Shown piece after piece: positions 1-64,000 of a DNA stretch of 64,000 nt. Both the position numbers and the translations under genes were made by a program. Below the pieces are notes generated by a model, which ran no database searches, was not told where the DNA came from, and saw nothing but the letters and a program-made list of their open reading frames with translations. Source of the stretch: Eucommia ulmoides (Eukaryota > Streptophyta > Magnoliopsida > Garryales > Eucommiaceae); NCBI GenBank assembly GCA_016647705.1, contig CM028338.1:23085577-23149576 (forward strand). Direction: 5' to 3'. The stretch's first letter is position 1, and every line of letters begins with the position of its first letter.

Positions 1-1879
1 AAGGAGGAAAGGGGAATAGCTACTTAAGGATGACTAAGTCCCCTAAATAGGGTGTTCTTGAGGTTCTTGGAGCATGAACTCAAGAAATCGATGGTGATTG
101 ATCAACTTCCAACCAAGAAGTTCAAGAAGGAAAATGAGGTAATCACTTAGGGAAGACCCCATCCCTTAAGTTGGTATGTTTCTGCAAAATCCTCTTTGAT
201 CTTGGTTTAATCTTATGTATTTTTCTTGTACATAGTATCATCATGCAATTTATACACTTAATTTTCATGTACATAATACATAAAATACATAAACAACCAA
301 ACAAACACTTAATTCATGTTATAATAACCAAACTATGTCCAAATCATACAAAACTATCTCAAAAACATCAAGAACGTCTGAGAACATGTTAAAAACATGT
401 GAGAAATCAAATCATCCAAGAACATGTTAAGAACATGTGAGGATTCAAATAAAACAACAATTACACCATGAGTTGTACATACTCTCTACGATTCTCTCAA
501 TAACTTTAAACCGACTCTTTACTAATTGTTAATACTAACTATATAAATACTAATAATTGAATTTACTTTCTGCTAAACATCAAGATCATAGCCAGATTGG
601 CTTGTGAACTGGAACCTATATATTATATACACACACACTACACCGACAAACCCTTGTGACAAAGAACTCGGGATAATGGGAGGGCCTCTATTCCTTCAGG
701 GATATGTGTAATTCTTTTTCAGAAACCTTCCCATTTTTCTTTAGTTATGAGTAGGACTGGCAAAAATATATGCTATTTCTTTTTATTTGTTTTATCTAAA
801 AACTCACACACTAACACTAACTAACCAAAACAAAAGACTTCGGATAAGGTGTTCTTGACAAAATCAAAGAGGTTATGTACATGTTATGTTGTGATTTAGG
901 TTATTCACAACTTCAAAAATGATTAATAATAAACGTAATTAAGGTTGTGATTCAGGTTGATCACAACTTTAAAAATAATTAATAATTACTAGCTAAGGTT
1001 GTGATTCAGGTTGTCCACAACTAAAACTAACTGATAATCAACTAAAACCAACTAAAATCGACTCAACTTTCAATTAAACAAGAATGAACTATGTTTGACT
1101 TGATCTTTGGTAACCGTCCAAAGTACGTAAGCAACCCATAAGAGTTCGGCAACCCCTTTAATAACATAAACCATATCCTTTAACCTAACTCAAACGAACT
1201 ACATAAAGACTTGATTCTCATTAATCCAAAATACGTAGGCAACCCACGTGCGAGTTCGGTCGCATATCTAAATAAATTAGTCTTAGCCTGCATTTCATAT
1301 AGTTTGGATATTTATATTTCCATCTATATAAAATGTTATTGGGTGGCACTGACTAGTATTAGCTGTAGCATTTACTTACTTATCATTGTATTATGTAAAA
1401 AAAAATACATAAAAAGAGAAAATGTTTTGAAAAGGGAAATTATTCTTGCTTAAGTAATCAAAGATAACTACTTGAATATGTTTAACAGTGAATATTTATT
1501 TAGACCAAGGTACCATTTAGGAATGGGTGTCTTAGGGTACGTAAATCCTTCCCCAAGCATAACTGACTCCCAAACTTAAAGAATATCTCTAGTACACAAA
1601 CCTTTGGAAGTCAAAACATGGGTTATTTTAAAAGTAAAAATGAATTTCAAAAATCCCAGTGACCTAACACACTACTTAACCCCATGCTAGGTGTCGACTC
1701 CATTTTTAACATAAAATATCGGCCCAAGAAGTTTTTCGAAACCGAAGGCTAGAAAAGCCCTTAAAAAACCATTTTCAAAATGAACAGAATTGGATGACTT
1801 AGAGAGGAGGGGGTGAAACTTGTTTTCATCCTCTTCCCAATTCTCTACTTATTCCGCTATCAAAATCCGGGGTGCATCA
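1..1879 (+). repeat. 5' LTR of Tat-0 (partial at window start)
   Basis: Collinear with 37,720-39,286 and, more distantly, with 9,780-10,992 and 27,600-29,419. It carries two copies of the ACGTAGGCAACCCA hairpin module (about 1,085-1,150 and 1,200-1,265). It ends in GGTGCATCA directly before a primer-binding site, so this is the 5' LTR of a plus-strand element. The start of the LTR, with its promoter, lies left of the window. Confidence 0.85.
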
Positions 1880-1899
1880 GTTAGCGACTCCACTAGGGA
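1880..1899 (+). other. primer-binding site of Tat-0
   Basis: GTTAGCGACTCCACTAGGGA begins right after the LTR end. It matches the TGGCGACTCCRCTGGGGA type of primer-binding site usual in Tat/Ogre elements, which is attributed to tRNA-Arg. The same site is at 10,993-11,012. Confidence 0.8.
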
Positions 1900-2000
1900 T
1901 TGTAAGAGAGTTAGGCCAAGTTGGAGTCTAAATCTATATTCATTGCTTTATAACATCCAAGGATTATGTCTTTGATTTCAGGCATAAATAATTCCCTTCC

Positions 2001-2063
<63 letters not shown>
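2001..2063. repeat. (AAT)n microsatellite
   Basis: About 20 copies of AAT in the Tat-0 leader. Tat-1 has a much shorter, imperfect AAT/AAC run at the same place (about 11,127-11,147). The X insertion begins just after the array. Confidence 0.95.
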
Positions 2064-2064
<1 letters not shown>

Positions 2065-2066
2065 TT

Positions 2067-4228
2067 TGTTGGCCTAGTAGAATATCCAAGAGGGGGGGTA
2101 AATTGGGAAATTAAAAAATAATGAGAATATAACTTGAATAAATGAAATAATTAATTTACTTCCTAAATTAATTATTATCTTTATATCACAGTGGAATAAA
2201 TAAATTAACTAGGTGCACACCTAAACAACAAAAATAACAAAGTGATAATGCAACACACCAAGATATATCCTGGTTCACCAAGCTACCTTTGGCTAGTTCA
2301 GTCCTACGAGCCTCACGGAGATTCGCACCCACTAATTCTCAAGATCCCTTTAAAGGTAGGAATCAAACCCACACACCGATTCTTTTTCAGGCTCAGAATT
2401 AACCTTTACAATTTCCTTTTCAAAGGCTAAGGAATAACCTCTACCTTTTACAAGCTCAAGAATAACCTATCTTTTTATAGGCTCAAGATTAACCTAATTT
2501 TTTTATCACTACGGCTCAAGAATCGAAACCTTATACAATACTCTAAGTATCCTTTTCACAGGTAAGAATGGAACCTTTACAATTCACTCACACTAATTCT
2601 ATCCAGAAAGAATTAATACCTCAATCTCTTTGCAGGAAGAGATTGAAATTTGGCTACCCTTAATTAAATATCCCCAATGATATTTAATCTGTCACAACTC
2701 ACCAATACACAAATTGATAAGAAGTAAATTTCACTCAGGAGCTTCTACCATCCCAAATAAATAATAACTCAATTAATATCCCAACTAATGATAGAAAAAC
2801 GTGAGATACAAAAATATGATTTTAACAAGATATGGGTAGCAAATTGGAGCACGTAATAAGATTTAAGAAATTATTTGTAAAAATATTTTCTTCAAAAATC
2901 AGAAACAATTTCTAAGATCAATTTCTAAACGATAAACAAATAATGCAATAAAAGAATATAATTGGAAAGATCTCACCCGGATAACACAGAAAGAATAGAT
3001 AAAGCAATGTAACTTCAGATCCGGTAGCAACACAAATTAATAGCAGTTGATCTTCACGATCGTCTCTTAGAAAAGCTCACAAATTTTAGATGAATAACTC
3101 TTATAAAAGCTCACAATATAATATGATATGATTTTTCTCCTTTTCTGCTTAATGATGAATGAAATTCGCAGGTCCATATAAAGGCACATGTAATCAGTCT
3201 CCTAACAGCTAGTTTACAATGTCATGACAATAAAATACTCTTCTAGACCCCTTATATCATAAGGACTTCATTTAGGTTCAATTTCATTTAAAAACAACTT
3301 TCAAATCTCTCAATTAAATCCCCAAAGTATTTCTCAATCTCAATTAATAAGAATAGAAACTATTTCAAATACCAAATTGATAAATATTAATATTTAATGT
3401 ACCAAATCAATAGGATTTAATTAATATATGAACCAAATCTTAAATATCACCAAATCCCTTATATCTCTCTCAAATCCTAACAAAAAACGACTACTCTTAG
3501 ATATGACTTCGGAATCCACATGATCCTGAAACAGAGTCACCAGTCGACTTGGAGATTCAGGATGTAGCCAATGCAGTTCATCGGTCGATCGCTCAGTCGA
3601 CTTCTTGATTCAGAGAGTTTCATTTAATCTCACCGGTCCACCTGTCAGTCGACTCGTCGATTTAGAGAGTTCAGCCACCATTGGACGGTCGACTCCTCAG
3701 TTGACTGCTACCTTCTGCATTTATTCTCTGATCACAATTTAAACTCTTTCTCTTTTACATTTTTGGCCCTTTAACTAATTTCTTTTCTCAATTAGCTCCA
3801 CTTACGTTCTCAAATTCCATTTTAACCATTTATAAATATTTCTTTTCAAATCACATATTAGAGTAAATAATTTCACTTAATTAAAACACACATAAATAAT
3901 AATAAAAAAAACTTTTTGTGCAATGTATGTGTTCCGAATTGGGATATTAAGAGTTGAAATCTACCTGGTTTGTTTTCCCTAATTTCTTCAAACTCTTAAA
4001 TCTTCAACTTCATCATTTAGCATTCATTTAATTTGATTTTCAATATCTTCGAATTAATCATTTAGCATCCATTTAATTTGATCTTCAATATCTTCAATTT
4101 CATCATTTAGAATCCATTTAATTTGACATCTTCATCACTGGAATTTTAAATCACTAAAATACTTGATCAAACATTATTTCCACCAAAATATCAATATTTA
4201 ATTGTTCATCAAAATCTTAGGATCAACA
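2067..4228 (+). mobile_element. X copy 1: about 2.16 kb TG...CA element, probably a solo LTR
   Basis: Begins TGTTGGCC and ends GGATCAACA, with 5 bp inverted ends TGTTG/CAACA typical of an LTR. It aligns end to end with 35,238-37,291 and, inverted, with 41,860-43,893. It has no primer site, no coding region and no second LTR, so a solo LTR is the simplest reading. Inside are about 35 bp direct repeats built on GGCTCAAGAATAACCT (about 2,390-2,510) and a cluster of GTCGAC palindromes (about 3,538-3,712). It sits in an AAT microsatellite, so its target duplication cannot be read. The superfamily is uncertain; the TGTTGGCC..GGGGGTGAATTGGG start is shared by many plant LTRs. Confidence 0.7.
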
Positions 4229-4246
4229 ACAACAATAATAATAATA

Positions 4247-4325
<79 letters not shown>

Positions 4326-4369
4326 TAACAATAACAATAACAATAACAATAACAATAACAATAATAAGC
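4229..4369. repeat. compound microsatellite (GAT)n-(AAT)n-(AACAAT)n
   Basis: Sequential runs: short AAC/AAT, about 16 GAT, about 9 AAT, then a run of AACAAT hexamers. It follows X copy 1 and continues the simple-repeat tract seen left of it. It produces low-complexity frames on both strands (poly-Met/Ile, poly-Leu/Ser) that are not genes. Confidence 0.95.
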
Positions 4370-5640
4370 ATATCATTTCATATGTATATATCAGCATACA
4401 AGTATATTTACTGTCTCTATTTACTACATTTACATTTACTGTCCTTAAATACTGCATTTAAATAATGTTTTTACATTTTTGAATTTCATTACTGTATACA
4501 TTCTCCAACGCACGAGCACTCACTATTGCATTGTATATCATGATGAAAAAACCCGCACCGTAACCCTTTTAGGGATAGAGAGGCCGACAGTAGGGGCTTT
4601 CATCGATGATTTCATCACACCGATCTAAGATCCGAAAACCCTTAGGACAGAAAGAGGAATTAGTAGAAGCAAGGCTAGGGGGGTTTATCCTTGGGGATCC
4701 AACTATGAACCTCGCCTCGGTCAGATCACCAACCAACGATGGAGGATAATTATGTCATCAAGTCCTAGGAGCCATGATCTATGTTTTAGGAGAAAAATAG
4801 GACAATATTGTCATTAAGTCCTAATAAAAATGATCCATCGGAAAAATCTAGGATAAATTTTATCACTAGGTCCTAAGAACTATGATCAATTTGTATGGAA
4901 AAGATGAGTCTATCACCAAGCTCTAGGAGCAAATATCCGTACTTTGAAAAGAAAAAAGAAAGAATATTTATGTCATTAATTCCTAGGATCCATGGTCCAT
5001 ATATTGAGGAAGAAAATGACGTTTGTACCCTAGAGTCCTAGGAAGAATGATCTATACTTGGACAATAAAGGGCCAATTGTGCCATAAGCCTAGAGGATTG
5101 TATTTTTTTTTTTTTTTAGGATAATCCAAAATTTTTGAGTTACCCTTGTTCTACGAAAGCCATGTCTAAGCCGAGGTCTATCCAAAACATATATGAGAAT
5201 TGCCTGCTAGAGCTACAACTTCCTAGGATTGCATATATACAGCACAAACATTATCATCTATGTATACATACTCACGTATAGTCAAGAATATAACTACACA
5301 TAAATATAGGATAATTCACATCCTTAAAAGTTCATAAGTAGAGGTCTAGGTTGTTAATCACTTAATAAATCTAGAAAAATTTGCTTTAGGTAACTTTTCC
5401 TAAAAGTCATCCGAGATCCGTTCGCAAAGAATTATAAGATGAACCCGATCCGTCTCTCTATTGGAAGTATTCAAAATGACTCCAAGATCCCGACGATGCC
5501 AGAAGATAATTCCTCCCTGACAGAAATGCTAAGCCAGATGAACCCAGCCTCACTATTCCAAGAAGAGAACCAATTGCCATTACCTGGAAATACCCTTAGC
5601 ATGATAAAGTGTTGGGACGAATTACGAATTGAGAGGCTCC
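4370..5640 (+). pseudogene. Tat-0 leader and possible start of its first reading frame
   Basis: Bases 4,370-4,680 match the Tat-1 leader at 11,155-11,470, including CTCCAACGCACGAGCACTCA and a conserved AGGGATAGAGAGGCC block. Bases 4,720-5,100 hold four or five loose repeats of a GTCCTAGGAgCCATGATC phrase. A small open frame at 5,439-5,640 starts MNPIRLSIGSIQ. I do not recognise it; Ogre-type elements carry an extra frame before gag, which it could be. It is cut by the Athila-like LTR at 5,641. Confidence 0.5.
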
Positions 5641-7226
5641 TGATAGGTGTGATCTACCTACATATTTTCAAACCGAATTAAGTTAGTTTTCGAGCGTTTA
5701 TATAGTATTTTATTACGTTTTAATTAGTTTTTATTACTTTTTGTATAAAACAGGAATGTGGGGGCACAAAGATAGGAAACTGGAGCGAAAACGATGAGAT
5801 CAAACCAAAAACGGTCGAAGAACGGTGGAAAAACAAGCACGGAGGAAAAATTATGAAAGAAGCCCACCGCTGCGGCGTCCAGACTACCGTCGTGGCGGTG
5901 AAAATACTAAGAAGACTAATATCTTGCTAAACTTCCACCGCCGCAGCACAAGAGATGCAGGATGTTCTTCCTATTTCACTACCTAGGCGATCAACCAACC
6001 GACCTACCCACCACCGCGCAAGTGATCCCATTGCAGCGACGGTGGCCTCTACACAACCTAAGATATTTTTTTAGATATTTTTGAGATATTTTGCTTATAA
6101 ATACCCTACCCTCTCCCCTCCTTTTGCTCTCCCAGGCCATTAGGGCCCCTTAGAAGATATCTAAGGGTAGGTTTAGGAGTTTTAGAGGTAGAGCTCACAT
6201 CCCGAAGTGGAGGAAGACGATGAAGCGATCGTTGAGCGTTCTTAGCGGTTAATCTTCGGACGAGGCTAAGTTCTTCGATTTCTTTTCTTATTTCTTTAAC
6301 TTAGGATTTTGTGATCTTGTTTAGCTCGATTTCAATGTTTATACGGTTATGACCACGAGTTAAATGTGGATTGTATAGGGATTAACAATAAATTTATAAA
6401 TATGTGTTTGGATGATTTCGATGTTGCGTTTATGTTTGTTCTTTGTAGTTTGATTGTGTTTATCGTATTGTTTGTTTATCATGCTTAGTTAGATAAATGG
6501 AGAATACGGGGTTTGACAAACCCCAGATTTGGAATAGGGTAAACAAACGCCACAATCCAATAACCCGGTCGGGGTTAGGATTGTGGACAATCGATGACGT
6601 TGGGACAAGACTCACGTGACCTAGGGTCGTTAAGACATTGAGGGGGAGTTATTCATTGACTCGAAGTCATGTATTCCCCCGTCTTATACTCGGGAGAGGT
6701 GGCGGTGGAGTTTTAAAATCGAGATTGTCGATACAGTAAACACGACGTGACGATCCAATGACCCGGTCAGGAGTTGGATTGTGTGCAATCAATGACGTTG
6801 GGGCGAGACTCACGTGACCTAGGGTCATTAAGATATTGAGGGGGACTTCTTAATTAACATGAAGTTGCGTTATATCCCCTGTATTACACTCGAGAGAGGT
6901 GGTGGAGGAGTTTTAGATACCAAGATTGTCAAATAAGTCGAACACCGTAAACGTGAGTAAATCAAGATTGAACACGTATTTGTAAACAAGTTAATCCCTA
7001 GGCAATTCTTTCCCCTAAAACATATTAGTATATTAGTATAGTTAATTTAGGTTATATTAGTATTAGTTTAATTAATTAAATACATTTATTTTTATCCTAG
7101 ATAAAGTTAGGTCATGACAAATGCGGTACTCGATAGTAACGACACCAATCCCTGTGGATACGATACCCAATTTTAAACAATCACACTATACTAAAACTTT
7201 GACCTCGTACACTTGTGAGTAGTCCA
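5641..7226 (+). mobile_element. solo LTR of the Athila-like family (plus orientation)
   Basis: Begins TGATAGGTGTGATCTACC and ends near CTTGTGAGTAGTCCA. It is the inverse of the LTRs at 13,319-14,825 and 52,077-54,169. A TATAAATA box is at 6,096-6,103. GC-rich CCACCGC/GCGG palindromes occupy 5,867-6,050. Two copies of a roughly 190 bp module (GACGTTGGG..ACTCACGTGACCTAGG) lie at 6,565-6,735 and 6,740-6,925. No interior accompanies it, so it is a solo LTR in Tat-0. I see no clear target duplication. Confidence 0.8.
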
Positions 7227-7830
7227 TACGCGAGGATCGAATCCTTCACCGTACAGTTCCCTTATGGAAAATGGATTGCTACTAAAGATCACTATAGCCT
7301 TGCTAAATGGGAAGACATCATTTGTGCCACTGCCGCAAGTCAAGACCTGCATAGTTGGGAGAAGAATCATGAACCTAAGGAAGACTCAGTCCAGGTAGAT
7401 ATTTCGAAGATATGGAAGTATATGGACTACATGAAGTAATCTATTAATGAGATCAAACAGGTTATCTAGACCCTTATCCACCTAGAGCACCAACCTTTCA
7501 TCTCATCTTCATTGCCTCACAAAATCTTCAAGCCTGCCCAATCACCTAAAGAGAGGGGACGATTCACTGCATTCCCTGTTCCACTCTCTCAAATCTACCG
7601 CTACTATTTCAAGAATACGCTGTTAGCACCTATTCCCCCTAACCTAGGAAACCCTTTGGATCCGAGGATTAACCGTCGCACTTTCTGCCACTATTACTTC
7701 GGAATGATTGGTCACCACACCAATCAATGCCAGGACCGCAAGAACTGTGTCGAGGATCTCATTTAGATTGGGATCATAAGTATCTCAGGAAAAACTCTGA
7801 CCATCAAAGAATAGGTGGATAAACGTCTAT
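7227..7830 (+). pseudogene. gag remnant of Tat-0, C-terminal part
   Basis: The stretch 7,512-7,766 encodes a protein piece like the end of Tat-lineage gag: a GRFTAFPVPLSQIY block, a proline-rich linker, then a zinc-knuckle-like FCHYYFGMIGHHTNQC segment and VEDLI. The matching place in Tat-1 is about 15,150-15,310 (GHHTNN). Gag proteins package the element's RNA. The upstream piece at 7,227-7,437 is probably also gag or a preceding frame. Broken, with several breaks in this short span. Confidence 0.65.
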
Positions 7831-8103
7831 ATCTTCGTTTCACTTAGTTTATCAATTAATTTCTAAGAAACTAGGTGTTATCCTATATGCCTATGTACTA
7901 TATTAACAAATCTCTAAATACAAGCTTATTTTTATCTAAGCTCGACTCAAGTCTTCATACTCTGACTTTCATAACTTAATTTGTTTGTAGTAATTAATGT
8001 ATCGTGAATAATCAAAATAATGGTAATATAATGTAAATACTAAATCAGACCATTATCCAAATGAAAATGTTAAAAGAAATGTCTTCTTTCAACCAAACGA
8101 TAG
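7831..8103 (+). other. AT-rich stretch before Tat-1; nothing recognised
   Basis: No frame or motif recognised. By the nesting model it is Tat-0 interior just left of the Tat-1 insertion. Confidence 0.4.
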
Positions 8104-9562
8104 TACAAACACCGTATTTTGTCTCGCCCAGTTAGTGTTGAATCAAGTATAAATTCAGATAAACTTTAAACTCAGGTTTAAAGAGAATGAATTTCTACCT
8201 GAGATCACACTATACAATATACAAAAAACAACCAAACACATAACAAAAATGCAAAAATATTGAATTTGACAAAATACAACTAAATAAAAGTTTTGGGTCA
8301 AAATTGAAATCACTATGATTTAAGGAGGTTTAAAATGAATTTACTAAGGTTTTATTTACATTAAATAATCTTTAGTATAGATAAATATTAGTCACTACCA
8401 ATAAATTATATGATATTTCAAACAATTAACTCGGTTACCCCACTCCGACTTTGAAACATTTACTTTTCACTGAATCTTGTTAAATTTAGCACCAAAAATA
8501 ATTCTTCCTCTCATGCATACCACATCACACACTAACAAGAAACAATAAAAAACACCTTAATCAAGGATTGGAAACTCCATGACAAAGCCCAAAATCACAA
8601 GGTGATTTAAGGTTTGGGCTTAACTTGGGTTTTCACCAAATCCAAGTAGTCTTGACAAACCACCCTAGGCCAAAGCAACCAAGGGGCCTAGCCATCATTT
8701 AAGACCCAAAAAAAAGAAGACTTATAATATACAAGGAGCCTTCCTAGAAGTTTCCTACCAAATGGCAAAGGAAGATGAGAAGCCACTTGGGGCATAATCA
8801 ACCGTTATCGAAACCAAACCGATTCAGTTCATCACCTAAGTAAGGCATTCAATGAGCATTGAATTCCCATCCCATCAAGAATTAAATGATTGGGATGACA
8901 TGTGAAGGCCACATTCAAGGTATCTATATATTTTAAGCAAAATATCTTAGAAACCAACGAAAGCCTTAAATCGTGACAACCCGTTACCGAAACCAAACCA
9001 GATGAGTAGCCTCCAAGTAGTGCACCTAATGCACATCCCATCAAGCATTAAATTCTAAGGGTAACTAGGTAACTTGGAAACTAACCGATGGTTACAAGGA
9101 AAGTTCACCCAATTCCATCCAAAATGAACCGAATGTGTGACCTCCAAGTCATGACTCATCACTTTGAATTAAAACAGAAGTGACACATAAGGACTAGATG
9201 AAATGCACCAAGGGAACATTTAATATAACCAAACCAAAATAGTGGATCTAACTGGTATTTAGCTCCTAAATCAAACTTGATCTATCGCATCAAGTCATAA
9301 ATGCACCTATGTGCAAGGAACCTTATTAGTGGAGAGGTAATGATTGGAAATCATTGGCAATCATTGGTAATGATTGCTAATGATTACCAAATCTTTGAAA
9401 ATATTTGGTAATCAATACCAAATCTGTGAGAATCTAGCCTTCTACCCTAAATTCGTTCCAATCCAAATAAAACAAAAAAAGATAGCTAGTTCCCCGGCCA
9501 AACACCCTCCAAGGAAGAGGCTAGTATTTCCTGCATATTACCCAATGCGCAGGCCCCCAACC

Positions 9563-9570
9563 TATAAATA
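9563..9570 (+). promoter_or_regulatory. TATA box in Tat-1 5' LTR
   Basis: TATAAATA in the context CCAACCTATAAATAGAGG. The same box and the preceding GAAGAGGCTRG..CCAATGC block occur at 27,406 and 37,497, and in weaker form at 59,509. It is the likely LTR promoter of the family. Confidence 0.75.
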
Positions 9571-10264
9571 GAGGTGTTGGGGTTTTCACTTTTTCAAGTC
9601 TTAAAGGCCTAGATTCTCTTTCTAAACTTGAACAACTCTCTCGGGTCCTAGGCCTCTCAAGCATATTTGTCAAAAACCACATCCTGATTCTGTCAAAATT
9701 TAGCCAGGGAATGAATTCTTAAGTTCTTAGAACAGGAACTTCAAGGATTGACGATCACCGATCAACATCGAGCCAAGGAGGAAAGGAGGTAGGCTACTTA
9801 GGGACGACTACATCTCCTAAGTAGGTTATTGTTCTTGGGTTCTTGGCTAGGAAATCAAAGAACCGCGACCATCGATCAACCACCGACCAACCATCGATTA
9901 AGGAGAAGGAGGTATACAATTAGGGAAGACCATATTCCCTAAGAACTTGAGATAAATGGTGGGCCTCTATTCCTTTAGGGATATGTGTGAAACCTTCCCA
10001 TTTTCCTTAGTTACAAGTACGACTGACATGAATATATGGTATTTTTTTTCTTCACTTTTTAACTCACAACTCACAAAAAAACACTAAACTAATCAAATCA
10101 AATCAAAGGAGTTCGTTTGAGGCTCTTGACAAAATCAAAGGTTTGTTCCAAGGTTGTGATTCAAGTTTGTTTAATTAAAACTAACTGATGATCAACCAAA
10201 ACTTAACTAAACTAACTCAACTTTTAACCCAAACCAACCCAGCTTTCAAACATAACAAGATTGA

Positions 10265-10545
10265 ATTACATTCGACCTAATCTTTGGTAACCACCTAAAG
10301 TACGTAGGCAACCCATATGGGTTCGGTCACACCTCTAATAATGAATCCAATTTTCAACTTAACAGGAATGAACTACATCTGACTTGATATTTGGTAACCA
10401 CCTAAAGTACGTAGGCAGCCCATAAGGGTTCGGTCACACCACTAATAATAAACCATACCCTTTACCCTAACCAGAATGAACTACGTGATGACCTGATTCT
10501 CATTCGAGATACGTAGGCAACTCACGTGTGGGTTCGGTTGCATAT
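10265..10545 (+). repeat. three double-hairpin modules in the Tat-1 5' LTR
   Basis: Three successive units of about 60-70 bases with the pattern GACCTGAT, stem 1, TACGTAGGCA, stem 2, TTCGGTC. Examples: stem 1 CTTTGG (10,282-10,287) with CTAAAG (10,295-10,300), or TCTC with GAGA (10,498-10,509). Stem 2: AACCCATATGGGTT (10,310-10,323) and AACTCA..TGGGTT (10,519-10,534). The last unit also has CTACGT at 10,481 facing ACGTAG at 10,511. Confidence 0.8.
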
Positions 10546-10992
10546 CCAAACAACTTAGTCTTCGTTTGCATTTCATTTAGTATAGCTTGTACATTTACAT
10601 ATATGTCTATATATAAACTATTATTGGGTGTCACTGACTAGTAGTAACTGTAGTATTTACCTGTTTTCGACTATATCATGTCGAAAATACATAAAAAGAA
10701 CAAAAACCTTAAAAAGGAGAATTATTTATGTTCAAGTAAATCAAATAAAATTGTTTGGACAGTATTTAACAGGGAATATCTATTTAGACTGAGGTACCGT
10801 CTTCGGACGGGTGTCTTAGGCTGTCTAACACCTTCCTCGAGCATAACCGACTACCAAACTTAAAGAATATCTCCAGTACATAGACCTATAGAAGCCAAAA
10901 TACGGGCCATTTCAAAAGGAAAGGGATGAAACTTTTTTTCATCATCTTCCCGATTCTCTACTTCTTTCGCTATCGAAATCCGAGGTACGTCA

Positions 10993-11012
10993 GCTGGAGA
11001 CTACGCTGAGGA
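10993..11012 (+). other. primer-binding site of Tat-1
   Basis: GCTGGAGACTACGCTGAGGA follows the LTR end directly. It is a diverged form of the Tat/Ogre tRNA-Arg type site, like 1,880-1,899. Confidence 0.75.
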
Positions 11013-12268
11013 CTTTTTAAGTGAGTCAGGCCTAGTTGGAGTTTAAATCCATATTCACTATTTAATAACATCCAAGCATTATGTCGTTGATTTCAAACAT
11101 AAACAATTGCCTACCAAAACATAACAGTAATAATAACAATAATAACGAAACAATACTAAGTATATTATTTCATGTGTATATATTAGCATGCATACATATT
11201 TACTGTCTTTATTTATTGCATTTATATTTTTGTCTTTACATTACTGCATTTAAATATTGTCTTTATATTTCTGCATTTACATTACTGTATACTCTCTCCA
11301 ACGCACGAGCACTCACTTTGTATTGCATGACATCGATGGAAAACTCAGGTCGTAACCTTCTTAGGGATAGAGAGGCCGGCAGTAGGGGCTGACATCGGTG
11401 ATTTCATCACACTGATCTAAGACCTAAAAACCCTTAAGTTAGAAATAGAAGTTAGTAGAAGCAAGGCCGTGGGTTACATCCCCCTAGATCCGGTTATGAA
11501 TGTTTTCTCGCGTGGACCACCAACCAAAGATGGATGTTCCCCTGGGGAAGACACCAGAGGTTTAAAGGTCTGGGAATCGAGCTTTTTAGGATGCGTTAGA
11601 AGAAAAACCAAAATTACATATAGTGAGCCTAGGATAAAGGAAAGTCAAAACCCTGTTCTACTTAGGGCACAATGTTGGAGAGAGACATTTAATTTTGTTG
11701 TCAGTATATCATTACCCTGAAACCTTGCAAAAAAGAAGTACCCCTAGGACTAATAAAGAATGAAATAACCAAATAAGAATTTTCATTCCTTTTTTCTATA
11801 ACCCTGCTCACAGTCTCTAATTGTATTTAAATAAATTGACTGCTAAACAAGACATGGAAAAGAGTAAAGAGAATCCTTATTATGACTATACAGGACTTTA
11901 TCAGACTCAGAAACTTTAGTTTGTTTGGATTTAGGTCTTGCTTCAGTTTGAGGTCGACGTTGAATAAGAATTTATATAAGATTTTCATTGAAACCAAATA
12001 AAAGTGCCAAATCAAGTCTGTAATTACAAGCAAAGTACACCCTGTCTGTGGAATTAGTCATGACTAAATTCGATATGGTTGTAAATTATAAAGTTCGGAA
12101 CTAATGGAAATCTCATCTCAAACTAAGTCATAGTCAAACCACAAATACTTGTGTAAGCAAAATAATGAAACGACCATCGTCTAAGTAGGAAAATTTGCTC
12201 CGCGTTAGAAAACACCCGTCTCCAGTTCGGCAGTTCACACTTAGTCACAAGCACGACAACCTATCCTA
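11013..12268 (+). other. Tat-1 leader
   Basis: Non-coding leader between primer site and gag. It contains an AAT/AAC microsatellite remnant (11,127-11,147) and the conserved CTCCAACGCACGAGCACTCA block. The undisturbed TTA site at 11,689-11,691 is where Tat-2 received its Harbinger insertion, so this copy shows the empty site. No gene recognised; small frames here are chance. Confidence 0.7.
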
Positions 12269-15200
12269 ATGGAGGATATAGAGGAACGACCGAGCGAACC
12301 TATCCAGGTAGCCCAACTGAAAGATGATATGGTTGGGTTGAAACAGTCTGTGGGTCAGATTTTTGAACTCCTGCAACAACTTTACCACTCTCAGGAAAAC
12401 CCTGTAACCTTTATTCAAACCCCGAACCCAATGAAACCAATAACCAACCATCAGCCCTCCAGTTCCCAAGGCCTTAGCCCCATTACCGAAGTAACAATCC
12501 CTACTAAACCTCAGCCACAAGTCACTCCAACTTTGACTGACCCAAACCTAAGTACTACCTAGGATAAACCAAATACTATTCCAATTATGCTAGAAATAAA
12601 TGAGTAATTCAAAAGAGAGGTGAAAGAGTAATTTGAGAAAACATCCCTACTAACAGATATACTACTACAAATGGAAAGGAACTTTACGAAGTAAAGAAGG
12701 GAGAGTTGGGAGAAAGTGCCCGATTCCTCGAGTTGTCCTTTTTACCTCAAGTAAAGTTCCCCGACAACTTCGTCATGCCCACAATCACGAAATACGATGG
12801 GTTAGGGTGCCCAGATTGGCACATCCATAGGTATAAGAATGAAATGAGAGTATCCACAATGAGGCATTATCCGTCCAACTTTTCCAACAATTGTTAGACG
12901 AACTTGCCTCTTGTTGGTACTCGACAATAGAACATTCGAAGGTGAAGACGTTCCAAGACATAGTTAAGGTTTTCTATGAATAATATGGCTATAATCAAGA
13001 AGTATCACTAGATAAGATTTCTCTCCAAACCTCTATTAGGAAGAGTGGGGAAAGTTTTTGAGAATATGCTATACGATAGAGGAATAGAGCCGCACAAGTA
13101 GTACCGCCAATGAAGGAGGCCAAGATGGTCCAAATATTCGTCTAGGCTCAGCCTCACTCTTACTACAAGCCTTTATTGAACACACTGAATAGATCATTCT
13201 TCAATGTGATCCTTCGAGGGGAGTATATAGAAGAAGGCGTTAGGACCGACAGAATTCAGAAACTAACTGAGTAGGAACGTAAGAGAGAAACACCTAAGAA
13301 AAAAGAACCTGAGGTGGATGGTGGCCGCAATTTAAGCGTCACCACTTTCACCGCAAGCGTACGGATCAATTTTTAGTACATGGACCTTTCGGTCGGGTAT
13401 CGTATCCACAGGGATTAGTTGAGATTACTATCGACTACTGTGATTATCATAACCTAATTTTATCGAGGCACTAAAAATGGAATATAAAATTTAATACTAA
13501 TGCTAAAATACTAATTTAACTATACTAATTACTAATATGAGATAGTTATGGGATGGATTATCTAGGGATTAACTTTATTTACTTAAACGCATTTGATTTC
13601 GTTTAGTTTACAATAATAGTATTCGACCTATTTGACAATCTTGGTATCTAAAACTCCTCTCATGAGTGTAAGACGGGGGAATACGCAACTTCGTGTCAAT
13701 GAAGAAGTCCCCCTCAATGTCTTAACGACCCTAGGTTGCGTGAGTCTTGCCCCAACGTCATTGATTGCACACAAAATCTCAGTTCGTAAACTCCCCCGTC
13801 ACCTCTCCCGAGTGTAAGATGAGGGAATACGTGACTTTACGTCAATGCCAAAGTCCCCCTCAACGTCTTAACGACTCTAGGTCATGTGAGTCTCACCCCA
13901 ACGTCATTGATTTCATGCGTTGTGTTTACCCTAGTCTAAATCCAGGGTTACCTCTTCCGAGCGTCAAACCCCATATTCTCGATATATCTAAACTAGCATA
14001 TAATCATGAAAATACAATAAACACATTCAAACATTGAAGAACAATCATTAAAGAAACACAACTCAACCAAAACGATATTTTTATAAATAATATTCATCCC
14101 TAAGATAATCCACATTTAGCCTATGGCCATAGCCGTTTATACAATTGAAACTAGGCTAAACATGCTCACACAATTATCGAATTTAAGAAATAAAAGGAAA
14201 AACGGATGAACTTAGCCGATATCCGAAGATTAGCCACTAAAACCGTCTACTGATCGATTCTCCTTCTCCGCGTGGTAATCTTCTCCTTTGGAATTATTTG
14301 AGCACTCCCCATACTCTCTTTATATTCTAAACTAAGCCCTAAGGGCTCTAATGGCCAAAGAGTAGCCAGGGAAGAGGAGAGGATATTTATAGGGAAAATA
14401 TCTAAACAAAATATCTAAACTATGCAGAGGTCACCGCTGCGGCAGTGGGTAGGTCGGTTGGATGTTCGCTGAGGCAGTGATGAAGATGGTGGAATAGGAA
14501 AAACATCATGTATTTTCACTGCCTAGGTGATGGGATCACTACCTAGGCGATGAGCTTTCAACAAGAATGGGGTCTTCTTTGCATTTTCATCACCGCGGCG
14601 GAGGTCTGGATGCCGCGACGGTGGGCTTCTTTCAGAATCTTACCTCCTTACTCATTTTCCCACTGTTCTTCCACCGTTCTTGATACGATTTGATCGTTTA
14701 TGCTCCATTTTCCTACATTTTTACCCTACACACCTATTTTAATACAAAAAGAATAAAAACATAATAAACGTACTAAAAAACTAACAATTTTGGTTTGGAA
14801 ATAGATTGGTAGATCACACCTATTAGTGGCAATGGAAGGCCAATGTCAAAGGAACCAGCAGAACTTCCGACATCAGTAAAAACCCTACGAACCAAATCCT
14901 CCCAAGATTAAAAACCAAATCTTCCAAAAGTAGCCACCTCAATTTACACCACCGCCTTAATTTGCTCATTTTCTAACCCGAGCATACAACCCATATCTAT
15001 ATCAACCTTCTTCTAAAGCTCCGCCAAGACCTCTAAACCCATCCAACTACCAATAGAATTACAAATCCAATCAGCAATACAGAGAACCAAGGCAATTCAC
15101 CCCTCTGCCTGTAAACCTTTCTTGGATTTCTTAGGAATGTGTTAAAAACAAAATGCTTGAGCCTATACCCCCAAAGCAACTGAACTTCAATAGCCTATAC

Positions 15201-15600
15201 TACAACCCAAATCTGTTCTACGCTTATCATTCTAGAGTAACGGGTCACCATACCAATAACTATATCTCTTTGAAACACAAAATACAAAAGTTGATAAAAG
15301 CCAAGGTGATATGTTTCCCAAAAAGGGGGAGACAACTTAGCCTAACTATCAACAAAACCTATTACCAAGGTATGATAACTCAACTCCAATTGTTAACATG
15401 GTCAGATGAGATTGGAAAACCGATTCAAACGATTATACTAGAATACAAAAAACTGATCCCAAACCACTTGGAGCATTATGGGAAGAAGCCCAAAATTGCT
15501 TTAAAGCCTATTGGATAGACATGTCCTCACCTACGAATGATAGACTTATTTCTCCTACTAGTTGGGAAAATAAATTTGACGAAGAAGACAATAAGGGTAA
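12269..15600 (+). pseudogene. gag remnant of Tat-1, split by a solo LTR
   Basis: Starts MEDIEERPSEP, followed by a proline- and glutamine-rich segment (12,400-12,560). The gag core begins near 12,700 with FLPQVKFPDNF and KYDGLGCPDWHIHRY, the KYDG.GCP..H block of Tat-lineage gag. It resumes right of the LTR at 14,826 and includes a zinc-knuckle-like region near 15,213-15,310 (YAYHSRVTGHHTNN..LKHK). Its counterpart in Tat-2 is 48,957-50,820. Gag forms the particle and binds RNA. Broken, with many breaks. Confidence 0.8.
13319..14825 (-). mobile_element. solo LTR of the Athila-like family with target duplication
   Basis: Minus-orientation LTR of 1,507 bases. On the plus strand it starts TGGTGGCC..ACCGCAAGCG and ends GATCACACCTATTA. 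Flanks are GTGGA (13,314-13,318) and GTGGC (14,826-14,830), a 5 bp duplication with one mismatch. The uninterrupted Tat-2 copy reads CCTGAAGTGGCAATGG at 49,981, which confirms the site. It contains one full and one partial ~190 bp module (13,632-13,915), a minus-strand TATAAATA box (14,384-14,391) and CCGC/GCGG palindromes (14,428-14,625). Confidence 0.93.
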
Positions 15601-17517
15601 GGGACATATGATAGATGAAAATTCAGAACTAATAGGTGAAGAAGGAGGAACCTCTCAAGGGAGAAAATAAATAGACCAGAAGTAGGTAGAAATTGATACG
15701 TTGAACAAAAATGTCACCGATATAACTGTCGTAGTCGGATAAGTCTTGAACGTATATCAACTACCCAAGAAAAAACCTCCGAGAAACAAAATGTTGCTCC
15801 CACCTAAGAAAATATTTAACCTCAATTCCCTAAGTTAGGATGATGAGGAGGACGAATCTTTCCAAGCCACGGAAACCTGGTGGCAAAATAATCCCCCTGC
15901 CAAGTAGAACTTCAGAACCCAGGGTAGACGATCAAGTTATCCGAATCAGAAAAATCCCTAGATTAACATGCTCAACTGTAGCTTTATGAAGCTAAACCTT
16001 GACCAGCCCTGGGGCTTAGAAGTTTCTCACTTCACCGTATAACCGCAAGCTTGTTAGAACCTGATAATAATCTGACCAAGAACCATACTAACCTTCGAAA
16101 CACCAAAGCAATAACCGGTTAAATACTTAAAAGAGGTGCCTTGGAACTACTCTACAACGATCAAAACCAATATTGCAAGGACAGTTACCAAGTTGACGAG
16201 GTCGGAGGTATTACTCAGAGTAGGAGAATATTTGTCGCCCCAGATCTACTATAACTACCATACAAAGAACCCAAGGGTATCCCCAAGAAGACTATTACTG
16301 ATGAGGAAGTACAAGAATTTCTAAAGGCAATTAAGAACATTGAGTACAAGGTCGTCGAGCAATTGAGCAAACCACTGACATAGATTTCGATCCTATAATT
16401 GCTAATGAGCTCTGAAGTACAGCGAAATATACTACTGAAAGTCCTCAATGAGGCCCACATACCAAGTTCCATATCACAGGATCACTTCAAGAATATAGTG
16501 GAGAATATACTTAGCGCCAAACTCGTAACCTTTACAGACGATGAGATACTATCTGAAAGAACTAGGCACATCAAACCTCTCAACATATCAATGTGGTATC
16601 GGGATTTCATCATCTCTAGAGTTCTGGTAGACAACGAGTCTACACTCAACATATGTCCTCTGCGTACGTTGAAGAAGATAGGGGTAAACAAGGACCGAAT
16701 TTGGAATACTACTATCATCATCAGAGCCTTTGACGGTGAGAAGAGATAGTATGTAGGAGAAATTACACTACCAATCGTTATAGGCTTGGTCACTTTTCAA
16801 GTAGACCTGCATGTTTTAGGCATATCGGCTGTCTATAACCTGTTCCTCGGAAGGCCCTGGATATACTTAACTGGGGCAATTCCCTCATACCTCCACCAAA
16901 AGAGGAAATTTATCTTCGATAATAGTATTATCACCATCTATGCTGAAGAAGATCATGCCATCTACTGAACTCCTACTGAACCTATAATAGTATCCGAGCA
17001 TGCCAACCAAGCAGCTTACTTCCAGGCATTCGACATTGCAAGTGCTTCATACGTTCGAGAATGAAGTCTACCACCAACACCCAGATTATTCACTGCTACC
17101 ATTCTGTTGGCTACCCACACGAACATCATGAACTATAACCTGAAGATAGACATCGACAAAGGCACAGCAAGAATGCAATCCTTATTATAGATTAGACAGA
17201 AGCTAGACACCTACGGACTGGGATTTGATCCAAGCCTAAATAGGGGATTTGACAAATGACTTGGGAAGAATGGAGAATTGGGGATGATACATCATATGCG
17301 AGTCAACTTTCCGTTCGCAACTATCACAGTCCAAGATGATAAAGAAGATAAAAAAGAAAAACCAGACTTCGTGATAATCCCCTAATGAACCAAGCCTAAC
17401 CTTCCAGCACCATGGTCAGATGAGTTAGTTTGTATGATCAACGAGGAAGGAGATGATGTCAGAGCAGCAGAGCTAACTAGTAGCCTCAACAATTGGGAAA
17501 TTCATCTAATGCCAGTG
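15600..17517 (+). pseudogene. end of gag and protease remnant of Tat-1
   Basis: The protease segment lies near 16,399-16,970. VLVDNESTLNICPLRTLKKI at about 16,621 aligns with the VLVDNGS.LN..P..TL.K block of Tat-lineage aspartic protease, followed by FDGEKR and FLGRPWI. Upstream, EVQRNILLKVLNEAHIP resembles the conserved ALLKVLNEAHVP block. The counterpart is 51,082-51,960 in Tat-2. The protease matures the polyprotein. Broken, with several breaks. Confidence 0.8.
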
Positions 17518-17704
17518 TGACGAGGAGCTCAGTAATCAATAAATCACCTGTAACATCTCTTATCTGACTAGCCACCCGATAGCAGAGATTATTATATCTC
17601 TAGGCTCTTTTTTAACTTTTTGAATTTCTCTTTTTCTACTGCAATATTAGACTTACTAAGATAATAACATATTTAAAATAAGATTTTTGTGTTTACTTTA
17701 TAGG
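17518..17704 (+). other. intron-like spacer between protease and RT
   Basis: AT- and T-rich, non-coding spacer (TTTTTTAACTTTTTGAATTTCTC..) ending TTTACTTTATAG, a good plant acceptor. Ogre elements are known to have an intron between the gag-protease and RT frames that is partly spliced, and this is the expected place. The donor is not clear by eye. Identification rests on position and composition. Confidence 0.5.
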
Positions 17705-19340
17705 CGCCTAAATAAACTTGAATATAATCCATATAATAATGAACTACATCTTTCTAACGAGTATAATTTAGACAAGGAAACAAATCGGGAATTATTAGAA
17801 ATCAAGATGGAAGATGATCCTATTCTCGAGAACATCGAGGAGGTACGAAGAGCCTTAGAAAAATTCAATGAACGACCAATCCCTAGTCAAGACAAGACTA
17901 AAATAGTGAACCTAGGAGATCCAAAAAATCTAAGGGAAACAAAGATTGGGAAATTGATCACTAGCCAAGAGAGAGAAGAGTTGATATCCCTGTTAAAGGA
18001 ATATTAGGATGTTTTTGCATGGTCTTATGATGATATGGTAGAACTATTAACCAACATTGTAACACATAAGCGTCCCATCAAAGAGAAAGTCAGGCCAATC
18101 AAGCAGAAGCTTCGAAAGATGCAACTCAATATCAACCTGAAAGTTAAAAAAGAGATTATGTAGCAGTTCGAAGCTCACCTCATCGAAGTCTGTACTTATT
18201 ACGAGTAGTTGAGTAACATAGTACCAACACCCAAGAAAGACGGAAGAATTTGGGTCTGTGTTGACTATAGAGGCCTCAATGGAGCAAGCCCAAATGATGA
18301 CTTCCCACTGCCAAATATCCACATTATCCTAAACAATACTGCCAGGTGTAGGATTTCGTCCTTTGTGGACGGATTCTGCGGGTACAACCAGATTCTAGTC
18401 AACGAGAGAGACAAGTAGAAGACCACCTTCACCACGCCTTGGGGGGTATTCTGTTATCAATTCATTCCATTTGTACTTAAGAACATAGGAGCAACTTATT
18501 AGAGGGCTATGACAACTTTATGCCATGACATGATCTACAAAGAAATAGAGGTATGCGTGGATGACATGATAGTGAAATTAAGGGACGATGAAGACCATCT
18601 AGAACACTTGAAGAAAATGTTCAAACGCCTTCGAAAATTTCAGTTGAAACTCAACTCGGCTAAGTGTGCATTCGGAGTAGTGTCTCGTAGGCTACTCAGA
18701 TTTATAGTTAAACGACGGAGTATCAAAATTGATCCTACCAAGATTAAATCCATAATTAAAATGCCTGCACCAAGAATTGAAAAGAAAATTTGTGGTTTCC
18801 TTGGGAGAGTGAATTTCATTGCCCGTTTTATTTCGCAACTGACAGTAACCTGTGAACTGATCTTCAAACTACTGAGAAAGAAATCAAACGAGAAATGGAA
18901 CAAAGAATTCCAGGATGCCTTGGAGAAAGTTAAATCCTATCTATTGAACCCTCCTATCTTGGCACCACCCCAACAAGGAAGACGGTTGTTCCTATACCTT
19001 ACGGTCTTAAAAAGTTCTATGGGTGCAATGTTAGGACAACATAACAGTTCAAGTAAGAAGGAACAAGCCATCTACTATGTCTGCAAAAGATTCCTCTCAT
19101 ACGAAGAAAGATACTCGAAACTAGAGAAAACTTTTTGTGTATTAGCCTAGACTGCTCAAAGGTTGCGTCACTATCAGTTGAAATTTACTACTCACTTAAT
19201 AGCCAAAAAGGATTATCCAAGTAGAAAATGTTGTTGACTGAGTTCGACATTATATATGTGACTCAAAGAGTAGTGAAAGGCTAAGCAATCGCCAACCAAC
19301 TTGCTCATAACCCAAGAGTTAACGAAAGGTCCATGGAGAC
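17705..19340 (+). pseudogene. reverse transcriptase and RNase H remnant of Tat-1
   Basis: RT motifs in order: VCVDYRGLNGASPNDDFPLP near 18,255, FVDGFCGYNQI near 18,362, CVDDMIVK near 18,553 (the YVDD box position), CAFGV, then the RNase H connection KFGFLGR-like CGFLGRVNFIARF near 18,790. RNase H begins near 18,990 with LYLTV and MGAMLGQH, then AIYYVCKRF. The order and wording are those of the Tat lineage. These domains copy RNA into DNA and remove the RNA strand. Broken, with several breaks. Confidence 0.88.
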
Positions 19341-19379
19341 TGAGTTTCTAGACAAACTTGTTGTATTACTGAATAGCGA

Positions 19380-19860
19380 TAAGGACTAGCAGATATGGTA
19401 AATGTACTTCGATGGAGCTAGCAACTTGAAAGGGGCCAGCATTGGTGTCATCCTAATATATCCGCAAGGTTAATACTTTCTAATCGTACCTAAGGTAAAG
19501 TTCACCAACACAAACAACACCACCGAGTACGAAGCCCGTATAATGGGTTTAGAGTTGGCAAAAACTTGAAAATCAAAGAACTGATAGTATACGAGGACTT
19601 AGGGCGGATCATAAACCAGATCACCGACAAATACTCGACAAAAGATGCCAAACTGATCTGGTACAACAATTACCTACTTGACCTTTGTGAAGCGTTCTCA
19701 AAGATTGAGTTCGAACACGTTCGAACACATACCACGGCTTAAGAATGATTTTGCTGATGCCCTTGCAACGTTAGCATCCATGATATCAGTGATTAATGAC
19801 GAAGATGAGGAGATTCCCGTAACTATTGAGATATACCAACAACCATCTTATTGCAACTAG
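19380..19860 (+). pseudogene. second (archaeal-type) RNase H remnant of Tat-1
   Basis: MYFDGASNLKGASIGVIL near 19,403 is the start of the extra RNase H domain that sits between RNase H and integrase in Tat/Ogre elements; TNNTTEYEA follows near 19,512 and FADALATLASM near 19,751 closes it. Its presence is the main ground for calling the lineage. Broken, with several breaks. Confidence 0.85.
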
Positions 19861-20084
19861 GTAGAGGCTAAAGATGATGAAGAACCTTGGTACGTTGATA
19901 TCTTAAGGTTCTTAAGAAAACAAGAATATCCTGAAGGAGCTGATAGCCTGAGTCGGAGAACCTTGCGAAGACTAGTAGGCCAATTGCTTCTCAACAGTAA
20001 CACCCTATATAAGAGATCACCAGACTTGGGTCCCTTAAGGTGTGTGGTCGCTCGAGAAGTAGTACAACTCATAAAAGAGGCTCC

Positions 20085-21060
20085 TAGCGGAGTGTGAGAA
20101 CTACACATGAGCGGATTCATATTATCCAAAAATATCCTACGAACTGGCCACTTTTAGTTAACCATGGAGGGCAATTGTATAAACTTCGTGAGAAGATGTT
20201 AGACGTGCCAAGTGCACGATAACCAGATCCATTTATCCTCGACAGACTTGCATTAGCTAGCGGCCCCATGGCCTTTCTCAATGTGGGGAATGGATGCCAT
20301 AGGTCCAATAACGCCGATGGTACCAAGCGGACGCCAATTCATCCTAATGGCTATAGATTACTTCACTTAGTGGGTGGAGATGGTTTCCTTTACTCACGTC
20401 ACCCAGAGGACTGTAACGAGGTTCTTTAAGGAGAATATTTTGTCACGTTATGGAGTACCTCAAGCCTTCATATCCGATAATGCCCAAAACCTAAAAGGAG
20501 GTATGATGAAAGCCATTTGTAGTCAGTTCAGGGAAAAACACAGGAATTCCGTACCCTACTAGCCGAAAATGAATGGAGCAATAGAAGTCGCCAACAAGAA
20601 CATTAAGGTTATCCTGAGAAAAATGATAAATAACTACAAAGAATGGGATGAGATGCTCCATTCGCTTTGATAGCTTATCGAACATCGATCAGAACATCAA
20701 CTGGAGCCATGCCATATTCATTAGTATATGGAATCGAAGCTATGATCCTAGCAGAGGTAGAAATTCCCTCTCTTAGGATTCTAGTCAAAGCCAAGTTAGA
20801 TGAGGTCGAATGGGTACAACAGAGACTTAACCAACAATGCTTGATAGACGAAAAAAACCTCACTGCTATATGCCACATACAATGCTATCGAAAGAGGATG
20901 GCTAGCGCTTACAACAAGAAGATCTTCCCATTCCAAGACGAAGCTAAAGAAAAAATTTCCCTAAACTGGGAAGGACCTTTTGTTGTCAAGAAAGTGTTAG
21001 GGTATGGGGCTTTAATACTTTAAGAGATGGATGGAGAAGAGTTCCCATAGCCCATTAACG
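20085..21060 (+). pseudogene. integrase remnant of Tat-1
   Basis: The end of the zinc-binding region is near 20,195 (C..CQVH). The catalytic core shows WVEMVSFTHVTQRTVTRFF near 20,371, SRYGVPQAFISDNAQN near 20,440 and MNGAIE-like text near 20,568, with D, D and E positions of the integrase core. It continues to RTSIRTSTGAMPYSLVYG near 20,680 and ends in the GPFVVKKVLGYGALIL block near 20,970. Integrase inserts the DNA copy. Broken, with several breaks. Confidence 0.87.
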
Positions 21061-21159
21061 TTGATGTGGTAAAGAAATTCTACACCAAAAAAGAAAAACC
21101 TAGACTTTCAATCGGAAGGATGTGAGGGAAAAAAAAACATTAAATTAGTACGATATGAG

Positions 21160-21320
21160 GACGTAGTGAAAACCCAAAAGGGCTCTGCGTGCAAAAAATG
21201 TAGGGATCATCGCAAGATACAAAACCACCAACCCAGTGCAAACCTGAGAGGGCGCTGAGGTGCAAAAATGTGGTAGTTGGCCTTAGTGAAAACCTGAAAG
21301 GGCACTAAGGGCAAAAATGG
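21160..21320 (+). repeat. three GTGAAAACC..GGGC short repeats after pol
   Basis: GTGAAAACCCAAAAGGGCTC (21,168), GTGCAAACCTGAGAGGGCGC (21,236) and GTGAAAACCTGAAAGGGCAC (21,287), each followed by a GGGCAAAAA-like phrase. Similar text follows integrase in other Tat elements as I know them. A pure A run follows at 21,334-21,354. Confidence 0.75.
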
Positions 21321-21354
21321 CAAACACAAACAATAAAAAAAAAAAAAAAAAAAA

Positions 21355-22570
21355 CCGAAGACATCAGATTTTGGCCAGAACTTTGCTTATCTGAGGATTT
21401 TGGATTCATCTAAAGACCAATGTACTATAACTGGGTTGACTAAATCAAAGAATTTGATTGATAATTCTGTGGACTTTGAGATACAAAATAAGACGGGTTG
21501 GAAGCTCCAAGAGATCTGGAAGCCTTCGATAAGTGACCAAGTCTAAGTTTGTACTCCTAAGGAATAGAAAACTTCTAAAAATGGATAATATACTTGACTA
21601 TGCATAGAAAACTCTAACTTCTAATTATTTATATGCTATACTTTTTCATGACTAGCATTTCAGTACAAATTAGTAGAAAAGACCAATGACATAAGATAAG
21701 AGTAATGGAAGCAAGACAAACTTGACATATTATCTATAACCCAATTCCATGTAAGGATATCTAACGTCATCACCGAACCAACCATACATAACGCCTCAAA
21801 TTCCCACGACAACTGCTAGTAACGATATAACCTTTACGTATACTATCTTATGATCCAAATTAAGAAGCCACAAAACCAAAAAAGCACCGCGCACCATAGG
21901 AAGTCATATTTTCAACCATGAGACAAGTTCGGTATACTTTAAAGACTACCTCTAGGAAGCATCCTTGATAAAAGAAGAAAGACCCTCGCCAGACGAATAT
22001 CTGCCAATTCCTGAAGAAACAAGCTAGTGTACACCGTCCAGACAACAAGATCAAGGAACAAAGACATGGTTTTATTTTCTTCTGACAAAAATGTAGGAAA
22101 TGAACATGGCTCACCAAAATGTTGGCCTACAAAGCTAAAACATTTGAAGCAAAATGGACTAAAACCAAAACGAGAAGGTTCACCTTCTAATTATGATAAA
22201 CAGTAAGCCTTGACAATATAGGTAATCACTTTTACCAACCCTTGACTAGACAAAATTCATGAAACTGCACGCCGAGGAGGTTACGCTATTAGAAAAACTC
22301 CTGAAATTCGTTACCCCGACAAATGGTGAGACAGATCAATTTAGCTTTATAATCTTGTAGTTAATCAGTCTCCTCCCTGACCTACAGGCTGGGGCATACT
22401 TTACACTATTGATAATCACGAATCGCACAATAGGATATTCCGGATTAGTTTCCCCAATGGACCTTATCTAGTTGTTGCCTTACTCTACGGCTGGGGCACA
22501 TTTCATCATATCCATATTTTTCTGATGGAAACAACGCTCATTTTATCTCACAATAAGAAATAAATGCCTC
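21355..22570 (+). other. Tat-1 3' non-coding region, first part
   Basis: About 1.2 kb without a recognisable gene. Minus-strand frame 21,860-22,117 has no known motif. Near 22,375 and 22,480 the phrase CTACAGGCTGGGGCAYA / CTACGGCTGGGGCACA introduces the GGGGCACATTAT hairpin family seen further on. Confidence 0.55.
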
Positions 22571-24030
22571 AATCAAAATGAACTTGCCTAGGAACTACTT
22601 GTCAGTTTGATTCCCAGAAATACCCGGGATACGTAAGAAACCCTTGTGAATTCAGTTGACAAATTTAAACTCATCAAAGCCCTAGGAACTACGTGTCAGA
22701 CTGATTCCCGACAACGTCCGGGATATGTCGAAAACACTTACGGGTTCGGTTAACAAGCTTTAGCCCAACCATGTGCGATGAACTGCGTGCTGACCTGATT
22801 TTCAGTTATTTGAGATACGTAGGCAACGTTTACAAGGTTCGGTTGTGCCCTTTAAGCTACAAACTATTCATGCTCATTGAACTAAGTGTCAATTAGATTC
22901 CTTGTGCAAAACAAGAATATATAGTAGTATTTCGACCAGATCCTTGTTAGATCACCAAGGAACGTAAGAAACCCAAGTGGGTTTAGTCAAAATAAAAAGG
23001 AGAGACAAATATCATCTTTATGACACTCTCTCAGACCTAGACCAGGGCATATCTCTAAGAATAGTCGGTTGACCCTCCTAAGAAGATATACATGCACTTT
23101 CCTTGTTTGCCAAACAATAGACGATTTTTAACCAGGAAACTACGTCCAATCTGACTCTTGACAAAACTCGGGACATGTACGAACCCTTCTCCGGTCAGCA
23201 TTGACAAAAATCCCACATCAATAGGGATTTAATCACGTCATCAACAATAAAAATCCCTACAGAGTCACATTAAACAATACGATCCCCATAGAGCTTCTCA
23301 TTGACGAATCCCCCAATTAATTAGGATTAAACTAGACCAAGCATGACAATAACCCTCCAATCCCGATCTAACCATACTAGACTTAAACCAACCGATAAAG
23401 AATTAGGTGTCGACCTTAGTCTTGGTAAGCACTAGGACACGCAAAACCTTTACAGGTTGGGTTGTAATCTTAAACAAAATTCGTCCATCCCCAGTAGACT
23501 ACGCCTCAACCTATCATTGGTAGATCACTAAAGCACATAGGAGACCCAAGCTGGTCTAATCAAAACCAGAGAGATGTCAGCAATCACAACATTCTCTCGG
23601 CCTTATTTTAGGGTGCATCTCCCGAGACGTCACTTGACTTCATTAAGAAGCCGACTACCAATAATTTTATTAAGTAGATAATAAAGGGTACCTGTGCTTG
23701 AATTACGCATCGACCTAATTCTTGGTATATTACTAAGGTACGTGAGAATCCCTTGTGGGTACAATTAACAATCTGAGATAGCATAGCGAGGGCCGAACTA
23801 TATTTAGATTAGATTCCGGACCTAAGAACTCAGTGTATTCAGGTAACCTAGGTGGGTTTCGGTTATCTAGTGATTACCATCTAGAACCAGTAATACCAAA
23901 AGTACATAAACAATTCAACAAGGGTCTCCAAACTAAAACGAACACTACAAATCGCATGCTCAGTTCAGGATACAAAGGCAACCGTGTGGGCTCCACCGCA
24001 TCCTTGGAACGCTCAGGAGATAGTCCTGCG

Positions 24031-24048
24031 CCCCAGCTAGAGCTGGGG
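24031..24048 (+). other. CCCCAGCT..AGCTGGGG hairpin
   Basis: CCCCAGCTAGAGCTGGGG, an 8 bp perfect stem with a 2-base turn, followed by CATTATATC. Related hairpins followed by CAY/CATTATAT occur at 24,096, 24,307, 31,972, 32,029, 32,095 and 32,218. Confidence 0.75.
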
Positions 24049-24625
24049 AACATTATATCAAGTGTCTTAAACTTAGAATCTAATATGGGACTTACCCTAG
24101 CAAGAGTTGGGGCACATTATATCCGATTTTTCCATTGAGACTCTATGATAAGAGTCGCTCCAACTAGAACTAAGCGACATTATATCAGATCTTCTTCTTT
24201 TTGCAGAGTTGTTTGATATAAGACTCGCTCCAATCCCAATCATAATCAATGCAAAAATTAAAAAAAAAATAAAGACTATAATCCCAGGAATTGAACAAGC
24301 ATCATCGAGCCCCAGTCTACGACTAGGGAATATTTTACCCGAGGTTAAACTTTCCCCAGGAAGTTTTCTAGTCCTCGTCACATAATCCCAGGTGGGATGT
24401 AGCCAAGAAACTCCACTAAGTGTTGAGTTCTCCAAGGGTCTTTGCCCATTGTGAATTCTCTCAGTCATTTTCAATCTTATATCGTCACGACAACCCAGGA
24501 ATCAGTATCCCTAACCAAGAACCTGTTTCATCAAATATTGATAAACTTCACGAGTCTGAACTACATTTGACTTGATTCTTATTTAAGTCCGAGATATATA
24601 GGCGCCCCCCATGGGGGTTCGGTCA

Positions 24626-24786
24626 AGTAAGTCAATTTACTATTTTTTAATCAATCAATTCAATTTATTACTTTCAATCAATCAAGTTAATTTATTGTTT
24701 TTTGATTAATCAAGTTAATTTACTATTTTTCAAATCAATCAAGTTAATTTACTACTTTTTAATCAATCAATTAATCAAATTTACTT
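24626..24786 (+). repeat. 28-31 bp minisatellite in the Tat-1 3' region
   Basis: About five units of AATTTACTATTTTTAATCAATCAAGTT. The homologous place in Tat-0 (about 32,525) lacks it, so it arose in this copy's branch. Confidence 0.85.
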
Positions 24787-25357
24787 TACATGCTAGAACT
24801 ACATGTAACCTGATTATCATTAATTTGAGATATGAAGAAAAACCCTTTGGGGTACAGTGACAACTGGGAGCCGATTTAGCGAGTATCGTTCTCCTTGCAA
24901 ACATGAGCCAATTGACCAAGTATTATCCTCCTCATAAACAGGATCTGATTAATCAGACATCACGCTCTCCACCCCCTATTAGGATAAACCGCACATCATC
25001 CTTTAGGAGTAGTGTATTTTAATTTTGTAGTGTAATGCCGACAGCTAGCTAGATAATGTTTTACGAATTCTGGACAATAGTATAGCATAGCAGTAGAATA
25101 TACTTTACCTGCTAGAACTACATGTGACCTGATTCTCATAAATTTGAGATATGTAGGAAAAACCTTTGGGGTCCGGTCACAACCAAGATCCGATTGATCG
25201 ATTATCGTCCTCCTCACAAGCAGGAGTCGATTGATCGATTATCGTCTTCCTCACAAACATGAGTCGATTGATAGAGTGTCATCCTCCCCACCTCTTCCCT
25301 ACCTTCTATTAGAATACACCACGCATCATCCTTTAGGAGCAACGTATTTTAATTTCG

Positions 25358-25610
25358 TAGTGTAACGCAACCAGTAGTGTAACTCAAACAGTAGTGTAAC
25401 ACAACTAATAGTGTAACGCAACCAATAGTGTAATTCAATCAGTAGTGTAATGCAATCAGTATTGTAATTCAATCAGTAGTGTAATTCGATCAATAGTGCA
25501 ATTCGATCAGTAGTGTAATTTGACCAATAGTGTAATTCGATTAGTATTGTAATTCGACCAATAGTGTAATTCGACCAGTAGTGTAATGCGATAGTAGTAT
25601 AATACAATAG
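25358..25610 (+). repeat. 17 bp minisatellite, 15 units
   Basis: Unit TAGTGTAATTCGATCAG. Thirteen units of 17 bp and two of 16 bp run without a gap. It begins where Tat-0 reads ATTTTAATTTCGTAGT (about 33,340). Tat/Ogre 3' regions are known to be hypervariable and to seed satellites. Confidence 0.95.
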
Positions 25611-25952
25611 CATAGTCATTAGGAAGGTTCCCATAAAGTGTCGTCCTCACCATGCCCTATAGGTTTAGATGTATTACCATCCTGCAGGAATGAAGATGAA
25701 CAAAGAGCTAGATGCATCACCATCCTTCCAGTAGTTGTCTCCCATGGTTGATTGTTCATCAATCCTTCGAAGTACACAATGGTAGAAGTGATTAATCGCG
25801 CCATTCTCGTCAAATCCTCCAGGATTAGGTACGTCTTCATCCTTTAAAATAGATTTAAATACTTGTATTCAAATTTCATGTCTAGCATAACAAAATGTTA
25901 GTGTCTCCTTCTTTGTCATTTCTTGTAAACTCGCATGACAAAGAAGGGCAGT
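25611..25952 (+). other. end of Tat-1 interior with polypurine tract
   Basis: About 330 bases without a gene, containing two direct repeats of a phrase around GATGYATYACCATCCT (25,669 and 25,710). It ends in AAGAAGGGCAG (25,941-25,951), a polypurine tract directly left of the 3' LTR. Tat-0 has the same arrangement at 33,660-33,992. Confidence 0.75.
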
Positions 25953-26280
25953 TGTAGACATCGCATTTTGTCCTGCCTAATCAAGTATAAGTTGAGATGA
26001 ACTTTAAACTCAGATTTAAAGGTATTGAATTTATACCTGAGATCACACTATACAATATACAAAAAATAACCAAAAACATGACAAAAATGAAAAAAAAAAA
26101 TGTTGAATTTTACAAAATACAACTAAGTAAAAGTTTCAAGTCAAAATTGAAATCCCTATGGTTTAAGGAGGTCTAAAATGACTTGACTAAGATTTGATTT
26201 TCAAAAAATCATATTTAACATAGATAAATGTTAGTCATTACCCTTAAATTATAGGATATTTCAAATAATTAACTCGGTTA

Positions 26281-26305
26281 CCCCCCCCCCCCCCCCCCCC
26301 CCCCC
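26281..26305 (+). repeat. poly(C) run of 25
   Basis: Uninterrupted C25 where the 5' LTR reads TTACCCCACTCCGACTT (about 8,436). Could be slippage growth of a short C run, or a sequencing or assembly effect. Confidence 0.95.
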
Positions 26306-27405
26306 GATTTTGAAACATTTATTTTTTCCTGAATCTTAACACCAAAAATAATTCTTCCTCTAATGCATACCACATAACACACTACCAAGAAAAATTCCAA
26401 GACACCTTAATCAAATCTTGGAAAGGTCATGACAAAGCCCAAAATCACATGTGATTTAAGGTTTGGGCTTAACTTGGATTTTCACCAAATCCAAGTAGTG
26501 TTGACAAACCACCCTAGGCCCAAGCAATCAAGGGACCTAGCCATCATTTAAGACCCACAAAACAAGCCTTATAATGACCAAGGAGCCTTCCTAGATGTTT
26601 CCTACCAAATGAAAAAGAAGAGGACAAGACACTTAGGGCACAACCAACCATTATCGAAACCAAACCGATTCGATTTGCCACCTAAGTAAGGAATTCAATG
26701 AGAATTGAATTCCCATTCCATAAAGCATTAAATTCTTGGGATTACATGTCAAGACCACATTCAAGGTATCTAGATATTTTAAGCAAAATATCTGAGAAAC
26801 CAACCGAAAGCCTTGTATCGTGACGACCCGTTACAGAAACCAACCAGATGAGTAGCCTCCAAGCAATGCATTTAATGAACATCCCATAAAGCATTAAATT
26901 CTTGGGATGACATGGCATGGATAGGTTCGAAGGATCTAGATATTTTTACAAACATATCTAAGGGTAACTAGGAAACTTGGAAACCACCGACGCTTACAAG
27001 AAAAGTTCACCCGATTCCAACTGAAACGAACCGAATGTGTGGCCTCCAAGTCATGACTCAGCACTTTGCATTAAATGCAAAGTCATACCTAAGTACTAGA
27101 TGCAATGCACCTTGGGAGCATTTATGACGACCAAACTGAAATAGTGGATCTAACTGGTATTTGGCCCCTAAACCAAACCTGATCCATCCCATCAAGTCAT
27201 AAATACACTCATGTGGAAGGAACCTCATTTGTAGAGAGGTAATGATTGCCAATGATTACCAAATCTTTGAGAATCTAGCCTTCTCCCCTAAATTCGTTCT
27301 AAGCCAAATCAAACAAAGACAAAATAGCAAGTACCTTAAGTCAAACACCCCTCAAGGAAGAGGCTGGTGTTGCCTGCGCATTACCTAATGCACATGCCCC
27401 CAGCC

Positions 27406-27413
27406 TATAAATA
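27406..27413 (+). promoter_or_regulatory. TATA box in Tat-1 3' LTR
   Basis: TATAAATA in CAGCCTATAAATAGGGGTG, homologous to 9,563. Confidence 0.75.
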
Positions 27414-28564
27414 GGGGTGCTGATGTTCTCATTTTTTTAAGTCTTAAAGGTCTAGCTTCTCTCTCTAAACTCAAGCAACTCTTTAGGGTCCTAGGCCTCT
27501 CAACTTGATTTTTCTAAAAACATGTCATCATTCTATTGAAATTTAGCTAAGGAAGGAATTCTTGAAGTTCTTAGAACAATAACTTCAAGGATCGACAATC
27601 AGCAATCAACATCGAGCCAAAGAAGAAATGAGGTAGGCTACTCAGGGACTACTACATCTCCTAAGTAGGTCGTTGTTCTTGGGTTCTTGCCTAGGAACTC
27701 AAAGAACCGTGACCATTAATCAACCATCAACTAACCACCGATCAAGGAGAAGGAGGTAAACACTTAGGGAATACCACATCCCCTAAGTAGGTATGTTCCT
27801 ATCAAACCCCCTATGATTTTTGGTTGATTTTGTGCATATTTTTTTTTTTGTATATAGTGGGATCTTGTAAATAATACACTTAATTTCATGTTTTAACACA
27901 TAAAACCCATAAAAAATCAAACAAAACACTAAAAATAACCCAACAAGCTTTTGATTTTGTCAAGAACATCAACCAAGCACCTAATCTTAACTATAACAAC
28001 CAAATTAGGGTTAAATCATGAAAACATCATTCCAAGTATCTCAAGAGCATTCAGAAACATGCCAAGACATTAAAAAATGTAAAATCATCCAAACCACGTG
28101 GTAAAAACACGTGAGGATTCGAGCAAAATTACTATTCACACCATGTGTTGTACATAGTCTATACGATTCTCCCCAAGAACATTGTATTTTTTTTCTTCTT
28201 TACCTAAACAAAACACACATATATACGTATATAGTTATATACTACACTAACAGACCCTCATGGCTAACAAATGGGGATAAATAGAGGGCCTTTATTTCTT
28301 TGGGGATCTGCATGATTCTTCTTCAGAAACCTTCCCATTTTCCTTAGTTACAGGTAGGACTAGGGTTAATATATGGTATTTTTTTTCACTTTTTAACACA
28401 CAACTCACACAAAAACACTAAACTAATCAAAGCAAATGAGTTCGTTTCAGGTTCTTAACAAAATTAAAGGTTTGTTCCAAGGTTGTGATTCAGGTTTGTT
28501 CAATCAAAACTAACTGATAATCAACCAAAACTTAACTAAACTAACTCAACTTTTAACCCAAACC

Positions 28565-28815
28565 AACCCAGCTTTCAAAGTACGTAGGCAGCTCATTAGG
28601 GTTCGGTCACACCTCTAATAATGAATACAGTTTTCAATTTAACAAGAATGAACTACGTTTGACCTGATCTTTGGTAACCACCCAAAGTACATAGGTAGCC
28701 CATAAGGGTTCAGTCACACCTCTAATAATAAACCATACCCCTTACCCTAACCAGAACGAACTACGTGATGACCTAATTCTCATTCGAGATACGTAGGCAA
28801 CCCATGTGTGGGTTT
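28565..28815 (+). repeat. three double-hairpin modules in the Tat-1 3' LTR
   Basis: Stem 1 CTTTGG (28,669-28,674) with CCAAAG (28,682-28,687) is perfect here, where the 5' LTR has a wobble. The last unit has TCTC/GAGA and AACCCATGTGTGGGTT. Confidence 0.8.
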
Positions 28816-29419
28816 GGTCGCATATCCAAACAATTTAGTCTTAGTTTGTATTTCATTTAGTATAGCTTGTATATTTGTATATTTGTCTGTATATAAACTG
28901 TTATTGGGTGTCGCTGACTAGTAGTAGCTATTGTATTTTCCTACTTTCCACTATATCATGTCAAAAATACATAAAAAAAGAACAAAAACTTTAAAACTAG
29001 GAATTATTTATGTTTAAGTAAATCAAAGAAAACTGCTTAGATAGTGTTTAACAGTGAATATTTATTTAGACTGAGGTACCGTCTTCGGACGAGTGTCTTA
29101 GGGTATCTAACACCTTCCTTGAGTATAACTGACTCCCGAAATTTCTAGTACACAGACTTATGGATGTCAAAGCACGGGCAAATTTCAAAAGGAAAAATGA
29201 ATTTCTAAAATCCCGGTGACCTAGCACACCATTTAACCTCATGCAAGGTGGCGACTCTATTTTTAACAAAAAATATCGGTCCAAGAAGTTTTTCGAAACC
29301 GATGCTTAGAAAATCCTTTGAAAAACCATTTTTAAAAAATGAACGGATTTGGACAACTTAGAAAGGAATGGATGAAACTTGTTTTCATCCTCTTCCAAAT
29401 TCTTTACTTCTTCTGCTAT

Positions 29420-30655
29420 ATGGTGAGATATTGGTAAAAAATCTGAGAACGTTAGAAAGAAAACTTAGGTACCCTGTTGTGGAATTACTACACATGTTCC
29501 AGCCTGAGAGTGTTAGAGTGACCTTGAACAAGTATAGAAGACCTCCTCAATCGAAACAGAAGGAAGAGATATCCGAGAAATTTTTCGATATGAAAAATTA
29601 TAGATAAAGTCTTAGAGCCTGACCTTGCTATGGAAAAATCAGGAAGTTAAAGAAAGATGAATCGACTAACGTAAACTAAGACTTATCTAAACATAACCAA
29701 TTCATAAGTACATAGAAACCTACCTAAAATAAAAATAGGAGGAACATGGTAGAATTGATGACAATTGAGACTGGAAGAAGACAACGAACCTTTGTTAATA
29801 TAATATCGAGTAATAGGGAAAGTAGCCAGGATAAGTGTAAAATCAACGAAGACCTCGAGACTAACTCAAAAAACCATAATTCTATAAAAATGTAAAAATC
29901 ATAAAAGTAAGTGTTAAGAGAAACAATAAAATAAAGACCGGACTCAAAAAGTTTCAAAACACTGAGTAGTTACTCAAAAGCGGTCGGGTGAATCACGCTC
30001 TCTATACAATCTAAGTATTAATTCGTAGGGGTGTCTCAACGCCTAGTGATTTGGGACAAATAGACCAGGATCATTACCTAAAACTCGTTGCATGGATTAT
30101 ACAGAAAGTATGACTCCTTACTCGCTGGAGTGAAGAAAAATAACAAGAAAATTCACTAACACTTGTTTCTCCATCACTTTTATTTTCCCTCCTCTAAGTC
30201 ATCTTGGGAAGACCTATTCTGTTTGTCCTCAGTCCATGATAGAAGAAGTGAAACAAATCCATCGATGAAGTCTCGAGTAACATATAATGCCTAGGTATTC
30301 TCGATAACAATCTTAGAAAATATCAATATCAGAACTTTATGGAATTGAAACTGGATAACCTCGTTAACTAATAACAACAGATATTTTTGTCAAAATTACT
30401 ATTAAAATTATGTTCATCATAGTTTAGATTAATTTGATGCAAAAATCATGACAAAAATTAAGATGATTGAATGTTTGAATATGATTACCAAGTATACTCT
30501 AGTCAAAATAATCTCACATAAATGTTGAAGGAAATATATATGGCGCATATAGGTTAATGCTTAGAGCATTAGAAATGAACTTAGGAAAGTATTGGAAAGG
30601 TAGAGAACAAGCCTTATTAAATAGACCATTCACTTGAACTCTCTCCCAAAAACTC
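29420..30655 (+). other. unassigned interior of Tat-0 right of Tat-1
   Basis: No known protein motif. A plus-strand frame to 29,607 reads ILVKNLRTLERKLRYPVVEL, not recognised. A minus-strand frame (29,724-29,957) is hydrophobic and unlike anything I know. By position this should be Tat-0 interior, but it does not match the Tat-1 coding region by eye. Confidence 0.4.
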
Positions 30656-32714
30656 ATACACCTCATATACATAGGTAACCCATATGTGGGTTCAATCATG
30701 CTCTTTAAAATAAAAACCATTCATGCGTATTAAACTAGGCGTAAACTAGAGTCCTTATGAAAACAAGGAGACTTTGGAAACCTTTACAAGGTTTGGTTGA
30801 CAACTAAAGAATACCCAATAACATTTCGACCTGATCCTTGATAAATCACCAAGGTATTTAAGAAACCCAAGTGGATTCAGTTGAAATAAAAAGGGGAGTG
30901 TGGTATCATCTTTATGACGCTCTCTTAGCCCTAAACTAGGGTGTGTCTCTAGGAATAGTCCTTTGACTTTCTTGAGAAAAACCATATGCACTCTCTTCAT
31001 TTACCAAACAATAGAGGATGATTAACCAAGAACTACGTGTCAACTTGACTTCCCACAAAGCTCGGGATGTGTAGGAAACTCTTATTAGGTTTTGGTTGAC
31101 AAACCAATATGCGTCGAACTACGTTTTGACCTAATTCTTGGTAGATTATCAAGATACGTAGGAAACCTTTTCAGTTTCCATTAACAAAATCCCACGTCAA
31201 TTAAGATTAAATCACGACAAACAATAAAATCTCCACATAATTGCTCAATAATAAAGTCCCCCAATCAATTAGGATTGAACCATACCAAATATAACAATAG
31301 CCTACTAATCCAGAGTTAACCATATCAACTTTAATCAACCAAGGAAGAATTAAGTGTCGACCTGAGTCCTGGTAAATACCCAGACACGTGAAACCTTTAT
31401 AGGTTGGGTTATCACCTTAAACAATATTCCTCCATCCCTAGTAGACTACTCTTTGAATTGTCATTGGTAGATCACCAAGGTACATAGGAGACCCAAGTAG
31501 GTCTGGTCCAAGTTAGAGAGATGTCAGCCTCACGACATTCTCTTAGCCCTATATTAGGACGCATCTCCCAAGAAGTCCCTTGACTTCCTTGAGAAACTAA
31601 TCCTTTCGTTAAGTGGACAATAAAATATACATGTGCTCTAACTAGGCATCGACCTAATCCATGGTAGATTACCAAGGTACGTAGAAAGCCCACATGGGTA
31701 TGGTTAACAATCTGAGATAACACAGCGAGGGTCGGACTACATTTCGCTTAGACTCCTAACCTAGGAAATCAGTGTATGAATATAACCCAAGTGAGTTTCA
31801 ATCATTCGATGATCATCATCCAAAACAGTAATTTCAATAATACATAAATAATCCAATAGGGTTTCCAGACTAAAATAAACATCACAATCGCACGCTCAAT
31901 TCAGGATATAGGGGGCAACCCAAGTGGGCTCTGTCGTATCATTTGAATGCTCAGGAAGTAGTCTTGCACTCTAGCTAGAGATGGGGCACATTATAGCCAG
32001 TTTTTTCATTTAGAATCCGTGATGGGACTCACCCCAGCTAGAGCTAGGACACATTATATATCCGGTTTCTCTGTTGAGATTCTATGATAAGAGTCGCCCT
32101 AGGTTGAGATAGGGCATATTATATCAGATCTTCTCCGTAGAGAGTTTCTTGATATAAGACTCACGCCAATCACCAATTGAAATATATAATCCTAGAAATA
32201 AACAAGCATCACAGAGCCCAAGTCTATGACTAAGGCACATTTTATCCGAGGTTAAATTTCCTTAAAGAAGTTTTCTACTCCTCGTCAGGTAATCCCAAGT
32301 GGGATATGACCAAGAAACTCCACTAGATGTTGAGATTCCCTGAGGGCCTTCACCCATGTGAATTCTCTCAGTCATTTTTAATTATGCATTAATGTGATGA
32401 CCCAAGAATCAGTTTCTCTAACCAAGAACCTGTTCTACCAAATATTGATATACTTTACAAGTTCAAACTACATTTGGATTGATTATTAGTTAAGTCTGAG
32501 ATATGTAGGCGCCCTCACGGGGGTTTGGTCAATCCAGCTCACGAAGATCATCGTCGACCTTAGTCTCAAACTGATTAAACACCCCAGAATTAGTTTCTCT
32601 AACCCAGAACCATTCCACCCAATATTGATTTACTTTACATGTTAGAACTAGATATGACCTTATTCTTATTAATTTTGACATATGTAAGAAAACCCTTTGG
32701 TTACAGTCACAACC

Positions 32715-32855
32715 AGGACCGAGTGTCATCCTCCCCACAACCAAGAGATGATTGGTCGAGTGTCATCCTCCCCACAACCATGAGCCGATTGACCAAGTGT
32801 CATCCTCCCCAAAACCATGAGCCAATTTATCAAGTATAATCTTTCCCACAACCTA
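32715..32855 (+). repeat. about 38 bp minisatellite, four units
   Basis: Units of GAGTGTCATCCTCCCCACAA followed by CCATGAGCCGATTGACCA-like text. Tat-1 has two to three units of related text at 25,190-25,290. Confidence 0.85.
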
Positions 32856-33156
32856 TAATATAGACCGTGTGTCATCTTTTAGAAATATAGTAGTGTAGTA
32901 TATAATCGAGAGAACTTGTGCAAGAGTGTCGTCCTCACTATGACCTTAGGGCTAGGTACTGCGATACCGTCCTAAGGTATAGTATAGTATAGTATAGATT
33001 TACTTTCCATATAAGAACCATATGCGACCTGATTCTCATTATTTTGAGATATGTAGGAAAACCCTTTGGGGTACAGTCACAACCAAGAGCCGATTGACAG
33101 AGTGTTATCTTCCCCACCTCTTATTGGATAGACAACGCATCATCCTTTAGGAGCAA

Positions 33157-33331
33157 TATTTTAATTTTAAACGAGACAGCAAGCGAGACAGAATTTTAAT
33201 TTTAAATGACACAACCAGCGAGACAGTATTTTAATTTTTAATGAGATAGCCAGCGAGACAACATTTTAATTTTAAATAAGACAGTTAGCGAGATAGTATT
33301 TTAATTTTAAACGAGATAGCCAGCGAGACAG
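33157..33331 (+). repeat. 35 bp minisatellite, five units
   Basis: Five units (175 bases) of TATTTTAATTTTAAACGAGA followed by CAGCCAGCGAGACAG. It lies just left of the place where Tat-1 has its 17 bp array: both grew next to the shared ATTTTAATTTCGTAGT phrase but from different seeds. Confidence 0.93.
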
Positions 33332-35237
33332 TATTTTAATTTCGTAGTATAGTGTGGTAGTAGAATTTAATTTACCTGCTAGAACTACATGTGACCTGAT
33401 TCTCATTAATTTGAGATATGTAGGAGAACCCTTTGGGTACGGTCACAACTAGGAGTCTATTGACCAAGTGTCATCTTATCCACCTCCTATAGGATAGACC
33501 GCGCATTATCATTTAGGAATTTATTGGGAAGGCTTGTAGAGAGTGTCATTCTCATTGAGACCCTAGGGCCAGGTACTGTGACTCCAACCTAAGGTATAAT
33601 AGTGTAATAGCAACGATTAGTTTAATAACAACCAATAGTGTAATACGATAGTAGTATAACTCTCGAGAGGGCTCATATAGAGTGTCGTCCTCACTATGCC
33701 CGATAGGATCAGATGTATTGCCATCCTCCGAGAATATAGATAGACAAGAATCAGATGTGTTACCATCCTTCCAGTAGTAATCTTCGAAGGTTGATTGTTC
33801 ATCATCCTTTGAAGTATACAATGGTTGAAGTGATCAATCGACATCCTTGTTGAATCCTCAAGGACTAGGTATGTCTCCATCCTTTAGGATAGATTTAAAT
33901 CCTTGTATTTATATTTCATGTCTAGCAGAACAAAATGTTAGTGTCTCCTTATTTTTCATTACGAGTAAACTCGCATGATAAAGAGGGACAGTTGTAGACA
34001 CTGCATTTTGTCCCGCCCGGTCAATATCGAATCAAGTACAAGTTTAGATAAACTTTAAACTTAGGTTTGAAGGGGTTGAATTTATTCATGAGATCACATT
34101 GTATAATATACAAAAATACCCAAAAAAATGAGAAAAACACAAAAAATTGTTGAATTCGATAAAATGCAGTTAAGTAAAAGTTTTGGGTTAATCTCGAAAT
34201 TCCCATAATTTAAGGGGTCTAAAATGACTATATTATAGTTTGATTTTCATTAAATAATATTTAATATAGATAAAAATTAGACACTACCATTAACTTATAG
34301 TATATTTCAAACAAATTACTTCGGTTACCTACCCTGACCATTAAATTAACACAAAAAACAATTGTTTTAATTATGCATATTATATAAAACACCACCAAGA
34401 AACAATCCAAGAGAGCTTAATAAAGTATTGGAAAGGTTATTACAAGCCCAAAATCACGAAGGCGGTTAAGGAGGTGGACTTGATTTGGAATTACACCAAA
34501 TTCAAGTTGTCTTGACAAACCACCCTAGAACCAATGAATTAAGGGCCTAACCATAATTAAAGGCCCAAAAAATAGGCCTTTAAATAACCAATGAACCTTC
34601 CCATAATTTTCCTACAAATTATCTAGGAAGGGAACCAAGACACTTAGGTTGTGACAAACCGTTATCGAAGCGAAACCAATTTGGTTTGCCACCTAAGTTA
34701 GGCATTTAATGAGAATTAAATGCCCATCCCATGAAAAATTAAATGATTGGGATGAAATGGATAGGCCATATTCAAGGTATATAGATATTTTGATCAAAAT
34801 ATCTTAGATTTAACCAAAAATCTTAAAATGTGACGACCCGTTACTGAAACAAAATCAAATTAGTTTGCCATCTAGCCAATGCATTAAATGCACACCCCAT
34901 CAAGCAATTAATTTTTGGTATTACATGGAAAGACTAGGTTCAAAGAATAGATATTTTCATCAAAATATATTAGGGGAACTAAAGAATTTGAAAACCAACT
35001 GTCGGTTACAAGATAAATTAACCTGATTCAATCCGAAACTAACCGAATAAGGCTCACCAAGAAATGACTCATAAAAGAGAATTCAATGCAAGGGTGACAT
35101 ATCAAGACTAGGTTCAATGCATTTGGAAATCATTAATGGCAACTAAACCGAAATATTGAAACTAATCGGTACTTAGACCATAAAGAGAACTGGAAGTGTC
35201 ACATCGAGCCATTAATACACACATGTGCAACCCTTAT

Positions 35238-37291
35238 TGTTGGCCCAGTAGAATACCCAAAATGGGGGGTGAATTGGGTAATTAAAAAATACATCAGAAT
35301 AAAACTTGATAAATCAAAAAATTAATTTTATTCCTAAATTAATTATTCTTTATAACACAGCAGAATAATATAATCAATCTAAGTGCACACCCAAACAACA
35401 AAAATAGCAAAGTAAATATTGCAGCACACCAAGATATATCCTGGTTCACCAAGCTACTCTTGACTAGTCCAGTCCTCCGAGCCCCACGGAGATTCTCACC
35501 CACTAATTCTCAAGATCCCTTTAAAGGTAGGAACCAAACTCACACACCTATTCCTTTACAAGCTCATAATCAACCTTTACAATTTTCTTTTTCAAGACTC
35601 AGGAATAACCTCTACTTTTTACAGGCTCAAGAATAACCTATCTTTTTACAGGCTAAAGATTAACCTAATTCTTTTTATCACTACGGCTCAAGAATTAAAA
35701 CCTCACAAAACACTCTAACTATTCCTTTCCCACGTAAGGATGGAACATTTACAAATCACTCACAATGCAATTCTATCCAGGAAGAATCACTACGTCAATC
35801 TTTTTACAGGAAGAGACTGAAACCCAGCTACCCCCCCCAACAATATTTAACCTGTCACACTACTCACCAATACAAAATGATAAGTAGAAAATCTCACTCG
35901 GAGCATCTACCACCCCAGATAAATAATAACTCAATTAATATCCTAACTAGTGAAAGAAAAACATGAGATACAAAATCTGATTTTAACAAGATATGGGTAG
36001 CAAATTGGAGCACGTAATCAGATTCAAGAAATTGTTTGTAAAAATATTTTCTCTAACAAATCAGAAACAATTTCTAAGATCAATTTCAAAAATATAAACA
36101 AGTAATGCAATGAAAGAATATAATTGGAAAGATCTCACCCAGAATCCACAGAATAATCAAATAAAGTAATGTAACTTCAGATCCGGTAGCAGCAAATATT
36201 AATCACAATTGATCTTCAAGATCACTCTTAGAATAACTCACAAACTCTCAGAAAGATAACTCTTAGAAAAACTCACTCTTATGATATGATATGATTTCTC
36301 TTTTTTACTGCTTAAATTTGCTAATGAAATTCGTAGGTGGATTTAAAGGAATATGTAATTCGCCTTCTAATGGCTAGTTTATAAGTGTCATGATAATTAA
36401 AAGCTCTTATAGACCCCTTATATCATAAGGACTTCAATTAGGTTCAATTACACTTAATAACAACTTTCAAAACTCTCAATTAAATCCCCAAAGTATTTCT
36501 CAATCTCAATTAAATAGACTAGAATAAATTTCAAAGTACCAAATTGAGAAACATTAATATTTGATGAACCATATTAATAGGATTTAATTACTATATGAAC
36601 CATACCTTAAATATAGATAATATCCCCGAAATCTCTCTCAAATCTTAACCAAAAATGGCTACTTTTAGATAAGATTTTGGAATGCACAAGATCCTAAAAC
36701 AGCTCTATCGGTCGACTGGTTAGTCGACTGCCCAATTCAGGATGTAGCCAAGGACGTTCATCGGTCGACTTATCAGTCGACTGCTAGATTCAAAGACTTC
36801 ACTTTCTTCTCATTGGTCGACTTATCAGTCAACTGATCAATTCAGCATGTTTGTCTTATACCCATCAGTCAACTTATTAGTCAACTCCTATTTGCTGAAC
36901 ACTTATCTTCAATTAATTTTAATACATTTTCTTCTCTAAATTAGCTCCACTAATATTCTTATATTTCATTTTAGTCATTCAAAATTATTTCTTTTCAATT
37001 CACATAGGAGCAAATAATTTAACTAAATCAAAACACACATAAAAGATAAAATACATTTTGTATCATGTGTGTATTCCTAAATGGGATATTAAGAGTTAAG
37101 ATTTACCTGGGTTGTTTTTTCTAATTTCTTCAAACTCTTAATTCTTGTTCATCATCTTGACATCTTCATTTGGCATCCATTTAATTTAACTTCTTCATTA
37201 CTGGAACTTTAAATCACTGAAACACTCAATTAAACATTAGTTTCACCAAAACATCAATACTTAATTGTTCATCAAAATATTAGGATCAACA
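35238..37291 (+). mobile_element. X copy 2: probable solo LTR with target duplication
   Basis: 2,054 bases, TGTTGGCC..GGATCAACA, in the 3' LTR of Tat-0. Flanks CTTAT (35,233-35,237) and CATAT (37,292-37,296) form a 5 bp duplication with one mismatch. The related LTRs read on smoothly across the site (9,330 and 27,228). It holds the GTCGAC palindrome cluster at 36,712-36,890. Confidence 0.82.
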
Positions 37292-37496
37292 CATATGATT
37301 AGAGAGGAGGTAATTATTGTCAATTATTAGTAATGATTGCCAATCATTGCCAAATCTTTGAAGATCTTTCGTTCCATCAAAAATTCGTTCAACACAAAAT
37401 AAGATCAATACAAGATAGCATGTCCCCTAGGACAAATACACCCCAAGGAAGAGGCTGGGATGGCCTACGCAAATATAAATGCATCGGCCCCCAGCC

Positions 37497-37504
37497 TATA
37501 AATA
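37497..37504 (+). promoter_or_regulatory. TATA box in Tat-0 3' LTR
   Basis: TATAAATA in CAGCCTATAAATAGGGAT, homologous to 9,563 and 27,406. Confidence 0.75.
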
Positions 37505-39286
37505 GGGATACTTGGTTCTCATTTTTTTCAAGCCTTAAATGCCTAGCTCCTCTCTCTAAAACTCGTGCCAAGTCTCAAGTACTAGGATTTTTAAGAAAAT
37601 CTCTCAAATAACACGTCGTTATTCTACTAAAATCCAATCCCAAAGTTTGATCTTGAGGTTCTTGGAGAAATAACTCAAGAGGAAGACAATCACCGATCAA
37701 TGTCAAGCCAAGGAGATTAAGGAGGAAAGGGGAATAGCTACTTAGGGATGACTACATCCCCTAAACAGGGTGTTCTTGAGGTTCTTGGGGAAAGAACTTG
37801 AGAAATTGATGGTGATTGATCAACTTCAAACCATGAAGATCAAGGAGGAAAATGAAGTAATTACTTAGGGAAGACCACATCTCCTAAATAGGTATGTTTC
37901 TTCAAAAACCCCTTTGATCTTGGTTTAATCTTGTGTATGTTTCTTTTACATTGCATAATCATGTAATTCGTACACTTAATTTTCATGTACATAACACATA
38001 AAACCCATAAACAACCAAACAAACACTTAATTCATGTTATAGTAACCAAACTATGTTCAAATCATACAAAACTATCTCAAGAACATCAAGAACGTCTGAG
38101 AACATATTAAGAACATGTGAGGAGCCAAATCATCCGAGAACTTGTTAAGAACATGTGAGGATTCAAACAAAACAAAAATCACACCATGAGTTGTACATAC
38201 TCTCTACGATTCTCTCAAGAACTTTAAACCGACTCTTTATTAACTTTTAATACTAATTATATAACTACTAATAACTGGATTTACTTTCTGCTAAACGTCA
38301 AGATCACAACTAGGTTGTCTTGTGGACTGACACCTATATATACATATATATATACACACACTATACCGATAGACTCTTGTGGCTAAAAACTAGGGATAAA
38401 GGGAGGGCTTCCATTCCTTCGGGGATATGTGTGATTCTTTTTCAGAAACCTTCCATTTTTCCTTAGTTACGAGTAGGATTGGCATAAATATATGGTAGTT
38501 TTTATTTTATTTTATTTTAACTAACAACTCACACACTAACACTAACTTACCAAAACAAAAGAGTTCGATCAAGATGTTCTTGGCAAAATCAAAGAGGTTT
38601 TTGTACATGTCGTGTTGCGATTCAGGTTGTTCACAACTTAAGAAAAGATTAATAATAAACATAATTAATGTTGTGATTCAGGTTGTTAGTCTTAGTCTGC
38701 ATTTCATATAGTTTGTATATTTATATATCTGACTATATAAACAGTTATTGGGTTTTCTTGACTAGTATTACCTGTAGTATTTACTTTCTTATCATTGTAT
38801 CATGTAAGAAAATACATAAAAAGATAATTTTTTTTGAAAAGGGGAATTATTTTTGTTTAAGTAATCAAAGAAAACTGCTCGGATGTGTTTAACAGTGAAT
38901 ATCTATTTAGACCGAGGTACCGTTTATGGACTGGTGTCTTGGAGTGCGTAAAACCTTCCACAAGTATAACCGACTCCTGAACTTAAAGAATATATCTAGT
39001 ATACAGACCTTTGGAAGTCAAAACATAGACCAATTTAAAAGGAAAAATGAATTTCTAAAATCTTGGTGACCTAGCACACCATTTAACCCCATGCAAGGTG
39101 GCGATTCCATTTTTAATATAAAATCCCGGCCCAAAAAGTTTTTCAAAACCAACACCTAGAAAAGTCCTTAAAAAATCATTTTCGAAATGAACGAATTTGG
39201 ACGACTTAGAGAAAAAGGGATGAAACTTGTTTTTATCCTTTTCTCGATTCTCTACTTCTTCTGCTATCAAAATCCGAGGTGTGTCA

Positions 39287-39320
39287 AATACCAGATATTT
39301 ATGCTAGTCCAACTTGTAAC
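39287..39320. other. short flank between Tat-0 and Y
   Basis: 34 bases that belong to neither element by eye. They could be the DNA into which Tat-0 inserted. The first five bases (AATAC) would be its target duplication; the partner is outside the window. Confidence 0.45.
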
Positions 39321-41859
39321 TGTTGGCCCAGAGATTGACCCTAGAGGGGGTGAATTGGGTCTTTAAAAACCTTTTGTTTGAACTATAAAATCTGTCTACT
39401 AAAATCTTAATTAAAACATAGTTAGTTCTTGTGATTGTGTGTGTGCAGCGGAATAATCAATCAAACCAAAATAAACAATGTAATGAGTAAGGGATAGAGA
39501 CAAGTAAACCACAAGACACAATATATTTATAGTAGTTCGGAAAAACCCTTTTGCCTACTCTACTCCTCCGCGTTCCCGATAGAGAATTCTAATTTACTAA
39601 TCCTTAATTTTTTTATGGGTGAAGATTAAACCTTGTACAATCACTAATCTTCTTAGAGGTATAGATCACACCTTTCACAATCATCTTACGGGTGAAAATT
39701 ACCCCTTTCACAATCTTCTCATGGGTGAAGATTAAACCGTTCACTTCATCTTCTTTTCGGGAGATCGGTCCGTCACTACCAAAGGCTCCTCCTTTGGTCT
39801 CTTTAACTTCATCACAAGTTGATGTTTGAGATGTGGTGATGCTCTTGAGGATCTTCTAGCTTTGATGTATCAATAAGGTACAATCTATCAAAACAACACT
39901 AATAGTTTTGTAATCTAACTTACAAAAATCGACCTTGGAGCTCTAAACACTCTCTATAAATATTACAATATTTTGACTTACTAGTGTTTAGTGATTCTCA
40001 CAAATATTACTCAAGAAAATATAGATAAACTTTAAGTACAAGAGTGATCACACAAAAAGTATAAGAATATGAATTAAAGAGATGATGTTAAAGAATATCA
40101 CTCTGTAGTATAACTCTTTGACGCTCTTTGTGTGATTGATCTTTGTAGTTCACTTGATTGAACAATTGGTTAATGTTTCCAGCAACTTTCCTCCTTTTAT
40201 ATGGCTATAAATATGTTGGTAGAAATCACAATTGAGGCGTAGAGATAATATCACTATTGGGTGAAGCTCTCTCAAGTATCAAGACAAATGAGGCTCCTTC
40301 CCACTCAAATTCTCTACAGAATTTCAAATATCCAACAACTTTTTTCCAACATAATTAATCACTAGACATATCCTATTAATGGTATAGGACACATGCATCA
40401 TTAATGAATATGGACACTACAATATTTCAGCCTTCCATCTATGTTTTCACATTGCATTTGGTCAAGAGATGAGTTGTATATTAATGACTTTATGACTAAA
40501 GTTGAAAACAAGATAATGTGGACAATTGCAAAAGTATTTCTACCATAAATACATATAGAACGTTGGTTGGACTTTTCTCAACACATTATACATGTTCATT
40601 AAATTGAAAAGAATATAGGTGAGCATTTAAATGGGAGACAATCAATAAGGTTGAGCATTACATAGCCAACCCTACTTATGTTGTTCAATTAAAGGTGTTC
40701 CCATAACTAGTCTTGACAAAAACATCCCTTATACATGTATACATACAACTTTACTAAATTAATCATTAAAATACATGATTTATAATGTATTTTATACATG
40801 AATACAATTCATTTGGGCATATGGGAGTATTTTAAGAGGTTCAACACTTGAAAATATTTTTCATGCACAAAACAGAATTTTCAAAGTCATTGTGCCAATT
40901 TGTCAATTAATCATGGATATAATGTTAAACATATCAATAAATCATGTACATATGATATATACACATTATACTAACATATCATAACATGAATTGAGCATCC
41001 GAACAAGATTTGATATGTAAAATCAATTTTTAGTTCATGCAAGAAAATAATCAAATTTGTTCCTAAACCTTGAAAAAGTTTTGATCAAATTGATTTAAAA
41101 AAATGATTATTTGATTAAATTTAATAATATTTATTATAAAAAACACATTAAATAAGTTATAGGAACACCCTTCAAGAAGAAAATACAATAATTGTGAAAA
41201 ACAGAGCGAAAACATGGCAGAAGAGAGAAACGCTACTAACTTGTTTACAAATGAATATTGTTTTATAGGAAGAACGTATAAAAATTATTTTTAATAGGCA
41301 CATAATTAAATATTATTGAGTTAGGGTTCCATAGAAAAAATAATCGCCTCATTTGGACTCCAAATGAGTGAGATATGATTAATTGAGTGAGCAAAGGTTT
41401 AGATAGTATTTTCTTAAAAAAAAAACTACTAACTTCTTGGAAAATGTTGAAATTTGAATAGCTAAAACAACATCGATCGACATGAAATTGATATGGTTTT
41501 AAATGTATATGAATTAGATTTTCAACCAAATAAGATTCATCAGATTTAGACAACTAATAAGAGAAATATGGAGAATTTACTACAGAAGGTCAATTCTGAT
41601 TTTTTGGACAGCAACAATCGATTGCTAAAATGTTTTCAACACAATTCTATTTTTGTTCACCCGTTCATGGTTTTGGTCATAGTCTATGATCATTTTTTAG
41701 CCAAACACCTTTAAAATATTGTTTTAAACATATTTGAATAATTTTCATGATCAAAACATGCAATGTACCTTATGATTACATAGAAATCGAGTTTAAGCAA
41801 TTTGAGCGTTTTTGTGATCAAAATGTGAATTTCTCATATATGCATGTATTGATCAAACC
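39321..41859 (+). mobile_element. Y: LTR-like element related to X
   Basis: Begins TGTTGGCCCAGAG followed by GAGGGGGTGAATTGGGT, sharing its start with X, but the rest differs. It holds four units of about 33 bp around TGGGTGAAGATTAAACC (39,614-39,757), in the same position as X's own short repeats. No coding region. Its right end is not defined because it meets the inverted X at 41,860. Best guess: an LTR or LTR fragment of a family akin to X. Confidence 0.5.
39614..39757 (+). repeat. about 33 bp minisatellite in Y, four units
   Basis: Units begin A(T/C)GGGTGAA(G/A)ATTA and end TTTCACAATCTTCT, with drift between units. Confidence 0.8.
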
Positions 41860-43893
41860 TGTTGATCCTAAGATTTTGATGAACAATTAAGTATTGATAT
41901 TTTGGTGGAACTAATGTTTAATTGAGTGTTTTAGTGATTTAAAGTTCCAGTAATGAAGACGTCAAATTAAATGGATGCCGAATGAAGATGTCAAGATGAT
42001 GAAGAAGAATTAAGATTTTAAAAAAATTAGGGAAAACAACTCAGGTGAATCTTAACTCTTAATATCCCATTTAGGAACACACACATGAAACAAAATGTAT
42101 TTTATCTTTTATGTGTGTTTTGATTTAGTTAAATTATTTTCTCCTATGTGAATTGAGAATAAATATTTTTGAATGACTAAAATGAAATATAAGAATATTA
42201 GTGGAGCTAATTTAGAGAAGAAAATGTATTAAAATTAATTGGAGATAAGTGTTCAGCAAAGAGGAGTTGACTGATGGGTATAAGACAAACATGTTGAATT
42301 GATCAGTTGACTGATAAGTCGACCGATGAGAAGAAAGTGAAGTCTCTAAATCTAGCAGTCGACTGATAAGTCGATCGATGAACGTCCTTGGCTACATCTT
42401 GAATTGGGCAATCGACTGGCCAGTTGACCGATGAAGCTGTTTCAGGATCTTGTGTATTCCGAAATCATATCTAAAAGTAGCCTTTTTTGGTTAAGATTTG
42501 AGAGAGATTTTGGGGATATTATCTATATTTAAGGTATGGTTCATATAGTAATTAAATCCTATTAATATGGTTCATCAAATATTAATGTTTCTCAATTTGG
42601 TACTTGAAATTGATTCTAGTCTATTTAATTGAGATTGAGAAATACTTTGGGGATTCAATTGAGAGTTTTGAAAGTTATTATTAAGTGTAATTGAATCTCA
42701 TTGAAGTGCTTATGACATAAGAGGTCTACAAGAGTTTTTAATTGTCATGACACTTGTAAACTAGCCGTTAGAAGACTGATTACATGTTCCTTTAAATAGA
42801 CCTGCGAATTTCATTAGCAAATTTAAGCAGTAAAGAAGAGAAATCATATCATATCATAAGAGTGATGTTTTCTAATAATTATCTTTTTGAGAGTTTGTGA
42901 GTTATTCTAAGAGTGATCTTGAAGATCAATTGTGATTAATATTTGTTGCTATCGGATCTAAAGTTACATTGCTTTATCTGATTATTCTATGGATTTCGGA
43001 TGAGATCTTTCCAATTATATTCTTTCATTGCATCACTTGTTTATATTTTGGAAATTGATCTTAGAAATTGTTTTTGATTTGTTAAAGAAAATATTTTTAC
43101 AAACAATTTCTTGAATCTGATTACGTGCTCCAATTTGCTATTCATATCTTGTTAAAATCAGATTTTGTATCTCACGTTTTTCTATCACTTGTTGGGATAT
43201 TAATTGAGTTATTATTTATCTGGGGTGGTAGAAGCTCCGAGTGAGATTTTCTACTTATCATTTTATATTAGTAAGTAGTGTGATGGGTTAAATACTGTTG
43301 GGGGTATTTAATCAAGGGTAGTCGGGTTTTAGTCTCTTCCTGTAAAGAGATTGAGGTAGTGATTCTTACAGGATAGAATTACATTGTGAGTGATTTGTAA
43401 AGGTTTCATCCTTACCTGGAAAAATGATAGTTGGAGTGTTTTGTGAGGTTTTGATTTTTGGGTCGTAGTGATAAAAATAATTAGGTTAATCTTTATCCTG
43501 TAAAAAGATAGGTTATTCTTGAGCCTGTAAAAAGTAGAGTTTATTCTTGAGTCTTGGAAAAGGAAATTGTAAAGGTTGATTCTAAACCTGTAAAAGAATC
43601 GGTGTGTGGGTTTGGTTCCTACCTTTAAAGGGATCTTGAGAATTAGTGGGTGCGAATCTCCGTGGGGATCGGAGGACTGAACTAGCCAAGAGTAGCTTGG
43701 TGAACCAGGATATATCTTGGTGTGTTACAATATTTACTTTGGTATTTTTGCTGTTTGAGTGTGCACTTAGATTGATAATATTATTCCGTTGTGTTATAAA
43801 GATAATAATTAATCTAGAACTAAAATTAATTATTTGATTTATTCAAGTTTTATTCTGATTATTTTTCAATTACCCAATAAACATAAGCCAACA
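41860..43893 (-). mobile_element. X copy 3: probable solo LTR, inverted
   Basis: 2,034 bases, the reverse complement of X copies 1 and 2: starts TGTTGATCC and ends GGCCAACA-like GCCAACA. GTCGAC palindromes at 42,262-42,440. Left flank is Y, right flank is Athila-like sequence, with no shared 5 bp duplication, so the neighbourhood has been rearranged since insertion. Confidence 0.78.
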
Positions 43894-43965
43894 TGTGCCT
43901 CACCCTCAAACTCAAAGTCAAACATGTATTTAAATTAAGCATAAGGGAATAAGAACACGTACTGG

Positions 43966-43988
43966 GGAGGCGAGATAATCTTGCCTCC
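43966..43988 (-). other. conserved GGAGGCGAGA hairpin
   Basis: GGAGGCGAGA, loop TAA, TCTTGCCTCC: a 10 bp stem with one G-T wobble. Same hairpin at 55,634-55,656 and 62,578-62,600, after the gag region in each full context. Confidence 0.8.
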
Positions 43989-43999
43989 TTGTATGGTCA

Positions 44000-45240
44000 G
44001 CTGTGATGCTTCGAGTAAGGTGTCTGATGTGGGGCTTTCTTCCATAGATCACATCCTTAGGCTCAATTATTTAAAAACTTGGGTTACCTCATAAGAAGTG
44101 CTTAGTTTAATATCATTGACTTGACAACAAAGAAGGGCTCATCAAAGAGCAGCTTTCTCCCATAGTATGTGCCATACAACACAATAAATGGGTCTCTATA
44201 TTGAACGCCCTCGGGCTTAGCAAGATGTGAAAATGTTTGGATCGTATGATCAACGTGATTCGACTCTGGCTTATGTGCTTGGTGGGTGTGAATGAATGGA
44301 GTTGGAAGTGGTAGAGGACAAGTGAGCCATATCGAATCCTCATAGAAGTATTCGTCTTTGATTAGGTTGGTATCATAACATGGATCTCAAAATATGGATA
44401 ATCACAAGTGTTGTCTTGTGATTCTTCATCGTCGATCAACTCTTGGGTCTCTTCCTCCTTAGAATCATCATCATGGAACAAACCCAAGTTCTTCCCACTT
44501 GGGCGTGGTTCCTTATGGTGGCTTTTTATGATTAGAGGTGGCAACACCAATTGGATTCCAAGAGGTGAGGACTCGAAATTATCTTGTGATTTGTTATCAA
44601 CGAACAATTCTTGAGTCTCGTCCTCTTTTGAATCATCTTCAAAAGACACCTCCAATATCCTCCCATTTGTATTAGGTTCCTCATTGTGGTTTTCACATAT
44701 GAACGTGGCTTGTGTGTCTCGCATTTCTACCATCGTTGTCATGGCTTCAGTGGAATCAAATGGTGATTTGACTTGTAAATCATAAACAGTCTCCATCCTC
44801 TCCTATTTCTCTATAAGAAGCCTTGTCTCCTCCAAAAATTGGGCAAGAAGGTTTTCAAGGTCTTAGAGGGTAGTAGAAGCATCCACATGTTGGTATGGGG
44901 TGTCAAACCATGGTACCAAAATGTTGGGACTATCCCCCAAGTTTTGTTAACTTGTTGAATAATTCCGACTTCGATAGTCAAAATCGGTCATGTCTTCCAA
45001 CAACCAATAGGCTTTGTCTGCGGTTAGGTCGTAAAAAGAGGTGGTACAACTTTCTCCTTCCACCCAAGTTCTCGTTGCGGCTTGTAGCCCATCGAAGAAG
45101 TTTAGTAGTTGACAGTCTTTCGGGAAACCATGATTGGGGAACCGAATAAGAAATTCCTTGTATCTTTCCCAAGCACAATAGAATGGCTCGGAATCCCATT
45201 GAGAAAATCTCAAAAGGACTTGTTGATCAAACATCTTCAA
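44000..45240 (-). pseudogene. Athila-like gag remnant
   Basis: Reading on the minus strand: 45,240-44,947 contains FYCAWERYKEFLIRFPNHGF, then LLNFFDGLQAATRTWVEG and KAYWLLEDMTDFDY. This is the AWERYK.LLR.CPHHG..Q..FY.GL...TR block of Athila-type gag. The C-terminal part (44,796-44,362) is acidic, with two copies of a DDSKE(D/E)ETQEL phrase. The end (about 44,340-44,113) matches 62,937-62,677. Broken, with several breaks. Confidence 0.8.
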
Positions 45241-45349
45241 TTACCTCGCAAAACAAACAAAACTCAAAAACAAAAACGAGAAATAAAAATAAATGCCTAA
45301 ATTAAAATCAAGTAACTTATTCACAATATTAACAATAATCCAAAAATAA

Positions 45350-45367
45350 TCCCCGGCAACAAAGCCA
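45350..45367 (-). other. primer-binding site, Athila-like element
   Basis: On the minus strand TGGCTTTGTTGCCGGGGA, a form of the TGGCGCCGTTGCCGGGGA site common in Athila-type elements (tRNA-Asp type). It lies 5 bases inside the LTR end. Confidence 0.8.
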
Positions 45368-45372
45368 AAACA

Positions 45373-46830
45373 TGGTAGCGATTATTTTGGTACACCGCAA
45401 ATGTACGAGTCAAGTTTTAATAGTATAAGGAGAGTAGAGTAGAGTATCCACAAATATTGGTTTAAATTGTCGTTAAGTACCGCAATTATCGTAACCTAAT
45501 TTTATTTAGGCGTCCAAATTTATGGTTTGGAAAAATAAAACTAAAACAAATATAAAATGAAAATCAAAATAAAATGTGGACTTCCTATGCACAATTGTTC
45601 TAGGGGGGTTTGACATCCCTATGCTAAACTATGATAATCCAATTCAAATTTGTTAATTAAATTCATGCCCAATCATTAACCATGGGTGTCTAAATTAACC
45701 TCACTTCCACCTCTCGAATGCCAAGTAAGATCATTTGTAAAATTATTCAAATTAATAACTCTATGCAACTCAACTTATTATCCAATCTTTAAGTTTCACC
45801 CATCAAATGGCTACCCAAATTATATTAGCCTCTCGCACTCAATATAATAAGGGTTGTATTTCTCCGATCTCAATATGAAATATTATCACCTCTCGAATGT
45901 CTAATCTTACACATCTATGATATCTAATTTACCTCTCACATAAATTAGCAAATAAGCATAATGAAATACAAATGATCGAAACATAAAATCCAATTAATAA
46001 AATCTTAAAGTCTCAAGGCATAGTTTATACAAAGTTATTCAAATCCCCCTAGATTGAAACTTTAAATCAACATAATGGAATCCATGACTAATATTTTCAA
46101 GAAATTCATAAATGCAAACTTGTTCAACACAATATCACAAATACAAAATTGTAATAAAAAGATTAGGTCGAGAGAAAGGAAGAGAAAAATCTTTGTGGAG
46201 ATGAGTTTCAAGGCTTTAAATCTTTAACTCCAAGCTCTCTATAGGAATTTTAGGCCTCCAATGGTGTTTTGCTTCTCAAAATCTTGCCACCAATGGTGTT
46301 TTCCTCCTAAATTTTGCCGAGGCTTAAGGTAGCATTTATAGGGTTCAAAAATAGGGTTTTTTGGGTTTCCAGGCTGTAGAGGTGCACTGGAGCGGAGTTA
46401 GTGTGCATTGTAGCATGCCTTTTGGGCATGGAAAACTAATGGGAGCACGCTATAGCGTTGCTGCTCCTGCACTACTAACAAACCGTTACAGCCGACACCT
46501 GTTCTTATTTTGGTCATAACTTTCTTGTCCAAACTTTGATTAAGGTAATTCAAAAGGATAAAGAAAGATAAGAAAGAGATATACAACTTATATGTTTTGA
46601 GTTTTTCCATAATCAGATTTAATAGTGGTCAAAATCGAGCTGCAATTTGTTGCTCCTGCACTACTGACAAACCGTTACAACCCAATTCATCTCATTTTAC
46701 CTTTTCACCTAATTATTTGTGATTCCTACAAAACAACACAAAAATACATCAAACTAACAAAAATACTTGAAAACTCACAAATATTTGAATCTAAAAGTAC
46801 TTGATTTATTGGTAAATAAACCACTCATCA
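45373..46830 (-). repeat. 5' LTR of the Athila-like element
   Basis: 1,458 bases; plus-strand ends TGGTAGCG..CCACTCATCA. Related to but clearly distinct from the LTRs at 52,077 and 59,768: it has (T/C)ACCTCTCGAATG phrases at 45,710 and 45,890 where those have CCTCTCCCGAGTG. Confidence 0.8.
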
Positions 46831-46881
46831 ATAGCCAACATCATGTTCTACTTAGGACACAACGTTGGAGAGAGACATTTA

Positions 46882-48376
46882 GGTGGCGTTTGGTTAGTGT
46901 TCGACTTTTCTCAACCCAACTAGGATGGGTAGGGTTGAGTTGAATTGAGAATTTTGTTTCCTTCTGGAAACAGAATTGTGTTTGGTAACGACAATTTTTT
47001 TATTTTATTTTTTGTGCTGGGAACAGAATCGCGTTTGGTAACGATATTATCTTAGAATTGATTTCTGCAACCAAACCGCCGACTCCAGAGAACCAATTAT
47101 TCCATGAAATTTAGCCAAAAAAGAAATGAAACAATACTAAAAAATTAAACATAAATAGATATACCGAAATCAGTTCTTTGATAATAAAACACCAATATCA
47201 CAAGAATCATACTTCAAAATGCAAAACCCACTTGAACATAAGTGTTTTAAACATCAAAATCACCAACAACAAAAAAAAAGATGAAAATCTTTGATATGAG
47301 GAAGCACACACAACAATTTTGTGATAAAAAATGTTGTGTATCAAATATAGAAAAAGAGAAAGAAGATTGAATCGAGCTGAATTTCCTTATTGAAGCTCGT
47401 TCAATGAAATCAAACAATAACTTCTCGTAAATTCATCAAATCTCAACAACAATCAACAAAGTACATATATAATAGAACCTGCAAATCAAATTCTGAATGG
47501 TTGAGTTTCAAGAGATATAAGAGAGTAAAGAAATCGTCAGTATATCCAATAGAATTCGATGCGGCCACGCCTCCACGCCGAAAATCGAAGCTCTGATTAG
47601 TCCAGTCAATAAAACTGAATATACACACTTTCTCCATAGAATTTCCACTGATTCGATACCAAACCAACCGACTCTCTTCTCAAAAAATGTAGTGAATCGA
47701 AAATTGAAATCAATTTCGGGATCGATTTCACTAACGAAATCAAAATTGAACCCTAAACCAAATTCAAGAACCAAACCCTAAATCGAAATCAAAACCTGTT
47801 CGATTTGAGCTTCAATCGAATGAACCCTAAATTAGTAACGAATGAACAAAACCCTAAAGAATGAACAAAATCGAAACGTATTTGATTTTAGTAACGAATG
47901 AACTAAACCCTAAATCAGAATGAACATTGAACGATGAACGATCTAAATCGATCTGTTCATGAGAGGCGATGAACAATTCGCAATGGCAAGAGGCGATGGC
48001 AATGGCGAAGACGATTGGGAAGAGAAGGAACGAGCGGCGATGGAGATCAACGACGAAAAGAACGAGGACTCACAACAAGAAAAGTGATAAAGAAAAGAAA
48101 AGGCAAATTAGGCTAACAAAAGTAGAACACGGGAACTCAATAACAATTGAAGTAATTCCCAACATATCATTTTTCATGGGTTGAGTTTTTTGGGCACAAA
48201 AAACAAAAACCTTTTTTTTGTTTCTCATTTCTTTAGGTTTTGAAGAATCAATTCTCATTTTTTGGTTTAGGTTTGGTTGAGTTTTGTGTTTGCCAAACGC
48301 ATTCCCAAAAATCAAACCCAAAATTTTTGGATTAGGTTGGGTTAAGTTTGGTTGGAAACGCTAACCAAACAGGGCC
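46882..48376. mobile_element. non-autonomous PIF/Harbinger-type DNA transposon
   Basis: 1,495 bases inserted in the Tat-2 leader with an exact TTA duplication (46,879-46,881 and 48,377-48,379). Tat-1 shows the empty site ACATTTAATTTTG at 11,689. The ends GGTGGCGTTTGGTTAGTGTT and, inverted, GGCCCTGTTTGGTTAGCGTT agree at 15 of 20 positions. TTA targets and GGSSNTGTTTGGTT ends fit PIF/Harbinger. A sub-terminal pair of near-identical phrases GYGTTTGGTAACGA lies at about 46,979 and 47,033. Two overlapping minus frames (47,443-47,774) encode nothing I recognise and there is no DDE transposase. The right half has five AACCCTAAA telo-box motifs and a GC-richer patch (47,965-48,065). Confidence 0.88.
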
Positions 48377-48956
48377 TTAATTTTGCTGTTAGTATATCAA
48401 TACTCTGAAACCTTACGAAAAGTGTACCTGTAGGACTAATAAAGAATGGAATATCCAATTAAGAATTTTTATTCCTCTTCACCTATAAGTCTGGTCACAG
48501 TCTAGAATTGTATCCAAATAAATTAACTGTTGAACAAGCCATGGGAAAGAATAAAGAGAATCCTTATTATGACTATAAAAGGCTTTATTAGACTTGGAAA
48601 CATCATTTTGTTAGGATTTAGGTCTTGCGTTAGTATGAGATCGATAATGACTATGAGTTGATATGAGATTTCCATTAAAACCAAATAAAAGTGTCAGATC
48701 GAGTCTATAAATATAAACAAAGTACACTTCTCTGTATTGTAGTCATAACAAAATTTGATATGGTTGTAAATTATTTAATTTGTAACTAATGGAAATCTCG
48801 TCTAAAACTGAGTCATAGTCAAACCACAAATGCCTATGTAAGCAAAATACTGACACAGCCGTCATCTAAGTAGGAAACATTTCTCCATGTAAGAAAATAC
48901 TTGTCTCCCATTCTCTAGTTCACACTCGTACATAAGAACGACAGCCTATCCTAATG

Positions 48957-50820
48957 GAGGATATAGGAGAACGGCCAAGTGAACCTATTAGGGTAGTCCT
49001 ACTGAAATAAGACATAGTTTTATTGAAACACTTTGTGGGTTAGATTTTTGAACTCCTGCAGTAACTCTACCACTCTCAGTAGAACCTTGTAATACCTATT
49101 CAAACCCCGAACCAAATAAAATCAATAATCAACCATCAGCCCTCCAGTTCCCAAGACCCTAACCCGGTTACCGGAGAAATAATCCTTGTTGAACCTCAGC
49201 CACAAGTCACTCCGATTGTGACTGACCTAAACCCAAGCACCACCTCAGCTAAATCGAATACTAGACCAATTATACCAAAAACCAACTACCAATTCAAAAG
49301 AGACGTGAAAGAATAATTCGAGAAAACATCCCTACTAACAAAAAAACTACTGCAAACGGAAAATGAACTCTAGGAAGTAAAGAAGAGAAAGTCTGGAACC
49401 AATGCCCGATACGTTGAGCTATCATCTATACCTCAAGTAAAGTTCCCTAAAAATTTTGTCATACCCACATTCATGAAATACGACGGATCAAGTTGCCCAG
49501 ACTGGCACATCCAACGGTATAAGAATGAGATGGGGGCGTACATCCACAACAAAGCTTTGGTTGTTTAACTCTTCCAACAATCGTTAGATGGACCTTACCA
49601 CTCATTGGTATTCGACAATAGAACATTCGAAAGTGAAGATGTTCCTTGACATAGTTAACGTCTTTTTTGTGAGCAATATGGCTATAATCAGGAAGTGTCA
49701 CCGAATACGATTTCTCTCTGAACCCCGACTAGGAAAAGTGGGAAAAGTTTCTAGGAATATGTTGTTTGATGGAAGGATAGAGCTGCAAAAGTAGTATCGC
49801 CAATGAAGCAGGCCGAGATGGTCCAAATGTTCGTCCAGGCTCAGCCTACTGAACATACTGAATGGCCTATTCTCCAATGTGGTCCTCTGAGAAGAATATA
49901 TAGAAGAAGATGTTAGGACCAGCAGAATTCAGAAGCCGACCGAGCATAAACATAAGAGAACAGGACCTAAGAAGAAAGATCCTGAAGTGGCAATGGTAAG
50001 CCAGGGTCAAAGGAACCATCAGAACTTCCAACCTCAATATAAACCCTAGAAACTAAATTCTCCCAAGTCTGAAAACCAAGTCTTCCTAAAGAAACCACCT
50101 CAATACACACCACTACCTCTATACGCCCCACTATCTCAATTCATACCACCACCTCAGTTAGCACCTCAACCTTAGCTTGCACCACCATCTCAGTTTACAC
50201 CGCCTCCTCGATTTGCTCATTTTTCCAGCTCCAGCATATAACCCATATCCATATCAACCTCCTTGTAAAGCTCCAGCATGACCTCTAAATCCATCCAACT
50301 ATCAAAATAATTATAATCAGCCATACAAAGAACTAAAACAATGTACCCCTCTCCCTATAACCCTTTCTCGGATCTTCGTGGAATGTGTTAAAAACAAAAG
50401 GCTTGAGCCTATACCCCCAAAATAACTGAACATCCATAGCTGATACTACAATCTAAACCAATTTTGTGCTTATCACTCTAGAATACCAAGTCACTATACT
50501 GGAAGCCTATTGGATAGATATATCGGTTCTAGCCTCGATAATAAATGGTAGACTTATCTCTCCCACCAGTTGGGAAAGTGAATTTGAGAAAGAAGACAAT
50601 AAGGGTAAGGGACCTATGATAGATGAAAATCTGGAAGTAATAGGTGGAGAAGGGAGAACCTCTCAAAAGAAAAAAGAGTCAGACAAAATGTGGGGAGAAA
50701 TTGATACGTTGAACAAGAATGTCACTGATATAGCCGTTGTAGTTGAACAGGCCTTGAACGTATATCAACCACCCAAGAATGAACTTTTGAGAAATAAAAC
50801 GTTAATCCCTCCTAAGTCAG
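48957..50820 (+). pseudogene. gag remnant of Tat-2
   Basis: Parallel to the Tat-1 gag: YDGSSCPDWHIQRYKNE-like text near 49,478, a proline-rich hinge (50,098-50,300) with repeated PPPQ phrases, and EVIGGEGRTSQKKKESDKMW near 50,635. It has no solo LTR at 49,985, where Tat-1 has one. Broken, with many breaks. Confidence 0.78.
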
Positions 50821-51081
50821 GATGATAAAGAGGAAGAATCTAACCAAGTCTCGTAAACCTGGTGGCAAAATAATCTCCTTACCAAGGAGAATTTTAGCAC
50901 CTAGGGTAGACGACCAAGTTCTCCAACCCAGAATAATCCCTTGATTAACATGCTTGACTGTGGCTTAATGAAGTTAAACCTTAACCAAGCTTAGGGCTTA
51001 AAAGTTTTTCACTTCACCATATAGCCACAAGCATGTCAAAACCCGATAATGATCTGACTAGAAACTGTATAAACCTTCGAG

Positions 51082-51960
51082 ATGCCAAAGAAAGAACTAG
51101 TGAAAGACTTAAAAAATGTACCTTGGAACTACTCTATGATAATTAAAACCAATATCATAAGGATAGAGGACCAAGTAAATGAGATCAAAGGTATTACTCG
51201 GAGTGGAAGAATATTTGCCACCCCAGATTTGTTGAAAGTACCAGATAAAGAACCCAAGGGTATCCCTAAGAAGATTGTCAGTGAGGAAGAAGTACAAGAA
51301 TTCCTAAAGGCAATTAATAACAATGAGTACAAGGTCGTCGAGCAATTGAGCAAAGCACCGGCACAAATTTTGATCTTGTCATTACTAATAACCTCCGAAG
51401 CAATTTGAAATACACTGCTGAAAGTTCTTAATGCGGCCTATGTACCAAGTTCCATATTACAGAATAACTTCACTAATATAGTGGAGAATACCCTCAGGGC
51501 CAATCTCGTAACCTTTACTGACGACGAGATACTCTCTGAAGGAACTAGGTTTATCAAACCTCTCAACATATCAGTGCAATATCAGGATTTGATCCTCTCT
51601 AGAGTTCTGGTAGACAATGGGTCTGCACTCAATATATGTCCTCTGAGTACGTTGAATAAGATAGGGGTAAACAAGGACTGAATCCAAACCACTGCTATCA
51701 CCATCAAGGATTTCGATGGTGAGAAGAAAAAGTCTATGGGAGAGATTACACTACTGATCATTATAGGCCCGATCACTTTTCAAGTGGACATGCATGTCTT
51801 AGACACACCATCTACCTATAACTTGTTCCTCGGAAGGCCCTGTATATACTCAGCTGGGGTAGTTCCCTCATCACTCCACTAGAAGATGAAGTTTGCCTTC
51901 GAGGATAGTATTATCATCGTTTATGTTGAGAAAGATCATGTTATCTACTGAACCCCTGCT
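51082..51960 (+). pseudogene. protease remnant of Tat-2
   Basis: GITRSGRIFATPDLL near 51,190 and EEEVQEFLKAINNNEYKVVE near 51,283 are the linker text typical of Tat elements, followed by QLSKAPAQI and, near 51,604, RVLVDNGSALNICPLSTLNK, the aspartic protease motif. Broken, with several breaks; the domain text is more readable than in Tat-1. Confidence 0.85.
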
Positions 51961-52076
51961 GAACCTGTAATAGTAGCCGAGTATGTTAATCAAGCAGCTT
52001 CTTTCCAAGCATTCGACATTGCTAGTACTTCATATGTTCAGGAAAGAAGTCCACCACCAACACCTAGACTATTTGC

Positions 52077-54169
52077 TGGTAGCACCGCAAGTATACGGGT
52101 CAAGTTTTAGTATAGATTAGGCGAGTAAGGGTATCGTGTCCACAGAGATCGGTTGAGATTATTATCGAGTACCATGATTATCATAACCTAATTTTATCTA
52201 GGCGCTAAAAATGTGTTTAATTAATTAATACTAATACTAAGTTAATTAATATAATTAAATTAACTATACTAATATTAATATGAGACGGTTAAGGGAAGTA
52301 GATTGCCTAGGGATTAACTTCATTTACTTAAATGTGTTTGATTTCATTTTAGTTTATGTTAACGGCGTTCGACTTATCCGACAATCTCGGTTCGTAAACT
52401 CATTTGCCACCTCTCTCGAGTATAAGACGAGTGACTACATGACTTCGCGTCAATGAATAAGTCCCCCTCAATGTCTTAACGATACTAGGTCACGTGAGTC
52501 TGGCCCCAACGTCATTGATTGTACACTCTCTAACTCTCTCCCGGGTTATTGGATCGTCGCGTTGTGTTTAACCTAATCCGAATCCGAGGTTACCTCTCCC
52601 GAGTGTCAAAACCCGTATTCTCACTATATCTATCTAAGCATAATAATCATGACAACACGACAAACACAATCAAAATAGTGAAGAACAACCATTAAACGAA
52701 ACACAAACTCAAACAAACAACAATTTCATAAATTATATTAATCCCTAGACAAAATCCGTTTAGCTCATGGCCATAACTGTTTATACAATGAAAAGGGATG
52801 GATTATCTAGGGATTAACTTTATTTACTTAAACGCATTTGATTTCATTTAGTTTACAATAATGGTGTTTGACCTATTCGACAATCTCAGTTCTTAAACTC
52901 CCTCGCCACCTCTCCCGAGTGTAAGACAAGGGAATACACGACTTCGTGTCAACGAAGAAGTCCTTCTCAACGTCTTAACGACCCTAGGTCATGTGAGTCT
53001 CACCCCAACGTCATTGATTACAAAAAATCCAACTCCCTCCCGGGTTATTGGATCGTCGCTTTGTGTTTACCCTATCGACAATCTGAGTTCGTAAACTCCC
53101 CCGCCACCTGTCCCGAGTGTAAGATGAGAGAATACATGACTTCGTGTTAACAAATAAGTCCCTCTTAACATCTTAACAACCCTAAGTCACATGAGTCTTG
53201 CCCCAACGTCATCGATTACACACAATCCAACTCCTTCCTAGGTTATTAGATCGTCGCGTTGAATTTACCCTAGTCCGAATCCGGGGTTACCTCTTTCGAG
53301 CGTCAATCCCAAATTCTAGATATATCTATCTAAGTATAATAAACAAACAATACAGCAAACACAATCAAAATAGCGAAGAACAATCATTAAAGAAACACAA
53401 CTCAAACAAAATTACATTTTTATAAATAATATTAATCCCATATATAATCCATGTTTAGCTCATGGTCATAATCGTTTATACATTGAAATCGAGCTAAACA
53501 TGCTCAAAGAAATATAGAAGTTAAGAAATAAAAATAAAAACGGATGAACTTAGCCGATATCCAAAGATTAGCTTCTAAAACCGTCCACTGATCGCTTCTC
53601 CTTCTCCGCGTGGTAATCTTCTCCTTCGGATTTGTTTGAGCAATCCTCATACTCTCTCTATTCTAAACTAATCCCTAAGAGCTCTAATGGCCGAAGATTT
53701 CAAAGGAGAGGAAAGGAGAGGGGATTAAATAGAGAAAATATCTAAAAAAAAATATCTAATCTGGTGCAGAGGTGATCACTGCGGCAGTGGGATTCATCGT
53801 CGTGGCAGTGGGTATGTTAGTTTAATGTTTGCCGTAGCAGTGGAGAAGGCGGTGGATTCAGGGACCATCCTGTAGTTTCACCGCCGTGGCAGTGGATGTC
53901 CAGCAAGACTTGGCCCTTCTCTGCATTTTCACCACCGCGGCGGTGGGCTACTGATCTGATTATTGCCTCCGTGCTTGTTTTTCCACCGTTCTCCGAACGT
54001 TCTTGGTCCGAATTAATCGTTTACGCTCCGATTTCATATCTTTTCACCCCATACACCTGATTTATACAAAAAGAATACAAACTAATTAAAACATAATAAA
54101 AATGCTATAAAAAATACTTTAAAACTAACAAAACCGGTTTGGAAATATATAAGTAGATCACATCTATCA
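52077..54169 (-). repeat. Athila-like LTR with three tandem modules
   Basis: Plus-strand ends TGGTAGCACCGC..CATCTATCA, followed by ATACCCCCAAACTT (polypurine tract on the minus strand), so it is a 3' LTR. 2,093 bases, longer than the 1.3-1.6 kb copies. Three copies of the module with CGACAATCT..CCCGAGTGTAAGA..CGTCATTGATT lie at about 52,378-52,545, 52,876-53,040 and 53,076-53,245. CCGC/GCGG palindromes lie at 53,770-53,950. Confidence 0.85.
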
Positions 54170-55656
54170 AATACCCCCAAACTTGGAATTTTGTTAGTCG
54201 TCGAGAAAAACACACACACGAAAATGAAAAACACAACTAAATTAAATAACAAACAACCTAAAAACAATCATAACGATATGCTAGTTTTGAATTCTTCTAA
54301 TGACCAAGTCACTTTCCCTCAACAACCACCAGTCATATCGAGTTCAGGCGGTAAAACACATCATGTGGTGTTTAAGAATTTCGACATTCAATAATGGTGA
54401 ATGCCATTTAAGATCCTCTAAATGTGTTTGTGCGAGACTCAATAATATAGCTATGTAACGACCGGATTGGATTATCCACCAACGAAACTCACGACTTAGA
54501 CTGTAAAGGACTAGGATATCCATATGCTTGATTGGGGTCCACTCTCTACTAATGTAGGCTTGGAAGTTCATAAAGATCAGAAGGACTTGGTTCGATTTTG
54601 GTATATTTGGCCAAAGGTAATTTGGAATAGAAACCGGGTTAACGTTGTTAACATAACATTACCCAAGGCTCAACGTTTAGCACATTCACTCTCGAACCCC
54701 CATAGATAGATTGGAAACAATCCCGAACAATCAATTTTAAAACCAACATACTTACTTGTCAAAAGAAAATAATTTTATTTTTTTTATTTATTTATTTTTT
54801 TACGAACCACACCCCGGAACTTAATCGATTAGTATGATTTCACGGGTGTGGTTAAAACGAAAGAAAAATGATAAGTGACTACTCGAATACCAAACTAATC
54901 CGAAGTTTGCCCTAAACCCAACCGCTCACATCAAGTAGCATTTGCAACTGCTAGCTTGATTCACTCAAATTTGTGCCTTCGGTTAAGCAATAAAGGTTTG
55001 GAAAAAGATCAATTAGCTAGGGTATTTGTTAATGTGTTCAGAATTGAAACGGCATTAAGGCTTCGACAAGATAACGAGGGATAAACATGTTACATGGTAG
55101 GAAAAAAAGCTCAAGCGATAAAAAAGAATGCCTAAATCACGTCTCCTGAACTACCTCGCCTAGGATTTTACCTCAAGCTTCCCCTCAATTAGGTTCTAGA
55201 ATCCTTAAATTGTCATGAGTTTGGCTAATCGATAATTAGCCTCAAATCAATTGAATAGAAATACATTGAGTCTATGTGCTCGTGCAAATTAGGATTTACA
55301 ATAATTTTCACCAAAACGCATTATCAAGCACACAAAATACACATGCATGGGTATTACCCTTGACCTCGAAAACAACCGGGGGGTAATATCATCATCGGGT
55401 AACGGCCCAGATGAACGCAAAACTCAGCATGCACACAACAACAACAAACAAACACAAACTAACCTAAACAAACATGCAATACGGTAAAAACAAAACAACA
55501 TAAACTAACAATACTAAATACTACACATCACTTCCGAACTTAAAACGGACAGTGTTCTTAGTGGCCCAATCATCCATCTTAACATATAGGAAATTAAAGC
55601 ATGCTGACAAAGGGGGTTTAGAACACGTACCTGGGAGGCGAGAGAATCTCGCCTCC
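54170..55656 (-). other. Athila-like 3' interior, first copy
   Basis: Non-coding, collinear with 55,989-57,404 and 61,089-62,600. Landmarks are GAATTTTGTTAGTCGTCGAG, GGTCCACTCTCYACTAATGT (about 54,536) and AACCCAACCGCTCACATCAA (about 54,915). It ends at the GGAGGCGAGA hairpin. Small frames here are not conserved between copies. Confidence 0.75.
55634..55656 (-). other. conserved GGAGGCGAGA hairpin, perfect copy
   Basis: GGAGGCGAGA, loop GAA, TCTCGCCTCC: a perfect 10 bp stem. The sequence jumps to LTR text immediately after it. Confidence 0.85.
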
Positions 55657-55988
55657 GAAGCGGTGAATTTAGGGACCATCCTGCAGTTTCACCGCTGCGG
55701 CAGTGGATTTTCAGCAAGATTAAGCCCTCTCTGTATTTTCACCGCCGTGGCGGAGGTCTAACGCCACAGCGGTGGGCTTCTTTTCAGAATCTTGCCTCCG
55801 TGCTTGTTTTTCGACCGTTATTGGTTCGATCTGATCGTTTATGCTCCGTTTTCCTACCTTTTCACCCCCACACACCTGATTTATACAAAAAAGAATAAAA
55901 ACTAATTTTAACATAATAAAATACTATAAAAAAATACTCTAAAACTAACAAAACCAGTTGGAAATATATAGGTAGATCACACCTATCA
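55657..55988 (-). repeat. Athila-like LTR end fragment
   Basis: Matches 53,848-54,169, including the palindromes (CACCGCTGCGGCAGTGG) and the CACCTATCA end. Confidence 0.8.
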
Positions 55989-57404
55989 AATACCCCCAAA
56001 CTTGGAATTTTGCTAGTTCTCGAGCAAAACACATACAGGAAAATATAAAAACACAACTAAATTAAATAACAAACAACCTAAAAACAATCTAAACATAACA
56101 ACATGCGAGTTTTGACTTCTTCTAATGACCTAGTCATTTTTCCCTCAATAACCGCCAGTCATATTGAGTTCAGGCGATAAAACACATCATGTGATGTTTT
56201 AGAATTTTGACATGCAATAATGGTGAACGCCATTCTAGATCCTGTAAACATGTTTGTGCGAGACTCAATAATATATCTATCCAAGATCGGATTGGATTAT
56301 CTACCAACGAAACTCATGATTTAGACCGTATAGGACTAGGATTTTTATATGCCTGATTGGGGTCCACTCTCCACTAATGTAGGATTGGAAGTTCATAAAG
56401 AATATAAGGACTTGGTTCGGTTATGGAATATTTGGCCAAGGGTAATTTAGAATAGAAACCGAGTTAATGTTGTTAACATAACGTTACCCAAGGCTCAACG
56501 CTCGGCACATTCATTCTCAACCCCCATAGATAAATTGAAAAACAATCCTGAATAAACATTTAAGACCGACGTACTCACTTGTCAAAAAGAAACGAAAATA
56601 AACAATATTTATAGTGTTTTTTTTTTTAATGAACCACACCCCCAAACTTATTCGAGTAGTATGATTTCACGGGTGTGGTTAAAACGAAAGAAAAATGATA
56701 AGTGAGTACTTGAATACCAAACCAATCCGAAGTTTGCCCTAAACCCAACCGCTCACATCAAGTAGCATATATGAATGTTAACTTGATTCACTCAAATGTG
56801 CCTTTAATTCAGCAATATAGGTTTTGGAAAAAGATCAACTGGCAAGGGTATTTGCTTATGTGTTCAGAACTGAATTGGCATTTAGGCTTCGATAGGGTAA
56901 AGAGGGATAAACATATAACATGGTAGGCTTAAAAGGCTCAAGCGACAAAAAGAATGCCTAAATCACGTCTCCTGAACTACCTCACCTAGGATTTCGCCTC
57001 AGGCTTCCCCTCAATCAGGTTCTAAAATCCTCAATTGTCATGAATTTTGCTAATCGATAATCGTCCTCAAATCAATTGAATAGAAATACATTGAGTCTAT
57101 GTGCTCTTGCAAATTAGGATCTATAATAATTTTCACCAAAACACATTGTCAAGCACATAGAACACACATACATGGGTATTACCCTTGACCTCGAAAACAA
57201 CCAAGGGGTAATATCATCATTGGGTAACAGCCCAGATGAACGCAAAACTCAACATGCACACAAAAAAAGCACTAAAACATTCTACACTAAACAAACATGC
57301 AATACGATAAAACAGTAAAACATACTAATATCCTACACATCACCGCCAAACTTGAAATAGACAGTATTCTCAGCGATCCCAATCATCAATCTCAACATAT
57401 GAAA
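55989..57404 (-). other. Athila-like 3' interior, second copy
   Basis: Repeats 54,170-55,560 with modest divergence. Together with 55,657-55,988 it makes a tandem duplication of LTR end plus interior, about 1.8 kb per unit. Confidence 0.78.
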
Positions 57405-57845
57405 TTCATCTGTTTCTCCTTTTATTTTTTAACTTCAATAATTGTTTGAGCATGTTTAGCTTGATTTTCAATGTATAAATGGTTATGACCACGAGTTACA
57501 TGTTGATTATCTATGGGATTAATATTATTCATAAAAACGTAGTTTTGTTTAAGTTTTTGTTTTTTTAATGATTGTTCTTCTCTATTTTGATTGTGTTTGT
57601 TGTATTGTTTGTTTATTATGCTTAGATAGATATATCGAGAATTTAGGGTTTGACACTTGGAAGAGGTAACCCCGGATTCGGACTAGGGTAAACACAACGC
57701 GATGATCCAAAAACCCGAGAGAGAGTTGGATTGTGGGCAATCGATGACGTTGGGACAAGACTCACGTGATGTAGGGTTGTTAAGACGTTGAGGGGGACTT
57801 CTTCGTTGACACGAAATCGTGTATTCTCTCGTCTTACACTTGGGA
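57405..57845 (+). repeat. Athila-like LTR fragment in opposite orientation
   Basis: Runs like 6,290-6,700 of the plus-orientation LTR (GTTTAGCTTGATTTCAATG, GGTTATGACCACGAGTTA, GACGTTGGGACAAGACTCAC), whereas sequence on both sides is in minus orientation. Confidence 0.85.
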
Positions 57846-58255
57846 GAAGAGAGGGGATTAAATAGAGAAAATATCTAAAAAGTATCTAATCTGGTGCAGA
57901 GGTGACCGTTGTTGCGATGGGATTCACCGTCGTGATGGTGGGTATGTTGGTTTAATATTCACCGCAACGGTGGAGAAGGCCCTTCTCTGCATTTTCCCCG
58001 CCGCAACGGAGGTCTGACGCCGCGGCGGGGGGCTGTTGATCTGATTATTTCCTCCGTTCTTGTTTTTCCACCGTTCTCCAACCATCCTTGGTCTGAATTG
58101 ATCGTTTACGCTCCAATTTCATACATTTTCACCCCCACACACTTGATTTATACAAAAAGAATAAAAACTAATTAAAACATAATAAAAACGCTATAAAAAA
58201 TACTCTAAAACTAACAAAACCGGTTTGAAAATATTTAGGTAGATCACACCCATCA
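57846..58255 (-). repeat. Athila-like LTR end fragment
   Basis: Matches 53,720-54,169 (GGGGATTAAATAGAGAAAATA .. GATCACACCCATCA), with palindromes at 57,900-58,035. Confidence 0.8.
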
Positions 58256-58970
58256 GTGGGCAACCCACGTGCCAATTTGGTCGCATATCCAAACAATTTA
58301 GTTTTAGTTTGCATTTCATATAGCTTTTATATTTATATTCATGTCTCTTATAAACTGCTATTGGGTTGTCACTGCCTTGAATAGTATAGTATAGTATAAT
58401 ATTTACTGCTTTCATTATGATAAAAACACAAAAAATGTTTTTGTTTCTAGTTTTAGTTGCATAATAGATAACCTTTACTGCTTACATCATGATCAAATAC
58501 ATAAAAAGAGGAAAAACTCTTAAAAAGGGAATTATTGTTGTTCAAGTAATCAAAGAAAACTGCTTCGGTATGTTGAACAGTGGATATCTATTTAGACCAA
58601 GGTACCATTTATAAACGGTTGTCTTGGAAAGCGTAAAATCCTCCCCAATCATAACTGACTCCCGAACTTAAAGAATATCTCTGGTACACAGACCTTTGGA
58701 AGTCAAAACATGGGCATTTTAAGGAAAAATGAATTTCTAAAATTCCGGTGACATAGCACACCATTTAACCCTATGCTAGGTGTCGACTCCGTTTTAAACA
58801 CAAAATCCTGGCCCAAGAATTTTTTCAAAGCTGACGCCTAGAAAAAACCCTTGAAAAACCATTTTAAAAAATGAACGGATTTGGACGACATAGAGAGAAA
58901 GGGATGAAATTTGTTTTCATCCTCTTCTTGATTCTCTACTTCTTCCACTATCAAAATACGGGGTGCGTCA
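58256..58970 (+). repeat. Tat LTR end fragment
   Basis: Last 715 bases of a Tat LTR, from within a hairpin module (GGCAACCCACGTGCC) to GGGTGCGTCA, collinear with 28,790-29,419 and 1,235-1,879. No primer site follows, so it is not a 5' LTR in place. Confidence 0.8.
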
Positions 58971-59767
58971 GACCGTGTTCAAGGTATCAAGATATTTTGA
59001 TCAAAATATCTTAAGGATAACTAGAATACTTGAAATGTGACTACCCATTACAAGGCAAATCGATTTTATTCAATCCAAATTTAACCGATTCAATGCCTAT
59101 CACATCAAGTGTCCCTATCAAGCATTAAATGCCAAATAAGGCATCAAGATTAGATTCAAAAAACTTCCAAAGCATTAATGGCAACTAAATTGAAATAGTG
59201 AAAGTAACTGGTACTTAGCCTCTAAACCAAACCGAAAGTGTCACATCATGCCATAAATGACCCCTTGTGCAACCAATCATATCCAAGATATGATAATGAT
59301 GACTAATGATTGCTCATGATTGCCAATCATCACACCTAGACACTTAAAGATTTGGTAATCATTACCAAATCTTTGAGAATCTTACAAAATCTTGCAAATA
59401 AGTTCAAAACCATCCATCATCAAGACATAAGGATATCAACCCTAAGCCAAACAGATCCTAAGAAATAGGCTAGGATGTCCTGCACATTGGCCAATGCACC
59501 CCCCAGACTATAAATACAGGGACCTGTTTTCAGATTTCAAATAGTTGGAACCCTTATTTTCTCTCTCTAAGCTTGAGCATTGCTCTCGGTCATTAGAGTT
59601 TTCAACCTTTTTCTTCAATAAACATCTCTACATTCTGATGAAATACCATCCCAGAGGAGTTCTTGACGATCTTGGAGGAAGATCTCAAGAGGTTGACAGC
59701 AAACGACCAAGAGCAACCGATAAGATTCAAAGAAGGAGAAGAATATATTTATTTAGGGAAAGACCAC
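58971..59767 (+). repeat. Tat LTR middle fragment
   Basis: Aligns with LTR text from about 34,765 to 37,890 (minus X), including a TATAAATA box at 59,509-59,516 and the GAGGAGTTCTTGACG..GAAAGACCAC stretch. More diverged than the other copies. The next Athila-like element interrupts it at 59,768. Confidence 0.75.
59509..59516 (+). promoter_or_regulatory. TATA box in Tat LTR fragment
   Basis: TATAAATA in AGACTATAAATACAGGG, homologous to 9,563. Confidence 0.65.
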
Positions 59768-61088
59768 TAGTAGCACGGAATTACGTCGTTACTTTCACCG
59801 CAAGTGTAAGGGGCAAGTTTTAGTATAGATTGGAAAGAGTAGGGGTCGCCGTATCCACAGGGATTGGATTAGATTGTCACTAAGTACGGAGATTATCATA
59901 ACCGAACTTTATTTAGGTGATAAAAAATAGGTTTTCGTTTATAAAAAATAAAATCCTAATCTAATTAACTAATTAAATTAATTAATCTATAATACTAATA
60001 TGGGACGTTTAGGGGAATGGATTATCTAGGAATTAACTTCTTTTACTTAAATGTGTTTGATTTTGTCTAATTTACATTAATAGTATTCGACCCATCCGAC
60101 AATCTCGGTATCGTAAACTCACTCACTACCTCTCCCAAGTGTAAAGTGAATGAATATGTGACTTCGCGTCAACACCGAAATCCCCCTCGAGCATCTATAC
60201 GACACTTGGTCACATAAGTCTCGCCCCAACGTCATGGATTGCATACTTTCTAACACCCTCCCAGGTCATTAGATCGTCGCATTTTGTTTAAACCCTAGTT
60301 CAAATTCAGGGTTACCTCTCTTGAGTGTCAAACTCTAATTTCTCAATATCATAACAAGCATATAAAGGAAATTAAACAACGCTAAACACAATTGAATAAC
60401 GAAGAACAATCGTTAATGAAACACAATTCAAACAAACAACATTTTCATAAACTATATTAATCACATAGATAATCCATGTTTAGCTAATGGTCATAACCAC
60501 ATATACAATAACAAACGAGCTAAACATGCTCAAACAAACAAACAAAGTTAAGAAATAAAGAAAAAAACGAAAGAGACTAACTGTGTTGAGCACACCAAAA
60601 TATCCCCTCAAAATGTCTCTCTCCCAGTTCTATCTTCGAAAATGGAGGAGGAATGATGATAAAAATGGGAACAAAATATCTAAATGTATCTAAAAAAACA
60701 TTTTACAGGTGCAGGGCTCACCGCTGCAGCAGTGGGCATGTCGATAGGCTTTCTGGCAGGTGACCGCTGCAGCGGTGGTCAAGCAGAACTCTCTGTATTT
60801 TGACCGCTGTAGTGGTGGAAATGTAGCAACTCTCTATATTTTGACCGTTGCAATGGTAGTTTCACCGCTGCAGAGGTGAAGCTGCAGATGCTGGAAGGCC
60901 TTTTGCTTGTTTTTCCACCGTTGTTCCACCGATTAGCTTAATTTTCAACCGTTTTAACTCATTTTCATCCCAAACACCTGATTTATACAAAAACAAAAAA
61001 AAAAACTAATTAAACAAATTAACACTATAAAAATACTCAAAAACTACCAAATTCGGTTTGAAAATAAATGGATAAATTTCACCTATCA
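59768..61088 (-). repeat. 3' LTR of the gag-only element
   Basis: Plus-strand ends TAGTAGCACGG..TTCACCTATCA. Only one copy of the CCCAAGTGTAAAG..GTCATGGATT module (60,088-60,240). Five palindromes at 60,718-60,878. A diverged subfamily relative to 52,077. Confidence 0.83.
60718..60878. repeat. five serial CCGCTGCAGCGG-type palindromes
   Basis: ACCGCTGCAGCAGT (60,720), ACCGCTGCAGCGGT (60,763-60,776), ACCGCTGTAGTGGT (60,803-60,816), ACCGTTGCAATGGT (60,844-60,857), CACCGCTGCAGAGGTG (60,863-60,878). Changes in one arm are often matched or wobble-paired in the other. Confidence 0.85.
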
Positions 61089-62676
61089 AATACTTCCAAA
61101 CTTAGAATTTTGCTAGTTCTCAAGCAAAACACCACACAATAAATGAAACTACCACAAAACATTACCAAATTTAAATACTCAAAACAAAAAAACACAAACA
61201 AACTAAAAAAAATAATAACGTGCAAGTTTTGAATTTCATTTAACCGGCCAAACGTTTTCCCTCATCAGCCCCCAATCTTATCGATTTCAAGAGTAAAACG
61301 TACCATGTGGTGTTCTAGAATTTCTATATTCAATAGCAGTAAGTGTCATTCTAGATCCTGTCAAAGTGTGTATGCGAAAACTCAATTATACAAATATCCA
61401 CTGATAGGATTGGATTATCTATAAAGCTCATGACTAAAACCAATAAGGTATAGTAAATCCATATGCCGGACAAGGTTCCATTCTCCACTACTGTAGGCTC
61501 GAAAATTCAAAAAGATAAATAGGATTTGGTTCAGTTTTTGAAAAATTGCCAAGAGTATATCAAGAATAGAAAACAGGTTAACGTTATTAACTTAATGATA
61601 CTCGAGGCACATGCTTGGCTTACTCACACTCGTAACCCAAAGGATAAACTCGAAACAATCCCAAACTAGCTATTTAAAAGTTAGTACTCACTTGTCAAAA
61701 CAAAGAAAAATAAACCGTATATACACATGATTTTCTCTTCTTTTTTTTCATCAAACACACCCCCAAACTTATTCGATTATACAATTTCACAGGTGCGAAA
61801 ATACGATAGAAAAATAACAAGTGAGTACTAGAATACCGAACCAATCAATAGTTCACCCAAAATCCAACCGCTCACTTTAAGTGGCATAAACAAATGCTAA
61901 CTTGATTTCACTCAAACTGTGCCTTAGGTTTAGCGATAAAGGTTTGGAAAAGCTTTAATTGGCCAGAGTATTTGTTACATGTTCAGAATCGAAACAGCTT
62001 ACAGGCTTCGACAGGGTAACAAGGGATAAACATATAACATCGTAAGTTTTAAAGGCTCAAGCGATCAAAATAAATGGCTAAATCATATCTCCAGAATTAC
62101 CTCGCCTAGGATTTCGCCTTGAATTTTTCCCAAATTAGGTTTTAGAATCCCTATTGTCATGAACTTGGTTAACGGATAATCGGCATCAAATCAATAGATA
62201 GCTAGTACGTTGAGTTTAAGTGCTCGTGCATGTTAGGATCCACAATAACTTTTATCACAACGAAACGTCAATCACACAAAACACACATGAATGGGCATTA
62301 CACATAACCACGATAAACAACTAGGGGATAATATCATCATCGGGTAATGGTCCAGATGAACTACAAAACTCAGCACACAACAACTACAAACATACTACAA
62401 ACATAAACATACTAATAGTAAACTAAACAAACATGCATACAGTTAAACAATAAAATATAATAGCATACTACACATCACCCCCAAACTTAAAATGGACAGT
62501 GTTCACAATGACCCAATCATCAATCTCAACATTTAGCATGCATTATTGTGACAAATGGGGTTTAGAACACGTACTTGGGAGGCAAGACAATCTCGCCTCC
62601 GAATGAAGTCGGCGGTGATGGATCTAATTTATTTGAGACTTGGGTTGCCTCTCAAGAAGTGCTTGGTTTATTGTCC
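61089..62676 (-). other. 3' interior of the gag-only element
   Basis: Non-coding, collinear with 54,170-55,656 and 55,989-57,404 but more diverged. It begins with the polypurine tract (minus strand) and ends with the GGAGGCAAGA/TCTCGCCTCC hairpin at 62,578-62,600, just past the gag end. Confidence 0.75.
62578..62600 (-). other. conserved GGAGGC hairpin, one mismatch
   Basis: GGAGGCAAGA, loop CAA, TCTCGCCTCC: the 10 bp stem with a single A/C mismatch. It lies about 75 bases beyond the end of gag. Confidence 0.8.
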
Positions 62677-63696
62677 TCAGCCTGACATGGAGAATAGCTT
62701 ATCAAAGAGCAGCTTCCGCCCATAGTATATGTCATACAACACAACGTATGGGTCTTGATTCAGAACGCCCTCAAGATTGGCGAGATTTGGCATTGTAAGG
62801 CTCGAGCTCTCAACAATAGTCATTTCCGGTATATTTTCTTGGTTGCCCTGGATGAACGATGCTAGAAGTAGTGGAGAACAAGTGAGCCACATCGAATCTT
62901 CGTAGATGTGATAGTCTTGGATTGGTGGTGGCATCACAATGTGGATCTCTAATGGTGAAGAATCAGAATCTTTGATCCACTCTTAGGTTTTCTCCTCAGT
63001 AGAATCATCATCATAAAATGCACCCAAGTTCCTCCCAGTTGTTTTCGGTTCCTCATGGTGGCTTTCAATGCATGTGGCATTTGTGTCTCTCAATGCCACC
63101 GCATCTAAGTCGATCTCAGTAAAGCAAATGAGCTTACCGATTTGAGTCTGAATAGACATTACGGTCACATCAATTTCAGTACAGGTCGTCTCAATATTGT
63201 CAAGACGAACCTCATGCTCGTTGAGTCAGTCATTCGTCTCCCTTCAGAAAGCCTGAGTCTCCCCCATAAATTTAGCGAACATTTCCTTAAAGGTGGGGGA
63301 AAGCTCCTCTTGTTGGTCCAAAGTGTCAATCCATAGCGCCAAAATGGTGAAACTATCCTCCAAACTTTGGTAGCTTGTTGAATAATTCCAACTGGAAAAA
63401 TCATACTCCGCCATGTCTTCCACTACCCGATAGGCTTCGTCCGCGGTTAGTTGGTCGAAAGAGGTGGTACCGTTTCCTCCTTCAACCCATGTTCTGGTTG
63501 TGGCTAGTAACCCATCGAGGAAGTTCAGTAGTTGACACTCTCTCCGAAAACGATGATTGGGGAACCGAAATAGCAGCTCCTTGTATTGATCCCAAGAACA
63601 ATAAAACGACTCAAAATCCTGTTGAAAGAAATACAACAATACTTGTTGATCTAGCATCTTCAAGTACCCTGGATGAAAAACAAAAATTATAAACAA
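62677..63696 (-). pseudogene. Athila-like gag remnant of the gag-only element
   Basis: Minus strand. The N-terminal part (63,696-63,244) has FESFYCSWDQYKELLFRFPN, then LLNFLDGLLATTRTWVEGG and EAYRVVEDMAEYDF, the Athila-type gag core. An acidic middle (63,168-62,983) has NLGAFYDDDSTEEKT. The C-terminal part (62,937-62,677) has DSMWLTCSPLLLASF and DPYVVLYDIYYGRKLLFDKL. The same order is seen at 45,240-44,000. Broken, with several breaks. Confidence 0.83.
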
Positions 63697-63759
63697 AATA
63701 AATGCCTACATGAAAATCAAGTTATTTGCTCCCAATATCAACAACAATCTAAAAACCAA

Positions 63760-63777
63760 TCCCTAGCAATGGTGCCA
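63760..63777 (-). other. primer-binding site of the gag-only element
   Basis: On the minus strand TGGCACCATTGCTAGGGA, a diverged TGGCGCCGTTGCCGGGGA site, a few bases inside the LTR end at 63,784. Confidence 0.82.
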
Positions 63778-63783
63778 AAAACT

Positions 63784-64000
63784 TGGTAGCGCGGAATTAC
63801 GTCTCTACTTTCACCGTAAGTATATAGGTCAAGTTTTAGTATATATTGCGAAGAATAGGGGTTGTCGTATCCACAAGGATTGGATTAGATTGTCGCTAAG
63901 TACAACAATTATCATAACCGAATTTTATTTAGGCGATAAAAAATAGGTTTTTGTTTATGAAAATAAAATACTAATCTAATTAACTAATTAAACTAATTAT
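63784..64000 (-). repeat. 5' LTR of the gag-only element (partial)
   Basis: Starts TGGTAGCGCGGAATTACG and aligns base for base with 59,768-59,985. Continues beyond the window. Confidence 0.87.

Follow-up and report, generated by a model that had tools for sequence, protein, structure and literature searches.

The window analysed here, 64,000 nucleotides of the Eucommia ulmoides genome, holds the remains of an LTR retrotransposon on its plus strand. The end of a reverse transcriptase (PF00078, 29.2 bits against a cut-off of 29.6) and an RNase H above its cut-off (PF17919) occupy 18503–19150, and are followed by remnants resembling RVT_3 (PF13456), a second RNase H-like stretch, at 19494–19860 and by a remnant of the integrase core (rve, PF00665) at 20371–20562, both below cut-off. 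The Pfam order reverse transcriptase–RNase H–second RNase H–integrase is consistent with that of the Tat clade, with only PF17919 exceeding its Pfam cut-off. Ogre and Retand elements have their aRH domain placed after RH and before INT (PMC6317226), and we read the PF13456 match as standing for aRH. The region between pol and the 3' LTR is long and carries minisatellites, as in Tat elements, running for ∼5.4 kb from the last Pfam-matched pol remnant (20,559) to an LTR start placed by eye near 25.95 kb.

Spread over the LTRs and the 3' noncoding region, on the same strand as the pol remnants, are copies of a module of ∼65 bases. An iterated profile gives 34 matches in the window at E < 1, all 34 on the plus strand and 32 of them with E < 0.001. 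A profile rebuilt from more loci retains 31 window units at 20 bits or more, and finds 0 matches of at least 15 bits in the reversed sequence of 51 records (352,680 bases). The 5' box by itself has 5,795 matches in the E. ulmoides genome against 5 for a control. By their sequence, the units are shown to be one family. The initial annotation had already described more than twenty diverged units of ∼65 bases in LTRs and 3' regions, and the profile matches have the same placements; the 13 stem pairs that it listed are all where it had put them. It had also included 58,256–58,285, which yields no profile match at E < 1; by eye, from its tail and flank, a truncated plus-strand unit can be drawn at 58251–58290 whose 3' half and flank resemble the unit at 28,788 and the sequence adjoining it.

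Four helices, P1 to P4, serve to describe the units, all of which lie on the plus strand. LTR units are found at 1084–1151 (pairs formed: P1 5/6, P2 3/5, P3 6/6, P4 4/5) and 1194–1264 (P3 decayed, 2/6); at 10261–10331, 10368–10438 (P1 5/6, P2 5/5, P3 5/6, P4 5/5) and 10476–10542; and at 28573–28611 (3' half only), 28648–28718 and 28756–28822. The units near 1.1 and 28.6–28.8 kb have a PBS-like site 426 and 425 nt downstream, respectively, the latter being GGTGGCGACTC at 29247–29257 (+), a motif match taken to mark the LTR 3' end. Those near 10.3–10.5 kb were assigned to an LTR because 10297–10596 is 91 per cent identical to 28577–28876, and not via a PBS-like site. A PBS-like site follows within 900 nt in 32 of 119 unit groups, at a distance of 310–609 nt in 30 of them.

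A first copy of the 3' region, downstream of the pol remnants and upstream of the next LTR, holds units at 22590–22661, 22684–22755, 22778–22845 (P1 6/6, P2 5/5, P3 6/6, P4 4/5), 22878–22923 (partial and weak, E 0.0076), 22930–22991, 23138–23195 (decayed), 23398–23466, 23498–23564 (decayed, P2 1/5), 23699–23770, 23794–23867, 24557–24626 (P4 as CCCCC/GGGGG), 24795–24863 (decayed) and 25114–25182, in which P1 carries the paired change CTACAT/ATGTAG. The units at 30.7–33.4 kb belong to a second copy of this 3' region, and lie at 30658–30699 (3' half only), 30733–30801, 30821–30885, 31028–31101 (P1 6/6, P2 5/5, P3 5/6, P4 4/5), 31115–31185, 31345–31414, 31445–31508, 31640–31709, 31736–31802 (doubtful, E 0.23), 32466–32532, 32644–32712 (decayed), 33013–33082 and 33381–33448.

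A TATA-like motif, TATATAAAC, lies at 28890–28898 (+), 68 nt after the last LTR unit, and may be a promoter. Such a motif stands 67–68 nt past the last unit in 5 of the 32 PBS-bearing groups; it is not enriched after units, occurring within 200 nt in 11 of 91 groups, compared with 0.23 per 200 nt across the loci as a whole. From this motif, itself not enriched, we infer that the LTR units lie in U3, and therefore that the genomic RNA would carry them in its 3' part; units of the 3' region follow the pol remnants. Their positions suggest that the units are present in the transcript.

The module keeps its pairing while its letters change, and may form a knotted (pseudoknotted) RNA. The initial annotation had proposed a double hairpin, the stems of which are here P3 (its stem 1) and P4 (its stem 2); both stems pass the tree-aware null described below, but the proposal was incomplete, since it omitted two helices formed by conserved boxes, P1 (CTACGT with ACGTAG) and P2 (YGACC with GGTCR). 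With these box pairs the helix order becomes P1–P2–P3–P3'–P1'–P4–P4'–P2', and the module would therefore fold as a nested double pseudoknot, a topology that is supported but not proven. In the unit at 22778–22845 the 5' strand of P1 (22783–22788) pairs with 22817–22822 (alignment columns 11–16/48–53), that of P2 (22791–22795) crosses P1 to pair with 22841–22845 (columns 19–23/71–75), that of P3 (22800–22805) pairs with 22810–22815 (columns 28–33/41–46), and that of P4 (22825–22829) pairs with 22835–22839 with one mismatch (columns 56–60/65–69). Crossing helices with 6 + 4 pairs arise in 21 of 20,000 shuffles, and a cruciform alone would not account for P1 and P2 if both are real.

Covariation was assessed in an alignment of 311 distinct units, all from one genome; 31 of them come from the window and the others from 76 loci. 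P3 carries many compensatory changes. When 3,081 column pairs were ranked by pairing-excess z under a column-preserving tree null, P3 pairs took ranks 1, 2, 3, 6 and 20, while one P4 pair ranked 7 and one P1 pair 8. Summed over helices, z reached 24.8 for P3 (p 0.0003, the lowest value that 3,000 simulations allow), 8.5 for P1 (p 0.004), 7.6 for P2 (p 0.002) and 5.1 (p 0.017) for the conserved P4, which has one covarying pair; none of eight control helices shifted by one base passed this null (lowest p 0.077). Among 2,556 five-pair helices P3 ranks 1, P1 9, P2 15 and P4 82; the P3 diagonal accounts for six of the eight that rank higher than P1. In a subfamily set of 120 representatives (of 122 picked), pairing holds in 80.9 per cent of cells, and covariation scores 0.312, compared with 0.240 ± 0.007 when shuffled and 0.04–0.13 when slid. 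On three of five measures P1 and P2 by themselves score above every one of 500 shuffles, and in P2 taken singly both sides have changed in 60 cells, compared with 32 in shuffles. Across 19 subfamilies with at least four members the named pairs are 87 per cent Watson–Crick, against 26 per cent with columns re-paired. RNAalifold recovers four P3 pairs unprompted, and unit length varies mainly in loop L3, with P1, the P2 3' strand, J3/1 and J4/2 almost constant. One P1 pair changes on both sides together: 5' CTACAT accompanies 3' ATGTAG at 882 places (control 43) but 3' ACATAG at 209 (control 40).

Other measures are less favourable. Under a stricter, substitution-shuffling null of our own, similar to that of R-scape, the best of 2,850 pairs has E 0.38 and none is significant. 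High-z pairs over the whole alignment do not exceed the tree null (6 against 8 expected at z > 4, and 2 against 3.4 at z > 5), so that only the positions of the high-z pairs favour the helices. The 120 representatives show no excess of pairs with two-sided change (18 against 17.1 shuffled) or of further pair types (44 against 44.5), and for P1 and P2 alone these two counts are likewise not above shuffles. The tool describes both counts as the measures least misled by relatedness. The change of stem letters with pairing kept, to which the initial annotation pointed, exceeds a phylogeny-aware null, clearly for its stem 1 and more weakly for its stem 2, but gains no support from the stricter null or from these counts. 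Branch by branch, the P1 and P2 helices reach 8 and 9, where the 99th percentile is 7, and no single P1 or P2 pair is significant (lowest p 0.079). Most pairs of P1, P2 and P4 hardly vary, so that each helix draws its support from one to three pairs. Sliding P1 by two columns lowers its score only from 0.226 to 0.200, and by hand calculation its mirror change, 5' CTATGT with 3' ACATAG, is not enriched (odds ratio 1.2 against 1.1 and 1.6 in unpaired controls). An alternative helix, GAAC/GTTC, which competes with P4 and part of P1, reaches p 0.012 under the tree-aware null. P1 and P2 were, moreover, proposed after inspection of the window units, which are part of the test set.

The RNAalifold consensus energy is just −0.27 kcal/mol. 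The initial annotation had put forward dinucleotide shuffles as a check, and the window units pair only slightly better than these: mean z of folding energy is −0.70 for the 31 window units and −0.95 for the 280 others, with −0.4 and −0.8 on the complement strand. Because folding energy barely beats the shuffles, the argument is one from covariation and not from stability. G–U and A–C half-changes are equally depleted, so this measure decides neither between strands nor between RNA and DNA. Taken together, it is likely that a folded nucleic acid has been under selection, and we incline to the view that P1 and P2 are both real.

Several other explanations were considered. If the hairpins only are real, P3 and perhaps P4 would fold in RNA or extrude in DNA, and the boxes ACTACGT, ACGTAGG and GGTTCGGTC, complementary by chance, would be conserved as sequences, for instance as targets of binding proteins. 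The concentration of nearly the whole signal in P3, the near-invariance of the box pairs, the lack of enrichment of the P1 mirror double change and the P1/P2 pair and type counts all suit this explanation, which is rather unlikely given that P1 and P2 pass a tree-aware test that shifted helices fail, that both-side changes in P2 are nearly twice those in shuffles, and that shuffles so seldom yield the crossing topology. The units could instead be DNA elements, either repeated transcription-factor sites or cruciform-forming repeats, in a U3 promoter and an enhancer-like 3' region; TACGTA resembles bZIP or NAC sites, and the TATA-like motif at a set distance in 5 of 32 groups and the equal depletion of G–U and A–C agree with such a role. 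That the motif is no commoner after units than at large, that crossing helices misfit a cruciform, and that constraint over 65 bases, covarying stems and length change mostly in loops exceed the needs of a factor site make DNA elements unlikely. A packaging or dimerisation signal bound by Gag, favoured by the many copies in the orientation of the pol remnants and by a multivalency that would suit Gag, seems about as unlikely. The usual place of packaging signals is the 5' leader, where no unit was found within the window, the profile matches all falling in LTRs and 3' regions.

A series of pseudoknots in 3' noncoding sequence would follow the same general logic as those that certain RNA viruses carry in tandem in their 3' UTR, and the units might block a 5'–3' exonuclease; their connectivity would be that of HDV rather than of known resistant RNAs, and the units searched have no Rfam match, which leaves this role improbable. 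The proposed helix order P1–P2–P3–P1'–P4–P2', which is that of HDV, also raises the prospect of an HDV-like self-cleaving ribozyme or its relic. Here J4/2 is 1 nt in all 311 aligned units, leaving no room for a catalytic stretch, a GAA that cleavage would remove is conserved upstream of P1, P3 has 6 pairs rather than 3, and no HDV family is among the Rfam matches, whether in the window at gathering cut-off or in three stretches at E 5; a ribozyme is extremely improbable. Finally, the units might be ordinary hypervariable tandem repeats, which are common in the Tat 3' UTR and of unknown function (PMC7004042, PMC11963269), with covariation reflecting shared ancestry, as the unbeaten strict null and the lack of an overall excess of high-z pairs would allow. 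This too is improbable, for Tandem Repeats Finder misses the units and finds separate 17–105 bp minisatellites between them, the units are common to LTRs and 3' regions, and the strongest associations fall on one antidiagonal.

There is reason to regard the units as repeated occurrences of a single cis-acting RNA module belonging to a Tat-clade (Ogre- or Retand-like) retrotransposon, pseudoknotted, multivalent and serving export or stability, a reading to which we give about even chances. Unit placement fits candidate roles in export, stability, polyadenylation or packaging. The copies, a dozen or more, would together offer a host or Gag protein a multivalent platform to bind, and would most likely aid the nuclear export or stability of a very long unspliced genomic RNA, much as transport elements do for LTR retrotransposons of the mouse. 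That the role is export or stability and not something else is a tentative choice made by analogy and somewhat short of an even bet. The window copies would be fossils, selection having acted on ancestral elements. No Rfam family or paper describing the fold was found; Rfam 15 gave 0 matches at gathering cut-off in the window, and at E 5 no match on any unit in three stretches (window 22500–25250 and the loci L033 and L040). It is conceivable, if doubtful, that Tat elements carry thousands of copies of an undescribed fold of HDV topology without a catalytic core, set in series near the genomic RNA 3' end and multivalent. If so, they may be the missing export or stability signal of giant plant retrotransposons.

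Viral tandem exonuclease-resistant pseudoknots resemble the proposed Tat arrangement in that several small ones follow each other close to the 3' end of an RNA; the Tat units differ in connectivity, and those searched lack an Rfam match. HDV-like ribozymes have the same four-helix order, a nested double pseudoknot, if P1 and P2 of the Tat units are both real and form together, and place a catalytic C in a J4/2 of several nt, whereas the Tat units have no room for such a J4/2, conserve bases before P1, and have a longer P3 and no Rfam match. A source on such ribozymes speaks of their occurrence in other mobile elements (PMC4035085). The transport elements (CTE of simple retroviruses, RTE of mouse IAP and MTE of musD) are likewise structured RNAs of LTR elements. 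They are sited in the 3' noncoding part, single or few per element, whereas the Tat units are small, number up to a dozen or more, and differ in fold, sequence and host, with an export role here proposed only. The mouse musD element is described as including a pseudoknot (PMC12786077). The 3' UTR tandem repeats of Ogre/Tat and Retand occupy the same site, between pol and the 3' LTR, and are family-specific and hypervariable (PMC11963269, PMC7004042); in contrast, the units described here are common to many subfamilies, occur also in the LTRs, and keep their fold.

The window carries several decayed LTR retrotransposon copies, visible as long direct repeats, within a genome of 946.7 Mb. Remnants on the + strand comprise the RT end and RNase H and, downstream, a second RNase H-like stretch followed by an integrase stretch, both under the Pfam cut-offs; this is the order of domains in Ogre and Retand elements according to the accessible portion of one account (PMC6317226). 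One LTR spans approximately 25.95–29.25 kb (its start read by eye), with a TATA-like box inside it (28,890) and a PBS-like GGTGGCGACTC at its 3' end (29,247). This LTR also holds a run of 25 C residues (26281–26305). Other direct-repeat blocks lie at 13740–13980, 52348–53285, 6546–6895 and 57696–57847, with copies 198 bases apart in two places, and a block of ∼1 kb, assembled by us from three repeat families, occurs three times (54460–55454, 56285–57279 and 61399–62398) at spacings of 1.8 and 5.1 kb.

An iterated profile built from 13 seed units found 34 matches to the ∼65-base unit in the window at E<1, on the + strand only: two, three and three in the LTRs and 13 in either copy of the duplicated 3' noncoding region, where they lie downstream of the pol remnants. 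The stem coordinates of the initial annotation were exact in all 13 cases. At 47 of 50 further loci the units share a single strand (both strands in L032, L038 and L042). The reversed sequence of 51 records gave zero profile matches of 15 bits or more, and the 5' box pattern with up to two mismatches has 5,795 genome matches vs five for the same pattern read backwards. Most copies are decayed, with at most one broken pair in every stem in 97 of 311 distinct units and in 5 of 31 from the window. Interleaved with the units are minisatellites at 24629–24775 (28 bp), 25177–25291 (37 bp), 25357–25607 (17/51 bp), 32717–32853 (37 bp) and 33154–33342 (35/105 bp), and those other than the 37-bp ones are not alike in the two 3' region copies. 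Tandem Repeats Finder reported separate minisatellites of 17–105 bp between units and none of the units themselves, and this may be why they have been overlooked so far, given that the Retand survey, in its accessible portion, relied on that program (PMC11963269).

Reading the units suggested two helices beyond the stems of the initial annotation (P3 and P4 here): CTACGT, the conserved 5' box, can pair with ACGTAG (P1), and YGACC with a terminal GGTCR (P2), giving the order P1, P2, P3, P3', P1', P4, P4', P2', in which P1 is crossed by P2. Lengths are constrained unevenly along this order. Of 311 units, 194 have a P3 loop (L3) of other than modal length, compared with 2 for the 5' strand of P1, 2 for the junction J3/1, and 0 for both the junction J4/2 and the 3' strand of P2; the departures of P2 5' (48), the P4 loop (58) and P4 5' (82) are partly gap placement beside variable positions. 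Columns 19/75 of P2 are a mixture of C-G and T-A, so that the majority row lacks five P2 pairs; the crossing topology with all five arose in 2 of 20,000 shuffles, and with four in 21. A conserved GAAC (columns 8–11) is also complementary to GTTC (columns 67–70), and because this alternative helix (p 0.012) would exclude P4 and part of P1, the unit may switch between conformations. Some 3'-array units (from L033, L066, L002 and L049 in the alignment of subfamily representatives) have ACGTAG or a near-match immediately 5' of the unit, which forms the tight palindrome ACGTAG-GAA-CTACGT and is a possible alternative partner for the P1 5' strand.

The initial annotation had proposed that stems of differing sequence keep their pairing, and tests on 311 distinct units bear this out against one null and fall short of another. 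Their source is 319 profile matches across the window plus 76 loci from this genome, some of which overlap (L027/L028), after eight matches that ran off a locus or were identical had been excluded (identical units counted once) and columns less than 30 per cent occupied had been removed. Under a column-preserving null simulated on the units' own tree, all four helices show excess pairing (3,000 simulations; P1 p 0.004, P2 p 0.002, P3 p 0.0003, the floor, and P4 p 0.017), while none of eight shifted helices passed (lowest p 0.077, P2 shifted by one). Among 3,081 column pairs ranked by pairing excess, P3 pairs stand at 1, 2, 3, 6 and 20, a P4 pair at 7, a P1 pair at 8 and P2 pairs at 36 and 53; among 2,556 five-pair helices P3 ranks 1, P1 9, P2 15 and P4 82, and of the eight outranking P1 six are on the P3 diagonal and two outside any named helix. 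In 120 of 122 subfamily representatives (two truncated ones excluded) a second program found 80.9 per cent of cells paired and a covariation score of 0.312, vs 0.240 shuffled and ≤0.133 slid. For three of the five measures, P1 alone and P2 alone each scored above every one of 500 shuffles; P4 was weaker, its covariation score being matched by 9 of 500. Pairing exceeds column independence, the only reference used here, for all four helices both in the 104 units assigned to LTRs (PBS-like site ∼800 nt away or less, ≤3 mismatches of 13) and in the other 207.

Under a harsher R-scape-like null that moves substitutions between columns, the best pair reached E 0.38 and none of 2,850 was significant. 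High-z pairs across the whole alignment are no commoner than under the null (z>3, 32 vs 23.5; z>4, 6 vs 8; z>5, 2 vs 3.4), and thus the case rests on their positions. Neither two-sided changes (18 pairs vs 17.1 shuffled) nor further pair types (44 vs 44.5), by the tool's description the measures least misled by relatedness, were in excess. P1 is near-palindromic and scores 0.200 slid by two columns vs 0.226 in place. Branch-wise co-substitution places P3 first, with helix scores of 9 for P2 and 8 for P1 against a 99th percentile of 7; no single pair of P1 or P2 was significant in this test, which has little power for single pairs other than P3 and one P4 pair. RNAalifold unaided recovered four P3 pairs only (−0.27 kcal/mol), and in the shuffle control suggested by the initial annotation unit folding energies did lie below those of shuffles, but by a slight margin.

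At the centre of P1, genome-wide counts after subtraction of controls (5' box state first) were 1091 for CG-CG, 294 for CG-TG, 381 for CG-CA, 442 for CA-CG, 839 for CA-TG, 169 for CA-CA, 448 for TG-CG, 192 for TG-TG and 187 for TG-CA. The paired CA-TG state has an odds ratio of 7.0 (calculated by hand), and the mirror TG-CA state 1.2 vs 1.1 and 1.6 for unpaired controls; one paired change in P1 is therefore well supported, and it may be a single old event. We regard it as highly probable that the units are a folded nucleic acid under selection, and lean moderately toward both P1 and P2 being real.

The best overall explanation, on which we are evenly divided, is a cis-acting structured RNA module of the Tat element. 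PBS-like sites lie 3' of LTR units in 32 of 119 unit groups (30 of the 32 at 310–609 nt), and a TATA-like motif follows within 200 nt in 8 of these 32, five of them at 67–68 nt; over all groups such a motif follows 11 of 91, which is no enrichment over the background of 0.23 per 200 nt across the loci. We infer that transcription starts at the TATA-like box, in which case LTR units would fall in U3 and genomic RNA would bear them only near its 3' end. Placement suits elements of transport, stability, polyadenylation or packaging, and we tentatively favor a putative role in export or stability, in which the units would act as a multivalent protein-binding module. The main rivals are packaging, which the same placement suits, and a role at the level of DNA. 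G-U (534 vs 826 expected) and A-C (577 vs 877) are equally depleted, and so this measure does not tell strand.

LTR-retrotransposon RNA export is yet to be studied directly in plants according to the accessible portion of a review (PMC12786077), and the accessible portion of the Retand survey describes repeats of the long pol-to-3'LTR region as of unknown origin and function (PMC11963269). If this region holds a conserved RNA module open to testing, it would offer a way into how abundant plant elements are exported, stabilized or packaged, and the 5,795 box matches suffice for strong comparative tests. Two reports, in their accessible portions, record tandem repeats of this region but ascribe neither structure nor function to them (PMC7004042; PMC11963269), and no account of this fold appeared among the literature matches listed, which covered few subscription papers.

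Rfam gave no match on the units searched. At E 5 there was a single match in the stretch 22500–25250 of the window, and two further loci (L033 and L040) had ten, mostly to miRNA models; the strongest of these was to mir-4803 (E 0.0006, 37 bits against a gathering threshold of 90), off the units at L040 9840–9901, and several further miRNA models overlap it on both strands, the site probably being a simple inverted or low-complexity repeat. In IMG/VR a 15-base pattern matched six contigs, none with the unit (best profile score 11.4 bits), and a two-box pattern matched none; four bacterial contigs matching the latter elsewhere are taken for chance. The motif GGTTCGGTC is B-box-like, and a tRNA-like reading of it was dropped because its GGG pairs upstream instead of downstream. 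The proposed helix topology is that of HDV ribozymes with the catalytic junction absent, and an HDV-like ribozyme is very unlikely given the length of J4/2, the conserved bases preceding P1 and the lack of an Rfam match on the units searched. On data from one genome we file the module as a new form of cis-acting retroelement RNA structure; the fuller description, of a previously undescribed fold that shares the HDV-like topology without its catalytic core and is repeated serially as a multivalent element near the 3' end of Tat RNA, is possible though rather unlikely to hold in every part.
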